From NCBI RefSeq assembly GCF_018305005.1, contig NZ_JAGQEG010000033.1:1-55931 (forward strand): a stretch of 55,931 nucleotides of DNA, given 5' to 3'. This stretch comes from Collimonas silvisoli (GTDB taxonomy: Bacteria > Pseudomonadota > Gammaproteobacteria > Burkholderiales > Burkholderiaceae_D). Under the pieces are notes generated by a model, which was not told where the DNA came from, made no database searches, and worked only from the letters and a program-made list of their open reading frames with translations. Both the position numbers and the translations under genes were made by a program. Below are positions 1-55,931 of the stretch, in pieces (positions within the stretch are counted from its first letter, which is position 1; each line of letters opens with the position of its first letter).

Positions 1-106
1 CTATCTGACCCACGTGCTCAACTGCACTCAGTCTAATCGGCATCACTCTGCCCGACCGCCTCTACATCCTGATTATCCGATGTCGATGCGGCATGCTCAA
101 TATACG

Positions 107-147
107 AGAGTCAAGTTTCGCGATGAAGCACTGCGAAAGTTGACTCT
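107..147 (-). terminator. Imperfect hairpin downstream of the ABC/dehydrogenase operon
   Basis: Arms 107-121 and 133-147 pair at 14 of 15 positions around an 11-nt loop. The hairpin lies about 40 bp beyond the stop of the solute-binding protein gene, where a terminator is expected, but no clear U-run follows on the minus strand. The right arm continues into ACTCTGACCCCA, a motif also seen in the palindrome at 34843-34906, so it may instead be a degenerate REP-like element. I see no gene in bases 1-187. Confidence 0.35.
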
Positions 148-187
148 GACCCCAGATGACTCTTGTCCGGCCCTTGCCCGGCAAACT

Positions 188-1234
188 TCAACGCTCGATC
201 ATGCGGCTCCAGCGGTCGTTCCAGGCGGCGCGGTCTTTGTTGATGACATCCCAATCGACCGTGTTGATGTTTTTCATCAGCTTGTCGATATTGCCGATCT
301 TGGCTTGCACCGATTCCGGGATCTTGACATTCTTGTTGATCGGAATCGCGTTGGCGTATTCCATCGCCTTGGCTTGCGAGCTGGCGCTCAACAGGTATTC
401 CGCCAATTTTTGCGAGAGCTCCGGCTCGGAATTATTCTTCAGCGCGCAAGCGCCCACCATCAACATCACCGCGCCCTCTTTCGGCGTGGCGAATTCGGCG
501 GGGATGCCCTTGGCTTTCAAATTCGCGATTGCGGTTGGCGTCAGCGGGAAAATGGCGGTTTCGCCGGTTTGCACCATCTCGGAGATTTTCGCCGAGCTGG
601 ACAGATATTCGAGCACGTTAGGACCGACCGTGCCGCCCCATTTCTGGAAACCCGGCTCGACGTTCTTGTCAGTGCCGCCGACCAGACGGTTAAACATCAG
701 GAAGCTGTGCAGGCCGAAGGTGCTGCTCTGAATCGACTGGAACACCACTTTTCCCTTGTATTTCGGATCGGCGAAATCCATCCAGGAAGTCGGCGCGGCC
801 CAGCCTTTTTCATCAAACATCTTTTTGTTGTAGCCGATGCCGACGGTGCCCAGTTCGATCCCCACCGCCTGGTCATTCGCCATGCGGGCGAAAGGATAGA
901 TCTCCTTGAATACCGGCGCCTCTTTCAATTTCTGGCACAAGCCCATGCCGACCGCGCGATACATGACGCCATCGTCGAGAAACACCAGATGCATTTGCGG
1001 CTTGTCTTTTTGCGCCGACATCTTGGCCATGATGTCGGCGGAAGTGCCCGGGACCACCACGATCTTGACGTTATTGGCTTTTTCAAAATCAGGGAATATA
1101 TAGCTGGTGTAATTCTTTTCCATGCTGCCGCCGTTCATGCCGACATACAGCGTGCGTGTTTCGGCGTTACTTGCGGCAGCGACGCCTAATGCCGAAATGA
1201 ATCCTGCCGCCAGGATAATTTGCTTGAATTTCAT
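188..1234 (-). CDS. ABC transporter periplasmic solute-binding protein (PotD/family 1 type)
   Basis: A 348-aa exported protein that should capture the substrate of the neighbouring ABC importer in the periplasm. Residues 1-25 form a classical signal peptide (MKFKQ followed by a hydrophobic stretch, with cleavage expected after the Ala-Ser-Asn-Ala region). The mature part begins with the TLYVGMNGG-type strand typical of polyamine/iron family-1 binding proteins and keeps the two-lobed family length. The ATG has a purine-rich SD-like stretch (GAGGAGATGG region) just upstream. It is last in the minus-strand operon, separated from the oxidoreductase by about 240 bp holding tandem repeats and a MITE, so it may be transcribed less or separately. 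The ligand cannot be read from sequence; the context (amine dehydrogenase subunits) suggests a polyamine, opine or amino-acid derivative. Confidence 0.85.
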   Translation of the reverse strand: MKFKQIILAAGFISALGVAAASNAETRTLYVGMNGGSMEKNYTSYIFPDFEKANNVKIVVVPGTSADIMAKMSAQKDKPQMHLVFLDDGVMYRAVGMGLCQKLKEAPVFKEIYPFARMANDQAVGIELGTVGIGYNKKMFDEKGWAAPTSWMDFADPKYKGKVVFQSIQSSTFGLHSFLMFNRLVGGTDKNVEPGFQKWGGTVGPNVLEYLSSSAKISEMVQTGETAIFPLTPTAIANLKAKGIPAEFATPKEGAVMLMVGACALKNNSEPELSQKLAEYLLSASSQAKAMEYANAIPINKNVKIPESVQAKIGNIDKLMKNINTVDWDVINKDRAAWNDRWSRMIER

Positions 1235-1262
1235 GTTGCCATCTCCTCAAAGATTAAACGCC

Positions 1263-1313
1263 CCCCAATACACCCAATACACCCAATACACCCGATATAC
1301 CCGATATACCCGA
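1263..1313. repeat. 9-10 bp tandem microsatellite (ACCCAATAC / ACCCGATAT units)
   Basis: About six units of a 9-bp motif run head to tail: three ACCCAATAC-like units, then ACCCGATAT-like units. They lie between the solute-binding gene start and the upstream gene. A 7-bp stem (ACACAGG/CCTGTGT, 1313-1333) follows directly. Similar 9-bp arrays recur at 39754-39793 and inside gspE near 32375-32415, so this appears to be a genome habit rather than a specific regulator site. Confidence 0.8.
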
Positions 1314-1360
1314 CACAGGCCTGCCACCTGTGTAACCTCAATCACATCGATGTCAACGTG

Positions 1361-1481
1361 GTTAAGGCGACCTCGAATAACTCCTGTTGCGTCATTCCCG
1401 CGAACGCGGGAATCCATTTTGATCACTAACTTGGATCCCCGCGTTCGCGGGGATGACAGAGTTTGTAGAGGTGGCCTTAAC
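1361..1481. repeat. MITE-like element with terminal inverted repeats and REP-type core
   Basis: The element is 121 bp. The ends GTTAAGGCGACCTC (1361-1374) and the reverse complement of GAGGTGGCCTTAAC (1468-1481) match at 13 of 14 positions. The core 1391-1457 is a double palindrome starting GTCATTCCCGCG and ending CGCGGGGATGAC. The core recurs nearly unchanged at 8178-8244 and 20548-20614, where the outer ends have decayed. There is no coding capacity. The right end overlaps the last codons and the stop of the FAD oxidoreductase gene. Confidence 0.75.
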
Positions 1482-2598
1482 TTGTACCGCTGAATCTGGC
1501 AATGCTGAAAGCCTGGATTGGGGTCGCCGTAGTCTGCTGCACCACCAGCTCCGCCAGCACTTCCCCCACCGCCGGCGCTAACTGAAAGCCGGCGCCGGAA
1601 AAACCAAAAGCATGAAACAGGCCAGGAGTCGTAGCACTGGGCCCGAGCACCGGCTGATTATCCGGCAACGCGCCCTCGACGCCAGTCCAGCTGCGAATCA
1701 CCAAAGCGTTTTGTAGCACCGGAATGAATTCGCAGGCCATTTTCATTGAAGCAAACATGGAGGCACTGCTGGGGCGTGTCGCCCCGATCGCCAACTGCCC
1801 TGTGCCGCGACCGCCGCCAAGGATAAAATTTCCACGCGTCACCTGGCGCACATAGAAGCCGCCGCCGACAATGCCGACGTTAGGTTCGACCAGTTTCGGC
1901 ATCGCTTCGGTCACCCACATATTTGGATAAATCGGATATTCCGGCACATGCTCGCCAAACTGTTCTGCAAACGCGGCGCCCCACGCGCCGGCGCAGTTCA
2001 ACAGGAATTTCGCTTTTACTTCCAGCCCGTTGCTGCAACGAACCGTAAACCGTTTGCCGTCGAAGCTGGCGGTTTCTACTGTCGTGCCTTCGCGGATGTC
2101 GGCGCCGTGGCGCTTTGCCGCCAGTGCAAAAGCCGCAGCCACCAAGCGCGGATTGGCATGGCCGTCGCCGGCGCACAGAGAGCCGCCGGCAACCTTGTCG
2201 CCCAGCCACGGGTAACGCTGGCGCAGCACTGCCCGTCCCATGATCTCAAGCTGCAGGCCAAATTCGCTGGCCTGCGCGCGGTAATCCTCCAGCGACGCCA
2301 GCTCCTCCTCGTTACGCGCCAGCTTCAGATGGCCGGAGACTATATATTCGCAATCGCTGCCGACCAGTTGCGGCAAGTTCTGCCAGATCGCATGCGAACG
2401 CTGCGCCAGCGGCAGTTGTACCGCGGGCCGGCCCTGACGCCGCACCCCGCCGTAATTGACGCCGCTGGCTTGCGCGCCGCACCAGCCCTGCTCCAGCAAC
2501 AGCACCGAGCGGTTCATGCGGCGCAAGGCCAGCGCCGCCGAGCAAGCCATCAAGCCGCCGCCGATGATGGCGACATCCGCTGTCAAGTGCTCGCTCAT
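1477..2598 (-). CDS. FAD-dependent amine/D-amino-acid dehydrogenase, catalytic (HcnC/DadA-like) subunit
   Basis: A 373-aa DAO-superfamily flavoprotein. The N-terminal ADVAIIGGG Rossmann motif binds FAD, and the C-terminal GFSGAGFQLAPA segment is the usual second flavin contact. I chose the ATG at 2598, not the longer frame, because it gives an ATGA overlap with the upstream gene and puts the dinucleotide motif at residue 10. With the next two genes it matches the HcnABC/opine-oxidase/hydroxyproline-dehydrogenase arrangement, in which this subunit oxidises a C-N bond and passes electrons to the partner [2Fe-2S]/FAD subunits. The stop codon lies inside the terminal repeat of a MITE, so the last few residues may not be ancestral. 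The substrate is not determinable from sequence. Confidence 0.82.
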   Translation of the reverse strand: MSEHLTADVAIIGGGLMACSAALALRRMNRSVLLLEQGWCGAQASGVNYGGVRRQGRPAVQLPLAQRSHAIWQNLPQLVGSDCEYIVSGHLKLARNEEELASLEDYRAQASEFGLQLEIMGRAVLRQRYPWLGDKVAGGSLCAGDGHANPRLVAAAFALAAKRHGADIREGTTVETASFDGKRFTVRCSNGLEVKAKFLLNCAGAWGAAFAEQFGEHVPEYPIYPNMWVTEAMPKLVEPNVGIVGGGFYVRQVTRGNFILGGGRGTGQLAIGATRPSSASMFASMKMACEFIPVLQNALVIRSWTGVEGALPDNQPVLGPSATTPGLFHAFGFSGAGFQLAPAVGEVLAELVVQQTTATPIQAFSIARFSGTS

Positions 2599-3980
2599 GA
2601 AATCTCTCGCGCAGAATTGAACTCCACGCCGACCGCCACCGGAAACGGCTTGACCGGCGGCTGCCCGCGCAGCCGTCCGACTTGCGCGATTGATTTGCCG
2701 GCGCTGCACGCCAGGATTTCTGCGGCGGCGGCGCTGCAAACCCGTCCCTGGCAACGTCCCATGCCCACCCGGGTCAGCGCTTTGAGGCGGTTTATTTCAA
2801 CCGTGCCGGCCTGCTCCACGCTATGGCGCAACTCGCCCGCCGTAATTTCTTCGCAGCGGCAAATGATCTCTTCATCGGCACACTCGCGCGCCCATTCGAC
2901 AGGCACCGGGAATGCCCGCTCCAGCCCGCGGCGAAAGGCTTGAATGCTTTGCAGCGCGCGGTCAAGGCGGCGGCTCTCGCGGACGTCGACCGCTTTTCCC
3001 AAGTCTTCAAGCAAAGCCAGCGCGGCGCGCTTTCCCGCCAGTTCGGCGGCGTCTGCGCCGGCGATGCCGCCACCGTCGCCGGCCAGGTATACCCCTCTGA
3101 CGCTGCTGCGTCCGGCCACATCGCGCTGCGGCAGCCATTGCTGATTGAGTTGATTGAATTCGAAGGCGCAACCGGCCAGATCGGCTAGCTGAGTTTCCGA
3201 GCGCAAGCCGAAACCGCTAGCCACGGCGTCGCATTCCAAGGTCTCGGCGCGGCCGTTCTTGTGCCATGTAATGGCTGCCACTTTTTGTTCGCCGGCGACG
3301 GCAATCTTTTGCACGCCCTCCACTACCTTGACGCCATGACAGCGCAGCCACGCGAGAAAGTACAAGCCTTTGGCCAAGGTGAGCGGTTGTTTAAGCAGAT
3401 CAGGCGTGGCCCGCAACTTGCCGGAGAACGCCGCGGTATCCAGCACTGCCGCGATCCTGGCGCCTGCCTTGGCATATTGATAGGCCAGCAGATACAGCAA
3501 GGGGCCGCTGCCGACCAGGACCATGCGGCTGCCGATCACGCAGCCCTGTGCTTTCAACGCGACCTGCGCCGCCCCCAGGGTGTACACGCCGGGCAACAGC
3601 CAGCCGGGGAACGGCAAAATGCGATCGATGGCGCCGGTGCATAACAGCAGATGCGAATACGGCAGCGACTGCTGCTGGCCGCGGCCCAGCAGATCCAGTT
3701 GCCGGCCGGCGCAATTCCACACCAGGGTTTCGGGCAGATAATCGATATCGCTGCGCAGTCTGTCAAATGTACTGTGCAATGCATCCGCCTTGGCCGACTC
3801 GCTTCCGTATAACTGCTTTTTCGAACGCACGAATCCGGCGGGCGGCTGGCGATATATCTGGCCGCCGGCGCGCTGGTTTTCATCGACCAGCAGCGGCCGC
3901 AAACCGGCCGCCACCAGGATCTCGGCGGCACGCACGCCTGCCGGGCCGGCGCCGACAATCACGATCCGTGGCTCATTCAT
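2595..3980 (-). CDS. FAD/NAD(P)-binding oxidoreductase with BFD-like [2Fe-2S] domain (HcnB/OoxA-like subunit)
   Basis: A 461-aa protein with a pyridine-nucleotide-disulfide oxidoreductase fold: an N-terminal IVIVGAGPAGVRAA dinucleotide motif (residues 5-18), a central second nucleotide-binding half, and a C-terminal CRCEEI ... GRCQGRVC cysteine pattern of bacterioferritin-associated-ferredoxin type that would bind a [2Fe-2S] cluster. In the HcnABC/opine oxidase family this is the large electron-transfer subunit. It overlaps both neighbours: 8 bp with the small [2Fe-2S] gene and ATGA with the DadA-like gene, indicating translational coupling and a stoichiometric complex. No signal peptide is seen, so it should act on the cytoplasmic side. 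Confidence 0.85.
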   Translation of the reverse strand: MNEPRIVIVGAGPAGVRAAEILVAAGLRPLLVDENQRAGGQIYRQPPAGFVRSKKQLYGSESAKADALHSTFDRLRSDIDYLPETLVWNCAGRQLDLLGRGQQQSLPYSHLLLCTGAIDRILPFPGWLLPGVYTLGAAQVALKAQGCVIGSRMVLVGSGPLLYLLAYQYAKAGARIAAVLDTAAFSGKLRATPDLLKQPLTLAKGLYFLAWLRCHGVKVVEGVQKIAVAGEQKVAAITWHKNGRAETLECDAVASGFGLRSETQLADLAGCAFEFNQLNQQWLPQRDVAGRSSVRGVYLAGDGGGIAGADAAELAGKRAALALLEDLGKAVDVRESRRLDRALQSIQAFRRGLERAFPVPVEWARECADEEIICRCEEITAGELRHSVEQAGTVEINRLKALTRVGMGRCQGRVCSAAAAEILACSAGKSIAQVGRLRGQPPVKPFPVAVGVEFNSAREIS

Positions 3981-4296
3981 TATTCGCGCCTCCTGAAACC
4001 GAACTCAGCAAGCGCATGCCGCTTTGAATTTCGGTGCTGCAGGCGCGCACCGGCCGGCCGTCTTCAGTGCGCATCCAGCAATCCTGGCAGGCGCCGATCA
4101 GGCAAAAACCGGCGCGCGGCTGGCCGCTGAATTCAGACAGCCGCAAGCTATCGGCCTGCGTCAGGACCGCAGTCAATACGGTGTCGCCCGCCAGCGCGGT
4201 AACGGCGCGGCCGTCGAGCGTGAAGCTAATCGATTCACGCTGCGTTTCGGCGACTCTGGTAAATAAGCTCATCGCTTTGCTTCCAATTCCTGACAT
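3973..4296 (-). CDS. Small (2Fe-2S)-binding subunit of the amine/opine dehydrogenase (HcnA/OoxC-like)
   Basis: A 107-aa ferredoxin-like protein. The pattern C-x4-C-x2-C (CLIGACQDC) followed about 13 residues later by another Cys (VRACST) is the Fer2_4 cluster-binding signature of the small subunit of HcnABC-type oxidases. The predicted start ATG at 4296 has an AGGGATGA SD overlapping the stop of the upstream permease. An ATG at 4272 (MSLFTRV) is an alternative that better matches the usual length. The gene overlaps the HcnB-like gene by 8 bp. Its placement between transporter permeases and dehydrogenase genes links uptake and oxidation of one substrate. Confidence 0.82.
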   Translation of the reverse strand: MSGIGSKAMSLFTRVAETQRESISFTLDGRAVTALAGDTVLTAVLTQADSLRLSEFSGQPRAGFCLIGACQDCWMRTEDGRPVRACSTEIQSGMRLLSSVSGGANNE

Positions 4297-4300
4297 GGTC

Positions 4301-5098
4301 TCATCCCTGCTGGCCGATCAGCACCTTGTCCAGCCCGTAGACCCGATCCAGCAGCAGCATCGCAGCGCCGGTAATCAAGATCATCAACGCCGACACCGAG
4401 GCCATCATCGGATCGATCGATTCGGTGGCGTACATGTACATGCGCACCGGCAAAGTGACGGTAGCCGGGGTGGTCACGAAAATCGACATGGTCAGTTCAT
4501 CGAAACTATTGATAAACGCCAGCAGCCAGCCGCCGGTAATGCCAGGCAATATCATCGGCAGGGTGATACGCCGAAACACGGTCCAGGCGCCGGCGCCGAG
4601 CGATTGCGCCGCCTGCTCGGCGCTTTGATCCATGCCCACCACTGCCGCCAGCACCAGCCGCAATACATAGGGGCTGATCACCACCACATGGGCCACCACC
4701 AGCCAGCCGAACGAACCGCTGACACCCATGCTGGCAAACAAGCGCATCAGCGCCACCCCCAGCACCAGGGTGGGAATGATCAGCGGCGACAGAAACAAGG
4801 CATTCAGAAAATCGCGGCCGGCAAAACTCAGACGTCCGATCGCCAGGCCGGCCGGCAGCGCCACGCACAGCGAGACCGTGGCCGCTAGCAGAGCCAATAG
4901 CAAACTGTTGTTGAACGAATGCACGAAATCGGGATGTTCAAAGATGGCTTTGAACCAGCGCAATGAAGCACCGTGGGTTGGCAGCGACAGCGTGTCTTCC
5001 GGCGTAAACGCGACCAGGCACACCACCAGCAGCGGCGCCAGGACGAACGCCACCACCAGTGCATGGAATATCAGTGAAACCGGGCCATTGTTGCGCAT
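4301..5098 (-). CDS. ABC transporter permease (PotC-like)
   Basis: A 265-aa inner-membrane protein with about six hydrophobic segments and the BPD_transp_1 EAA-type loop around 'EQAAQSLGAGAWTVFRRITLP' (about residues 160-180), which docks onto the ATPase. Length and order are those of the second permease of spermidine/putrescine-type importers. It starts at ATG 5098 behind a GGAG. It is separated from the first permease by 25 bp and almost abuts the [2Fe-2S] gene, so all belong to one operon. Confidence 0.88.
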   Translation of the reverse strand: MRNNGPVSLIFHALVVAFVLAPLLVVCLVAFTPEDTLSLPTHGASLRWFKAIFEHPDFVHSFNNSLLLALLAATVSLCVALPAGLAIGRLSFAGRDFLNALFLSPLIIPTLVLGVALMRLFASMGVSGSFGWLVVAHVVVISPYVLRLVLAAVVGMDQSAEQAAQSLGAGAWTVFRRITLPMILPGITGGWLLAFINSFDELTMSIFVTTPATVTLPVRMYMYATESIDPMMASVSALMILITGAAMLLLDRVYGLDKVLIGQQG

Positions 5099-5123
5099 GC
5101 GATCTGTTCTCCAAATAACTCGA

Positions 5124-5975
5124 CTAGCCCAGCGTTCTGGAATACTTGCGTTCCAAAACCCGGTTGTAACTCAACATGATGAGCAGATTCGCCAGCAGCA
5201 AAATGATGGCGATCGATGCGCCCAACGGCCAGTTCAGGGAGCCGAGGAATTCGTCATAGACCGTGGTCGCCACCACTTTCAGGCGGCGTCCGCCCAGCAA
5301 GCCTGGAATCGCAAAGGCGCTGGCGCTCAGGCCGAACACGATCAGGCTGCCGGACAGGATGCCGGGCAAGACCTGCGGCAGCACGATCCGCCGCAACACC
5401 GTTGCCGGCGAAGCGTTCAGCGACAAGGCCGCCTGGGCGACGGTGGGATCGAGTCTTTGCAACGAGGTCCACACCGGGATCACCATGAATGGCAGCATCA
5501 CATGCACCAGCGCGATCACGATTGCGCCGGTGGTGTAGAGCAGTTTGAGCGGTGCAAAACCAAACCAGACCAACGTCGAATTGACCAGCCCGTTGGCGCT
5601 CAGCAGCATGCTCCAGCCGAAAGCGCGCACCACGACCGACACCAGCAAGGGGCCGAGAATAATGATCAGGAAAATCGAGCGCCACGGTTTCGCCATGCGG
5701 CTCAATACATACGCTTCCGGCGCACCGAGCAATATGCAGATGAGCGTGGTTAACCCTGCCACCCAGAAGGTGCGCAAGAAAATCGAATGGAAATATTCAT
5801 CGCTGAAAACCTGCCAGTAATTATGCAGGCTGAGGCTGGCGCTGATGCCGGCATTCGAATCGAAGCCATAGAAGGACAGCAGCAAGGTCAGCAGCAATGG
5901 CGCCAGCACCATCGTGAAAAAAAGGATCATGCCGGGAGCGGTCAGCAGATACGGCAGCGACGGCGACTTAGCCAT
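5124..5975 (-). CDS. ABC transporter permease (PotB-like)
   Basis: A 283-aa protein with an N-terminal membrane helix, a long periplasmic loop and five further helices. The EAA loop (VAQAALSLNASPATVLRRIV) is present about two thirds along. I chose ATG 5975 (MAKSPSLPY), which overlaps the end of the ATPase gene by 8 bp; a start 12 bp upstream is possible. It pairs with the PotC-like permease to form the membrane channel of the importer. Confidence 0.87.
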   Translation of the reverse strand: MAKSPSLPYLLTAPGMILFFTMVLAPLLLTLLLSFYGFDSNAGISASLSLHNYWQVFSDEYFHSIFLRTFWVAGLTTLICILLGAPEAYVLSRMAKPWRSIFLIIILGPLLVSVVVRAFGWSMLLSANGLVNSTLVWFGFAPLKLLYTTGAIVIALVHVMLPFMVIPVWTSLQRLDPTVAQAALSLNASPATVLRRIVLPQVLPGILSGSLIVFGLSASAFAIPGLLGGRRLKVVATTVYDEFLGSLNWPLGASIAIILLLANLLIMLSYNRVLERKYSRTLG

Positions 5976-7044
5976 TCTGTGCCTCACGGTGTTCGCGCTT
6001 GACTATGTGCAGCGCATCCGCCGCCCAGCGTAGTGAAACCTCTTCGCCATCGCGGCATGCGGCATTGCCGCAGTTCTGCCAGGTAGCCAGCAAATCGCCG
6101 AGGCCGGTATCGATGCGATACAGCCATTGGTTGCCCAGAAACACGCCGGAGCGCACCCGGCCGCGAATGATTTCATCCTGCGGGCTGCAGCGTTCCAGCT
6201 TTTCCGGGCGCAGGCACAGCGTGACCCGTTCGCCGATCTGCAGCGTTGCATCGCTGGTGTTCAGCAATTGGCCGTGCACACTGAGTGCCGATCCGTGCCG
6301 ATTGACGGCGGCAACCTGCCCCTCAAACAGATTGGCCTTGCCGACGAATTGCGAGACGAACTGGTTCACCGGACACTCGTAGGCATCGAACGGTTTAGCG
6401 ATCTGTATCGCCCGGCCGGCGTCCATGACGACGACCCGATCGCTCATCGACAGCGCTTCCGACTGGTCATGCGTGACCATGATGGTAGTGGTGCCGACCT
6501 TGCGCTGGATCTCGCGCAGTTCGAGCTGCATGTCTTCGCGCAATTTGGCGTCGAGATTCGACATCGGCTCATCCAGCAGCAGCACCGGCGGTTCAATCAC
6601 CAAGGCCCGCGCCAGCGCCACACGCTGGCGCTGGCCGCCGGACAATTCACGCGGATAGCGGTGGCTGAATTTATCCAGATGCACCAGCGACAGCGCCTTG
6701 CGCACCCGTTCTGCGCGTTCGGCCGCGGCGATCTGCCGCATTTCCAGGCCGAAGCTGACATTGGCGCTGACCGTCATGTGCGGAAACAAGGCATAGCTCT
6801 GGAACACGATGCCCAGGCCGCGCCGGTTGGGTTTCTCTTGGGTGATATCGCGGCCGTCGAGGATCACGCGCCCTGCACTGGCCTCGACAAAACCGGCAAT
6901 CATTTGCAAGGTGGTGGTCTTGCCGCAACCGGAAGGCCCGAGCAGGGAAACGAATTCACCCTTCTCTACCGTCAGGTTGAGTTGTTCAACCGCGGTGAAG
7001 TCACCGTAATGTTTGGATAGGTTTTCCAGCTGTAGAAACGACAT
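5968..7044 (-). CDS. ABC transporter ATP-binding protein (PotA-like)
   Basis: A 358-aa ATPase with Walker A GPSGCGKTT, Q-loop FQSYALFPH, signature LSGGQRQRVALARAL, Walker B VLLLDEPMSNLD and the switch His of VTHDQSEA, followed by a C-terminal TOBE regulatory domain (about residues 270-350). The start ATG at 7044 (MSFLQLENLSKHYG) is preferred over upstream in-frame starts because GGGAGA lies at the right distance and the family begins here. It is the first gene of the operon, driven by the promoter at 7107-7135, and energises uptake through the two downstream permeases. Confidence 0.92.
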   Translation of the reverse strand: MSFLQLENLSKHYGDFTAVEQLNLTVEKGEFVSLLGPSGCGKTTTLQMIAGFVEASAGRVILDGRDITQEKPNRRGLGIVFQSYALFPHMTVSANVSFGLEMRQIAAAERAERVRKALSLVHLDKFSHRYPRELSGGQRQRVALARALVIEPPVLLLDEPMSNLDAKLREDMQLELREIQRKVGTTTIMVTHDQSEALSMSDRVVVMDAGRAIQIAKPFDAYECPVNQFVSQFVGKANLFEGQVAAVNRHGSALSVHGQLLNTSDATLQIGERVTLCLRPEKLERCSPQDEIIRGRVRSGVFLGNQWLYRIDTGLGDLLATWQNCGNAACRDGEEVSLRWAADALHIVKREHREAQNG

Positions 7045-7106
7045 CGACTTGTCTCCCATGACGGTCGGTTTTGATCCCAATACGCTTACCACCAAGCTAT
7101 TTCCGC

Positions 7107-7135
7107 AATATAGTGAAAAGAAAAATCAGGGTCAA
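7107..7135 (-). promoter_or_regulatory. Sigma70-like promoter of the ABC/dehydrogenase operon
   Basis: On the minus strand TTGACC (7135-7130) is followed after exactly 17 bp by TATATT (7112-7107). Transcription would start near 7100, giving a leader of about 55 nt before the ATPase start. The IclR-type inverted repeat lies just upstream of the -35, a usual place for activator or repressor contact. Confidence 0.6.
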
Positions 7136-7143
7136 TGCAATAT

Positions 7144-7186
7144 TCCATATAGCAGACTAATTATTTGATATATTCCATTTAATGGA
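7144..7186. promoter_or_regulatory. Candidate IclR operators between divergent genes
   Basis: TCCATTTAATGGA (7174-7186) is an inverted repeat with 5-bp arms. A related half-degenerate copy TCCATATAGCAGA lies at 7144-7156, offset 30 bp, close to three helical turns. The pair sits in the AT-rich gap between the ATPase and iclR genes, adjoining the operon -35. IclR-family proteins bind such short palindromes, often in tandem. Assignment to this regulator is inference from position. Confidence 0.55.
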
Positions 7187-7231
7187 CAATTATTAGATAT
7201 ATATATAAATTAATTTCATTTGGAGGAAATA

Positions 7232-8068
7232 GTGAAAGATCAAGATGTTTCTGCCGGAACCAGTCTGCAACGCGGCTTCGCGATTATTCGCGCATTGGCG
7301 GCAAGCAATGGCGACGGCGCCAAGCTGACCCATATCGCCAGCGCAACCGGCCTGGCCCAGCCCACCGCGCACCGGATTCTGCGCGCACTGACAGGCGAAG
7401 GCGTAGTCGAACAGGACGAACGCAGCAAAGCCTATCGATTGAGCGTGGATTTTTTTTCCTTGGCTGCGCGCGCCGGCCATCGCGGCAATTTGCGCGATAT
7501 CTGCCGGCCGATCCTGTTGCGGCTGTCAGCCGCGCTGGGCGACACCATGTTCCTGCTGGTGCGCAGCGGCTACGACGCCATGTGCCTGGACCGCAGCGAG
7601 GGGCCGTTCCCGATCCGCTCGTTCACCGGCGATATCGGCGGCCGGGTCGCGCTCGGCGTTGGTCAGGGCGCACTGGTGATTCTTGCCTTCTTGCCGGAAG
7701 CCGAGCGCGAAGAAATCATCCGCTTCAATCTGCCGCGCCTGCTGGATCTGGGTTTATACGACGAGGTGTATTTGCGCACCGAAATCAAGCGTTCGCTCGA
7801 ACTTGGTTACGCAGCTAGTCATGGCGTGGGCTTGCTGCCTGGCATGGCCGGGATTGCGGTGCCGGTGCTGGACCGGCAAGGCCGCGCGGTGGCAGCCTTG
7901 AGCGTTGCCACGCTGGCAGAAAGATTAAACGCCGACCGCTTGCCGACCGTGGTGCAGATACTCAAGAAAGAAGCAGCGATCGTCAGTGCGCAGATCAATC
8001 CGTTCGATCCGGTGTTGCGCCGGCCGGCGCAGATACTCGGCGGCTTGCCGATTGAAGCGCCTAAATGA
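7232..8068 (+). CDS. IclR-family transcriptional regulator
   Basis: A 278-aa regulator. The N-terminal winged HTH (about residues 10-70: LQRGFAIIRALAASNG ... LAQPTAHRILRAL) is followed by an IclR effector domain (about 85-255) ending near the usual length. The GTG at 7232 is preferred because GGAGGA ends four bases upstream; a TTG at 7220 precedes the SD. It is divergent from the ABC/dehydrogenase operon and very probably controls it in response to the imported compound. A 98% identical copy of its 3' half, with a 75-bp deletion, lies 12.4 kb away beside tRNA-Gly. Confidence 0.9.
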   Translation: MKDQDVSAGTSLQRGFAIIRALAASNGDGAKLTHIASATGLAQPTAHRILRALTGEGVVEQDERSKAYRLSVDFFSLAARAGHRGNLRDICRPILLRLSAALGDTMFLLVRSGYDAMCLDRSEGPFPIRSFTGDIGGRVALGVGQGALVILAFLPEAEREEIIRFNLPRLLDLGLYDEVYLRTEIKRSLELGYAASHGVGLLPGMAGIAVPVLDRQGRAVAALSVATLAERLNADRLPTVVQILKKEAAIVSAQINPFDPVLRRPAQILGGLPIEAPK

Positions 8069-8571
8069 TTTCGCTCTTTGCTTTACTCAGCCGAATGACA
8101 AACGACCCGGTCGCAGATGCGAACGAGTCGTTAAATAAAGCCTGATGCTTATCCCGGCCTCGGGCAACTCCTACTGCGTCATTCCCGCGAACGCGGGAAT
8201 CCATTTTAATCACTAACTTGGATCCCCGCGTTCGCGGGGATGACACAGTTTGTAGAGCTAGCCTTATGTGCCGATGTTGTGCGGCGACAGCATTCTGAAG
8301 ATGCTGTCGAAGACGGCGTGTTGATGCCGACAGATAAGCCGATAAAGGAGAAGACTCCCAAGACCCAGTCCTATCTGGAAAGTGGCCCCGGCGAAAGGTG
8401 AATCTACTCTTGTATCGGCTCGCTGCTGAACAATGATGGCGCAACGATAGCGAAACTCCGAAAAAAAACCATGCACGCAAATACTCGGCGAGACACATCA
8501 GGAGAAAAATCAAGGCAGGATTTTTTACTGAAACGGTAAGGAAGATTTGTTCATCTTCCTTGCCTGGAATT
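7696..8571. repeat. Left copy of long direct repeat (iclR 3' end plus downstream flank)
   Basis: The 876 bp are repeated in the same orientation at 20141-20941, with roughly a dozen substitutions and one 75-bp deletion in the right copy. The segment covers the last 370 bp of iclR, the MITE/REP core at 8178-8244 and a hairpin at 8535-8564. The match stops at 8571, exactly where the right copy reaches the 3' end of tRNA-Gly. Bases 8069-8571 hold no convincing gene. Confidence 0.92.
8178..8244. repeat. REP/MITE core, second copy
   Basis: This 67-bp double palindrome starts GTCATTCCCGCG and ends CGCGGGGATGAC. It is nearly identical to 1391-1457 and 20548-20614. Flanking bases share similarity with the full MITE at 1361-1481, but its terminal repeats have degraded. 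Confidence 0.8.
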
Positions 8572-8823
8572 GTCGACACGCACATGGTTGTAACGCCGGA
8601 CGAGCTGTATCCGTATGAGTTCGATCCTCGAGTGACACGCAATCCGCGACACAACGAGATCAAGGAGTCAATTCGCGAACGCGGGCTAGATGCGCCACCG
8701 CCGATTACACGACAGCCTGGCGCCGCGCACTACATTATTCACAATGGCGGGAATACACGCCGGGCGATATTGCGCGAACTATGGGCAGCAAAGCACAGAG
8801 CGGACACCAACGCCCCTGAGTAA
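8572..8823 (+). pseudogene. Truncated ParB-like gene of ICE type
   Basis: The reading frame through this stretch encodes a ParB/Srx-like N-terminal piece: VVTPDELYPYEFDPR, then TRNPRHNEIKESIRERGLD and IIHNGGNTRRAILRELW, very like the ParB-family protein of PFGI-1/SPI-7-type integrative elements. Similarity appears to stop after ILRELWAA near 8790, with an unrelated tail to the stop at 8823. No proper start is left, since the frame enters from the direct repeat. The family call comes from memory of the motif. Confidence 0.6.
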
Positions 8824-8935
8824 TGGAGTCAGGAATTGCTTCCCAGGTGTGTCCGATGCTGCACATCCAACGCAATTTCGTTTGCGAATCGAAATAGTGC
8901 ACCGAAAAACACCGAGCACAATGTGCCTGGGCCAA
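8790..8935 (-). pseudogene. Zinc-ribbon domain gene fragment
   Basis: On the minus strand this piece encodes LRWMCSIGHTWEAIPDSI then GRWCPLCA, i.e. C-x3-GHxW ... G-x-WCPxC, the pattern of repeated probable-zinc-ribbon domains found in accessory proteins. It joins the ParB fragment tail to tail at about 8790, so both genes were cut at one junction. The upstream part runs out of frame. It is too short to be functional. Confidence 0.5.
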
Positions 8936-8996
8936 GATATCGGGGTGCCGCCTTTTACTAGGAATGAGCCCGAAGAGCCTAGCGGACGTCCAAACC

Positions 8997-10382
8997 TCAA
9001 CGCTCTTTCAGTGCCGATAGATCGACTGCTGCACTACTACTTTTCGGGCTGCCCTCTAGCTCGCGTCGCTGCTCGCTCATAAGCCAACGAATTAAAGGCG
9101 TCGTAATGAAAGTACTGGCAATTGCCATGATCACTAGCATGGTGAAGATCTGCTTTGGCAGGACACCCAGGTCGTACCCAATATTCAAGGCAATGAGCTC
9201 CATCAATGCTCTGGTATTCATGGAGACACCGATGGCCGCTGCGCTGCGTCGACTCTCTCCCATGATCCGGCTGGCGATGTAGGCGCCGCCAAACTTTCCG
9301 ACAAATGCCAGCAGGCAGACCAATCCGCATATCATCCAGGCACGGGGAGTATCCAACGTCCCGATATCAGTACGCAGGCCTGTATAAGCGAAGAACACAG
9401 GAACAAAGAAGACGTAGACAAAGCTGCTTACCCGCTCCTTCCATTTCTCCACAAACTCCCTGTTATCGTGGAGAGCCACGCCGATTACGAATCCACCAAT
9501 GATGGCGAATATCCCCAGATGGCTAGTAATGGAAGCCGAAATGAAGAGAAGAATCAGCATGTACGCAATGGTCTTGGTATTGAGTCCTTGACCACGAACC
9601 ATCGTTTTCGACAGCCAACGCAACAGCAGTGGCCTGACTACGATGAATACGATAGCGACATAGGCGACGATAGCGGCGGCATTGAGCGCGAATGAGACGG
9701 GTTGGAACTGGGAAACCACGATTGTCGAGACAACCCCAAGCAACATCCATCCCAAGATATCATCGAAGGCGGCAGAGCCAATCGTGATAGCTGCGGTCCG
9801 AGTGTGCGAGAGACCAAGTTCCATAAAAATGCGGCCCAAGATAGGGATGGCCGTTATCGACAAGGCAGTAGCAAAGAACAAACGGAACGCTAACAAATTA
9901 GGGCGAGGCTCACTGAGCGTATCCCAGAACCAGGCCGCAGCAAAGTAACCCAAACTGAACGGAACAACAATTCCTACGACGCTAATAACGATAATTGCGC
10001 TGCGGCCTCGACGTAGATGTTCTTTGAACTCGAACTCAAGACCAATCTGGAACATTAACAGGATCAGTCCGACCTGCGCTATTCCGACAAATATCGAGGA
10101 GGTATCCGGTGCAAAAATCGCCTGCATAGCATCCGGGAATATTGCTCCAAGTAGACTCGGTCCAAGGACCACGCCCGCAAGGATTTCTCCGGCGACCGCG
10201 GTTTGACCGAGCATCCTGCGACTGATCCAGACGACGATTCTGGTCACGATTAGGATGATGATGAGCTGATACAGAAGTTGCGCCGTAATCTGCTCTGCAG
10301 ACGATCCAACTGCAGATTGCACCTGCTGCATCAAACCAGCTGATTGTTCGGCCATCGATGCCATTCCATTAGAAGTACTCAT
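8997..10382 (-). CDS. Cation:proton antiporter (CPA2, KefB/Na+:H+ exchanger type)
   Basis: A 461-aa inner-membrane protein with about 12 hydrophobic segments across residues 35-440. It has the CPA2 core features: GEILAGVVLGPSLLG near the N-terminus, AAFDDILGW (conserved acidic pair region) in the middle and NTRALMELIALNIG in the last third. There is no RCK/TrkA-N domain, so it is shorter than KefB/C. Start ATG at 10382 (MSTSNGMASM), after a purine-rich stretch. Last gene of the island operon. In this position it may provide ion homeostasis or self-protection during production of a membrane-active metabolite; the role is inferred. Confidence 0.85.
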   Translation of the reverse strand: MSTSNGMASMAEQSAGLMQQVQSAVGSSAEQITAQLLYQLIIILIVTRIVVWISRRMLGQTAVAGEILAGVVLGPSLLGAIFPDAMQAIFAPDTSSIFVGIAQVGLILLMFQIGLEFEFKEHLRRGRSAIIVISVVGIVVPFSLGYFAAAWFWDTLSEPRPNLLAFRLFFATALSITAIPILGRIFMELGLSHTRTAAITIGSAAFDDILGWMLLGVVSTIVVSQFQPVSFALNAAAIVAYVAIVFIVVRPLLLRWLSKTMVRGQGLNTKTIAYMLILLFISASITSHLGIFAIIGGFVIGVALHDNREFVEKWKERVSSFVYVFFVPVFFAYTGLRTDIGTLDTPRAWMICGLVCLLAFVGKFGGAYIASRIMGESRRSAAAIGVSMNTRALMELIALNIGYDLGVLPKQIFTMLVIMAIASTFITTPLIRWLMSEQRRELEGSPKSSSAAVDLSALKER

Positions 10383-10428
10383 GAACTTGCCCTTGCAGAT
10401 TAAGAAATTTTCGTACGAATGTTCGGGG

Positions 10429-11883
10429 TTAGGCAGTAGTCGGTGGCATACGCCAGCCACCGAGCGCGCACTCAAGCTCGAGAGCGACAGAGAGGGTTAG
10501 ATGGTCGGCGCCATGGGGGCCGACGATTTGGACGGAAAGTGGCATCCCCTTCTCGTCCATACCCACCGGGGCGACAGTCGTGGGCATTTCCAATGCGTTA
10601 AACAATGCACACAGGCCGATATCGAAAGGACGGAGAATCGTATGCCCATGCAGGGGAGCCGCACGCGAAACCGGGGGTAGTAAAAGCACGCCATCAGTGC
10701 CCAGGGTTTCATTCAATCGCGAGCGCAGATCCATACCGAGGGAGTAGTACTCGAACATGGTGGAGCTGCGCATAGGCATCCACCGTTCAGATAGGCAAGC
10801 AAGCACAGCAGGGAAAGTGTGATTCGGCCGCCCGATCGAGCGCAGCAAAATTTCTTGGGCGAGTGCCGGAAATTTTCCCTGACCGATCATTGCCCGTATA
10901 CCAGGTCCGCCGACAGCGCCAACAATCGCAGCCCATATCTTGAAGGCGTGTTGCAACGCGGGATCGCTCCAAGGCAAAACCACAGCCCCGCGCTGTTCGA
11001 GCGCACTCGCCGCAATGCGTACTGCCTGGGCCGCGGAGGCTCCCACAGTCCTGTCTTTGCTCAACAGTGGCTCCGGACAGACGAGTACCCGTCGCCCATT
11101 TAACATTGAGGAAGTCGGTTCAAGCCTAGGCCGTGACTCCATGTTGAGGTCGCAGCCGTCAGGCCCAGCGATGACCCGCAGGACCAGCATAAGGTCCTCA
11201 GCGTGACGGGTGAGTGGACCTGGCGCGAAATACTTGGCCATGCCTTGCGCGCCCTTGCATTGGCGGAACATCTCATCCAGAGGCGTATGCCCAGTCAGCG
11301 GAGCAAGACCGCTTGATGGCTTGTGGCCGAAAACGCCGCAATAGGCAGCAGGAATCCGTATCGATCCTCCTCCGTCGGTCCCTAAGCCAAATGACGATCC
11401 GCACGCGGCGACAATAGCCGCCTCCCCACCGCTGCTTCCGCCGGCTGTGCGACTTCGATGCCACGGATTTGATGTTCGACCGTAGACGATGTTGTCCGAC
11501 TCGGGCCACAGTGCCATTTCGGATTGGTTTGTCAGGCCGATCACAATTGCCCCCGCCGCGCGAATTCTGGCAACGACGGTGGCGTCCTGATTGCAGCGTG
11601 ATCGATTGCGTAGCTTTGATCCGCATGTCTGCGGCAGTCCTTTGAATCCCAACCCTTCCTTGACGGTGCACGGTAGACCATGGAGGGCACCTAGAGGCTC
11701 ACGACGCAGAGCTTTCTTTTCTGCCAAGCGGGCTTCTTTGAGCGCATCATTAAAACGCTCCACGACTATCGCGTTGAGACGCCCATTCACCTCACGCGCC
11801 CGCTCAATGTAGGCGCGTACCACTTCCACTGGCGAAATCTCGAGCGTACGAATCAGCGCTGCGGTCTGCACAGCACTAATCAT
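10429..11883 (-). CDS. Amidase-signature (AS) family hydrolase
   Basis: An amidase of about 484 aa. The catalytic Lys lies in LPCTVKEGLGFKG, and the cis-Ser/nucleophilic Ser in TAGGSSGGEAA, with the family spacing. I chose ATG 11883 (MISAVQTAALIR), which fits the usual AS-family N-terminus. A TTG at 11955, overlapping the halogenase stop by 8 bp, would add 24 low-complexity residues and is also possible through coupling. It hydrolyses or transfers an amide. Beside an N-acyl amino acid synthase and halogenase it could trim, release or detoxify an N-acyl product. The substrate is unknown. Confidence 0.85.
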   Translation of the reverse strand: MISAVQTAALIRTLEISPVEVVRAYIERAREVNGRLNAIVVERFNDALKEARLAEKKALRREPLGALHGLPCTVKEGLGFKGLPQTCGSKLRNRSRCNQDATVVARIRAAGAIVIGLTNQSEMALWPESDNIVYGRTSNPWHRSRTAGGSSGGEAAIVAACGSSFGLGTDGGGSIRIPAAYCGVFGHKPSSGLAPLTGHTPLDEMFRQCKGAQGMAKYFAPGPLTRHAEDLMLVLRVIAGPDGCDLNMESRPRLEPTSSMLNGRRVLVCPEPLLSKDRTVGASAAQAVRIAASALEQRGAVVLPWSDPALQHAFKIWAAIVGAVGGPGIRAMIGQGKFPALAQEILLRSIGRPNHTFPAVLACLSERWMPMRSSTMFEYYSLGMDLRSRLNETLGTDGVLLLPPVSRAAPLHGHTILRPFDIGLCALFNALEMPTTVAPVGMDEKGMPLSVQIVGPHGADHLTLSVALELECALGGWRMPPTTA

Positions 11884-11947
11884 GAACAAATTGCTGCCTG
11901 AAGCGCCGGATGAGGCAGGAGGCAACTGTGGCCTTTTATCCCTTGGG

Positions 11948-13717
11948 TCAGTCAACTAACGAAACCTCTGTCTGAAGAGGTTTGTGTTGCTCGATGCTCG
12001 GCGCCCGTTCACCCGCTTCTTGCATGCTGTTCAGTGGGGGGCAACCGGCACGATCGAATTCGGGGAGCTTGAGGAACTCCCCGCTCGTCTCGAAGGGAGA
12101 CGCTAGCAGGGACGAAGATGGCCCATACTTGTAGAACAATGAAGGACGCACACGAAGAATCAGTGCACGTATCGCATCTTTCGACGCCCCGAAAAGATGC
12201 CGAAATGCCAGCCGCGCATGCGTCGGCGTCGGGCGCCAACGTACAAGCGCCATCAGTTTCAGTCGAAAAACAACGAGCAACCAGAAATAGCGGGAAGCAT
12301 ACCTGGGGCGTGCCGCTTCATCCGCACGATAGAGATCAAAGTTGACGGATCTCGAATACAGATTCGGTAGTAACTGAGGATCCACCGTTGGGTTGCTCAT
12401 GGCGACAGCGTCCAATAGGCATGGGAAGGGATATGGGGCCGGTTGCTCGTCAACAGAATAACGAGGAAGCAATTCGGCGAACTGGCGGGCCTGGTTTCCA
12501 TCGAGGAATCCGCCATTCATATACGTTGGCAGAAGAATATGGAAATACGCCATGTTCGCAAACAGCAGAGTCCATGCCATCTTCAACGGATCGTGCATGA
12601 TCTCGTACCATTTGCTCCATGTGTCCTGCAGAGCAAGCTGCGCCTGAATATGGGCCTCCAGACAATCAACATACGATTGATGAAGGCTGCCGTCCTGGTC
12701 TTTCTGAATCATCGCAGCAACGTGGGGAATCTGTTGTGCAACGTACGCTAAGCCTGCACTGTTGGCGGGGTCGAATGTGAACGCTGCGTCACCGATGAGG
12801 AACCACCCGTCAACCGAGTAGTGCTTCGTCGATTCATACATATAGTTTCTGTAAGAGTTAACGTCATGCACAGTTCCTGACCGAATCATGTCACCCAAAG
12901 CAGAATGATCTTTCTCTATGTGGTTCAAGAAGTCGTCGATGCTTTGTATGTCTTGCTCATGCATATCCGGCCGATAAGTGATGCCGACGCTAACAAAATC
13001 TTCACCACTCTCCGAGCGCATCGGAATGATCCAGACCCAATAGCCACGGCCATAGAAGTGGTGCGTGACGTAATAGGGGTCGTAGCAATGATGCTCAACC
13101 CGATGCACTTGGATGTTCGCGAGCCGAGTACGATCGAAGCTCTTGAGCCGGAACCAGAAGGAGCTCCGCTGATACGTTGGAGCTTTCTTTAGTTCGAACT
13201 TCCGCGCCAAGAATCTATTTCGACCAGAGGCATCAACTACCCAGTCCGCTTCTATAGACCAGGCACCGCCCTCACGCAATTTGATGCCGATCCGATGTAA
13301 ACGACGCTCCCCAATATTCAACTCGATATCCGTCGCATCGCCGTCTACGAAAGTAATCCCAAGATGTTCATTGATCTGGCGAATGTCCCTATCAAATGTC
13401 CATCGATTCAGGTTGAACGCGGGCATGCGGATGACGCCTGGAGCCTCGTGGACGACATATCGAGAGTTCGACGCAGAGGCGAGTTTGAAATAGTAGGTGA
13501 GGCCATACTTGTGATAGTGGCGTTCTTCTAGCAGTTGCGAGAGACCCAACGCCTTGAGAAAGTGCGTGGTCAATTCCACGGTCGACTCACCGACCAGTGG
13601 GCGAGAACGATCCTGCCTGCCGACCACGACAACTTCGATATTTGGCAACCGCTTGTGAAGGTACATCGCTGCAAGATTACCGGCGACACCAGCACCAATT
13701 ATGACGATCTTCTTCAT
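11948..13717 (-). CDS. Flavin-dependent halogenase-like FAD monooxygenase
   Basis: A 589-aa flavoprotein. The GAGVAGN dinucleotide motif (residues 8-14) binds FAD, GESTVE (about 43-48) matches the GEA/GES segment of tryptophan-halogenase-type enzymes, and WVWIIP (227-232) fits the WxWxIP motif characteristic of flavin-dependent halogenases. A second flavin motif, IGDAAFTFDPANSAGL, follows. A candidate catalytic Lys lies in the HKYGLTYYFK segment but I cannot place it by alignment. Start ATG 13717 (MKKIVIIG) rather than the longer frame. Needs FADH2 from a flavin reductase; none is visible here. It could be a hydroxylase or geranylgeranyl-reductase-like relative rather than a true halogenase. 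Confidence 0.75.
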   Translation of the reverse strand: MKKIVIIGAGVAGNLAAMYLHKRLPNIEVVVVGRQDRSRPLVGESTVELTTHFLKALGLSQLLEERHYHKYGLTYYFKLASASNSRYVVHEAPGVIRMPAFNLNRWTFDRDIRQINEHLGITFVDGDATDIELNIGERRLHRIGIKLREGGAWSIEADWVVDASGRNRFLARKFELKKAPTYQRSSFWFRLKSFDRTRLANIQVHRVEHHCYDPYYVTHHFYGRGYWVWIIPMRSESGEDFVSVGITYRPDMHEQDIQSIDDFLNHIEKDHSALGDMIRSGTVHDVNSYRNYMYESTKHYSVDGWFLIGDAAFTFDPANSAGLAYVAQQIPHVAAMIQKDQDGSLHQSYVDCLEAHIQAQLALQDTWSKWYEIMHDPLKMAWTLLFANMAYFHILLPTYMNGGFLDGNQARQFAELLPRYSVDEQPAPYPFPCLLDAVAMSNPTVDPQLLPNLYSRSVNFDLYRADEAARPRYASRYFWLLVVFRLKLMALVRWRPTPTHARLAFRHLFGASKDAIRALILRVRPSLFYKYGPSSSLLASPFETSGEFLKLPEFDRAGCPPLNSMQEAGERAPSIEQHKPLQTEVSLVD

Positions 13718-13791
13718 GTACTCGGATCCATTCTGCGTCAAGCACTGCTTAAAGGTAGATGCCGACTCCTCGAAAGGAGCCGGCAACAGTA

Positions 13792-14436
13792 TTACAGGGC
13801 GAGTAGCACCTTAGTTATTTCTGCAGGCTCCATGCGACGGGTGTAGTCCGCGTCTACAGCAGCGTAGGCAGTCCGACGATCTTTATCAATAATAAATGTT
13901 GATGCCAGTGGTAATTCGTAGTTGTCGTCTCCATTGGCGACCGGTAGATCCACTCCAAGAGCGGAATAGATCGGACGCATGTTCTCAGCGAGCGTAAACA
14001 CCAGTCCATACAAGCGTGCGACGTTGTTGCCGACGTCGCTGAGCACTGCGAACTCAGTAGCCAATTGCTCGGAAGTCTTGCTGGTCGCTTCGGGAGTTTG
14101 GGGAGATATAGCTACCAAGGTGGCGCCAGCCGCCTTTATCTGCCCCAGTTCACGTTGTAGTGAAGCTAAGGTGAGATTGCAGAAAGGACACCAGAGTCCG
14201 CGATAGAACACGAGGACAACGGGGCCGCGCCCGAGCAGTTCATCGAGGCGTACGAGTTTTCCCTGCGCGTCAGGCAACTCGAACAAGGGAGCCAAGGCTC
14301 CAGCCTTCAGTGCCTTGCCCGCAGCTCCCGAGGCCACCAGCGCCTGGGAAGCTTGCCCCATTGCCGATGCTACATCCGCGGGGAGCTTCTCGCCCATTGA
14401 GGCTTTCAACGCGTCGATTTCAGATATTAGTGACAT
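13792..14436 (-). CDS. Peroxiredoxin-like protein (AhpC/TSA superfamily)
   Basis: A 214-aa thioredoxin-fold protein. The resolving/peroxidatic motif GLWCPFC lies in VLVFYRGLWCPFCNLTL (about residues 75-90), followed by the SPQTPE loop typical of the peroxiredoxin-like group. It should reduce peroxides or act as a thiol oxidoreductase in the cytoplasm. ATG 14436 follows AAGGAGATTGGA, a strong SD. In the operon it lies beside two flavin oxidases that would release hydrogen peroxide, a reasonable reason for its presence. Confidence 0.87.
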   Translation of the reverse strand: MSLISEIDALKASMGEKLPADVASAMGQASQALVASGAAGKALKAGALAPLFELPDAQGKLVRLDELLGRGPVVLVFYRGLWCPFCNLTLASLQRELGQIKAAGATLVAISPQTPEATSKTSEQLATEFAVLSDVGNNVARLYGLVFTLAENMRPIYSALGVDLPVANGDDNYELPLASTFIIDKDRRTAYAAVDADYTRRMEPAEITKVLLAL

Positions 14437-14480
14437 TCCAATCTCCTTTTTGAAACAAATAGCCGCTTCTTAGTGACCGG

Positions 14481-15269
14481 TCATCCCGCCACTTTCCGCA
14501 GACTTCTCATGGCCTTTTTGGTGATGCGTAGGGTGGTCGCATTGCCACTGCCTTCCCATCGTTCGCAAAGGTCCTTCACCCATTTCGGCGTTGTCTTACT
14601 TGCATCATTCAGCCAATTCGCTACAGAGTCCTGGACGTATCTCGACGGATCCGTCTTCAATGGCTCAAGCAGTGGCTCGGCCACCGAGGGGTTCGACTTC
14701 AAGAGCCCGATGTGTTTGCTCCAAACGCCACAAGGACGCGTGCTCTCGACCGCAAATCGCCGCACGTTAGGGTCTTGCTCTGCGGTCCATGGCACCAACA
14801 GCTTCACTGCCTCGATCACGTCTTCAGCAATGTAGGGACGTACCGCCATCCATGCCCATTCACGGACGCCAAAGTGGGAATCCGCGGCGAAGGGCCGTGC
14901 CGACTCCAGGCGCTCCGATAGCGGAATATCAATAGCCGCTCGAATTGAAGCGAACGCCGCCCAAGAGCGCACAGTGTCCGAGGGGTGCTGGATCAGTTGT
15001 TTCAATACCGTGCCTCCCGACGCTTTTTTTCGTCCGCGGAGCATCTGATCAAGCGCACTGCCTATGGCCGGGAGTTGATGGCTGATCCCCTTGCCTTCAA
15101 CCAGGCGCAGAACTGCAACAACGTGAGCAACGTCGTCACCAAATCCCAATGAGGGGAGCACTGCCTCAAGTAGAGATGCCTGATTGATGGCCAAGCACTC
15201 CGCTAGGTTTGTGGTCTCGCCGAGGCCGCGTTCAAGTTCTGCAATTCTTTCAGGTGAAACACTAGACAT
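14481..15269 (-). CDS. HEAT-repeat DNA alkylation repair protein (AlkC/AlkD-like)
   Basis: A 262-aa all-helical protein. The second half, with REWAWMAVRPYI, PNVRRFAVESTRPCGVW and DPSRYVQDSVANWLND, resembles the AlkC/AlkD alkylpurine glycosylase family, made of tandem HEAT-like repeats. ATG 15269 (MSSVSPERI) follows AAGGAG and overlaps the upstream stop by 8 bp, so translation is coupled. An AlkD-like protein inside a small-molecule operon recalls YtkR2/AlkD-type glycosylases that protect producers of DNA-alkylating metabolites; this is a hypothesis from known analogues, not shown by the sequence. Confidence 0.7.
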   Translation of the reverse strand: MSSVSPERIAELERGLGETTNLAECLAINQASLLEAVLPSLGFGDDVAHVVAVLRLVEGKGISHQLPAIGSALDQMLRGRKKASGGTVLKQLIQHPSDTVRSWAAFASIRAAIDIPLSERLESARPFAADSHFGVREWAWMAVRPYIAEDVIEAVKLLVPWTAEQDPNVRRFAVESTRPCGVWSKHIGLLKSNPSVAEPLLEPLKTDPSRYVQDSVANWLNDASKTTPKWVKDLCERWEGSGNATTLRITKKAMRSLRKVAG

Positions 15270-16920
15270 GATGAGGCTCCTTCTGGATCGTGGTGATGGC
15301 AACTGCCTGCTCCTCGAACGGTAATGTCCACCGCCCGGGTGAAATCAGATCCAACGGGTCTAGTGCATCCTTAATCTTCTGTGCCGTTCGCCAGAACGGT
15401 GTCTCACTGTTCGTCACCATCGCCGCGTATCTGGGGTGGAGTCGGTACGGGAGAAAGCCTGCCCTGCGGCCCTCGGCGAAAAGTGCTCGCCAGCATTTAT
15501 CAGCCCGACGTGCGGATTCGGCACAAGTGGCATCGAATAGCAGAGGCAGAGTGCAGTCGAAGCTGCGCTCGGAAACACTGGTTAAGGTGATGGGAGCCTC
15601 GAACGCGTGCGCCGCGCAAATAGCGCGTACAAGATCAACGAATCGGCGAGCGTCCGCTGCGCGAATAGGAACGATCGGTGCGTACCAGAGTAATCCGCAT
15701 CGGTCTCGTGCCGGATCGAGATCGCGGTCCGGCGGCATCCCGCTCTTCCAATAGGCCAATGGCAGAGCCAACTCATTGGGCCGGCCCTCAAGCAGAGCCA
15801 AACCTTGGCGCATCGTTTCAAGTGTTCGAGCGAGACGCCGTGACCGGTTCCCGGGTATCCATCTGGTCAATGCGGCAATTCGCCTAGCCTTGGTCGAACT
15901 CATGAAGAGCACGCGACCGGCAACGCGAGATAAAGCGGATCGGATCGCCTTCCGACTCGCGGCGACGTGGCGACGCGACCCGTAAATTGCACCAACCCCC
16001 ATCCACGGCGCCGCTCCTGCACGACGGGCCAACCTTTCGATAACCTCTGCCGCCAGAATCTGACCTTTATCAGCCTGCCCCTCCGGAAATCTCTCCGACA
16101 TTGCCAGAAATCGGGAAGCGCTCATTAGATTGATGCCACCGACGTTGGAGCCTTCTTGCTGAAGAATCCCACGCACTGAGTTCACAGCAACTTCCAGATC
16201 AGCATCAGAGTCGATCCAGAAGTAGAAGGCCTCGACGTGTTCTGGCCGTCGTGCCAGTGCAACAGTCATACCAGTCACTATGCCGATATTGCCCTGAGAA
16301 AAAAGTCCGTCGACGTAGGGACCTACCCCCCACTTGAAGCCGTTTGACACGCCGGCGTCCATCATGGGTGAGCGATAGACCGTTCCGTCGGGTAGAACTG
16401 CTTCGATAGCGACAACGGCGGCAAAATGATCTGCGATCGGCGTAAGGCCATAGCCTCTTTCCAGCGCATTGCCAAGTAGGCTACAGCGCGGGCCAGCTCC
16501 CGTGGTGGGTACCATGAAAGATAGCCCCCGCTCTTCCAACCAGGACTGTAAGACGCCCTGTGTGACGCCTGGCTCCAAAGTTGCCAGGCCTAGCTCGACA
16601 TCAAACTCCCGAATATGGCTCATTAGGGAAAGATCGACGATCGCGCAACCATCCTTTGGAGCGTTCGCTGTTCCATACCCCCAATTTCGCCCTGTGCTAA
16701 CGGGATAGAGCGGTATAAGAAACTGCACGGCTATCCGTACGACTTGCTGCACCTCACCGAGCGTGGCCGGAAGCAGGATGGCAACTGGACTCGTCGAGAA
16801 GTCACTGGTGTCCAAGCTATAGACTCGCAATGCATCGTTCTCGAACTGGACCGCGTCATCACCCAGTGCCTTCCTCCAGGCACACAGCGCGCCCTCAATT
16901 CGGTTTGTCATTGCATTCAT
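15262..16920 (-). CDS. FAD-linked oxidase (vanillyl-alcohol oxidase/4-cresol dehydrogenase type)
   Basis: A 552-aa FAD_binding_4 (PCMH-fold) enzyme. It has VSTGRNWGYGTANAP (residues about 75-90) for pyrophosphate binding and GAGPRCSLLGNALERGYG in the second half of the FAD domain, and the long C-terminal cap domain fits the VAO/PCMH length. Such enzymes oxidise phenolic side chains, alcohols or amines and make hydrogen peroxide or reduce a carrier. It starts with ATG 16920 (or 16911) and overlaps the AlkD-like gene. In the fee-type clusters a flavin oxidase acts on N-acyltyrosine, so it may tailor the product of the FeeM-like synthase. Confidence 0.82.
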   Translation of the reverse strand: MNAMTNRIEGALCAWRKALGDDAVQFENDALRVYSLDTSDFSTSPVAILLPATLGEVQQVVRIAVQFLIPLYPVSTGRNWGYGTANAPKDGCAIVDLSLMSHIREFDVELGLATLEPGVTQGVLQSWLEERGLSFMVPTTGAGPRCSLLGNALERGYGLTPIADHFAAVVAIEAVLPDGTVYRSPMMDAGVSNGFKWGVGPYVDGLFSQGNIGIVTGMTVALARRPEHVEAFYFWIDSDADLEVAVNSVRGILQQEGSNVGGINLMSASRFLAMSERFPEGQADKGQILAAEVIERLARRAGAAPWMGVGAIYGSRRHVAASRKAIRSALSRVAGRVLFMSSTKARRIAALTRWIPGNRSRRLARTLETMRQGLALLEGRPNELALPLAYWKSGMPPDRDLDPARDRCGLLWYAPIVPIRAADARRFVDLVRAICAAHAFEAPITLTSVSERSFDCTLPLLFDATCAESARRADKCWRALFAEGRRAGFLPYRLHPRYAAMVTNSETPFWRTAQKIKDALDPLDLISPGRWTLPFEEQAVAITTIQKEPHHV

Positions 16921-16932
16921 ATCGACCCCGTA

Positions 16933-17805
16933 TTACAGCGCGTTGCGCAGACCACCAAGATTTAAGAAGAGAGAAAGCTGGCGCACATCCGCCTTGCGAG
17001 CCCTAGGAAGCGCGTGGAATCGCCGCTTCAATTCCGGCTTGGCGGCCAACAGCTTTTGGCAGTGCCCAGGGGTTTTCACAACCACTTGAAACGGACTCAC
17101 CACTGTCGCGTAAACACGCCCTCTACCGCGTAGAAAGCAAAGAACAGCGCGTTCAAAGTCAGCTTTCGTGAATGCCGCATGCAGGGAGTGGTAATAGTCG
17201 TCGATCAGTTCCTGACTCTCTCCTTCCGTGGCGCGACCAACGAAGTACGGGATGGATTCCGCGTTGCGCAACCGACCAAAGTCGTTGAAATACACTCGAC
17301 CATTGGGTTTGAGGACACGAGCTATTTGCTCGAATGTCCTGTCCAAACACTCCTCGTCGGGAAGGTGGTGAAATGCCATCGATGACACGGCCACGTCGAT
17401 GCTCTGATCAGGAACCCCCACCAACGTCGTCATGTCCGCATACTTAAGCTCCACGTTGTAGATTCCTTTGGCCCTCAGCATCTTTGCGGCCTGGTCGAGC
17501 ATTGGCTGAGAGAGGTCCACACCAACAAACTCAGCGCGAGGGTTCAGCTCTGCCAATTGGCCCAGGAGATTCCCTGGCCCACAGCCAAGATCCAGCACCA
17601 CATCACCCGGATGAACGAGTTGGCACATATGAGCGAGGTGATAGAGGTAGGCGCCGGACAAAGCCCCATTCTGACGGCCGCCATTGGTGTATGCCGAGAC
17701 AGCCTCTCGCTCATTCATAATCTGGCAAGGCTCAGGAGTGCGAGCTAAAGGATCCCGCTCAAAGATTTCTCGCGCGATTATTCTTAGCAGCTCAGGTACG
17801 GGCAT
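16933..17805 (-). CDS. Class I SAM-dependent methyltransferase
   Basis: A 290-aa enzyme. Motif I VVLDLGCGPGNLLGQL (about residues 70-85), motif II EFVGVDLSQPMLDQA and the post-motif region VAVSSMAFHHLPDEE are clear, as in UbiE/Methyltransf_25-type enzymes. The C-terminal 90 residues are less conserved and may bind the substrate. It lies 12 bp from the FAD oxidase and 48 bp downstream of the FeeM-like gene in the operon. Likely O-, N- or C-methylates the operon product; the acceptor is unknown. Confidence 0.85.
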   Translation of the reverse strand: MPVPELLRIIAREIFERDPLARTPEPCQIMNEREAVSAYTNGGRQNGALSGAYLYHLAHMCQLVHPGDVVLDLGCGPGNLLGQLAELNPRAEFVGVDLSQPMLDQAAKMLRAKGIYNVELKYADMTTLVGVPDQSIDVAVSSMAFHHLPDEECLDRTFEQIARVLKPNGRVYFNDFGRLRNAESIPYFVGRATEGESQELIDDYYHSLHAAFTKADFERAVLCFLRGRGRVYATVVSPFQVVVKTPGHCQKLLAAKPELKRRFHALPRARKADVRQLSLFLNLGGLRNAL

Positions 17806-17853
17806 TCCTCATCTCCAGCAAATAAAGTCGTCTTAATTCGAAGTCACGAGATT

Positions 17854-18852
17854 TCATCCCGCACTGCGGCCAAGGTCTTGCTGCAATTCGTCGAGTCCTG
17901 GATAGAGGCCCAAGAGAACTCGGCGCACCTGTATCGGCAGGCTACGGAGCTCAACCCGGCAGGCGAGCAGATGTGCATCTACCTCTTCCTCCGACCAGGA
18001 GGGAGGCCGCGAAAGGTCGTACGGAAAATGTTGGGAGGAAGGAAGATCGACGCAGCCCATAACCTCCTTGACAAAGAACTGATACAGATTGGTTCTACTT
18101 CCGGCCATAGAGAACTCCATCGTTGCGCGATCATAAATGCGACGATATCGATGAAGTGCACCGGCCAGATCAATTTGCAGCGGTGTCGAAAGGGCGCCAT
18201 TCAAAGCATGGTATTTCTGGTCAGGCCCAAGACGCTCGAATAGGAGGCCATTGCAGTAGAAGTTGCGAACGCGAGGATGCACAGCAACAACCAAGTTCTC
18301 AAGCATGCGATGGTGCCGTGCCCAGCGAAACAACGCGTTGTAGAGCATCAGCGGGACTCCCCGCCCTCTAGCTTCCGGCGTCACTGAGAGCGTCCCAACC
18401 TCGGCGAACCGTCTATTCTTGTGGCGCAGTCCGGCGACTTCAGCAGGATGGATAACCTCCATAGGCAGCCCAATAGGGGAGTCCTCCACCAAGGAAATCG
18501 TGCCGATGACTCGCCCTTCCTTCTCTGCAATGAGGGTGGAAGATCCCGGCAGAACGTGGAAAGGAGAGAACCGTAGCCCTGACCGCGTCGGCGTTGAAAT
18601 GCCGCGATCAACATAGGAGGCCTGGACCAACCGAAACGCTTGTTCGCGCTCATCAGACGAGTTGGCCAGCTTAATACGGACACCATTTAGCTCGTCCGCC
18701 CCCACCTTGACACGGCGAACGAACTCGCGTCGGTACCATGATGCGGGAACAAACGATTGCAGGGACCAGCGTCCTTTTTTGACGTGATCGGCGACGACCT
18801 CAATAGCAATTTTTGGCGAGGTTGACCCCCTACTACTACCCATCAAAAGCAT
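17854..18852 (-). CDS. N-acyl amino acid synthase-like acyltransferase (FeeM/GNAT family)
   Basis: A 332-aa GNAT-fold protein. The stretch from EQAFRLVQASYVDRG through SGLRFSPFHVLPGSSTLIA, VIGTISLVEDSPIGLP, AEVGTLSVTPEARGRGVPLMLYNA and HPRVRNFYCNGLLFERLG matches the FeeM-type N-acyl amino acid synthases that join an acyl-ACP to an amino acid. ATG 18852 (MLLMGSS) is preferred to 18900 because GAAGGAG sits 6 bp upstream. First structural gene of the island operon and the likely committing step. The fatty chain and amino acid cannot be predicted. No dedicated ACP is seen, so a host ACP would be used. Confidence 0.72.
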   Translation of the reverse strand: MLLMGSSRGSTSPKIAIEVVADHVKKGRWSLQSFVPASWYRREFVRRVKVGADELNGVRIKLANSSDEREQAFRLVQASYVDRGISTPTRSGLRFSPFHVLPGSSTLIAEKEGRVIGTISLVEDSPIGLPMEVIHPAEVAGLRHKNRRFAEVGTLSVTPEARGRGVPLMLYNALFRWARHHRMLENLVVAVHPRVRNFYCNGLLFERLGPDQKYHALNGALSTPLQIDLAGALHRYRRIYDRATMEFSMAGSRTNLYQFFVKEVMGCVDLPSSQHFPYDLSRPPSWSEEEVDAHLLACRVELRSLPIQVRRVLLGLYPGLDELQQDLGRSAG

Positions 18853-18931
18853 AGTTTTCTCCTTCTCTGACGGAACTCCCCAGCCAAGAACCAGCGTCAT
18901 AGTCGTTGCCTATGAGGCCTACCTTCCGAAC

Positions 18932-18999
18932 TTACAATTGTAATTTGCCACAATATTGTATGGTGGCGAATTATATAATCGGAGTTTCAAAATTGTCAA
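18932..18999 (-). promoter_or_regulatory. Promoter and palindromic operators of the island operon
   Basis: On the minus strand TTGACA (18999-18994) and TATAAT (18975-18970) are both perfect consensus hexamers, spaced 18 bp. Just downstream lie two perfect palindromes, ACAATATTGT (18950-18959) and TTACAATTGTAA (18932-18943), around and after the expected start site near 18963. Such AT-rich palindromes suit MarR dimers, and the island encodes a MarR protein immediately upstream. Repression by occlusion or roadblock is expected. The remainder of 19000-19269 holds only a gene fragment. Confidence 0.7.
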
Positions 19000-19161
19000 C
19001 AAGATCAGCCCACTTTGAGCAAGTTCGAGACGTTAATTAGGAACAGTCTGATGAGACTGGGGCCGCCCTCGTCAACACTCCGTTAGAGGATGAAGTGTGA
19101 AGGCAGGACGAGAGATTATTGATGGCGAGCGCAGCATTGGTTGAGGTCTTGCCGACGCGTG

Positions 19162-19248
19162 CCTGTTGTTACGTTTGCCAAGCTGGCTGGTAAATCTCGG
19201 GATCAGGTCAACCGCGATATCAAGGCGGGGCGTCTGCTGACGTTGAAC
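19162..19248 (+). pseudogene. HTH-protein fragment from the integrative element
   Basis: A 29-codon stretch reads PVVTFAKLAGKSRDQVNRD then IKAGRLLTLN without stops. It resembles the N-terminal DNA-binding part of a small regulator common on PFGI-1-type ICEs. It has no start, and the expected continuation is lost within a few codons. It points opposite to the cargo operon, consistent with being old element backbone. Confidence 0.4.
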
Positions 19249-19269
19249 ATAGTAACGGGGGGCAGCGCA

Positions 19270-19767
19270 TCAGGGGGCTTGTGTTTCAACGCTAGCCGCC
19301 ACCTTTTCTAGCAGGCGGCTGAACGTTGAGCGCTCTTGTACCGATAAGCCGCCAAAGAGACTAGCGATCCATTGGCTGTGATCATTGAAGACGGCGCCCG
19401 CCATCTTCTTACCCCTGTGCGTAAGTCGAATTTTCAGTGCGCGTCGATCGGCAGGGTCAGCATGACGCTCTACGAATCCTTCGCGCTCCAGTCCGTCAAG
19501 CAGCCCGGTAACCGTGCCCCGGGTCACCCCGGCTTTCTCCGCAAGCACATTGGGGGCCAGGCCCTCTGCAGCTGAATCGAGGAGAAATAGCAATACGAAT
19601 CTACCCTCCGACAGACCATGGGGTGCCAGTAGTGCGGCACAATCCCTGTCTATAGCCGCCGCAAGCGAGAGCATCTGGAAACATAGGCCAATGTTCTCCA
19701 GGTCTGGCAGCTTGCGTCGGTCGGCTTCATCTAAAAGCGACAGATATTTCTGTTCAAGATTTTTCAT
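19270..19767 (-). CDS. MarR-family transcriptional regulator
   Basis: A 165-aa regulator with a winged helix: LAPNVLAEKAGVTRGTVTGLLDGLEREGFVER (recognition region about residues 75-105) and the wing DPADRRALKIRLTHRGKK. N- and C-terminal helices would form the dimer interface. It lies upstream of the eight-gene operon on the same strand, about 420 bp from the FeeM-like start, with palindromic candidate operators in between. It is probably a ligand-responsive repressor sensing the product or a phenolic precursor. The SD is weak. Confidence 0.88.
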   Translation of the reverse strand: MKNLEQKYLSLLDEADRRKLPDLENIGLCFQMLSLAAAIDRDCAALLAPHGLSEGRFVLLFLLDSAAEGLAPNVLAEKAGVTRGTVTGLLDGLEREGFVERHADPADRRALKIRLTHRGKKMAGAVFNDHSQWIASLFGGLSVQERSTFSRLLEKVAASVETQAP

Positions 19768-19801
19768 GAGGGCATCATATTATCTGCTGCCTTACTACAA
19801 T

Positions 19802-20140
19802 TCAAGGCAAGTTCTTTGAGGCGCGCAGCGGGACAATGCAGGGAGGGATGCCTGAGGGCGGCTTGCCGTCTTTACGCATTTCTAGCTGCAGCTGTTTGAC
19901 GACTTCCGGAGGGATGATCCACAACCCAATATCGAGATAGAACTGGTCAGGATTCGCCAGGCGCAGTTCACCCGTACGCCCCCCCCCCCCCCCTGTCAGC
20001 AACAGCAAGCGCAGCCCGAACTGGGTCTGCAACGTTCCTTTGTCGGCACGCAGCTTGCGCAACATTGCTGGCAACTCCTCCATGCGCAGGAATAGATTGT
20101 GCGAAACGGGCAGCTTGGGAGCCGCTACAACGTCCAGATC
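19802..20140 (-). pseudogene. Tyrosine recombinase (P4/ICE-type integrase) internal fragment
   Basis: From the junction at 20140 downwards the minus frame reads LPVSHNLFLRMEELPAML, LQTQFGLRLLLLTG, RTGELRLANPDQF and GLWIIPPEVVKQL, the start of the catalytic domain of phage-P4-type integrases with the first catalytic Arg (RTGELR). The N-terminal arm-binding domain is lost at the direct-repeat junction, and the H-R-H-Y part is lost after IVPL near 19830. A 15-C tract (19979-19993) replaces the usual GV codons with a run of Gly but keeps the frame. Clearly non-functional, but it identifies the parent element. Confidence 0.75.
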
Positions 20141-20438
20141 GGAAGCCGGGCGCGAAGAAATCATCCGCTTCAATCTGCCGCGCCTGCTGGATCTGGGTTT
20201 ATACGACGAGGTGTATTTGCGCACTGAAATCAAGCGTTCGCTCGAACTTGGTTACGCAGCTAGTCATGGCGTGGGCTTGCTGCCTGGCATGGCCGGGATT
20301 GCGGTGCCGGTGCTGGACCGGCAAGGCCGCGCGGTGGCAGCCTTGAGCGTTGCCACGCTGGCGGAAAGATTAAACGCCGACCGTTTGCCGACCGTGGTGC
20401 AAATACTCGGCGGCTTGCCGATTGAAGCGCCTAAATGA
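20141..20438 (+). pseudogene. iclR 3'-terminal fragment (duplicate)
   Basis: It encodes the last about 99 residues of the IclR effector domain, starting at GREEIIRFNLPRLL, minus an internal 25-residue block removed in frame. It has no HTH domain and no start of its own. Upstream it is fused to the antisense of the integrase fragment. The intact parent is at 7232-8068. Confidence 0.88.
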
Positions 20439-20547
20439 TTTCGCTCTTTGTTTTACTCAGCCGAATGACAAACGACCCGGTCGCAGATGCGAACGAGTCG
20501 TTAAATAAAGCCTGATGCTTATCCCGGCCTCGGGCAACTCCTACTGC

Positions 20548-20614
20548 GTCATTCCCGCGAACGCGGGAATCCATTTTAATCACTAACTTTGATCCCCGCG
20601 CTCGCGGGGATGAC
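20548..20614. repeat. REP/MITE core, third copy
   Basis: A 67-bp double palindrome in the right direct repeat, with two substitutions relative to 8178-8244, one of them breaking the symmetry of the second stem (CGCGCTCGCGG). It was carried along by the duplication rather than by independent transposition. Confidence 0.8.
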
Positions 20615-20904
20615 ACAGTTTGTAGAGCTAGCCTTATGTGCCGATGTTGTGCGGCGACAGCATTCTGAAGATGCTGTCGAAGACGACGTGTTGACGCCGA
20701 CAGATAAGCCGATAAAGGAGAAGACTCCCAAGACCCAGTCCTATCTGGAAAGTGGCCCCGGCGAAAGGTGAATCTACTCTTGTATCGGCTCGCTGCTGAA
20801 CAATGACGGCGCAACGATAGCGAAACTCCGAAAAAAAACCATGCACGCAAATACTCGGCGAGACACATCAGGAGAAAAATCAAGGCAGGATTTTTTACTG
20901 AAAC

Positions 20905-20934
20905 GGTAAGGAAGATTTGTTCATCTTCCTTGCC
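20905..20934 (-). terminator. Hairpin immediately downstream of tRNA-Gly
   Basis: GGTAAGGAAGA (20905-20915) pairs with TCTTCCTTGCC (20924-20934) over an 8-nt loop, 7 bp beyond the tRNA 3' end. It probably terminates the tRNA transcript or guides its 3' processing, though the U-run is weak. The identical hairpin at 8535-8564 marks the left repeat as former tRNA flank. Confidence 0.5.
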
Positions 20935-20941
20935 TGGAATT

Positions 20942-21017
20942 TGGAGCGGGAGAAGAGTCTCGAACTCTCGACCTCAACCTTGGCAAGGTTGCGCTCTACC
21001 AACTGAGCTACTCCCGC
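20942..21017 (-). tRNA. tRNA-Gly (anticodon GCC)
   Basis: A 76-nt cloverleaf with encoded CCA: acceptor arm GCGGGAG / CTCCCGC with discriminator U, D-arm AGCTCAGTTGGTAGAGC, anticodon loop with GCC in the ACCTTGCCAAGGT stem-loop and T-arm GAGTTCGAGACTC. tRNA-Gly 3' ends are classic att sites for ICEclc-type tyrosine recombinases, which fits the integrase remnant next to it. The tRNA itself appears intact. Confidence 0.97.
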
Positions 21018-21403
21018 GTATGGAGTGTTTGCAATCCAGGAGCATCAACATCCCCCCCTGCATCGCTAGAGAAATAATTTCTTATTTCGTAAAACAGGCG
21101 AGATTCTAGCACAGGGTTTTGAAATTGCAAACCAAATCCTCTGTAAATTCTGCTTGGGCTGCTGCTTTGCCTGATCAAGCGTCCTTTTGACGGCCTCAAA
21201 TACAACACGCCGCCGCCATTCCCGGAAAATTTTCCGACGCACTTCATTTCGCTTTAGCAAGCCATCGCATGGGGAACATTACGAAGTAATCGTAGTAATT
21301 CTACCCAATGACGCGCGCGCCCGAACAGTCTATTTTTTATTCATACGATTGCGAATTGTGAATCGTGCGACGTTTGCAATAAAAAAATCAGGGGGAATTC
21401 GCA
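21018..21403. other. Intergenic region between tRNA-Gly and cyc2-like gene
   Basis: 386 bp with no supported ORF. It should contain the promoters of the tRNA (minus strand) and of the cyc2-like gene (plus strand), but I do not see hexamers good enough to mark. The 3' end has an inverted repeat, listed separately. Confidence 0.6.
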
Positions 21404-21405
21404 AT
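21348..21405 (+). promoter_or_regulatory. Inverted repeat that could fold over the cyc2-like ribosome binding site
   Basis: ATTGCGAATT (21348-21357) is the exact reverse complement of AATTCGCAAT (21396-21405). The second arm runs from just after the GGGGG SD (21391-21395) into the first two bases of the ATG at 21404. In mRNA the 10-bp stem would close a 38-nt loop and occlude initiation. It could also be two half-sites for a DNA-binding regulator. Confidence 0.4.
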
Positions 21406-22777
21406 GAATAACATGTACACGTTTCTAAAACGCGTGGCCGCCATTGCGTGGCTGATTATTCTCGCTGTGTGGCTGATTATTGGTTTTGGATTTATATCCA
21501 ACGCTCACGCCAATCCTCTTTTCGCGAGGCAGACCAGCCTGAAGTGCTCGTCCTGTCACACCATCTATCCCGAACTAACGCCGTTCGGCCGCAAATTCAA
21601 GCTGGGCGGATATACCTTAGGCGAACGCGAGAAAATCCCGCTAGCCTTTATGGCGATCGTCTCGCGCAATTCGATCAGAGACAATACGGACAAATCCACC
21701 GGCGATAAGCTTTTCGCGAAGAACCGCGAACTGGTGGTCGAGGCCGCCAGCCTGTTTACCGGAGGCAAATTCACCGATTACGCCGGCGGCTTTGTGCAAT
21801 GGACCTACAACAATCTCAGCACGACGGACAATCAGAGATATGTCGGGCACGGCGCGCTGGACAACACCGATCTGCGCCTGGTGAAAATGACGGGATCGGA
21901 AGAAAAACCGACGTTTTTCGGTCTGACTTTGCACAACAACCCTACCGTTCAAGACGTCTGGAATACGACGCCGGCCTGGAGTTTTCCGTACTACAGCCCG
22001 ACTATCGCAGGCCCGGGCCGCGGCGTGGCAACCTTTCTTGAGTCCGGCGTGCGGGTAGCCGGCATCGGCGCTTACACTTACCTGTTTGATTCGCTCTACG
22101 TAGAGGCGACCTCGTATTCGACGGCCAAAGGTCCACTTTCAGCTTTACGCTGGGGCACGCCCGACGTTCAAAGGGTGTCGTTATCAGGCTCTAATCCTTA
22201 CTGGCGCATCGCTTACACCTTCGGCGGCGACCATCAGAATCTCACCATCGGCAACTTCGGATCGAGAGTCACGATGGCTGCGCCGGATGCAACTCCCCAG
22301 GGCAATCGTTTCACCGATCTGGGATTCGACGCTACGTATCAGTTTTTCAGCAAAGATGATCACCATATCATCACAGCGATGGCTTCCACGATCCACGAGA
22401 AAGCCGATTGGCGGGCCGGTTTCCCGAACGGGAACAACGACAATCCGACCTCGAACCTGCGTTCGACCCGGGCCAAGCTCAGCTATCTTTATGACCGCAC
22501 TTACGGCATTACAGGCGCTGTGTTCAAGCTCACCGGCGACGCCGACTTCGCACGTTTCCCTACCAACAATGGCAAACCGGACACCTCCGGCTATATCGTC
22601 GAACTGAATTATTGGCCGCACTACATTTTCAATTGGGATCCGCAGGCGAACGTCCGCTTCGGGTTGCAATACACCGGCTATACGAAATTCAATGGCAGCA
22701 AAACGAATTACGACAGCACGCTCAGAGACGCCAAGGATAACAACACGCTTTACCTGTACGCCTGGTTTATGTTCTGA
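21404..22777 (+). CDS. cyc2: Cyc2-like fused cytochrome c-porin of the outer membrane
   Basis: A 457-aa exported protein. After a signal-anchor-like stretch (residues 9-36), the mature N-terminus has PLFARQTSLKCSSCHTIYPEL then FGRKFKLGGYTL. This is the Cyc2 signature (FARQT, one CxxCH haem site, PxLxxFGRxFKxxGY). The remaining about 400 residues alternate polar and hydrophobic residues, with many aromatic strand ends and a terminal Phe (YLYAWFMF), as in a transmembrane beta-barrel. Cyc2 proteins accept electrons from extracellular Fe(II) and pass them into the periplasm. The downstream HiPIP gene is a natural electron acceptor. No cbb3 oxidase or other periplasmic cytochrome is seen on this strand. 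Confidence 0.8.
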   Translation: MNNMYTFLKRVAAIAWLIILAVWLIIGFGFISNAHANPLFARQTSLKCSSCHTIYPELTPFGRKFKLGGYTLGEREKIPLAFMAIVSRNSIRDNTDKSTGDKLFAKNRELVVEAASLFTGGKFTDYAGGFVQWTYNNLSTTDNQRYVGHGALDNTDLRLVKMTGSEEKPTFFGLTLHNNPTVQDVWNTTPAWSFPYYSPTIAGPGRGVATFLESGVRVAGIGAYTYLFDSLYVEATSYSTAKGPLSALRWGTPDVQRVSLSGSNPYWRIAYTFGGDHQNLTIGNFGSRVTMAAPDATPQGNRFTDLGFDATYQFFSKDDHHIITAMASTIHEKADWRAGFPNGNNDNPTSNLRSTRAKLSYLYDRTYGITGAVFKLTGDADFARFPTNNGKPDTSGYIVELNYWPHYIFNWDPQANVRFGLQYTGYTKFNGSKTNYDSTLRDAKDNNTLYLYAWFMF

Positions 22778-22869
22778 CGGCTGTCAGGCGATTTCCGGGT
22801 GCCGGCGTGAGCGCAAGGAATAGCTGCGGGCGATCAAGGTCGGCATATTTCACTCGGAGGTGAATCGCC

Positions 22870-23154
22870 ATGAATCAAGAAAAAAAAACATCGCGCCGGA
22901 TTATGCTATTCCGTAGCGGTATCGTACTGGGAGCGATCATTCTTACGCGACTCGCGACGGACACGCCGGCCAAGGCCGGCTCCATGAGCAAAGGCATGCT
23001 GCACTACCAGAACAGTCCCAAGGATGGAAAAATGTGCGCCGACTGCGCTGCGTACACTCCGCCGCCCTCGCCTGATGCAGGCACCGGCACTTGTAAAATT
23101 GTGGCAGGGCCGGTCAATCCTCAAGGCTGGTGCATGGCATTTTCGCAGCGCTAA
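22870..23154 (+). CDS. High-potential iron-sulfur protein (HiPIP/Iro-like)
   Basis: A 94-aa protein with a twin-arginine-type leader (TSRRIMLFRSG, hydrophobic core, cleavage after AKA). The mature part of about 57 residues has four cysteines in the HiPIP order: C-A-D-C, then TGTCKIV and QGWCMAF, which bind a [4Fe-4S] cluster at high potential. GGAGGTGAATCGCC precedes the ATG. It lies 92 bp after the Cyc2-like gene in the same direction. In acidophilic iron oxidisers an HiPIP called Iro is implicated in Fe(II) oxidation, so this pair may form a Cyc2-to-periplasm electron path. It converges with the response regulator gene 16 bp away. Confidence 0.9.
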   Translation: MNQEKKTSRRIMLFRSGIVLGAIILTRLATDTPAKAGSMSKGMLHYQNSPKDGKMCADCAAYTPPPSPDAGTGTCKIVAGPVNPQGWCMAFSQR

Positions 23155-23170
23155 AGGGTAGTTCTGCAGA

Positions 23171-23947
23171 TCATTCCAGCGAGATCGCCGTGCCGTCAGG
23201 CGGCTTTTTGGAAGACATGTCTGACGACAAAGCCGAGCCGCCGTTCGCGCCGTTGACAGTGCCGTTGACAGCATTAACGCCATGCGACGAATGATTGGCG
23301 TGCTCGATCAAGCCCATGTCCAAAGCCATCAGGATCAGTTCTGCCGCATTGCGCAAGCCCAGCTTGTGCATCAGATTGGCGCGATGTTTTTCGACGGTCT
23401 TGGCGCTGATATTCAGGAATTCGCCAGTCATGCGATTAGTGCGCCCCTCGGCAACCAGCTTAAGGATGCTGCGCTCACGCGCGGTGAGCTTGTTCCAGGG
23501 CGTCACCGCCTTCGGCGTATCGCCGCGATGCAGGAAATCGTTGATCAAGTGCATGGAGACATCGGGGCAGATATATTTCTTGCCGCTGATGACGGTGTGA
23601 ATCGCAATCACAAACTCATCATATGAAGCATCTTTCAACACATAGCCATCCGCCCCCACCCGCAGCGCTTCTGTCACATATTCGTCGGTCTTGTAGACGG
23701 TCAGCACCAGCACCCGGATATCCGGCATGCGCCGCTTGATCTGCGCCGTGGCTTCAATCCCGTTCATGCCGGGCAGCGATAAATCCATGAGGATCATATC
23801 CGGATGCAATGACAGCGCTTCGCGAATCGCCTCTTTGCCCTCGCGCGCCTCGCCCACCACCTCATAGCTGGGCAGCGCCGTGATCATTGAGCGCAGCCCG
23901 TGCCGGAGCAGATTGTGGTCTTCGACTATCAGAACTCGGTAGGTCAT
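23171..23947 (-). CDS. NarL/FixJ-family response regulator
   Basis: A 258-aa protein. Receiver domain residues 1-120 have the acidic pocket ED (9-10), phosphoacceptor Asp55 in ILMDLSLPG and the conserved Lys in YVLKDAS. A LuxR-type HTH follows about 150-210 (LTARERSILKLVAEG ... ISAKTVEKHRANLMHKL). The 40-residue tail is low-complexity, with NG-rich units. ATGA overlap with the preceding pseudopilin-like gene makes it the last gene of the secretion operon. Its likely partner is the HisKA_3 kinase at 52121-53263, at the opposite end of the co-directional locus. Confidence 0.93.
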   Translation of the reverse strand: MTYRVLIVEDHNLLRHGLRSMITALPSYEVVGEAREGKEAIREALSLHPDMILMDLSLPGMNGIEATAQIKRRMPDIRVLVLTVYKTDEYVTEALRVGADGYVLKDASYDEFVIAIHTVISGKKYICPDVSMHLINDFLHRGDTPKAVTPWNKLTARERSILKLVAEGRTNRMTGEFLNISAKTVEKHRANLMHKLGLRNAAELILMALDMGLIEHANHSSHGVNAVNGTVNGANGGSALSSDMSSKKPPDGTAISLE

Positions 23948-24501
23948 GGCTTTCCTCCGATGGCTACGGGTGGACGTAATGATTGCGATGGAGACTGCGA
24001 TCTACGGCCGGCTTTTCCAGGCACAGGCGGACTAAACAGGAATCTCCATTGATTGTAGGTCTCAAATCCCTCAAATGCACTATCGGCGCGAGAAAAACCG
24101 CTGCGTTTGATAGTGGGTTTTGTCGAACTGCTGACTACGCCGCTGATCTGTTCGCCATTGCGCAGCAATTCAAATGCTTCGCCGGTGACCGGGTCTGCAT
24201 AGGCGCGCCGCAAATGCCGCACCGGCGTCGGAAAGCGCTGATCTGCAAGTAAATCGTCAATACTCGCCGGCAGCATTTTGCCGGCCCCTGGCGCGGCGTA
24301 ATAGTAGTGCTGGATCGCCAACCGGTACTGGTCGCCGACGTACAACAGTTCTGCCTCGGTTTCGCGCTGCCGTTCGACCGACCATACTTCGACCGCGCCC
24401 ATCAGCGCCACGGCCATCAATGCCAGCGTCAACAGCAACGCCAGCAAGACGACGCCGCGCACGCGACGCTTAATTAGCGGTAGTGGTGGTAGCGGTATCA
24501 T
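23944..24501 (-). CDS. Minor pseudopilin-like secretion protein (possibly GspK-like)
   Basis: A 185-aa protein beginning with a short basic leader ending RRVRG and a 20-residue hydrophobic helix (VVLLALLLTLALMAVALMG), as in prepilin-class proteins. The Glu at +5 is missing, as in GspK tip pseudopilins, though it is much shorter than GspK. I start at ATG 24501 (MIPLPPLP), preceded by GGGAGCGAGA; this overlaps the previous gene by 32 bp. The C-terminal 40 residues are Ser/Pro-rich. Position in the operon (after two class pseudopilins) supports a minor pilin role. Confidence 0.6.
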   Translation of the reverse strand: MIPLPPLPLIKRRVRGVVLLALLLTLALMAVALMGAVEVWSVERQRETEAELLYVGDQYRLAIQHYYYAAPGAGKMLPASIDDLLADQRFPTPVRHLRRAYADPVTGEAFELLRNGEQISGVVSSSTKPTIKRSGFSRADSAFEGFETYNQWRFLFSPPVPGKAGRRSQSPSQSLRPPVAIGGKP

Positions 24502-24910
24502 TCTCGCTCCCTTTGGCCTTTGCCGCGCTCCGTACATCATAGACCCCGCCCAGGGCCGGATCAAGGGGAGCGATGGCGATCCAGTTGGGGCTTTCTGTCA
24601 GCGGGTCTAGCGGCACGCTGCGCAAATAGCGCTTCTGTACCAATTCGTCGAGTGTTTCCGGATAGCGGCCCTGGTCGCCGAAGAATTTGTCGAGCGCATC
24701 GCGCATGGTTGCCAGGTTTTGCTGCTGCACCTTGACCTTGCCGCCGTCGAGCGCGACAAAATAGCGCGGCGCCGCGAGCGTCAGCAGCAGGCCGATCACG
24801 GCCATGACGATCACCATTTCGATCAGCGTGAAGCCATGCCGGCGGCCGCCGGTTTTTTGGCCGTGGCGCTTGCTGCGCGAGAGTGGAAACAGTGGCAACG
24901 GTCGTAACAT
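24470..24910 (-). CDS. Pseudopilin (type II secretion, GspG/H-like)
   Basis: A 146-aa protein with a class III prepilin signal: basic leader, then RRHG/FTLIEMVIVMAVIGLLL with Glu at +5 and the N-terminal helix. After the helix, DALDKFFGDQGRYPETLDELV resembles the GspG core pattern. The ATG at 24910 (MLRPLP) is chosen because AAGGAG sits 8 bp upstream. It is processed by a prepilin peptidase not encoded here. It follows another pseudopilin by 2 bp. Confidence 0.8.
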   Translation of the reverse strand: MLRPLPLFPLSRSKRHGQKTGGRRHGFTLIEMVIVMAVIGLLLTLAAPRYFVALDGGKVKVQQQNLATMRDALDKFFGDQGRYPETLDELVQKRYLRSVPLDPLTESPNWIAIAPLDPALGGVYDVRSAAKAKGSENDTATTTTAN

Positions 24911-24912
24911 GA

Positions 24913-25383
24913 TTACCACTCCTTGTAGGCGATGCCATTCAAGCCCTTGCCCGCCGAGAGCGAGGCGACGTCATACACATCGTTGCCTGGCATCGGGTCA
25001 TCGGCCGGGCTGGCGTAGCTGCGCAAAGCCCAGGTCTGTGCTGCCGGCTGAGCCGGATCGGGGTAGAACGGGTCGCGCGGAACACGGCGCAGGAAGACCA
25101 GGCGGGAATGATTGATATCCCTGGCGTCTTCGACACCGTCGACCAACACTTCCAGCGAGGGCGGGTAGCCGGAATCACCGGCCTCTCTTGCAATCTGGCC
25201 GGTATCGGCGGCTGTTTTGTAGTTGTCCAGCGCTACGCGGATCTGGCGCAAGGCCAGTTTCAGCTCGGTTTCCTTCAGACGGGTTGCCGAAATTTCATAG
25301 AGCGGCAGAGCGACCATCGCCACCAGGCCTACCAAGGCCAGTGTGATGACCAGCTCTATGAGCGTAAATCCGCGCGGTTTCAT
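24913..25383 (-). CDS. Pseudopilin (type II secretion, GspG/H-like)
   Basis: A 156-aa protein with prepilin site RG/FTLIELVITLALVGLVAM (residues 4-23) and conserved Glu at +5. A coiled helix (RLKETELKLALRQIRVALDNYK) then a globular part with PRDPFYPD, similar to the PxDPWGxxY region of GspG. ATGA overlap with the secretin gene implies coupled translation. Together with the next two genes it would build the pseudopilus that pushes substrate through the secretin. Confidence 0.8.
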   Translation of the reverse strand: MKPRGFTLIELVITLALVGLVAMVALPLYEISATRLKETELKLALRQIRVALDNYKTAADTGQIAREAGDSGYPPSLEVLVDGVEDARDINHSRLVFLRRVPRDPFYPDPAQPAAQTWALRSYASPADDPMPGNDVYDVASLSAGKGLNGIAYKEW

Positions 25384-28187
25384 GGCTCGATCTTCAGCTG
25401 CAGCGGTTGTGGCCGCGAGATATTGCGCAAGGCGCCGCCGCCGCTGATGCCAAGCTGCGCCAGCTGCATTTCCACCAGTGTCTGCTTGCTCGATACCTTG
25501 GCCGCAAATGTCAGATTCATCAGCGCCCCCGAGCCGGCAAAGAATTTACCGGCGTCGGCGTCGAGCGTCATGTTGACGCGGCCGGCGGCGTCGTTGACGA
25601 CCGGATCGATATTACTGACGCCGACCCGGCTGCTGACTGCTCCCGGGCTGGCGCCGACGAAGGACAGCACGCGCGGGTCGTAGAGGATGTAGAACGGCAG
25701 CGAGTGAATGCCATTGAAGCTTGAAGCGTTAAGCGTGACCTTGAATTGATCCCCTGCCTTGACACTGTCAGGCTTGCCCCAGGTGATCTGCGGCCTGCCG
25801 GTGGCGCCTGCCTCGGTGCTTGCGCTAGGCGCCGGACTTGCAGCTGGGCTTGCCGATTGTGCGCTCCTGTCCGCTGCGCTTACAGCCAGCGCCGGGATGG
25901 CAGCGGCTGCCACCACCGGCGCCACGCTTGCGGGCGTAGCGGCGATGGCGGCCGCCGGCACTTCTGCGGCTGCCGTGGCTGCTGTGGCCGCTGGCGTAGC
26001 GGCGGCCAAGGCCTTATCGGCTGGCACAGCCGCTGCTTCATCCATCGGCGGCGGCTTGACAGATTCCGGCGCAGGTGCAGGCACCGGCGTAGATGGCGCA
26101 GGCGGCGCAGGCGGCGTAGGCAGCGCTGGCGGTGGCGCAGATGGGTAGGCGCCATCGGACGGGGCCGGATTGACGACAGTCTCGACTCCCTGCGGCTGCG
26201 TCGCCGACGGTGTCGGCGCGCTAGGCACCACACCGTTCAGGATGGCTGGGGTAACCGGAGGAACAGATGGCGCGGCTACGGCAGCCGGAGGCGGCTCTGG
26301 CGTGATTGCAGCTGCCGGAGCCGGAGCCGGTGCAGCGTCGGCATGCGGCATGCTGCTTACCCCGCCGCTGGTGCCGGACACGCTAGAGATCGGATCGAGG
26401 CGGAACTGGCCTGAGTGAATCGTGGTTTCGGTGCCGGACCAGACGTCGCGCATGGTGTCTTCGGCAATTCCTTGGGCACGCACGATGCGAGGAGTGATCG
26501 ATAGCACGATCTCGGTCTTGGTATGGTCGCCATTATGTTCGGAGAACAAGCGCCCGAGAATCGGCAGCTGGCCGAGGCCAGGCACTTTGGCGGCGGCGTT
26601 ACGGTCGGAATCGCTGATCAGGCCGCCCAGCACCTGGGTTTCACCGTCGCGCAAACGCAAACTGGTCGATGCGCTGCGAGTGCCGATCTGATAGGCCAGC
26701 GAACCGGACGGCCCGGAGATTTCCTTGACGATATTGCTGACCTCCAGGTTCAGCTTGATGCCGACCTCGCCTTCCGGATAAACATGCGGCTCAGCTTCGA
26801 GCTTGATGCCGACGTCGATATACTGGATCGAACCGGTGACCACCGAACTGCCGGTCTGCACCGGTGTCACGGTATTGGTGATGATAGGTACTTTGTCGCC
26901 GATCAGGATCTTCGCCTTTTCGTGATCGCGCACGCGGATGCGCGGGCTGGCCAGCAGATTGGCGTCGGTATCCTGCAGCTTGAAGCCCAAGCCCAGCGAG
27001 AACGGCGTGACCTGCAGCTGGCTGCGCGTCAAATCGCCGAGAGCACCCAGCGTCAGAGCGCCGGAGGCCCCGGTCGGGGTCGATATGGTGGCGCTGTTGG
27101 GCCAGGTGATGCCGAGGTCGGTCAGGCGATCGCGGGAAATTTCCAGCACCTCTACTTCCAGCATCACTTCGGCATCCGCCAGATCGTGCGCGGCGACCAC
27201 CTTTGCGGCGACATCCAGCGCTTCCGGCGTATCCCGCAAGACCAGCGTATTGGTGCGTTCATCGACCAGCGCATCCTTGATCTTGAGCACTGACTTGAGC
27301 ACTGTCAGAATATATTTCGCATCGCCGTTCGAAATGTGGAAAGTGCGCACTTTCAACTCTTGATATTCTTTTTGCTTGGCCGCCGTGGCCGGATAAATGA
27401 ACATCGTGTTGACGTTGAGTACCTTCTTCTCCAGCTGGTTCTGCAACAGGATCAGATTGACGGTGTCTTCGACCGAGCCTTCATGCACAAAAATGGTGGT
27501 CTTCAGATCGGGACGCACGTCGCGATCGAAAATCACGTTGAGACCGGTGGTGCGCGACAGCGCCTCGAACACCATGCGCAGATTGGCGTCGCGGAACTGC
27601 AGCGTGACCGGTTTCTTCATTACCGATTGAGAAGCGGTCAACGCCTCTTTGCTGCGATGCTGGCTGCCGATCTCGTCATTGATCTTGCGTAATAACTGCT
27701 GGGCGTAGGGATTGGCCGGATTTTCCAGCACCACCACCGCAGTGCGTTCGCGCGCCATATCCAGTTTGCCGGCGGCAGCCAGCTTTTCGGCCTCGGCCAG
27801 TATGTCCCGATGACGCACGTCCATGTCTATGTCAGACACGCCGCGCCGCGCACGCTCATTTGAACTGTCCAGCTGCAGCGCCTCCAGATAGGCGTCGCGC
27901 GCTCCCTTGGTATCGCCGGCCGCGCGCAGATCGTCGCCGTGCCGTATCAATTTCTTGGTTTCTTCGTCGAGGCGGTTGATGTAATCAAGCTTGTACACCA
28001 GATTGCCCGGGTCCAGCCGCATGGCTTCGCGCAGGCTGGCAAGCCCTGCCGCGGCATGGCCTTCTTTAATCTGACGCTGGCCGTCGGAGTGCAGGCTCTG
28101 CGCCGCGCAACCGCCCAGCGCCAGCACCACCAGCAGCAACGCGAGCGAACGCCCCCAGCTTTTTGACACGGTTTGGATAAGGCACAT
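25380..28187 (-). CDS. gspD: Secretin lipoprotein with TPR and cohesin-like domains (GspD/MshL type)
   Basis: A 935-aa outer-membrane channel protein. The lipobox LGGC puts the acylated Cys at residue 27. TPR-like helices follow (about 30-165), then secretin N-domains (PVTLQFRDANLRMVFEALS; about 190-340) and the secretin core (about 380-580, with LASPRIRVRDHEKAKILIGDKVPI and VPGLGQLPILGRLF). An Ala/Pro-rich linker (about 600-800) leads to a C-terminal cohesin-like beta domain (ITWGKPDSVKAGDQFKVTL to VEMQLAQL). The start overlaps the upstream stop by one base. The cohesin end is unusual for GspD and could contact substrates or the cell envelope. Confidence 0.88.
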   Translation of the reverse strand: MCLIQTVSKSWGRSLALLLVVLALGGCAAQSLHSDGQRQIKEGHAAAGLASLREAMRLDPGNLVYKLDYINRLDEETKKLIRHGDDLRAAGDTKGARDAYLEALQLDSSNERARRGVSDIDMDVRHRDILAEAEKLAAAGKLDMARERTAVVVLENPANPYAQQLLRKINDEIGSQHRSKEALTASQSVMKKPVTLQFRDANLRMVFEALSRTTGLNVIFDRDVRPDLKTTIFVHEGSVEDTVNLILLQNQLEKKVLNVNTMFIYPATAAKQKEYQELKVRTFHISNGDAKYILTVLKSVLKIKDALVDERTNTLVLRDTPEALDVAAKVVAAHDLADAEVMLEVEVLEISRDRLTDLGITWPNSATISTPTGASGALTLGALGDLTRSQLQVTPFSLGLGFKLQDTDANLLASPRIRVRDHEKAKILIGDKVPIITNTVTPVQTGSSVVTGSIQYIDVGIKLEAEPHVYPEGEVGIKLNLEVSNIVKEISGPSGSLAYQIGTRSASTSLRLRDGETQVLGGLISDSDRNAAAKVPGLGQLPILGRLFSEHNGDHTKTEIVLSITPRIVRAQGIAEDTMRDVWSGTETTIHSGQFRLDPISSVSGTSGGVSSMPHADAAPAPAPAAAITPEPPPAAVAAPSVPPVTPAILNGVVPSAPTPSATQPQGVETVVNPAPSDGAYPSAPPPALPTPPAPPAPSTPVPAPAPESVKPPPMDEAAAVPADKALAAATPAATAATAAAEVPAAAIAATPASVAPVVAAAAIPALAVSAADRSAQSASPAASPAPSASTEAGATGRPQITWGKPDSVKAGDQFKVTLNASSFNGIHSLPFYILYDPRVLSFVGASPGAVSSRVGVSNIDPVVNDAAGRVNMTLDADAGKFFAGSGALMNLTFAAKVSSKQTLVEMQLAQLGISGGGALRNISRPQPLQLKIEP

Positions 28188-28738
28188 TACAGCCCCCCAG
28201 AAATCAAAATGGATTGCCGCTGGTTGAGCGGAAGATAGGTCAGGACAATTTCCTTGGCGCTGACGGCATCGATACGATAGCTGCCTTCAACGGTGTCTCC
28301 CGCCTTCACCAGCAGCAGCTGGTCGTCCTTTGCCAGAAAGGCGGTCGGCTTGGCTTGATCCTGCAACAGTCCGACAAAGTTGAAAGGCATCGGCGGTGCG
28401 GTCGGCGGTGGCGGCGGCGGTGGCGGCAATTCCTTGGGCGGCGGCGGCGGCGGCGGCGTCCAGCTATTGGCGGCGAATAGATTGTTGGCGCCGGCCTGCT
28501 CCAGGCTGGCGCGTGCCGGCGGCGCTATGGTTTTTGGCAGAACTGCCGCAGCAGCAGCGGCGGCCGGCTTGTTGTTTTCCGCGTGACGATTGCTTGCAGG
28601 ATTGCTTGCAGTCCGCGTCACAGGTTCAATCAGCTTGGATTCGGCAGAGCCGCCGGAAAGCACCATGACGCCGTAGGAAACCAGCGCAGCGGCCACCAGC
28701 ACCAGTCCTATTTGCCGCCGTGAGAATCGCTCGCGCAT
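28187..28738 (-). CDS. GspC/PilP-like periplasmic connector
   Basis: A 183-aa protein with an N-terminal helix (QIGLVLVAAALVSYGVMVLSG), a flexible linker with Ala and Pro runs, including two poly-Pro tracts about residues 95-115, and a small C-terminal beta domain (FNFVGLLQDQAKPTAFLAKDDQLLLVKAGDTV). This matches the HR/PilP domain that docks on secretins. It starts at ATG 28738, just after the previous stop. It should link the inner-membrane platform to the secretin. Confidence 0.7.
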   Translation of the reverse strand: MRERFSRRQIGLVLVAAALVSYGVMVLSGGSAESKLIEPVTRTASNPASNRHAENNKPAAAAAAAVLPKTIAPPARASLEQAGANNLFAANSWTPPPPPPPKELPPPPPPPPTAPPMPFNFVGLLQDQAKPTAFLAKDDQLLLVKAGDTVEGSYRIDAVSAKEIVLTYLPLNQRQSILISGGL

Positions 28739-28739
28739 G

Positions 28740-29297
28740 TCAGGCTCCGCGGTAGACAAAAGTAAAATGGATGCGCGCATCCTGGATCGTGCTGTTCACC
28801 GCGGCGCGTTCGATATGCAGTTCGGCCAGCGAGGCGTTGGGTAGCGCATTCAGCACGCCGGCAATAAAGCTGCGCAAGGTGTCGTAGCTGGCTTTCACCG
28901 GCAACACCACCTCATAGCTCACGAAAGCCGCGCCCTGCGCATCGGCAATGTGATATTCGCCCTTGCTCAGATCGAGCTTGGCCAGTTGCGCCTGCTCCAC
29001 CAGCCGTCGCAGATCGCTGGCGTTGCGGTCGATGGTTGGAAACCAGGCGGTAAAACGCAGCAGCTGCTCGCTGGTTTTCGGCTGGACCCGATGTTCCAGC
29101 CTGGCCCGGTTCAAATCGACCAGCGCAACTCTGGTCTGCAACTTGATCTCGCCGGCATTTTTTTCCCAGCGCGGCGCCACAGCGCAGACCAGCAGCAAAG
29201 TGAGGCCGAGCATTAAGCCGCCCACCGCACCCGGCCAGCCGACACGGCGCGCAAGCGCGTAACGCAGCATCAGCGCGATTGAGCTTATGCGGTTCAT
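28740..29297 (-). CDS. PilO/GspM-like inner-membrane platform protein
   Basis: A 185-aa bitopic protein with one helix near residues 20-45 (GGLMLGLTLLLVCAVAP), a coiled-coil stretch and a ferredoxin-like periplasmic fold (VSYEVVLPVKASYDTLRSFIAGVLNALP). The long ORF begins far upstream inside the pilN-like gene; I use ATG 29297 (MNRISSIAL), which makes an ATGA overlap. It would pair with the PilN-like protein. Confidence 0.7.
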   Translation of the reverse strand: MNRISSIALMLRYALARRVGWPGAVGGLMLGLTLLLVCAVAPRWEKNAGEIKLQTRVALVDLNRARLEHRVQPKTSEQLLRFTAWFPTIDRNASDLRRLVEQAQLAKLDLSKGEYHIADAQGAAFVSYEVVLPVKASYDTLRSFIAGVLNALPNASLAELHIERAAVNSTIQDARIHFTFVYRGA

Positions 29298-29833
29298 TGC
29301 TCCTCCCAATGCGCCTGGATTTGAAACCGTACCGGCGCGCCTGGCTGCGTCTGTATCTGATGCGAAGTCAAGATGACCCGCTGCAGGCCGGGCTGCCCCT
29401 GCAGATAGGAGAGATAGTCGAGCATGGTGGCAAGGTCTTTCGCCTCGCCGACCAGATGCAATTGCCGGCGCGATGCGATCGGCTCTACCGACAGCAAGGC
29501 TACATGCTCCATCGGCGCCGATTCGAGTACCTTCAGCAGGCGCTCCCAAGGGGTGTTCAACTGGCTCGCGATCTGTGCCGCGTTCTTGAAGTTCTGCAAT
29601 TCGGCAGGCGTGACTCTGGCGCCGACCTGCTCTGCGTTTCTTGCCGACTGCAGGCGCGAGATCAAGGCGTCATACACGGTTTGTGCGGCCTTGCGAGTGC
29701 TGTAGGCGGACGACAATTGCACAGCCGCATAGATGCACGCCACAGCCCCCGCCAGCAGAAGTACGACCCCGAACGCTGGCAGTTTGCGGCGCTGGCTGGC
29801 AAAATCGAATTCGAGTTTTTGAAGAGCGGCCAT
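29294..29833 (-). CDS. PilN-like inner-membrane assembly protein
   Basis: A 179-aa bitopic protein with cytoplasmic start MAALQKLEFDFASQRRK, one transmembrane helix (about residues 20-40), a coiled coil and a ferredoxin-like fold with VALLSVEPIASRRQLHLVGEAKDLATMLDYL, the PilN/GspL-C pattern. ATG 29833. It lies 12 bp from the PilM-like gene; the two split the functions that GspL fuses in a classical T2SS. Confidence 0.75.
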   Translation of the reverse strand: MAALQKLEFDFASQRRKLPAFGVVLLLAGAVACIYAAVQLSSAYSTRKAAQTVYDALISRLQSARNAEQVGARVTPAELQNFKNAAQIASQLNTPWERLLKVLESAPMEHVALLSVEPIASRRQLHLVGEAKDLATMLDYLSYLQGQPGLQRVILTSHQIQTQPGAPVRFQIQAHWEEQ

Positions 29834-29845
29834 GGCGTTCGGCTC

Positions 29846-30712
29846 CTATGCAAAATCCGAGGCAAAATCGGGAGTTGCGGGTTTTGCGGACACTGCCGCC
29901 GCATCGGGTGTCATTTCCGGCTGCAACTGCGCCGATACACGCTGCCAGCGGCTGCGTGCTGCGCTCGGCATGTCGTCTATGTCGGCGTCGAAATATATCG
30001 GCAAGCTGGCGTGATCCGGCACGCACAGGCGGCGGCAAAACGCCTCGCAACACTCGTTCAAGGTGGCCCAGTCTTTTCTTGACAGGCGTTCGGCGGCAAG
30101 CGCCTGCCATTTTCCATCGTGCAGCCAGCCGAGCATTAAAGCGCTGCCGCGCAAACGCGCCAGCAGCGCGTTATTGCTCTTGTTGTGTGCAAAGCAGCCG
30201 TTCCAGAATGCGGCGAAGCCCGGTTCCAGCCGGTTCAGGCGGCAGCCGGCATCGTCGCTGGCCAGCCTGATCGCATCCACCAGGGCCGACGGCATGCCGC
30301 AAACGACTGCGCTCAGTCCGTCCAGCTGGACCGAACAGCGCATCAGCAGCGAACTGGCGTCGAGACCCAAGGTATCCGCCAGCCCAAGCGCAGCCAGACG
30401 ATTCAGCTCGACCGGCGGCAAGCGGCGCGCATCGACCTTCAGCACATCGTAGTGCACCAGGGTATCGGCCACTTCAACATTCAGCTTGCACGATCCGTAC
30501 GCCGAGCGCCCCGCCCCGCTGTTCAGTTGCGGCAGGATGTCGCGCAGCGTCTTGCCGATGCCGTCGTAGGCGCCAAGGCCGCCCAGGCCGCCTTCCGGCC
30601 TGGCGACCGGCACGACGATTTCGTTCTGCGGCGGGCCAGCCTCTGGCATCAGCGCCGTCACCTGATGCGGTTCGATCATCATTTGTACCGGTTTATTCCA
30701 CAGGCGTAACAC
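29846..30712 (-). CDS. PilM/GspL-like actin-fold cytoplasmic protein
   Basis: A 288-aa soluble protein, weakly conserved. The pattern of an N-terminal beta hairpin, HYDVLKVDARRLPPVELNRL and a late LNRLEPGFAAFW segment recalls PilM/GspL actin-like domains. I choose GTG 30712 (MLRLWNKPVQMMIEP) because GAGGAG lies 7 bp upstream inside the gspE end; a TTG at 30727 lacks an SD. It lies between the ATPase and pilN-like genes as in pilMNOP. Assignment depends mainly on position. Confidence 0.6.
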   Translation of the reverse strand: MLRLWNKPVQMMIEPHQVTALMPEAGPPQNEIVVPVARPEGGLGGLGAYDGIGKTLRDILPQLNSGAGRSAYGSCKLNVEVADTLVHYDVLKVDARRLPPVELNRLAALGLADTLGLDASSLLMRCSVQLDGLSAVVCGMPSALVDAIRLASDDAGCRLNRLEPGFAAFWNGCFAHNKSNNALLARLRGSALMLGWLHDGKWQALAAERLSRKDWATLNECCEAFCRRLCVPDHASLPIYFDADIDDMPSAARSRWQRVSAQLQPEMTPDAAAVSAKPATPDFASDFA

Positions 30713-32444
30713 GATTGATCTCCTCAAGAGTGGTCATGCCTGCCGCCACCAAGGCAACCGCGGCTTCGCGCAGCGTTTTCAAGCCGTTCAGCCGGGCTGC
30801 ATGCTTGATCTTGGAAATGGCGGCGCGCTCCACCATCAGATCGCGCAAAATATCGTTCAGCGACAGCGTCTCTGCGATCGCACGGCGGCCTTTGAAGCCG
30901 CTGCCGCGGCAATGCGCGCACCCTACTCCGTGCTTGAAATTGAAGCTGGACAAGGCCAGCGATGAAGTACCCAGGCCGGAGCGCAGCATCAGTTCCTTGT
31001 CGGGGTGATCCTCGGTCACGCACATCGGGCAGTTGATGCGCACCAGCCGTTGCGCCAGGATGCCGTTGAGAGCGGAGACGAAGCTGTAGGAATCGACCCC
31101 CATGTTGGTGAAGCGGCCGATAACGTCGAACACATTGTTGGCGTGCACGGTGGTAAACACCTGATGACCGGTAAGCGCCGCCTGCACCGCGATCTGGGCA
31201 GTTTCCGGATCGCGTATTTCACCCACCATGATTTTGTCCGGATCGTGGCGCAGTATCGACCGCAGTCCGCGCGCAAAGGTCAATCCCTTTTTTTCGTTGA
31301 CCGGGATTTGCAGCACGCCGGACAATTGATATTCGACCGGGTCCTCGATCGTCACGATCTTGTCGAGGCCGGTATTGATTTCCGAAATTGCCGCGTAGAT
31401 GGTGGTGGTCTTGCCGCTGCCGGTAGGCCCGGTGACCAGCAGCAAACCGTAAGGAAGTTGCGACAGCCGGCGCACGAATTCCTTGGCCGGCTCGGCGAAT
31501 CCCAGGGTTTCCAGGCTCAAGGTTTGCAGCTCGCCCGACAAATGATAGCGGTCGAGCACCCGCAATACCGCATCCTCGCCGAACAGATTGGGCATGATCG
31601 AGACCCGCAGATCGATTTCACGGCCTTCGGTCATCACCTTGAAGCGGCCGTCCTGAGGAATCCGGCGTTCCGCAATATCGAGCTCGGAAATCACTTTGAT
31701 GCGCGACAAGACCTGGCTTGCCAGCTCGCTGCCATCCAGGCGTTTGATCATGCTCAGTACGCCATCCAGCCGATATTTGATGTTCAGGCCCTGCGGCTGG
31801 GTTTCGAGATGGATATCGCTGGCGCCGGCGCGCAGTGCGTCGTAGATGGTCGAGTTGACCAGACGCACGATGGTGCTCTCGGTACTGCTGATGTCTTCAA
31901 TCGAGATGGACAATGCGCTGCGGTCGATGGTGTTGACGGTATCGGCAATGCCGACCGAATCCATGGCCCGCACCGATTTCTCGATGACCGCCAGATAGGA
32001 GCGTACATCGCCGACAGTGGCCACGCCCCAGTTGACCGGCTGCTCGGCACGGCTGCGCAAACGGGCGTTGATCCAGCTGCGGGTCCGCAGATCCAGAGGA
32101 TCCGCCGTCACCAGCAGCAGCTCGCCCGCCGGTTCGACGAACGCCAGGCACAGCCGTTTGCCAGCCTCGATAAACGACAGCAGTTCAAAGTCCGGCTTGA
32201 ATTGCCGCATCATGGCCATGGTCACCGGCCGCATCCTGAAGTAGGCGGCGGCGGCCTGCAGATAAGCGGTGGCGTCGTCGCCGAAGCCCTGCGCTATCTG
32301 TTCGATGGTCTGCAGAGTAGAGCCGGCCTGCTCCTGCAGCTCGCGGATGGCTTCCGCATCCAGAGCACTGCCGGCCCCATTGGCCCCATTGGCCCCATTG
32401 GTTCCATTGGCCGAATTGAAAGCGGGAATATAGATATTGTCCAT
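30693..32444 (-). CDS. gspE: Type II secretion/type IV pilus assembly ATPase GspE
   Basis: A 583-aa hexameric ATPase. N1E-like domain (about residues 30-190), then Walker A GPTGSGKTTTIY (near 338), Asp box and Walker B IMVGEIRDPETAQIAVQAAL, His box LTGHQVFTTVHAN, and a tetracysteine zinc site (CPMC near 476, CAHC near 520). It drives pseudopilus assembly. The N-terminus has an (NGA)n low-complexity run made by a 9-bp DNA repeat (32375-32415), prone to slippage in multiples of three residues. ATG 32444 lies 4 bp after gspF. Confidence 0.95.
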   Translation of the reverse strand: MDNIYIPAFNSANGTNGANGANGAGSALDAEAIRELQEQAGSTLQTIEQIAQGFGDDATAYLQAAAAYFRMRPVTMAMMRQFKPDFELLSFIEAGKRLCLAFVEPAGELLLVTADPLDLRTRSWINARLRSRAEQPVNWGVATVGDVRSYLAVIEKSVRAMDSVGIADTVNTIDRSALSISIEDISSTESTIVRLVNSTIYDALRAGASDIHLETQPQGLNIKYRLDGVLSMIKRLDGSELASQVLSRIKVISELDIAERRIPQDGRFKVMTEGREIDLRVSIMPNLFGEDAVLRVLDRYHLSGELQTLSLETLGFAEPAKEFVRRLSQLPYGLLLVTGPTGSGKTTTIYAAISEINTGLDKIVTIEDPVEYQLSGVLQIPVNEKKGLTFARGLRSILRHDPDKIMVGEIRDPETAQIAVQAALTGHQVFTTVHANNVFDVIGRFTNMGVDSYSFVSALNGILAQRLVRINCPMCVTEDHPDKELMLRSGLGTSSLALSSFNFKHGVGCAHCRGSGFKGRRAIAETLSLNDILRDLMVERAAISKIKHAARLNGLKTLREAAVALVAAGMTTLEEINRVTPVE

Positions 32445-32448
32445 GGCG

Positions 32449-33681
32449 TCACTGGATACTGGATGCGAGGTCGAAAATCGGCAAATACATGAGCACCACG
32501 ATGGCGCCGATAATGAGGCCGATGCACAGCATCAAGACCGGCTCGAACAAGCGTGTCGCGACGTCGATGGCGCGGCTCAGGGTTGCCTCCTGAAAAGCGG
32601 CGATGCGCGCCAGGATCTCGGCCAGCTTGCCGGTGCGCTGCGCCACCATCAGCATGCGCAAGGCGACCGGATCGGCCAGGCCGACATGCTGCAACGCCGG
32701 GCCGATGGCGGCGCCCTCCCGGATCGACGCCACCGCGCGCACCAGCTTGCGGCTGTCTTCCGGCGTTAGCAGCGAGCCGCACATATCGAAAGCGCGGACC
32801 GCAGGAATGCCGCCTTCGATCAGCATGCCGCTGGTGCGATAAAACTGTGCATGGCGGAAAATCCGGATCAGCGGCCCGACGATAGGCAGGCGCTGCAGCA
32901 CCGGCAGGTTCCAGCCGGCACGCGAAGCATGGCGGATCGCCCAGACCAGCGACAGGAAAGCGCCGATAAACAGGGCCGCGACCAATTGCGGGTGAGCGTG
33001 GATGGTTTTACCGAGCTGGATCAGAACCTGCGATGCAAACGGAATCTCGCCCCGGGTAGATTCAATCAAGGTGGAGAACTTCGGCACCACTACCGCCAGC
33101 AGGAACAACACCACCAGCGAACCCACCCCCAGCAGCATCAATGGGTAAACCGCCGCCCCCAAAGCCTTGGAGCGGATGGTGCGCAGGGTTTCGAAATTGG
33201 CGGAATAACGGCGCAGCGCAGCCGCCATGTCGCCGGTCTGTTCACTGGCGGAGACGCTGGCGACCAGCAGTTGCGGAAAGACATCGGGCCGCTCGCTCAT
33301 CACCGCCGAGAAGTTGCGGCCCTCCTTGAGCGCTTGCACCATTTTTTCGAACATGCGCCGGGTTTCGGCAAGGCGTTCTTTTTCGGCCAGGGTTTCGAGA
33401 GCGTCGATGATGCCCAGCCCGGCGTCCAGCAGCGCCGCCAGCTCATGTGCGAACAGTGCAATGTCGAGGCGCGTGCGCGCTACCCTGATCCCGCGCCGGC
33501 CGCCCCAGGCGAAGCTGCTGCGGTGCGGTGCGCAGGACAAGACACGCAAGCCCTCCCGTTCAGCCAGCCGGGTCGCCGCCGCGGCGTCGATGGCAGCAAT
33601 CCGCAACGACCGCATCACCCCCGCCTGTGCTTTGGCGACGATATCGAATTCGACGATGCGGGTGAGATGCGGACTGCCCAT
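32449..33681 (-). CDS. gspF: Type II secretion inner-membrane platform protein GspF
   Basis: A 410-aa polytopic protein with two T2SSF domains (about residues 75-195 and 275-400), each with the signature helix pattern (FAHELAALLDAGLGIIDAL; FYRTSGMLIEGGIPAVRAF), and three membrane helices. ATG 33681 is preceded by AGGTGG; a GTG at 33690 is possible. Forms the base on which GspE turns the pseudopilus. Confidence 0.93.
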   Translation of the reverse strand: MGSPHLTRIVEFDIVAKAQAGVMRSLRIAAIDAAAATRLAEREGLRVLSCAPHRSSFAWGGRRGIRVARTRLDIALFAHELAALLDAGLGIIDALETLAEKERLAETRRMFEKMVQALKEGRNFSAVMSERPDVFPQLLVASVSASEQTGDMAAALRRYSANFETLRTIRSKALGAAVYPLMLLGVGSLVVLFLLAVVVPKFSTLIESTRGEIPFASQVLIQLGKTIHAHPQLVAALFIGAFLSLVWAIRHASRAGWNLPVLQRLPIVGPLIRIFRHAQFYRTSGMLIEGGIPAVRAFDMCGSLLTPEDSRKLVRAVASIREGAAIGPALQHVGLADPVALRMLMVAQRTGKLAEILARIAAFQEATLSRAIDVATRLFEPVLMLCIGLIIGAIVVLMYLPIFDLASSIQ

Positions 33682-33690
33682 GGCGGCCAC

Positions 33691-34155
33691 CTAATTAGAC
33701 ATCCAGTTGCCGACGTCAGCGTTCTCGCCGGTACCGCCAGGCTGGCCATCTGCACCCAGTGTGCTCAGGTCCAGTTCGCCATGATCGCCAGGCGATTTGT
33801 AGATATAAGGACGGCCCCAGGGATCTGCCGGCACCGCCTTCTTCAGATACGGCCCCTGCCATTTTTCTTCGTTATTCGGCTTTACGAAAAGGCTATCGAG
33901 ACCCTCCTCGGTAGTAGGGTAGTGCCCCACGTCGAGCCGGTATTGATCGAGCGCCTTCTCCAGCGAGACAATCTGAGCGCGCGCGATTTTGGTATTGGAT
34001 TTGCCGATCTGGTCGAAATAACGCGGAGCGACCATACCGGCAAGAAGGCCGATGATGACAATGACGACGAGCAGTTCAAGCAGCGTAAAACCTGCGCGCC
34101 GTTGGTTAGGGGCCGGCGCAGGATGCTCCAAACTGGCGGCAGCGAGACGCGTCAT
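33691..34155 (-). CDS. gspG: Major pseudopilin GspG
   Basis: A 154-aa protein with a leader, prepilin site RRAG/FTLLELLVVIVIIGLLAGMVAP with Glu +5, and the GspG core: ALDQYRLDVGHYPTTEEGLDSL, PADPWGRPYIYKSPG and a C-terminal GADGQPGGTGENADVGNW calcium-binding loop. It is recognisably the major pseudopilin. ATG 34155 (MTRLAAA) follows AGGGAGA. It is the first gene of the secretion operon, so the promoter lies in the repeat-rich gap upstream. Confidence 0.95.
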   Translation of the reverse strand: MTRLAAASLEHPAPAPNQRRAGFTLLELLVVIVIIGLLAGMVAPRYFDQIGKSNTKIARAQIVSLEKALDQYRLDVGHYPTTEEGLDSLFVKPNNEEKWQGPYLKKAVPADPWGRPYIYKSPGDHGELDLSTLGADGQPGGTGENADVGNWMSN

Positions 34156-34564
34156 TATTATTCTCCCTAGGCCGGCGTGTGGTATTTTTTTCGACGGTTC
34201 TTCTGTGCTTGGATTTCTAGAAGACCCTGCGAGACCGACCCCTATGCTCTTCAGAATACTACCGCCTGTCTTAAAAGCTACTGGGTATATTCCCTCCATT
34301 TGGGGGGGTGTATGGGTAGTTATCCTCAGCCTTCTAAATAGACCTGCTTTCCGCAATGAAGCACGCCAGCGCAAAGCCCCGAAAAAGCATCACCCATACC
34401 CGCCGCCTGGTTTGAAATAGTAGGAAATCCCAGTAGAGCGAGAACAGCTCCGCAGTCGAAAAATATTCTCTTCGAGCAATCGATAACGACACCACGGCAA
34501 TCACCGTTGAAGTTGTTTTTGAAGTTGCAGTTGCAGTTGACGTGAATTCCGCATTGGGACGTTG

Positions 34565-34740
34565 CCAAATGTGGTGCGTGTCAGTCGGGAATTGTGGGAA
34601 GACATGTCTGAGCGCAGCGAGTTGGTCTTCCCACCCGACTGGCACGCGCCACATTTGGGGACCTGACCGAAGGGAAGGCAACGGCTTTGCGGTCGCCTTT
34701 TCTTTGCTTACTTTCTTTTGGCGAAGCAAAAGAAAGTAAG
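34565..34740. repeat. Compound palindromic extragenic element
   Basis: Arms 34565-34604 and 34625-34658 form a long imperfect inverted repeat (CCAAATGTGG..., with an extra AATT in the left arm) around a 20-nt loop. It is followed by a perfect 14-bp stem with 6-nt loop, CTTACTTTCTTTTG (34707-34720) against CAAAAGAAAGTAAG (34727-34740). It looks like a dispersed non-coding repeat. It lies between the SCO/cytochrome genes and gspG. Bases 34375-34564 hold only simple AGTTGC-type repeats. Confidence 0.8.
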
Positions 34741-34842
34741 TAGCTGCCGGGCTACCCCCGGCATGTATCCACGGAGTAGAAAACGTTTCAAGTAACGACG
34801 ACCGATCGTTCTTTGAGTGCAAAGGCATGTACTCCGTGGCCC

Positions 34843-34906
34843 GTTAATTGGGGTCAGAGTAATTTTCGCGAAACCCGCGCGAAAAAAAACTCTGACCCCA
34901 ATTAAC
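34843..34906. repeat. Perfect inverted repeat with GGGGTCAGAGT core (REP-like)
   Basis: GTTAATTGGGGTCAGAGT (34843-34860) is the exact reverse complement of 34889-34906. The 28-nt interior contains TTTTCGCG/CGCGAAAA arms, extending the fold. It lies 20 bp after the SCO gene and may act as its terminator. The GGGTCAGAGT motif is common in REP sequences mobilised by RAYT transposases; no such gene is seen here. Confidence 0.8.
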
Positions 34907-34925
34907 TATTGCTGGAGCTGCCGGC

Positions 34926-35558
34926 TCACTTCGACGCCACCAATTCATGGTAAGCCCCCAACAACTCCGCCACAGTAGCAAAACCATCGATCCGCAACCA
35001 AGGCCTGCCAGGCGCAGCCCGCAACAGCATCACCGGATTATGCTTCATCTTGTCGCCCCGATAGACATCGAAAGCCCGCTGCGTAGCAACACTCGCCGCC
35101 ACCGTCCCCGTGTAATGCTGCCACTCCGGCCCCGCCCCGTATTTCTTCGCATACTCCGTCAAACGCGCCGGCGTATCCTGCTCCGGATCGATCGAAATCG
35201 ACATCATGTGCACCTTGTCCCGCTCGCTGCCAAGATCGCTCTGCAACTGCGACAGCGTCTGGCTGATCATCGGACAGATCGAGGTGCAAGTGGTGTAGAT
35301 GAAAGTCAGGATCACCGGCCGGCCGTCGTTCAGCTCATTGATAAGCGACACCGCTTTGCCATCCTCCCTCACCAGCGAAACCGCCGGCGGCGTGTAATCC
35401 ACCGTCGAACGCATGATCTCCGACATCATGTGATGGTGGTGAGCATGCGGATCCGGTGTGCTCACAGCGGACACGCTAGCGGCAAAGGCCAGCGGCGCAA
35501 TCGCCCCAATGGCTGTCAGCGCCAGGGTAGCGGCCAAGGATTTGATGACTGTTTTCAT
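34926..35558 (-). CDS. SCO1/SenC-family copper chaperone/thioredoxin-like protein
   Basis: A 210-aa exported protein with signal peptide (cleavage about residue 26), a His/Met-rich metal-binding stretch (DPHAHHHHMM) and a thioredoxin fold with the CxxxC copper motif TTCTSICPM and a late His (MKHNPVMLL). SCO proteins deliver copper to or reduce cysteines of cupro-enzymes such as cytochrome oxidase. Here no oxidase genes are present, but three multicopper-oxidase-like genes are upstream in the same direction, so they are the likely clients. GGAGCAATTGCC precedes ATG 35558. Confidence 0.9.
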   Translation of the reverse strand: MKTVIKSLAATLALTAIGAIAPLAFAASVSAVSTPDPHAHHHHMMSEIMRSTVDYTPPAVSLVREDGKAVSLINELNDGRPVILTFIYTTCTSICPMISQTLSQLQSDLGSERDKVHMMSISIDPEQDTPARLTEYAKKYGAGPEWQHYTGTVAASVATQRAFDVYRGDKMKHNPVMLLRAAPGRPWLRIDGFATVAELLGAYHELVASK

Positions 35559-35602
35559 GGCAATTGCTCCTAAAATTGGACTAATCTCACATCACCTCGC
35601 CG

Positions 35603-37288
35603 CTACGGCACAACCCAGTCGCTGTCAGCCACCAGCCGCACGCCGTGCGCGTCGGCAAACCGGACGATATAGCCGCCCTTGGAGGCAAAGCGCTGACCCG
35701 ACGCCAGCGTCAGGCGCGGATAGTAGCCGGTGAGGATGCGGCGTTCCAGCATGTCCTCGATGCGCTCGACCAGATAGTCGCCGACAAACGTATCGACCAT
35801 GTGGCTGAGCGTCTCCGCCAGCAGCCCGCAGGCAAGATAGGTGTCAGCCTGAACCTGCTCCGCCACCACAGGAATATGCCGGATCGAGAACCAGCCGAAC
35901 GCATAGTCGACCCGGTAGCGGCGGCGCTCCGGCAGATCAACCGGATAGGCCAGACGTGTGCTGTAGCGCCAGCTCGACGGCAACGGCGCCTGCTCAAGAC
36001 CGCCCATCAGCCCCGACATGAAGACGGTAGTCGACGCTGCCGGCGCGGGGATAGTTTCGAGCGCGGCGATATCGGCCGGGCGCAGCCACAGCACCAGCGT
36101 ATTGGTGCGCGCCCCTCCCTTGAGCGCCTTGGCGATACTCTCGCCGGATTCGAGAACCCGGCTCGACACCGCAATCCCACGATGTTTGAGCGCCACGGCG
36201 AGCGCCTGGGCGCCCGCCTCGCCGCTGTCGCCGGCGCGATAGATCTGGCGCACGCTCTTCACCCCCTTAGCACTATCTGCATCGAGAATATTTTTTGCGA
36301 TCAGTTCTGCTTCCAGCAATACGCCCTTGGACAGATACAGCGAATAGAAATCGCTGTCACCGCCTACCGGCGTCTCGACGTTGGGAAACAGGCAGGGTAC
36401 CGCCTCATGCTCACAGAAGGCATGAACCGGCGCCCAGTTCTTGCCGCCCAGCCCCGACACCACCGCAAACACCGGCTCCGCGGCCAGATGCTGTTTCAGT
36501 TGCTCTTCCCAGCCTGCCGCCGGGCCGGTCAGTTCCCAGACGTGCAACTGCCAGCGGCGATTCACCATGAACATCATTCTGCGCGAGGTGCGCAAGGGTG
36601 GCGTGGCGCCAAGCGGGAAGGCGTTCTTGTCGGTGAAGTATTGTTCCAGCACAGCGAGCATGCCGCGCCGTTTCACCGGATCTGCATCCGGCGTAATGAT
36701 GGTGGCAAAGTGCAGTACCGTATCCGTGACCCCGCGCGGCCGGCGCTGATCGAGACGCTTCAGATAAGCGATCAGCGCCGCCATGTCGGCGTCGTTCAGC
36801 GCGAACTGCGGCATCAGGTAACTGAGCGGCTTGCCTTCCGAGTTGATGCCGGCGCGGATCGCCCTGGCGATGGTCTCATCGGTGTACGGCTCGCGATCGG
36901 CGCGTATGCCGTCGACGTAGGGCAGGTCGAGATCCGCCATGTCTTTGGCGCGCGGATGGAACAGATAACGACCGGTGATGGGCGGGATGATGTCGCGGCC
37001 GGCTTTGGCGCCAAGGCCGCTGGGCCGATGACAATTGATGCAGGCCGCAGCGGCGCCCTGCAGCCGCACCCCGGCCTCGCGGGTGGCCTCAAGCGGCTGA
37101 CCCGAGCCCTGTATGCCGTGCCGGAAGATCGCTTCGCCGGCGTCTGCCGGCGCGCCGCCGCTGGCCTCGCTGGCCGGCGCCAGTGCGAGCGGCGCGGCGC
37201 ACAGGGCGCCGGCATGAAACACCAACGCCAACACCAACGCAAAAAAAGGCACAAGCGCGAGCGATGCGGGCCGCCACACTTGTGCCAA
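35603..37288 (-). CDS. Cytochrome c fused to a periplasmic substrate-binding-like domain
   Basis: An exported protein of about 561 aa. After the signal peptide it has one class-I cytochrome c domain (CINCH near residue 81, distal Met probably in SYLMPQF), then a domain of about 350 residues resembling ABC/Leu-binding-protein-type receptors (VFAVVSGLGGKNWAPVHAFCEHEAVPCLFP). I favour TTG 37288 because GAGGGG lies 6 bp upstream and the signal peptide then starts at residue 1; ATG 37399, 2 bp after the upstream stop, would add 37 non-signal residues and has no SD. It could couple ligand sensing or a protein contact to electron transfer. Partner unknown. Confidence 0.75.
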   Translation of the reverse strand: MAQVWRPASLALVPFFALVLALVFHAGALCAAPLALAPASEASGGAPADAGEAIFRHGIQGSGQPLEATREAGVRLQGAAAACINCHRPSGLGAKAGRDIIPPITGRYLFHPRAKDMADLDLPYVDGIRADREPYTDETIARAIRAGINSEGKPLSYLMPQFALNDADMAALIAYLKRLDQRRPRGVTDTVLHFATIITPDADPVKRRGMLAVLEQYFTDKNAFPLGATPPLRTSRRMMFMVNRRWQLHVWELTGPAAGWEEQLKQHLAAEPVFAVVSGLGGKNWAPVHAFCEHEAVPCLFPNVETPVGGDSDFYSLYLSKGVLLEAELIAKNILDADSAKGVKSVRQIYRAGDSGEAGAQALAVALKHRGIAVSSRVLESGESIAKALKGGARTNTLVLWLRPADIAALETIPAPAASTTVFMSGLMGGLEQAPLPSSWRYSTRLAYPVDLPERRRYRVDYAFGWFSIRHIPVVAEQVQADTYLACGLLAETLSHMVDTFVGDYLVERIEDMLERRILTGYYPRLTLASGQRFASKGGYIVRFADAHGVRLVADSDWVVP

Positions 37289-37401
37289 AACAACCCCTCG
37301 AAAAAATATTCTTATCCTTGCAAAACCGCTTTCTCTGCCGAGCATCGGCCGAGCCGGCCAGATCGGCTCAGCGCTCAGCCTCGACAGTTGCGCGGCCATG
37401 G

Positions 37402-38271
37402 CTAACGGGCCGGCCGGCCGGTTTCCCGGACTGCCTGCTCGGTGTCGGCGCCTATCGAAACCGCATTGGTACGCCCCTGCGTGCCGGGCTTGCCGAAGCG
37501 CCAGTCTTCCAATGGCGGATTGAGAGCGATCTTTTCAATCACCAGCTTATTCTTGCGTTGGGCCGTGCCTACGCCGGTTTCAATCGTGGCCGGAATCTGC
37601 AAACCTTCGACCTTCTGGTAGTTGCGGTAAAACACCGATACCGTCGCTGAATGGCCGAGCGCGGTGTGGGTCTCGCGGTCGTATTTGAGGTCCAGAAAAG
37701 TCTCGGCGTCGACCCACACGTGATGACTGACGCCGGACGGCAATCTGACGCTCAGCCGATAGGCCTTATGCCCCTCCACTTCATCCAGCCCGTCCAAGGC
37801 CACGGCAATCCCCTTGGCCTGATAGTCGATGAGCGGCCCATCGATGACCTGTTCCTCATGCGCAAACTTCAGCTCATCCGCTGTATAGGGTTGCAGATCC
37901 GGCTTGCCGTTGCGGCTCGGACGCAGTTTCCAGCCATTGGCGCCGTCATACACGCGCACTGCCACCTGATTGAGCGCCGTGATTTCAAAGCGCGTCTTGT
38001 TTGGACGTTTCAGTTCAAGCACAAACGGCAGAGTCGGCAGCACCACATTCGCGCTCTCGACGTGTCCGACCCAGATCATGGTCTGGATCTTGCGCCAGGC
38101 GTCCGCCCCGCCCCTCGCGGCAACGTTTTTCTCGACGATCTGGGCCGCGCTCAAACCAGGCTCGCTGCTTGGCCCCGCCGCCGGCTCCTCGGCACAGGCG
38201 AGCGTTGAAACACAAGCGAAAATACAAGTGGAAAGCACCCACCGTACGATCCGGTTTGAAGGCAGGTTCAT
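37402..38271 (-). CDS. LolA/RseB-like outer-membrane lipoprotein-sorting family protein (copy 1)
   Basis: A 289-aa exported protein with signal peptide ending near ACAEEP. The core starts LSAAQIVEKNVAARGGADAW and continues as a LolA-like half-barrel (IQTMIWVGHVES ... KRPNKTRFEI ... VRVYDGANGWKL). It is a paralogue of the next gene (38285-39133), with the same blocks in the same order, so the pair arose by tandem duplication. The fold binds acyl chains or lipids in the periplasm. In this locus it may help place a lipoprotein or extracellular oxidase. Confidence 0.78.
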   Translation of the reverse strand: MNLPSNRIVRWVLSTCIFACVSTLACAEEPAAGPSSEPGLSAAQIVEKNVAARGGADAWRKIQTMIWVGHVESANVVLPTLPFVLELKRPNKTRFEITALNQVAVRVYDGANGWKLRPSRNGKPDLQPYTADELKFAHEEQVIDGPLIDYQAKGIAVALDGLDEVEGHKAYRLSVRLPSGVSHHVWVDAETFLDLKYDRETHTALGHSATVSVFYRNYQKVEGLQIPATIETGVGTAQRKNKLVIEKIALNPPLEDWRFGKPGTQGRTNAVSIGADTEQAVRETGRPAR

Positions 38272-38284
38272 GGTCGGCCATCCC

Positions 38285-39133
38285 TTATTGGCTGGATACC
38301 TTGGCTACCGCCAGCTGCGGTTTGGCAAACATGGCGTCAGTCGTGGGTGGATTCAGCGTTACGTGCTGAATGCTGATCTTGTGGCTGGCTTTGGCGCCGG
38401 CCACGACCGTCTCCAGGAGGTACGGCACGGTCAAGCCGTTTTCGGTCTTGTAGTCGCGGTAGTAAATGGCGACGTTGTGCATCCTGCCGTCAAGTTTGCG
38501 CGGTTCGCCTTCGATTTTGAGTTCCAGGAAACTCTTGGCGTCGATCCACAAGTGCCGCTCGACGTGGTCTTTTGTCGTCAGCTTCAGTTTGTAGGCGCTG
38601 TGCCCCTCCACCTGTTCCATGCCTTGCAATTCAACCGTCGAGCCCTTGGCGGCGTAATCAATCAGCGCCCCGTCCAGCTCGGTCGAGGCAGCGGCCGACT
38701 TGGCTTCGGCAGGGGTGTAAGGCTCGACTTCGTCGCGGCCCAGGTAGGGCCGCACCTTCCAGCCTTGCACGCCATCGTAGACCTGCACTGCCGTTTGCTC
38801 CTGGAAGCGCAGTTCGAAGCGGCTCTTGTGCGGCCGCTTCATGGTCATCACGAACGGCAACGACACCTCCTGCTTGCCGCCGACATCGATTTTCCCCGAC
38901 ATGCTCATGCTGCCGACTGCGCGCCAGGCTTGCAGCCCGCCGCGCGCCGCCACATTCTTGTCGACGATCTGCGCTGCGCTCAAGCGGCTTGCCGGCGCGC
39001 TGACGGCTGCTACAGCTTTTTTAGCTGCAGGCTTAGCGGCTGCGGGTTTGGCGGCTGCGGTGGCTGCAACTGTCATGGCGGGCGTGGCCGCAAGTGACGC
39101 CAGGCCAAAAGCCAGCAAGAGAAATCGTTTCAT
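38285..39133 (-). CDS. LolA/RseB-like outer-membrane lipoprotein-sorting family protein (copy 2)
   Basis: A 282-aa protein with signal peptide and an Ala/Lys-rich stretch, then LSAAQIVDKNVAARGGLQAW and VQVYDGVQGWKVRPYLGRD, parallel to copy 1. GGAGGATGCACTC precedes ATG 39133. Directly upstream (about 39150-39181) is a short direct repeat of CTTATTTATCTCG. The two copies have diverged enough for different ligands or partners. Confidence 0.78.
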   Translation of the reverse strand: MKRFLLLAFGLASLAATPAMTVAATAAAKPAAAKPAAKKAVAAVSAPASRLSAAQIVDKNVAARGGLQAWRAVGSMSMSGKIDVGGKQEVSLPFVMTMKRPHKSRFELRFQEQTAVQVYDGVQGWKVRPYLGRDEVEPYTPAEAKSAAASTELDGALIDYAAKGSTVELQGMEQVEGHSAYKLKLTTKDHVERHLWIDAKSFLELKIEGEPRKLDGRMHNVAIYYRDYKTENGLTVPYLLETVVAGAKASHKISIQHVTLNPPTTDAMFAKPQLAVAKVSSQ

Positions 39134-39211
39134 GAGTGCATCCTCCTTAACTTATTTATCTCGGCTTACTTATTTATCTCGACTCATCCATCACAAATCG
39201 CTCGCAGCTGA

Positions 39212-39748
39212 TCATTCAACCAGCAGCCCGTCAAAATGAAAGGAACCGATCACCACATTGACACGGTCCCCCGCTTTAATCAGATTGCCCTTGTTGGAAA
39301 ACACCATCCAATACTCCTGCCCGATTTCCGGCGTACCGGTCTGCCGCAGCTGGCCGATTTTGTCCATGACCGGGATTTGCAGCAAGGCATGGCTCTTTTG
39401 CCCGAGCAGGTAAGGCGTCGCAATCTTTTCGCTCAATGCCTTGGCTCTGACCGGGTCGATAACCCGGTAGCTGAAGCGAATCAGGTTGCCCGATGCGGTG
39501 CGGCGCACGATCAGATTGTCGACACCGCCGTAAGCCTGGTAGAAAGTCTTGGCGTGCCTCGGTATCTTCACCGGCTGATAGGGAGAAGACTTGCCGGCCG
39601 CCGGCCGCGCAGCGCCAGGAACAGCCGCCGGAGTCTGCTGTGACTGGGCGGATCGCGCCGAGGCCGCAGCGGCCCACAGGCTGCACGCCAGCAGCGTCGC
39701 GATGGCCGCCATCGTCGCTGATCTCACTGTCTCTGCGGACATGTTCAT
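39212..39748 (-). CDS. Exported protein of unknown function
   Basis: A 178-aa protein with signal peptide (hydrophobic about residues 11-28). The mature part holds IPRHAKTFYQAYGGVDNLIVR, NLIRFSYRVIDPVRAKAL and a C-terminal small-beta region (LIKAGDRVNVVIGSFHFDGLLVE). I do not recognise the family. It lies between the small exported protein and the LolA-like pair, so it is likely part of the same envelope system. AGGGAAAAAC precedes ATG 39748. Confidence 0.75.
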   Translation of the reverse strand: MNMSAETVRSATMAAIATLLACSLWAAAASARSAQSQQTPAAVPGAARPAAGKSSPYQPVKIPRHAKTFYQAYGGVDNLIVRRTASGNLIRFSYRVIDPVRAKALSEKIATPYLLGQKSHALLQIPVMDKIGQLRQTGTPEIGQEYWMVFSNKGNLIKAGDRVNVVIGSFHFDGLLVE

Positions 39749-39753
39749 GTTTT

Positions 39754-39793
39754 TCCCTGTTGACCACGTTGGCCACGTTGGCGACGTTGGCCC
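39754..39793. repeat. 9-bp tandem microsatellite (ACGTTGGCC units)
   Basis: About four units of GTTGGCCAC/GTTGGCGAC type lie directly before the ATG of the 178-aa gene. Copy-number change would alter spacing from the upstream gene. Same unit length as at 1263-1313. Confidence 0.75.
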
Positions 39794-39801
39794 CTCTTGC
39801 G

Positions 39802-40125
39802 CTAGTTATTTGCCGCGAGGGCGTCGGCGCACGCCGCTACCACCTCATCCTTGGTTGCCTTCCTTAGTTGCTCGGAGATAGCCTCATAGGCCTGCCGATA
39901 CGCCTCAGTCCTGCGTGCAGCTTCAATGTCTGCATCAGGCATATCGGAAATCAAGGGCGTCAGCAATTCCTTGTACTTGGCGCTGTCGGTCGGATTGACT
40001 TGGCCGCATCGGGCAACGATGGCTTCCATTTCGCCGAGTGCTGCTTCATCCACCGGTGGTTCGGCCGTGACCGCCAGCGGCAAAGCAACTGCTGCGCACC
40101 AAGGAACGAGCAGATAGAGTTTCAT
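39802..40125 (-). CDS. Small exported protein of unknown function
   Basis: A 107-aa protein with signal peptide (MKLYLLVPWCAAVALPLAVTA/E). The mature part is about 87 residues, mainly helical and acidic, with two Cys (ARCGQVNP, VAACADAL) that may form a disulfide. GAAGGAGAAATAGC precedes ATG 40125. I do not recognise it. It is the first small gene after the giant oxidase-like gene. Confidence 0.75.
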   Translation of the reverse strand: MKLYLLVPWCAAVALPLAVTAEPPVDEAALGEMEAIVARCGQVNPTDSAKYKELLTPLISDMPDADIEAARRTEAYRQAYEAISEQLRKATKDEVVAACADALAANN

Positions 40126-40161
40126 GCTATTTCTCCTTCAAACACGTTGCCGTCGATGACA

Positions 40162-40234
40162 GCCGGGTGCCGATCGCACCCGGCCCACCAGCGGAAGATT
40201 TCCAGACTGCCCGCCGGGTTCCTCCCGCGGGCAG
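40162..40234 (-). terminator. Two strong hairpins after the giant MCO-like gene
   Basis: GCCGGGTGC (40162-40170) pairs perfectly with GCACCCGGC (40176-40184) and CTGCCCGC (40207-40214) with GCGGGCAG (40227-40234). They fall between the giant gene's stop and the next gene. They may attenuate transcription or stabilise the 8.6-kb mRNA; no long U-run follows. Confidence 0.5.
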
Positions 40235-40240
40235 CATCAC

Positions 40241-43200
40241 CTAAGCTTTAACACCCTTGCGTCGAGCGGTTCCAGTGAGACGCACCGGTGAACCCGAGAT
40301 AGGGACGTTAGCCTTGATGACCAAGGTTCCGCTCGCGGTACCCGCCGCAGTCGGCGCGAACACTACATTGATCGTGCACCTGGCATGGGCGGCCAGGACC
40401 GCATGGCAGGAGCCGCCTGGCGTCGCCCGGGCGAACGGCCCGGTGAATGTCAGGCTGATGTCCTTCAGTGCGGCGTTTCCGGTGTTGTGCAGCATCAGGG
40501 TTCGCGACTCTCTGGTCATATTGATCCCAGCATTTTGGAACAGCGAGGAGATCGACGTTAATTTATCTTTTTCTTTATCGCCCACCGTATTTCGGAATAG
40601 CAATGCGACCGGCGTTGCGTTATTGAGCACTGCATTTCCGAACGCCAATGCGATCGGCGTTACATTTGCGATCGGGGCGGGCGCTACCGCCAACTCGACC
40701 GCGCCGATATCGTAGCCGCCGGCTTGCGGCCTTCTGGTGCCAAAGATGTCATATGGAGGCGCATTGACCCCGGTGGCGGTATTGATCGCCGGCGACCCCG
40801 CCGCAATGGAGTAGTTGCCAAGCGGCGCACCGTAGCCGGGAGCCCCGGATGCGACGGTCGTATTGGACAAAGACAGCGGTCCGTAGAACATATTGATCCA
40901 CTGGTTGCCTTCATCCGGCGTTGCCGCAGGCATCAAGGTGAACAAGGGGTTGGGCAGGACCGCATCGGCGATGCCTGGAGGCACGGCGTAGCCGTTGCCG
41001 CCACCTTCCGGCGGCACCCGCGAACCGTTGCAGTACTGACTGACAACGCCTGGATTGGCGCCCAGGTTGTGTGCCCCCGGATAGTCGGCGGCGTCAGTCA
41101 GGATCGAGTACCGCGGGCTGAGCGCCAAGCCCGAGCCATGGTCGCTCGGCCCCCCGTCGCCAAAGGCGCCGATGTCCCAGTAGACCGCGTTAGGGTCGCA
41201 ATAGCCCGTTTGATGGCCGGCCTGGTTCAAGGCCGGATTCAGCGTCACCAGGTTTTGCAAGCCCGGTATTGCTGGATTAGGGCCGCCAACGGTGATATAG
41301 AACGAGCGGTTCTGCCAGAACAGATTATTGGTCAGCACCGGGTTCGAGAAACACGCGCTCGGCACCGGGTTGGCAGAGCAATTAACGCCGGTCTGTGCCG
41401 CGATCAGGTTTGGCGTGTTGCGCGCCGTCTCCAGACCTGCCGGCTCATATTGCGAGGTGGTGGTCGGGCTGCAGGTCGTGTCCGCGCCAACTGTGGTGCA
41501 GTGCGGTGGGCCTACATTGGCCTGGGTGGCTGCGGCCGTGTTGAACAGTACTCCTGCCGAAGCAGTCGCGTCGTTGGAAACGATCGTGTTGTTGATGATG
41601 TTGACGCGCACCGCATCCTGCAGCGAGACGCCGCCTCCGGCCCAGCCGGCGACGTTATTCGCAATGATGTTGTTGGTGACGGTGACCTTATACCAGTCAT
41701 TCGGCCTGTGAGGGCTGCGCTGGACGTCGGTGCCGTTGATGCTTTGCAGCCGCAGGCCGCCGCCTTTACCGCTTTCGGCGGTATTGCCGACGATCAGGTT
41801 ACTGTCGATCATCAGCCCGGGCCCGGCGCCGTCGGCAAGCTCCGGCGCGCAGTCCATGTCGATCACCGAGTTCTCGCAGAAAGTACCGTCCGGGGGCACG
41901 CCTTGGGCGATGATGCCGCCGCCGTAGGTGGGCAAGGTCGGATTGTTGCTCTGGTTGAACAGGACCCAGTTATGCGAGATGTCGCCGTTATAGCTGAAGC
42001 CGAAGTGCGCGACACCGCCGCCGTCGCCGCTGCTCATGTTGCCGCACACCCAGTTGTAGTTGAAGCGGTAGTTATCGGCGCCCGAGCAGAAGGTGACGCC
42101 GCCGGCCGAGGACGGCGTGGTCGAGTTGATTTCGTCGCCGTAGGCAGCGTTCAACATGACCGCATTGTGATGCACGTTCACATGGGTGTTGTACTCGAAC
42201 GGTAACTGGGTGATGCCATCCGCAGACATGGTCCCGGGCGGAACCTCCACCAGGCCAACGGTAATGCCGCCGGTGAGCGTTCCGGCATTGCCGAAGACCC
42301 GGTTGTTGGAGACTTCCGTATAGTGGTTCCAGCCGTGCAAGAAGATGCCGCCGCCGCCTTGAGAGCTATTGGTGAAAGTGATGCCATCGATGCGCGACGG
42401 GTTGCAGAAGAAGTCGCTTGGATAGTTGGTGCAATCCGCGTTGCTGGGAGGGAAAGTGAGCTGCGTGCAGACGGCGTCGTCAGTCGTGCCGAAGCAGTTG
42501 GGGTCGGCTTGCAGCACGCCGCCTACCAGCACGTCCCGTGCTCCTTTTGCCAGGACCGTGATGGCTGCGCCTTCATATGCGCCCAGCAGCGTGGGTTCTA
42601 TCAGGAGCTCGCCCAGATTGCCGTTAAGGTTACTGTCCCAACTGATAACAGGCTCACCCGGTATCCCATCCACCTTGCGCTGCATGGTCGGCGCACAAGA
42701 GTATGTGCCGGTCGGGTCATAAGGGTTGCCCGATGAAATCACGCCACCGTTGAGTGACACGCCAAACAGACAGTCAACCTGGCGCCGCCAAGGATCCATC
42801 TTGCCCGAGGGGTGGGTGTTGGCGTTGACCGTCACGGAGGCAGCGCCTACGCCTTGCAGGCGGAGCGGCTTCCACATGAGCAGCATTTCGCTATAGGTGC
42901 CCGGGCCGACGATCAGCATGTCGCCTGGGGTAGCGTTGTCGATCGCGCTCTGGATAGCGTTACCCGCGGCATTTTCGCCATTGATGTAAGTCGGCGTGTT
43001 GCCGCCGATGGTCACGGTAACCGTGTCGATCGATTTCTTGCCGTTGCCGGCCGTGATCACCAGCTCGCCGCAAGTGGCCGGCAGCAGCGTGCCGCGTTGC
43101 TGGATCGGGCAGCTCGACTGCGCCGGGCTCAACAACGGCGCCAGCACCTTGATCTGCGTATCGCTCCATGAGGTCACCGTCGCATTGACGCCGCCAATCG

Positions 43201-46200
43201 TTACCGATCCGCTGCCCTGCGTTGCGCCGAAACCATAGTGGCGCGTGATGAACTTCTGGTTGTAGGGCGCCGTGGTGGCTGAAGGTCCGGAGTAGGCATG
43301 GTTCAGTACCGTGGCGTCACCGGTGTTATTGATCGTGTTGATCGTCAGTACGCTACCCGCCACTTTGACCCAGGGACCGGCGCCGCCGCCGGCAAGCGTA
43401 TCGCCAGCCACTGTCGAAATGGCAGGTGTAGCGTCCGGATAGGCGCAGTCAGGCGGGTTGTAGCCTTCGGCGAAGGCCGAGACCGGCACCACCGGCGTAT
43501 CCATGTACTGGGTCGATCCGGGCATGAACGGAATCTCGTAACAGAACTGGCTGTAGGCCGGATTGAACAAGGGGTCGAGCATGGTCTGGCCAGGGTGCGC
43601 CGGATCGGGGATCGGGCCTGGGTCGTTCATGCAGACGACCATCATGGTGGGGGCGTAGCCGGTTGGATTCGGCGGATTGACTTGCCAGGTCGAATAATTC
43701 AAGCCGTTGTAAATGCCCCACTGGTCGGAATACGTGCGGGATATTTCATTGCCGGCGAAATCCTTGAAGGAGATCGGCACGTTCGGAACCGCGAATTTCT
43801 CGCCGAACTGCGGCGAGTACGGATCGAATTCGGAAGAAAAATCGTCCAGCATGAAGCCAGTGTAGTGCGCTGCGACGTGGGCGGAACTGAACACCCAGAA
43901 TTTCGCCAGCACCGTCATCTGGTTATCCAGCTGCACTTCCTTGCGGTCGCACAGGTGCCGCGAAGCCCCCGCGAACGGCGCTACTTCCTGTGCCCCCGGG
44001 AACAAGCTCATATAGTCGGGCACGATGCGCAGTGCGCCGACGCAGGGCCAGAAGGCTTCGACACTGCCGGTGTCGCCCTCATGCCGGGGGAAAGTAGTCG
44101 AGCCCAGATCCTGGGTCGGATTCTGCGCATTGTTCTGGTTATAGGAGGAATTCACCGCGGCCTGGTCGGGCACGATGAAGATGTTGCCGATGCCGGCGAA
44201 CTGCTGCGTCACCGGTGCAATGTAGTTGTCGCCGATGAGGATGTTCTTGTCTTCCTCTTTCACCAGTTCATAGCCAGGCGGCACGATGATTTCCACCACG
44301 TACTTGCCAGCGGGCAGCATGACGGTGCCGTCACCGCTCGGATTGGCGACGCAAACGGTACAGTTGCTGGCGGTCGGCTTGCCGGTGGTTGTACTGGTGG
44401 CCGTCACGCTGGGGAAATGATACATCCCGTCGAAAGGCGCAGGCTGCAGCTGGTTGAAAGCATGCATGCCGTCATAGCACTTGAACTGGCCATTTGCTGG
44501 CAGGGCACGGTGCGACGGATCGAGCCACTGGGTCGTGCCCTTCAAGGTAAAGAAGAAGGGATCGGTGCTTTCCTGGCCCGGACAGTTCATATTGGGCACG
44601 CCGTCCGAGCGGAAACCCTGGGCCCAATCGTCCCAGCTGCTGGTCTGGGTGGTATCGACCAGCGTCAAGGTAGCGCTGCCGTCCGGGGCCGTGTTCTTCT
44701 GATACAGGTTGACGGTCACGTTCGGCACGTTCGGCGTCCACTTGGTGTGGATCAGCAACGTGGGATCGTCGAATGGCCGGGTCGAGGCGTAAATCACCTC
44801 GCCTTTGATGCCGCCGTTCTCAGTCGGCGCGAACGGCGTCTTGCCGAACTCGATGAATGCGCTCTGGCCGGAGAAGCCTTGCCAGCCGACCGTGGTCACC
44901 GACGGCGGCTGGATGCTGCCGGTGGACGGATTGGCGGCACTGCTGCCGGGGCCGTTCTGGATCGAAAAGCCGGTGCAGTCCGCATTGTCGCAATACACCG
45001 CACCCGGTACCCGTTGCGCTACAGGGAGATGGGCCGTGGCCGATTCCAGCGTGTTGGCAAAGTTCGCGGCGATGGTCGAGGCGCCGCCGCCAGGGGTGCC
45101 GTCCGGCGGGCCGCCGGCGTCATACACCGTGTGCACGCCGGTCTGTTTGAAGCGCGTCGTGTCGGCTTCCACCACATACCAGTTAAACAAGGGGAACACT
45201 TCGTTGAACGGCACATAGCCGTTGAGGTCCGTGGTGCCGAAATTGGAAATGCTGCCATCGCGGAAGCGGACGATGGTCGGCACCAGCCCCAGTCCGGGCT
45301 CGTCAGCTTGGGACACGCCGTCGCCGTTGAGGTCGATGAAGGTCCGGGTGTAGAGATTGGTGTGCCATTGCAGCACCGGCAGATCGCCGACGTCTTTCAC
45401 CTGATTCCCCGTCAGTTGCACCGCCGTCGCCAGGCCGTCGACGATCTGGTCGTTCCATTGGTCAAGCACGGTCAGCCTGAAGGTGCCGTTGGGGATACCG
45501 CTGAAGCTGAACTTGCCGTCGGCGTCGCACTTGGTGAAGGCAATATCCTCGCCGTCCGGATCGCCCAGGCTGACATAGCACTGGGTGAAGCTCAAGGAGC
45601 TGCGCGAGCCGCTGCCGTAAAGATGTTCGTTAGGCGGACGGCTGTAGTGCAGATTGGTGATCCTGCCCGTGACCGAATTGGTGCACGAGATGCCGCTGCC
45701 GGATGGGGCGGCGTCGCACATCCCGGTTGCCTGCGCATTGGTGCGGCGGTCATTGATGATTTTCGGATTGGCGAAGCCGATGACGACGTGGAAGCCGGCC
45801 GGGCCGAACTCCTGGAAGTAGGCTGGCCCGCCTATCTTGATGAAAGCGTCATGGGATTTTTGTCCGTCCAGCGTGTTGGTCTGGTGCCACTCCTCTCCCC
45901 GGGCGATACGATCGGCTGCCGGCGTGGCGACCACAGCGTATTTGCCGGGCATCAGGTTGGCAATGATGGCCTGCCCGACCAGGGGCGAGAAGGTCTTGCC
46001 ATCCGACTCGTATTTCGGACAAGTTGGAATCATGCCGACCAGTCCGTCGGTCGACGCTGAAATCGGGCAGGCATTGAGTCCGGTGGAGGGATCGATCATT
46101 CCCTGCAGGGAGTTGGATAGCGGCATGTTGAACATGTCGTAGCTCATCTGTCCGGTCGGGTCGCCGGTGGCGCCGGCATCGTCCCAAAGCTTGATCTCAA

Positions 46201-48820
46201 ACCCTCCCAATCCGGGCTCGCGGGCTGTCCCGAAGGCAGCGGTGGCGATGCCGCCGCTGACGTCGAATTCACCATTCAGAGGGGCGTCATCCTCGAACAC
46301 AAACACCGAGATCTTGGCAGTCTGCATCGGCGTTTGCGGCACCAGCACGTTGACCGTTTTCATGGCGGGTGCGATCGGTGCGCCGCTCATGCTGTGGCCG
46401 CAGGCTCCGCTTCCAGGTGCAAAATCCGCGCCGCCAGGGCCTGAAGAGCAATCCAGAGCGATGCTGAATTGTCGCTGCGGCCCGGTCGGGTTGCTTGGAT
46501 CGACCGGTTTCGGAGCGCCTGCACCGCTACTGAATGAGTTACCGGCGTCGCCCGGCAAAATCGAGATGTAGTAATGCTTGGCCGGGTCTAGAGCGACCTG
46601 GCTGGGGTCGACTGCGACCTGTTGCACAGCGGTGGTACGGCAAGTGCCGTTGCCGATGTCGCACACGGCTGGCACGTGCGCATTGCTGACCGGGTCGAAC
46701 ACCGTCTGCCCTGCCTCGCAAGCGACTTTGCCGACACAGCCGGAAGCCACTACCGGCATGTAGCTGACATGGAAACTGGCGCCGAGGCTAGGCACCGGCA
46801 TGGGCGGGCAAGTGGCCGGCCGCGTGGCGGAGTTCACCTGGCATGCGGGGTCGATCTGGAAGGTGCGGTCTTCCTCGATGATCCAGCGGTAGTCGTTGAG
46901 CTGAACCGGAGTCGTCGTCTTCACGCTGGGCGCGTCAAATACTTTGACGACCAGGCCGCTGCCGCCCTTGAATGTCACAGTCACGGTGGCCGGAGCCGAA
47001 CTGGTGTTCTGCGAATTGATTGCTGTGTATTGGAATGACACCGTCGCGGTAGAGGCGCCGCTGGGGACGGTCGCCGGCGCCGCGTTGAAAGAGCCGTCCG
47101 GGTTCAGGGTCACAGTGCCGCCGACGACATTGGTGGCGGCGGAGGCATGCAAGGGATGTCCGCCGGGATCCTTATCGTTGCCCAGCACGCCGGGCGGGCT
47201 GATCTGCAGCCGCGAGGCGACGTAGCTGGTGTAACTGTCGTTGTTGGCAATCGGCGCGCCGCTCAGGCAGCCGGAGGCGGCGGTACAGGCGGCCAGGGTC
47301 ACTTGCGCCGTGATCGCCGGGTTGCCGTTCGCCATATAGGTAAAGCTGTCGGAGACGGTGCCGGCATTCGGCACATAGGTAAACGTGCCGTCCGGATTCA
47401 AGGTGAGCACGCCGCCGGCAGGCGGCGTCGCCACCTTGACGCCGTAGACCCGGATGTCGTTGGCGATCACGCCTTTGGCAGGATCCGAGACGGTCAGGGT
47501 ATTGCCAGGGACCAGGAAGTAATTGTCAGGATTGGCAATCGCATTCTGGGTGCCGGCCGCCACCGGCAGCGCGCCGCCGTTGACGCTGACATAGGCCAGC
47601 ATGCCGCCGTCGCGCTGATTGTTGGTGGACAGGCTGAGCTGGCGGTCGAACACGGGCAGCGCCAGGCCCCCCGCAGCCGGGGCATTCATCATCACATCGT
47701 AGGTCTTGCCGGCGGCCATGAATACTTCGCTCTGGACCCTGTGCATGCCGGGCAACGGATTGCCGTCTTCAGCGATGAGCGAGAAGCCGGAAACTGCCGG
47801 GTTGCCGGTTTGCGCGCCGACCACAGCAGGCACATGCATGCGCAGGCCGGCGTTGACGAAACGCAGCAAAACCTGGCCGGTAGCGGCAGGAGCGACAATC
47901 GAAATGGCGGACCTGGTTTCGTTGCCGCGGTCAAAGCTGACGCCATTGATCAGGTAGTAGCGCGGATCGTAATTCACGGCTGGCGGATAGCAGGTGTGAA
48001 AAGTCGGCGAGGCCGGATTGCCGCAGCCGCCGGGCTGGCCCGACCATACCGCTGTCTCGCTGAAGCCGGTAGTCGCTACTGCCGTCGCCACAGCGGTGTT
48101 TTGCGCAGCGTCGATTTCGCTCAGCAGCAGCGGCACATCGGCATCGTAGCCGATACCGGGATACGCCTGGGCCTGGGCAGGACCGTTGGCAGGAGTCCTT
48201 ACCACCAGCACGCCGTACAGGCCCATCGGTCCCTGAATCGAAGGATGCGTGCCCGACTCGATCAGGTAGGTGCCGGGTTTGAGGTTATTCCAGGTCATGG
48301 ACTGGGTCATGCCGTACGCTACTTCGGTAGCGAACGACTGCACCCGGGGCCCTTGGGCCGGCGGCGTGAACTTTGCTGGCGGGGTTAACACCGCGTTAGC
48401 GACGGGCCAGGTGGTCGCAGTCTTCGCCGAATGCGTAGGGCTTGGCGTGCTGGTTGCGGTACTTCCCAGGCCGCCGCCCAGCTGCCCTACGATCACCAGC
48501 GAAGTCGGCACGCTGGCCGGCAGGCTATTGGTGAGATTGATGGTCAGGGCTCCCGGCGGCACGGTAATCACCACCGGCGACCAGGCTGCCCCGGCGTTCG
48601 GGTTAGCGGCAGCGCAAGTGGCAGGCGCCACCGCAACTGCGCTGCAGGCGTAACCCCACATCGGCACCAGTTGTCCATCCGGGAGCGTGGCGTTGGCGGC
48701 CCGCGCCGTCAGATTGACGCTCTGTGCGAAGGCCCCGCCACTCGCCATGACTAACATCGATGCCGCTAGTCCTGCCTTGACCAAGCCTGACAGCATGGCT
48801 TTGACCTGATTGGTTCTCAT
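40241..48820 (-). CDS. Giant (2859-aa) secreted multicopper-oxidase-like multidomain protein
   Basis: Residues 1-33 are a signal peptide. About 35-415 are cupredoxin-like and resemble the next gene's product, but the copper motifs are gone: TSLVIVGQ (106-113) stands where HxHG belongs and GTYLIESGTHPS (183-194) where HxH belongs. Two Ig/cadherin-like repeats follow (LTLNPDGTFTYVP near 473; VTLNPDGSFNA near 572), then SdrD/carboxypeptidase-regulatory-like beta domains (about 650-1900; e.g. FIDLNGDGVSQADEPG near 1165), an IPT/TIG-like domain (near 1867), a right-handed beta-helix (about 1950-2650) and a C-terminal ASH-like domain (2710 on) with a basic end. GGAG precedes ATG 48820. Likely a surface scaffold of the oxidase system and a T2SS cargo. 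Mn oxidases such as MofA are also very large, but catalysis is not supported by motifs here. Confidence 0.8.
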   Translation of the reverse strand: MRTNQVKAMLSGLVKAGLAASMLVMASGGAFAQSVNLTARAANATLPDGQLVPMWGYACSAVAVAPATCAAANPNAGAAWSPVVITVPPGALTINLTNSLPASVPTSLVIVGQLGGGLGSTATSTPSPTHSAKTATTWPVANAVLTPPAKFTPPAQGPRVQSFATEVAYGMTQSMTWNNLKPGTYLIESGTHPSIQGPMGLYGVLVVRTPANGPAQAQAYPGIGYDADVPLLLSEIDAAQNTAVATAVATTGFSETAVWSGQPGGCGNPASPTFHTCYPPAVNYDPRYYLINGVSFDRGNETRSAISIVAPAATGQVLLRFVNAGLRMHVPAVVGAQTGNPAVSGFSLIAEDGNPLPGMHRVQSEVFMAAGKTYDVMMNAPAAGGLALPVFDRQLSLSTNNQRDGGMLAYVSVNGGALPVAAGTQNAIANPDNYFLVPGNTLTVSDPAKGVIANDIRVYGVKVATPPAGGVLTLNPDGTFTYVPNAGTVSDSFTYMANGNPAITAQVTLAACTAASGCLSGAPIANNDSYTSYVASRLQISPPGVLGNDKDPGGHPLHASAATNVVGGTVTLNPDGSFNAAPATVPSGASTATVSFQYTAINSQNTSSAPATVTVTFKGGSGLVVKVFDAPSVKTTTPVQLNDYRWIIEEDRTFQIDPACQVNSATRPATCPPMPVPSLGASFHVSYMPVVASGCVGKVACEAGQTVFDPVSNAHVPAVCDIGNGTCRTTAVQQVAVDPSQVALDPAKHYYISILPGDAGNSFSSGAGAPKPVDPSNPTGPQRQFSIALDCSSGPGGADFAPGSGACGHSMSGAPIAPAMKTVNVLVPQTPMQTAKISVFVFEDDAPLNGEFDVSGGIATAAFGTAREPGLGGFEIKLWDDAGATGDPTGQMSYDMFNMPLSNSLQGMIDPSTGLNACPISASTDGLVGMIPTCPKYESDGKTFSPLVGQAIIANLMPGKYAVVATPAADRIARGEEWHQTNTLDGQKSHDAFIKIGGPAYFQEFGPAGFHVVIGFANPKIINDRRTNAQATGMCDAAPSGSGISCTNSVTGRITNLHYSRPPNEHLYGSGSRSSLSFTQCYVSLGDPDGEDIAFTKCDADGKFSFSGIPNGTFRLTVLDQWNDQIVDGLATAVQLTGNQVKDVGDLPVLQWHTNLYTRTFIDLNGDGVSQADEPGLGLVPTIVRFRDGSISNFGTTDLNGYVPFNEVFPLFNWYVVEADTTRFKQTGVHTVYDAGGPPDGTPGGGASTIAANFANTLESATAHLPVAQRVPGAVYCDNADCTGFSIQNGPGSSAANPSTGSIQPPSVTTVGWQGFSGQSAFIEFGKTPFAPTENGGIKGEVIYASTRPFDDPTLLIHTKWTPNVPNVTVNLYQKNTAPDGSATLTLVDTTQTSSWDDWAQGFRSDGVPNMNCPGQESTDPFFFTLKGTTQWLDPSHRALPANGQFKCYDGMHAFNQLQPAPFDGMYHFPSVTATSTTTGKPTASNCTVCVANPSGDGTVMLPAGKYVVEIIVPPGYELVKEEDKNILIGDNYIAPVTQQFAGIGNIFIVPDQAAVNSSYNQNNAQNPTQDLGSTTFPRHEGDTGSVEAFWPCVGALRIVPDYMSLFPGAQEVAPFAGASRHLCDRKEVQLDNQMTVLAKFWVFSSAHVAAHYTGFMLDDFSSEFDPYSPQFGEKFAVPNVPISFKDFAGNEISRTYSDQWGIYNGLNYSTWQVNPPNPTGYAPTMMVVCMNDPGPIPDPAHPGQTMLDPLFNPAYSQFCYEIPFMPGSTQYMDTPVVPVSAFAEGYNPPDCAYPDATPAISTVAGDTLAGGGAGPWVKVAGSVLTINTINNTGDATVLNHAYSGPSATTAPYNQKFITRHYGFGATQGSGSVTIGGVNATVTSWSDTQIKVLAPLLSPAQSSCPIQQRGTLLPATCGELVITAGNGKKSIDTVTVTIGGNTPTYINGENAAGNAIQSAIDNATPGDMLIVGPGTYSEMLLMWKPLRLQGVGAASVTVNANTHPSGKMDPWRRQVDCLFGVSLNGGVISSGNPYDPTGTYSCAPTMQRKVDGIPGEPVISWDSNLNGNLGELLIEPTLLGAYEGAAITVLAKGARDVLVGGVLQADPNCFGTTDDAVCTQLTFPPSNADCTNYPSDFFCNPSRIDGITFTNSSQGGGGIFLHGWNHYTEVSNNRVFGNAGTLTGGITVGLVEVPPGTMSADGITQLPFEYNTHVNVHHNAVMLNAAYGDEINSTTPSSAGGVTFCSGADNYRFNYNWVCGNMSSGDGGGVAHFGFSYNGDISHNWVLFNQSNNPTLPTYGGGIIAQGVPPDGTFCENSVIDMDCAPELADGAGPGLMIDSNLIVGNTAESGKGGGLRLQSINGTDVQRSPHRPNDWYKVTVTNNIIANNVAGWAGGGVSLQDAVRVNIINNTIVSNDATASAGVLFNTAAATQANVGPPHCTTVGADTTCSPTTTSQYEPAGLETARNTPNLIAAQTGVNCSANPVPSACFSNPVLTNNLFWQNRSFYITVGGPNPAIPGLQNLVTLNPALNQAGHQTGYCDPNAVYWDIGAFGDGGPSDHGSGLALSPRYSILTDAADYPGAHNLGANPGVVSQYCNGSRVPPEGGGNGYAVPPGIADAVLPNPLFTLMPAATPDEGNQWINMFYGPLSLSNTTVASGAPGYGAPLGNYSIAAGSPAINTATGVNAPPYDIFGTRRPQAGGYDIGAVELAVAPAPIANVTPIALAFGNAVLNNATPVALLFRNTVGDKEKDKLTSISSLFQNAGINMTRESRTLMLHNTGNAALKDISLTFTGPFARATPGGSCHAVLAAHARCTINVVFAPTAAGTASGTLVIKANVPISGSPVRLTGTARRKGVKA

Positions 48821-48836
48821 CGCATTTCTCCTGCTT

Positions 48837-50462
48837 CTAATTGGCTTCGTTTATCAAGAAAGCCTGCGGATCCACGAGCATCATCATCATCATGCCGCCC
48901 GGGAAGATATTGCTGGTAGTGATCTCGCGTTCATTGTGCGAGTGCCACATGAAGGCAAAGCCTGCTTCGCTCTTCGACGGGTTAGCCTGCGTGTTGTTGG
49001 GCGGAATAGAACTCGCGGGGCCGACAGCGCGGGCGGTCGCATCCGGCCCGAGATAAGGACTGCCGCCATACCAAAAACCGTCGGTCAGGATGTTCGCATC
49101 GGGCAGCGTCACCGGGCCGCCGCTGCCGACCGCCCCGAACGCATGCGCCTCCAGCGGCTTGTCGTGATCCTGGCACCACTCGTAGTAGTTAGGCGCGAGC
49201 GGATCCGCCGTGTAATAACCGTTGGCGTCCGGAATGCAGACCACCGGCTTGCCGAGGTAAGCCGGGAATGCCTGGTCGGTGTACAGCGCGCCGGCGGTAT
49301 GGCCGTAGACGTCCCAGTTCAGCCCTCTGCCGGTCCAGTAGAAGATGCCGTCCATCGCCAGGCCCGGCGTGGTGGTGGTGGTGAACAGCAGCGGTCCGGC
49401 CGGCTTGGTCGGATCGGTCTGGCTGAGCAGCAGGTTGCCGTCGCGGGCGAGAATGCGGACGTGGTTGCCGTGCTCGTGGAACGGATGCTGCCAGCGGCCG
49501 TTGCCGATCACCCGCAACAGCACCAGCTCGCCGGGATGCATGTGCGGATTGCCGTTGTACGGCTGGTGCGGGTACTGCACCGCGTAGTTCGGATCCATGT
49601 CGTCAGGCATGGAGCGGCCGTTGATCAGGAAATAGGCTGGGTGGTAGGGCTCGGTCTCGACCACCATGCAACCGGTGGACTGGGCGCACGCCACGCCAGC
49701 CTGCTGCTGCGCCTGGGAGTGGATGCGCGGATCCATCTCGGCGAACTGGAACAGGTACTCGCGGTCGTAGCAGCTGGCGCTGTGGTTGTAAGCCGCTGCG
49801 GCGTTGCGGTAGTCGGGCTGGCCGTCCGGCAATGTCGCGGCGACGGCGCGGCAACCGGCCGGCACTGCGGTCGGCAACACGATGATCGCGCCGTACAGTC
49901 CCATCTCGATCTGCAGGTCGCTCTGGGTGCCGCTGTAGTAGCTATGGGTACCCGCCGTGCTAGCGATGAAGCTGTAGGTGACCGAACCGCCGTGCGCCGC
50001 TTCCCGCGTCAGCAGGCCAGGTACGCCGGTTGGCGTGGCGGGGCAAGATCCGTCCGGGTTCATGACGGCGGTGCAGACATTGAATCCGGGGAACAGGATC
50101 GAGGTATTGCCTGCCGCGGCCGGCAGGTTGTTGGTAAGTACCAGCGTCACCCTGTCGCCCTGGTGAACGATCAGGGTCGGCCCCGGCACCTGCATGCTCG
50201 GGCAGGCCGCCCCCGGCATCCCTGCCGGCGAAAAGCCGGACGGCGCCGTGCTGCAGCCGTAGCCCCAGGAATAGACGTTCATGCCGTCGGGCTGGCTGAT
50301 AGTGCTGTCCGCCGCATTCAGATTGAATGTCGTCCCCGTGATGCCCGGAGCGGCGGCTTGCACCGCCGGCGGACAGAGCAGCAAGAGCAGCAAGGGCAGC
50401 AAAAACGGCGCGGCGAGCCGCGCAAACTTCGCGCTCCGATGGTTGTCGATTATGTGGCTCAC
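48837..50462 (-). CDS. Multicopper-oxidase-like protein with C-terminal copper motifs only
   Basis: A 541-aa exported protein (signal peptide 1-37). The N-terminal cupredoxin domain is degenerate: NTSILFPG (119-126) and GTHSYYSGTQ (171-180) lack HxHG and HxH. The last domain keeps HPFHEHGNH (326-334; His326, 329, 331) and WHSH (506-509), but no HCH cysteine, so it cannot form a type 1 site. MMMMM (524-528) is striking. The GTG start at 50462 follows AGGAGAACAGCC. It has exactly the motifs missing from the downstream-numbered partner 50473-51972. Together they may make one active oxidase. Confidence 0.82.
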   Translation of the reverse strand: MSHIIDNHRSAKFARLAAPFLLPLLLLLLCPPAVQAAAPGITGTTFNLNAADSTISQPDGMNVYSWGYGCSTAPSGFSPAGMPGAACPSMQVPGPTLIVHQGDRVTLVLTNNLPAAAGNTSILFPGFNVCTAVMNPDGSCPATPTGVPGLLTREAAHGGSVTYSFIASTAGTHSYYSGTQSDLQIEMGLYGAIIVLPTAVPAGCRAVAATLPDGQPDYRNAAAAYNHSASCYDREYLFQFAEMDPRIHSQAQQQAGVACAQSTGCMVVETEPYHPAYFLINGRSMPDDMDPNYAVQYPHQPYNGNPHMHPGELVLLRVIGNGRWQHPFHEHGNHVRILARDGNLLLSQTDPTKPAGPLLFTTTTTPGLAMDGIFYWTGRGLNWDVYGHTAGALYTDQAFPAYLGKPVVCIPDANGYYTADPLAPNYYEWCQDHDKPLEAHAFGAVGSGGPVTLPDANILTDGFWYGGSPYLGPDATARAVGPASSIPPNNTQANPSKSEAGFAFMWHSHNEREITTSNIFPGGMMMMMLVDPQAFLINEAN

Positions 50463-50472
50463 GGCTGTTCTC

Positions 50473-51972
50473 CTAGACGCAGGACTTGGTGGTCGGGTTC
50501 ACGCTGTTGCAGATGTGGACCTCAGTCATCAAGCCGCCGAAATTCTCGGCATCGTTCGACAGGTGATCAAGGTTCGGCGTGTACAGGTAATACACCGCGC
50601 CGACCGGGTGGTTGACGGTGTCGCTGGCGTCCAGGATGACGTCGATCGACTCGCCGCCGCCGAGCGTGATCGAGTTGGTGTTATAGGTCAGGTCGTTGCC
50701 GGACAAGTCGCGCAGCAAGCGTGCGTTGAAACCGATCACGTGCATCGGGATGCCAAGCGAGGCCAGCGTCTGGAACTCGGTAACGTCGAGATCCGAGATT
50801 CTGAGCAAGGCCTTGCCGCCAAGCGGAATATTGATGATGGTCGGCAGCGGCTGCGAAAAATGCTGCGTGCCGTCCGACACTTCGGTCGACATCGGGCCTG
50901 GCGTCACGGTGTCCGGGTAGCTGCGCCCGTTCAGCAGGAAGTGCTTGTCCTTCATGTCGGTAAACGCCTCTGGATTGAAGGTCATGCCGACGAAGTGGAA
51001 GTTGGGATCGAAACCGTGGATCTGTACCGGATACTCGACGTCATAGGCGGTCGAACCGTCGCCGTCGTTGTAGGCGTACAGTGTCGGCGTGCCAGATTTG
51101 TTGTTGAGATGCGTGGTTGTATTAACCGGCGGCAGCGGCGCCGGGCACAGGATGTCGCCAGCGCACCTGGTGCGCGCATCACCCTGTTGCGCCAGCAAGC
51201 CGGCATACAGCGTGCCGCTGGCCACCCGATTCTGGCGCGGCCGCACATAGATCTGGCCTACCATGCCCATCTGCAGGTGTTCCGGCGGCGTGATGTGGCA
51301 ATGCCAGAAATAGGTGCCCGCTTCCGGCGCCAGGTAGTAATAAGTGAAACTGGCGCCGATATTGATGGCGACCGAAGCGTCCGGCACACCGTCATAGAAC
51401 GAGGAGGCGTTCGGATAACCGTGGAAGTGCACGGTGTGCTTCTCGAACAGGTCGGGACGCATGATCATGCCGACGTTGGTCAGGGTCAGATAGAATTCGT
51501 CATCCTCGTCGATCGCCATGGTCGGCGCCGGGATGTTGCCGTTCATGACGCCGATATCCATGATCGGCCGCGGATCGACATGGCCGGTAATCTGACCGGC
51601 GGGAATCGAATCCGGATCAGGGGTGAGGCCGACCGCGCCGTTGAAGGTCGGATCGCCGACCGGATCGCCGATTGTGTTGAACACCGACGCCGGCTGCGTA
51701 CCCGGCATGCCGTTCCTGATGTCGGCCAGGCCGGACAAGGGACCGAAAGAGAACATATAGGTCTGATTGCCGTCGCCCATCGTGGAGTAACCGTCGCCAC
51801 CCGAAATCTGCTGGCATTTGATGGCGCCGCTGACACCCGCCGTGGCGACGGCAGGATGGAGCACCGTGCTGGTCGGGCATTGCACCCGGAACGACTGGGC
51901 GTATACCGGCGATGCAAAGAATACCAATAGCAGCGCGTACAAGCCGCGGCTAAATAACTGTGTGCTGAACAT
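50473..51972 (-). CDS. Multicopper-oxidase-like protein with N-terminal type 1 copper domain
   Basis: A 499-aa exported protein (signal peptide 1-25, ending VYA/Q). The first cupredoxin domain has KHTVHFHG (178-185) and HCHITPPEHLQMGM (224-237). His179, Cys225, His232 and Met237 fit a type 1 copper site with nitrite-reductase/two-domain-MCO spacing, and His182, 184, 224 and 226 are trinuclear-type ligands. The second domain keeps only PMHVIGF where HPxHxHG is expected and no HxH. ATG 51972 (MFSTQLF) is chosen for GGAGGT 5 bp upstream. It lies first of the three oxidase-like genes, 10 bp from the next. Exported to periplasm, then possibly by the T2SS. Confidence 0.87.
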   Translation of the reverse strand: MFSTQLFSRGLYALLLVFFASPVYAQSFRVQCPTSTVLHPAVATAGVSGAIKCQQISGGDGYSTMGDGNQTYMFSFGPLSGLADIRNGMPGTQPASVFNTIGDPVGDPTFNGAVGLTPDPDSIPAGQITGHVDPRPIMDIGVMNGNIPAPTMAIDEDDEFYLTLTNVGMIMRPDLFEKHTVHFHGYPNASSFYDGVPDASVAINIGASFTYYYLAPEAGTYFWHCHITPPEHLQMGMVGQIYVRPRQNRVASGTLYAGLLAQQGDARTRCAGDILCPAPLPPVNTTTHLNNKSGTPTLYAYNDGDGSTAYDVEYPVQIHGFDPNFHFVGMTFNPEAFTDMKDKHFLLNGRSYPDTVTPGPMSTEVSDGTQHFSQPLPTIINIPLGGKALLRISDLDVTEFQTLASLGIPMHVIGFNARLLRDLSGNDLTYNTNSITLGGGESIDVILDASDTVNHPVGAVYYLYTPNLDHLSNDAENFGGLMTEVHICNSVNPTTKSCV

Positions 51973-52120
51973 ATGACCTCCATCATGTTCCGCCAGCGCC
52001 ATGCGCTCGGAACCTCGCCGTTTACTTCATCTACAACCGTGGTCGCCGACTCCCATTTTTCTGTCCAACCCAGCGCCATCCCAATATCATTGCGCTCCGT
52101 GCTGCGGCGCCATGACTTCA

Positions 52121-53263
52121 TCAATTCGACTGCATGCCGTTGGTCCCCCCGCGCATCACCACCGAATGGAGCTTCCAGCGAACCTCCACCGTGGTGCCGC
52201 TGCCGGGTGCGGATTTGATCGCAAAAAAACCGCCGGTAGACTCCGCCCGCTCGCGCATGCTGCGCAAGCCGATACCCTGCTGGTTGACCGGCCCGCCTGC
52301 AAATTGCTTGGCGTCGAAGCCGATACCGTTGTCGCGAATGCCCAGGATCAGGTTGCCGTGATCGCTCAGCATCGAGACCGCGACCGTTGAGGCGCAGGCG
52401 TGCTTGGCGGCATTGTTCATCGCCTCCTGGACGATGCGGAAGATTTCCGACTTGAGATGCGCTGGAATCTCCGCTTCCTCGACGTTCAGATGGCGTTCCA
52501 GCTTTATGTTGTCGTAGGCATCCTCGTATTTGCGGCAATGCCCTTCTATGGTCGGAATCAAACCCAGATCATCGAGCGTGCTGGGCCGCAGCTCGCTGGA
52601 AAGGCGCCTGACGTCATCCATCGCGTCGCGCAGGCGCTGCACGGTCTCGTCGAGAATGTGCCCGCCCTCCTGCACCTTGCCCTGTTTCAGCCTGCGCGAG
52701 GCGTCTTCGACCATGAACTTGATCATCGCCAGCACCTGTCCGATACCGTCGTGCAATTCCGACGAAACACGTTTCAGCTCGACCTCATGGGCGACAATCA
52801 GGCGATTGGCAAAATGCTGAAGTTCCAGTTCGGAGTGCTGCAGCGTATGCGACGAAGCCTGGCGCTTGGCTTTTTCTGTCAGGACCAGCAAGATAGAACG
52901 CGTCGCGCCGTCGCCATGATCGATCGGAACCGGCACCACAAACACCGCACTCTTGCGGCCGCTGCGGCCATGCAAAACCAGGTCGAATGGCTCGAACACG
53001 CCGCTGCTTTGACTGAGCAGATTGCTGAGGGCGCTGCCGCCGTCCACAACCAGCCGCATCAGCATCGTGCCTAGCAGTTCCGCCACTTTGAACCCGAGCA
53101 TCTCGGCAGCGCTGTCATTGATGCTGGAAATGACGCCCAAGTTATCGACGACAAGCGACGAAATCCCGAACAAGTCCGTGAGCTCGCCGAATTGCGGCTC
53201 CGACAATTCGATCTCGCTGCGCATTTTCCGCATCACGCCAAGCACCTGCTGCAATTTCAACAT
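52121..53263 (-). CDS. Soluble PAS-domain sensor histidine kinase (HisKA_3 type)
   Basis: A 380-aa cytoplasmic kinase with no membrane helix. PAS domain about residues 30-110 (LVVDNLGVISSINDSAAEMLG), a linker coiled coil, HisKA_3 with phosphoacceptor His171 in SSELHDGIGQ, and HATPase_c with EAMNNAAKHA, DNGIGFDA and GIGLRSMRERAE. It belongs to the NarX/DegS class that pairs with NarL-type regulators, and such a regulator ends the same co-directional block at 23171-23947. AGGGAGTACGGCT precedes ATG 53263. The PAS pocket has no visible haem or flavin signature. Confidence 0.92.
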   Translation of the reverse strand: MLKLQQVLGVMRKMRSEIELSEPQFGELTDLFGISSLVVDNLGVISSINDSAAEMLGFKVAELLGTMLMRLVVDGGSALSNLLSQSSGVFEPFDLVLHGRSGRKSAVFVVPVPIDHGDGATRSILLVLTEKAKRQASSHTLQHSELELQHFANRLIVAHEVELKRVSSELHDGIGQVLAMIKFMVEDASRRLKQGKVQEGGHILDETVQRLRDAMDDVRRLSSELRPSTLDDLGLIPTIEGHCRKYEDAYDNIKLERHLNVEEAEIPAHLKSEIFRIVQEAMNNAAKHACASTVAVSMLSDHGNLILGIRDNGIGFDAKQFAGGPVNQQGIGLRSMRERAESTGGFFAIKSAPGSGTTVEVRWKLHSVVMRGGTNGMQSN

Positions 53264-53792
53264 AGCCGTACTCCCTCTAGGCTTTTCTTATTTGAGCGCC
53301 TCCTGCCGACCCGCGGACGTCTACCATCGAAGCCGCGGCGCCAGGAAGCGAGGCTGGAGTGCCGATTGATGAATGCGATGATGAATAGAGGTTGAGACGG
53401 CGCTTCGGATCACGCCAAGCGAGACAGCGCTGCCGATCAGAGCGTCAGCACGCGGATGGGTGCGGCACAATTCAGCCACAGATAACCAAGACGTATTTAC
53501 ACGACGATAGGCCAGCATGCCAGCTCTCCCTGTGGAATGCCTGTTCCGTTCGGACTTTTTATGGCATTCGCTCATACCTACCACTTTGATTCATCCGGCA
53601 CTAGCCGTCATTGGATGAACACCCGCAGAATCCGGTAGGGTATGTCCGACTAAAATTTAGTTTAGGCGAACAATCGTTAGGTCGATATGACCTGAAAAAA
53701 ATATATCCAGCGCGGCGATGCTGCGTATTTGCAAGCGCGGCTAAAAGCCGCAGTGAATGCGCCGGCCCTGCCGCCGGTTTGCAATGCCGCCT
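53264..53792. other. Intergenic region upstream of the kinase gene
   Basis: 529 bp without a supported gene. It contains the palindromes CTAAAATTTAG (53650-53660) and GGTCGATATGACC (53680-53692), which might be regulator sites, and a hairpin GCGGCT-AAA-AGCCGC (53737-53751) that may terminate the transglycosylase transcript. Confidence 0.5.
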
Positions 53793-54398
53793 TTATCTGT
53801 AATTCGCCAGCACTTTTGGAACATATTTCTGCGTCTCGCTGTAATTCGGAATCCGGTAACCGGCGCGGATCACAGCTTGCTCACCGGCGTTATAGCCGGC
53901 CAGCGCGAGCTTTATATCGCCTTGAAATAATTTAAGCAGCCACTGGATGTATTCGGCACCGGCACGAATGTTTTCTCGCGGATTGAATGCATTTGAAACA
54001 CCAAACCGGCGGGCAGTTGCAGGCGTCAACTGCATTAACCCGCGCGCCCCCTTCGGAGATAAGGCGCGTGGGTTATAACCTGATTCGACCTGGATCATGG
54101 CGTGCAGCAGATTAGGGTCAAGGCCATGCTGACGCGCAGCATCCTCCACCATGTTTTTGAAAGCCTTGGGAATTGCAGAAATATTTTCGATCGGTGCAGC
54201 GGCAGAATCGACTGCCGCGTTGCCTGCCTCTGAAGGCGATATCAATAACTCCGTCGCCTCAGGGCTGCTGAAATTAGACAGAATAACTGCCCCCCCTGCG
54301 CTCACGCCGGTATACACCTGGGCGCATGCCGTATCCGGCGCGATTAACAGCGCCGCCCAGCACAGCAGAAAAACGGGTGATGGTATTTTATTTTTCAT
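53793..54398 (-). CDS. Exported lytic transglycosylase (SLT family 1)
   Basis: A 201-aa protein with signal peptide (1-26) and an SLT domain from about residue 85: the catalytic Glu in HAMIQVESGYNPRALSPKGARGLMQL, then TARRFGV, NIRAGAEYIQWLL and LALAGYNAGEQAV. It cuts peptidoglycan. Such small enzymes often open the wall for envelope-spanning machines, and the T2SS-type locus next to it would need this. The ATG at 54398 follows a G7 run. Confidence 0.9.
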   Translation of the reverse strand: MKNKIPSPVFLLCWAALLIAPDTACAQVYTGVSAGGAVILSNFSSPEATELLISPSEAGNAAVDSAAAPIENISAIPKAFKNMVEDAARQHGLDPNLLHAMIQVESGYNPRALSPKGARGLMQLTPATARRFGVSNAFNPRENIRAGAEYIQWLLKLFQGDIKLALAGYNAGEQAVIRAGYRIPNYSETQKYVPKVLANYR

Positions 54399-55129
54399 CT
54401 TTGCCCCCCCATAGCAAAGATATAAGCTAAAACCCCAAGCAAAGAACTTGATGCAAACCCCTATTCAGGCATGGGTACTATTACCACCTATTACCCTCTT
54501 CTTTGGAGTAGTTAATGAGAACCATTTCAAAATATTGCTTAATATTGCATCCGTTGAGAATATCGATTCCTATCTAACATCCTTAATATCCGATAAACAT
54601 ATTTAAATAAAAATAAATCAATAATTAATATCCTGAAATTGAAATATTATAAATATTAATTAGCAATCATAAGAAATTAATTACTCACATGAAATTGAAA
54701 TATTCAAATATCAGATAATAATCAAGCAATAATAGTTTCTATAAAAAAACTCATCAAGTTAATAGCCGAAATTAATTTGAACTAAATCGCGCTATACTCT
54801 TCAAAATTTTTCGGCACGTGCTTATCTTCATTCCGTGCCGGCAATTTTGTTCTTGAGCCAATATATTTCCACGCTCAGTTTTTTGATGAATCCCCCTAGT
54901 GAATAGGCCCTGTTAGCCCGGGTATTTCACTATTCTTAAAAGGAGATCGAATGCCTCAATTCCCATTTGATGGAATTAACAACTATTCGCAACAGTTTTA
55001 AATTCGCAATATTAATTATCGTCTTTTCTTGAGAAGTTAGAAAAACACCACTTTATACTTTGTAAGAATTTGTAAAAATAAAGAGGGACTCTCAAACTAT
55101 TATTTTCACAATTTAAATAAGGATTCCCA
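54399..55129. other. AT-rich intergenic region
   Basis: 731 bp, markedly AT-rich between about 54540 and 54810, unlike the GC-rich surroundings. It holds a hairpin (CGGCACG 54812-54818 with CGTGCCG 54834-54840, followed by AATTTTGTT, terminator-like on the plus strand) and one possible small ORF at 54951-55001. A weak promoter-like pair TTGAGA (55029-55034) and TATACT (55054-55059) precedes the membrane-protein gene. No other gene seen. Low GC may mean foreign DNA or H-NS-type silencing. Confidence 0.6.
54951..55001 (+). CDS. Possible 16-residue small ORF
   Basis: ATG at 54951 encodes MPQFPFDGINNYSQQF then TAA. AAAAGGAG ends 5 bp before the ATG, a better SD than many genes in the window. It may be a leader peptide for the gene at 55130, a microprotein, or the cut 5' end of a former gene. 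Nothing else supports it. Confidence 0.3.
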   Translation: MPQFPFDGINNYSQQF

Positions 55130-55741
55130 ATGGAATTATTTCGCCTGAGTATCGTTTATCTTCACCTTATCGCTTGTTGTGTCGCTATCGGTCTTGTTCT
55201 CACCAGTGACATCGCCATGGTCAATCAACTCATTAAAGGCGACACTGCAGAAAAGCAGGAAGCTGCTCATTTGAACTCCCTTAAAAAGACGGTTTCCCTG
55301 GCACTCGTTGCGTTATGGATAACCGGGTTTGCAATCGTTTGGCTTGACGTCTCTGCCAAAGGATTTACGTATTTTGCCAATCCCAAGATGCAGGCTAAAC
55401 TGACCATCGTGGCGCTGTTGACGCTTAACGGCTTCGTTCTCCACAGTGCGGTGATGCCAGCCATGGAAAAGGCGGGTTCGCTGCTGCAGATGGCGTTCAA
55501 CCAGCGCATGCTGGCAATTTTCGCCGGAGCAGTGTCGGCAGTATCCTGGTTTTACGCCGCAATGCTGGGTGTCGGCCGTCCACTGGCCTGGAAATACTCG
55601 CTGGTGCAATTGCTGGCCGCCTACCCGGCCCTGATCGTCGCAGGATTTGCTGCGATGGTAACGCTCACAGTGTGGTCCAGATACCGCAGCGAACTGGATT
55701 TCACCCAGTTTGCCGAGGCACACTCCGCAGAGATGAAGTAA
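55130..55741 (+). CDS. Integral membrane protein of unknown function
   Basis: A 203-aa protein with about five transmembrane helices (residues about 3-25, 50-72, 85-105, 125-148, 160-185). His12 (YLHLIACC) and His101 lie within helices and could bind haem or metal, but I see no defined motif. AAGGATT precedes the ATG. A 10-bp hairpin follows. It is set apart from the oxidase locus by the AT-rich gap. I do not recognise the family with confidence. Confidence 0.75.
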   Translation: MELFRLSIVYLHLIACCVAIGLVLTSDIAMVNQLIKGDTAEKQEAAHLNSLKKTVSLALVALWITGFAIVWLDVSAKGFTYFANPKMQAKLTIVALLTLNGFVLHSAVMPAMEKAGSLLQMAFNQRMLAIFAGAVSAVSWFYAAMLGVGRPLAWKYSLVQLLAAYPALIVAGFAAMVTLTVWSRYRSELDFTQFAEAHSAEMK

Positions 55742-55752
55742 TTTAATCTGCA

Positions 55753-55782
55753 TGCAGGGCGCAAAAGAACAAGCGCCCTGCA
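55753..55782 (+). terminator. Terminator-like hairpin after the membrane-protein gene
   Basis: TGCAGGGCGC (55753-55762) pairs perfectly with GCGCCCTGCA (55773-55782) around a 10-nt loop, 12 bp after the stop. No U-run follows. Confidence 0.5.
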
Positions 55783-55805
55783 ACGGCGAACCGATTTCTG
55801 GCCTG

Positions 55806-55931
55806 TGTCCAGTCCTAAAATAGGTTGACAGGTTTTATTGCAACACAAACGCTCGATGCACCGCATCGGGCGTTTTGTATTTCAGGGCCGTATGCGGCCG
55901 TTCCCGGTTGTAGATCCGAACGGATTGCGCC
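55806..55931 (-). mobile_element. End of an IS3-family insertion sequence, continuing past the window
   Basis: The probable terminal repeat starts TGTCCAGTCC at 55806, just beyond the hairpin. The element is read on the minus strand, so its 3' end is here and most of it lies outside. Confidence 0.75.
55835..55931 (-). CDS. IS3-family transposase (OrfB), C-terminal end only
   Basis: The minus frame reads AQSVRIYNRERPHTALKYK then TPDAVHRAFVLQ and TAA at 55835. YNxERPHxAL is the hallmark of the last part of the IS3 DDE integrase domain, just after the catalytic Glu. The gene is cut by the window edge, so whether the element is intact cannot be told. Confidence 0.88.
   Translation of the reverse strand, partial: AQSVRIYNRERPHTALKYKTPDAVHRAFVLQ

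Follow-up and report, generated by a model that had tools for sequence, protein, structure and literature searches.

Copper ligands of a multicopper oxidase divided between two adjacent cupredoxin proteins: a candidate heterotrimeric enzyme tied to an adhesin-like partner

Can the active site of one multicopper oxidase be encoded by two different genes? This question is raised by a stretch of 55,931 nucleotides from Collimonas silvisoli (contig NZ_JAGQEG010000033.1; the window hereafter), in which two neighbouring genes on the minus strand encode two-domain cupredoxin proteins. An earlier note on this DNA had suggested that the copper ligands of one oxidase are split between them, and both genes proved to be real. 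The first, A (50473..51972), encodes 499 aa counted from 51972, or 509 aa counted from 52002. The second, B (48837..50462), encodes 541 aa and has a GTG start. By eye, a Shine-Dalgarno-like GGAGG is found 5' of the A ATG at 51972, a GGAG 5' of the B GTG at 50462, and a GGAG(G) 5' of the ATG at 48820 which opens the next gene. Translation and alignment agree with what the note had said about A, that is, domain 1 contains HTVHFHG (51418..51438, minus strand, alignment positions 158-164, with invariant His) and HCHITPPEHLQMGM (51262..51303, minus strand, alignment positions 203-216), and domain 2 has no equivalent. By analogy, HTVHFHG may supply a type 1 His, a type 2 His and a type 3 His, and HCHITPPEHLQMGM may supply two type 3 His together with the type 1 Cys, His and Met. 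Domain 1 of A holds a complete type 1 site and four of the eight trinuclear His, with no ligands in domain 2. B is the mirror image, again as described: its domain 1 is ligand-free, and its domain 2 has the other four trinuclear His in HPFHEHG (49467..49487, minus strand, alignment positions 294-300, confirmed by translation) and in the HSH of WHSH (48936..48944, minus strand, alignment positions 475-477), where Ser replaces the type 1 Cys. The residue numbers of the earlier note are correct, and equal the alignment number plus 21 in A and plus 32 in B.

Are these residues kept in the relatives? In one scan 359 relatives were found at threshold, and the best 80 of the 359 were examined. By record titles, the hosts of the aligned A and B proteins belong to many phyla, some titles naming lineages of anaerobes (Desulfobacteraceae, Desulfobulbaceae and Geothermobacter), and the arrangement is kept far beyond the order of the window. 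H158, H161, H163, H203, C204, H205, H211 and M216 of A are identical in 82 of 82 aligned rows (5 of 87 loci were omitted, A being cut by a contig end or less than 70% aligned), and H294, H297, H299, H475, S476 and H477 of B are identical in all 87. This conservation is far beyond chance. The sequences support the claim that the ligands of A and B sum to one type 1 site and one trinuclear site. A complete set overlooked within one protein can be rejected, as no A or B frame in the 87 loci contains one. In the ligand-free domain of B, a remnant His stands at the place of A H203 in 54 of 87 rows; the window has Tyr there.

The earlier note took the parent of the pair for a type B oxidase, and this assignment has to be rejected. 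The type 1 site is found in domain 1 of A only (82 of 82) and is absent from B and from a third chain, C, described below; the Cys is also in domain 1 in the solved oxidases 3g5w and 2zwn. Because the type 1 site is N-terminal, the parent is type C by the definition in the available part of PMC13151041.

How do A and B compare with oxidases that keep all ligands in one chain? Ten ordinary proteins of 349-382 aa, from 17 loci inspected, have HT(I/V)HWHG...HCHVNVNEH...H(S/A).H.HG...HDH in a single chain, which is the motif of A domain 1 and B domain 2 combined. These proteins bear on the possibility that A and B work separately, A as an electron-transfer protein with type 1 copper and B as a copper carrier or a scaffold, and that there is no trinuclear centre at all. 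Indeed neither A alone nor B alone could have a trinuclear site, and for hosts presumed to be anaerobes a need to reduce oxygen is not obvious. However, the four plus four trinuclear-type His would be superfluous for a type 1 site, yet they are identical in all rows and sit at the positions seen in ordinary full-set oxidases. We therefore think that separate functions are improbable, though worth keeping in mind.

Among solved structures, domain 1 of A matches the domain of 3g5w that has the type 1 site, and the B profile can be aligned with 3g5w and 2zwn over both of their domains. HPFHxHG of B falls on HAIHTHG with 19.3 bits, and HSH falls on HDH of 3g5w in order, with 6.4 bits, weak when taken alone. 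The conserved halves of A and B each match the corresponding half of the solved type C two-domain oxidases. The AlphaFold model of A (mean pLDDT 78.2) is nearest to 3g5w with a target TM of 0.76, and that of B (mean pLDDT 81.7, domain 2 partly of low confidence) is nearest to 2zwn with 0.73. Copper nitrite reductases have the same two-domain fold and score as relatives as well, so one may ask whether A and B form a nitrite-reductase-like heteromer, with type 1 copper in A and a catalytic type 2 copper between A and B. In these reductases the type 2 site has three His, and the HCH/HxH trinuclear set is missing. In A and B there are eight conserved His, and H..H.H/HCH plus H..H.H/HSH is the trinuclear set; the best matches, moreover, are oxidases. 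Membership of the copper nitrite reductases was rejected for these eight His, and the related heteromer seems very improbable to us.

Do the two genes always go together? A adjoins B in 80 of 80 loci retrieved through B. We surveyed 100 genomes, searched once by a single protein (P0002) and once by profile, and A and B were found together in the same six, the genome of the window included. Among the matches listed in a survey of 398 genomes, with at most four candidates scored per genome, they were together in the same two genomes, again including that of the window. Neither A without B nor B without A was found among the matches listed in the two surveys, which agrees with the obligate heteromer that the earlier note had inferred. 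A fusion of A and B in one chain was not found in 88 rows (87 different loci), nor among the matches listed in the two surveys. Over 79 loci, the distance matrix of A correlates with that of B (r = 0.85). Could the pair be a functionless oxidase in decay? Ligands are gone from half of each protein, and the relative G011 has an in-frame stop in B within about the first 63 codons. Against this, the same split and the same order are kept in many lineages with invariant ligands, and Sideroxydans proteins very likely belonging to this system were detected by proteomics (PMC12016527, from the available text). The pseudogene reading was thus rejected, and we give it hardly any credence.

There is a further question, what does the next gene encode? 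It was overlooked in the earlier note that this gene (40241..48820, minus strand, 2859 aa) opens with a third two-domain copy, here called C (residues about 35-423). The remainder, D, is composed of Ig/cadherin-like, SdrD_B, beta-helix and choice-of-anchor domains. C has no usable ligand set, and no His or Cys in it is conserved above 85% of rows. In profile-profile comparison A matches B with 99.85% probability and C matches B with 100%, both in register. Profile alignments place two cupredoxin domains in each of A, B and C, as do the AlphaFold models for A and B. The three chains form one clade each in the tree. The tree joins A with the ordinary oxidases, with bootstrap unsettled; since long branches meet at this join, we did not infer from the tree which duplication came first. 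All four of A, B, C and D occur in every locus with full flanks (44 of 44).

Is C then a part of the enzyme? Two-domain oxidases are trimers of one chain with the trinuclear site between protomers, while three- and six-domain oxidases are monomers (PMC13151041, available part). Judged by the ligands present in each chain, three copies of A, or three of B, could not make up a trinuclear site. The alternative is that A and B alone make up the enzyme, as a heterodimer or as mixed trimers or hexamers, and that C is the secretion or docking end of a giant adhesin, that is, a part of the adhesin and not of the enzyme. This would fit the lack of a ligand set in C and also the fusion of C with D, seen in 9 of 88 rows. 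However, 11 rows have D fused to A, and of the nine C-D fusions seven come from the window, from its genus and from two plasmid loci; C stands alone as a frame of 300-360 aa in 21 loci; and C, whose two-domain layout matches that of its paralogue B, is found in all the full-flank loci. The trimeric state of two-domain oxidases is a further point against it. We consider an enzyme of A and B only to be unlikely, although it is the most serious competitor. Given the third paralogue, a heterotrimer appears likelier than a dimer, and we think it quite probable that A, B and C form a heterotrimer with one active site of the three possible ones, at the A/B interface, tied to the adhesin-like D.

Covariation between the chains was estimated from 53 effective sequences. 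Among the top 50 inter-chain pairs, two of the three predicted pairings were slightly enriched: 19 joined A domain 1 with B domain 2 against 14.2 expected, and B domain 1 with C domain 2 had 14 against 8.5 expected. The third predicted pairing, of A domain 2 with C domain 1, showed no excess (12 seen, 14.3 expected), and a similar excess was seen for the unpredicted pairings of A domain 1 with C domain 2 (14 against 10.7) and of B domain 1 with C domain 1 (12 against 8.7).

How might such an enzyme have arisen and how might it work? A, B and C are paralogous chains that would go back to a type C two-domain multicopper oxidase. The ancestor may have been a homotrimer in which domain 1 of one chain faced domain 2 of the next, with a type 1 and a trinuclear site at each of the three interfaces. 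Gene duplications would have been followed by the loss of two of the three sites, leaving ligands only in domain 1 of A and domain 2 of B, so that the presumed secreted heterotrimer would have a single site, at the A/B interface. An extracellular donor, our best guess being a reduced metal or mineral, would pass electrons to the type 1 copper of A. Over the His-Cys-His bridge these would reach the trinuclear site common to A and B, where oxygen would be reduced. D, whether fused to C or A or encoded alongside, may anchor the enzyme to the cell or a surface. For the presumed anaerobes among the hosts, oxygen reduction is not an obvious role, which speaks against reading the system as such an enzyme.

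The other genes around the cluster, all on the minus strand, are kept to different extents. E (39212..39748), a small protein of 178 aa without a Pfam match at E 0.001, has a homologue in 39 of 43 loci having both 10-kb flanks and in 61 of 79 loci overall; in locus L114 it is fused to C. A c-type cytochrome protein of 598 aa with one CxxCH (35603..37399) has a homologue in 16 of the 43 full-flank loci, and an SCO1/SenC copper chaperone of 210 aa (34926..35558) in 17. They are followed by type II secretion genes (24913..34374), namely GspG, GspF, GspE, a secretin which includes a cohesin domain, and a pseudopilin-like 156-aa protein, interspersed with frames without a Pfam match; homologues of GspG, GspF, GspE and the secretin are found in 7, 5, 5 and 6 of the 43 loci. 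Upstream of A, a sensor histidine kinase (52121..53263) has a homologue in 3 of 43.

Has such a cluster been described before? In Sideroxydans lithotrophicus ES-1, Slit_1812-1818 includes three tandem cupredoxin proteins, two of them with oxidase motifs (PMC12016527; first noted in PMC5566968; both cited here from the available text). The third is larger, with adhesin and polysaccharide-lyase-like domains, and SCO1/SenC and a cytochrome are in the cluster. Sideroxydans was raised on magnetite, and the cluster was linked to magnetite oxidation (PMC12016527). Similar clusters were named in Paraburkholderia and Ralstonia (PMC12016527, PMC5566968). The window likewise has three cupredoxin genes in tandem, and SCO1/SenC and a cytochrome are close by; as judged by the published description, Slit_1812-1818 is very likely the A-B-C system. 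In the available text of the two papers there is no statement of complementary ligands or of chains sharing one site. Nor was such a statement found in the open-licence PMC papers searched. An oxygen-reducing centre that would form only where two different chains meet seems to be new for such enzymes. If true, this would be a novel way of building an active site, with two different gene products contributing to it, and either 'oxidase' expressed singly would give an inactive protein, a practical warning for those who test the cluster. Since the cluster is common (the best 80 of 359 relatives were examined) and linked to magnetite oxidation, biochemical work on an enzyme system that faces minerals would become possible once it is known which chains belong together.

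Among known systems, the type C two-domain oxidases (3g5w of Nitrosomonas europaea and 2zwn of a metagenome) share with A and B the two-domain fold, the type 1 site in domain 1 and the trinuclear half-sites in domains 1 and 2. They have a full set per chain, while here the set is spread over two chains and the third has none; because no chain holds a full set in the 87 loci, we do not file A and B as plain type C members. The following comparisons draw on the available parts of the papers cited. The MnxEFG manganese oxidase of Bacillus also needs partner subunits encoded alongside, but its oxidase comes from mnxG only, and MnxE and MnxF, of about 12 kDa, are a different kind of protein (PMC5622069). 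Fungal heterodimeric laccases such as POXA3 likewise combine an oxidase chain with a different second chain, but in the description the laccase chain is accompanied by a small protein, and no mention that this partner supplies copper ligands was found in the available part of PMC3129051. OmpB of Geobacter and MofA of Leptothrix are similar in being oxidase-like proteins of the outer surface, linked to metal redox chemistry as well as to a cytochrome and to a copper chaperone or isomerase (PMC5566968). They are single genes, however, and the same paper states that they and the Sideroxydans trio are not homologous; our view of this relation rests on the literature. In 20 whole genomes with the cluster, no OmpB/MofA-like long frame was recognised, and the only very long frame with a match to the A profile turned out to be a D+A fusion.

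The six-domain oxidases (ceruloplasmin, hephaestin, Fox1 and the bacterial MnxG group) would be alike in another way if the three chains assemble, as A, B and C together total six cupredoxin domains with one ligand set. In six-domain oxidases trinuclear sites were lost at some interfaces and one was kept, and in the bacterial ones this site is between domains 2 and 3 with type 1 copper in domain 2 only (PMC3600357, available part). Unlike them, the system described here is encoded by three genes and not as a single polypeptide, A and B being unfused in 88 rows. We are evenly divided on whether it is a widespread secreted enzyme and a living intermediate between homotrimeric two-domain and single-chain six-domain oxidases, an obligate heterotrimer on a giant adhesin that takes electrons from solid minerals and is present even in presumed anaerobes. 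If true, it would supply a step from two-domain to six-domain enzymes.

A multicopper oxidase requires one type 1 copper, bound by two His, a Cys and usually a Met, and a trinuclear cluster with eight His ligands, two domains supplying four each. How are these ligands arranged in the Collimonas cluster? Three two-domain cupredoxin chains are encoded there: A (51972-50473), B (50462-48837) and C, the N-terminal unit of a C+D product (48820-40241) whose remainder, D, is a giant SdrD_B/beta-helix protein at residues about 746-2709. Since the gaps are 10 bases between A and B and 16 bases between B and C+D, and a Shine-Dalgarno-like stretch lies ahead of each, the three genes look like one operon. 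A sensor kinase gene (52121-53263) lies on one side. On the other comes E (39748-39212), whose 178-aa product has no Pfam match, then genes for a protein that resembles LolA too weakly to pass the Pfam cut-off, for a 289-aa protein likewise lacking a Pfam match, for a c-type cytochrome protein with a single CxxCH and for SCO1/SenC, and finally type II secretion genes and a response regulator (23171-23947). All are on the minus strand.

In A, domain 1 holds four trinuclear-type His along with the type 1 set, and domain 2 holds no ligands. Domain 2 of B holds the remaining four trinuclear-type His, with Ser replacing Cys, and its domain 1 holds none. These ligands are invariant across the alignments (A, 82 of 82 rows; B, 87 of 87), and the earlier note was right that one ligand set is split between the two proteins. 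The alignments come from 87 loci, of which five were dropped for A and three for C, being truncated at a contig end or aligned over less than 70%. Of the 87 frames for each chain, 83 (A) and 86 (B) show the motifs in strict form; the four failing A frames are cut by contig ends, and the sole failing B frame (locus L105) has HSFHTHG with all five His retained. What the earlier note did not include is the third paralogue, C, which lacks a copper site: no His or Cys is conserved in more than 85% of its 84 rows. By alignment numbers, a remnant His is found in B at the position of A H203 (54/87 rows) and in C at that of B H294 (57/84), and neither forms a site. A non-ligand motif, DPxxH, is common to all three chains after domain 1, its His being conserved in A (H305, 82/82), B (H216, 84/87) and C (H241, 71/84). 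B also has an extra His at position 401 in 87/87 rows, outside the ligand motifs and DPxxH.

Where did these chains come from? The B profile aligns with both domains of 3g5w and 2zwn (domain 1, 45.5 and 49.6 bits). Its HPFHxHG falls on HAIHTHG of 3g5w with 19.3 bits, and its HSH on HDH with 6.4 bits, by itself not significant, in preserved order. Domain 1 of A aligns to the type 1 domain of 3g5w, and the C profile matches 2zwn over both domains. As modelled by AlphaFold, A (472 residues from 72 rows; mean pLDDT 78.2, pTM 0.81) is nearest to 3g5w (target TM 0.76 over 440 columns). The B model (509 residues from 78 rows; mean pLDDT 81.7, pTM 0.87), which is weak in parts of domain 2, is nearest to 2zwn (0.73 over 500 columns), followed by 3g5w (0.62). 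Profile-profile comparison gave 100% for C-B and 99.85% for A-B. A tree built from 22 sequences each of A, B and C plus 7 ordinary proteins resolves every group as one clade, with bootstrap not fully settled. Ten ordinary proteins, from 17 loci inspected, carry the motifs of A domain 1 and B domain 2 on a single chain of 349-382 aa. The three genes are thus paralogues, produced by complementary loss of sites from one ancestral kind of chain.

A scan of GTDB species genomes with the B alignment gave 359 relatives. Among the best 80, most hosts are by record title Proteobacteria in the wide sense, including delta groups; the others are Planctomycetes, Nitrospira, Myxococcota, Bdellovibrionales, Hydrogenedentes, Bacteroidales, Acidobacteria, Verrucomicrobia, Kiritimatiellae and Lentisphaerae. 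Metagenome bins are numerous among the records. B was covered over more than 80% of its length in two Cupriavidus and six Paraburkholderia records. The arrangement was counted in 88 rows, which represent 87 different loci (L035 and L040 are one place; the unrelated L034 was excluded). The order D-A-B-C is found in 54, a D-A fusion in 11, a D-C fusion in 9 and A-B-C without visible D in 10, while 4 deviate through strand, cut contig or frame reading. D thus occurs as its own gene, joined to the N-terminus of A, or joined to the C-terminus of C; neither an A-B nor a D-B fusion is seen among the 88 rows. All four parts are present in 44 of 44 loci with both 10-kb flanks.

The earlier note, which took A and B as an obligate heteromer, expected them to occur together and neither alone. 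This is the pattern in two surveys not steered by the cluster, both counting the window's own genome: the genomes with A are the ones with B, 6 of 100 in the first survey and 2 of 398 in the second, and no genome has only one of them among the matches listed. These matches stand well clear of the others: for A they score 510 bits or more and the others 79 or less, and for B, in one scan of the 398 genomes, 532 or more and 108 or less. Pairwise distances correlate with r = 0.85 for A-B over 79 loci and 0.76 for A-C and B-C, as expected for co-inherited genes. In one genome of the same genus (G011, loci L004/L038), an in-frame TAG interrupts B within its first 63 codons or so; the copy may be broken, or the stop a sequencing error. 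The ligand motifs are also retained at seven loci (L055, L089, L092, L096, L103, L108, L109) whose titles name sulfate- or metal-reducing lineages, so one may ask what job an oxygen-reducing type of centre has in presumed anaerobes.

Two-domain oxidases are described as trimers whose trinuclear cluster is held by residues from two protomers (PMC13151041). On this basis A, B and C may be placed in such a ring, where A-D1/B-D2 (first domain of A, second of B) would be the only live interface and B-D1/C-D2 and C-D1/A-D2 would be dead. With 53 effective sequences, inter-chain covariation shows a modest excess at two of the three predicted interfaces, a similar one at two unpredicted combinations, and none at the third predicted interface. 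The central inference of the earlier note, a site shared by two chains, is very probably right, with its type B assignment corrected to type C.

How might such a complex work? Signal-like N-terminal stretches (by eye), the adhesin-like D, E, SCO1 and cytochrome c suggest an extracellular complex that is loaded with copper and connected to the cell by an electron path. Homologues near the cluster are found for E in 39, SCO1 in 17 and cytochrome c in 16 of 43 full-flank loci. The secretion genes close to the cluster suggest type II secretion as export route in the window; only 5-7 of the 43 have homologues of them nearby. The secretin (25380-28187) has a C-terminal cohesin domain (Pfam PF00963), which is unusual in a secretin. 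At 61 of the 79 loci a homologue of E follows the cluster. Many of these homologues begin with a lipobox-like stretch, and the one in L114 is fused to C; E has the look of a fifth component that has so far gone unrecognised.

The cluster itself is already known. In a 2025 proteome study the Slit_1816-1818 proteins of Sideroxydans lithotrophicus ES-1 were raised on magnetite. Canonical oxidase motifs are ascribed there to two of them, while the third is larger and has adhesin and polysaccharide-lyase-like domains; clusters of the same sort are named in Paraburkholderia, Ralstonia, Anaeromyxobacter and Steroidobacteraceae (PMC12016527). By this published description they match the window. In the portions consulted of published accounts of the cluster, that study included, no statement of a ligand split between chains was found. 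Among open-licence PMC papers, the ten matches for heteromeric or split multicopper oxidases were all on 'heterodimeric laccase'. One of them describes a fungal laccase plus a small partner protein (PMC3129051). In MnxEFG the partner proteins are non-oxidases (PMC5622069). What appears to be new is the shared active site, together with the reading of the complex as a heterotrimer.
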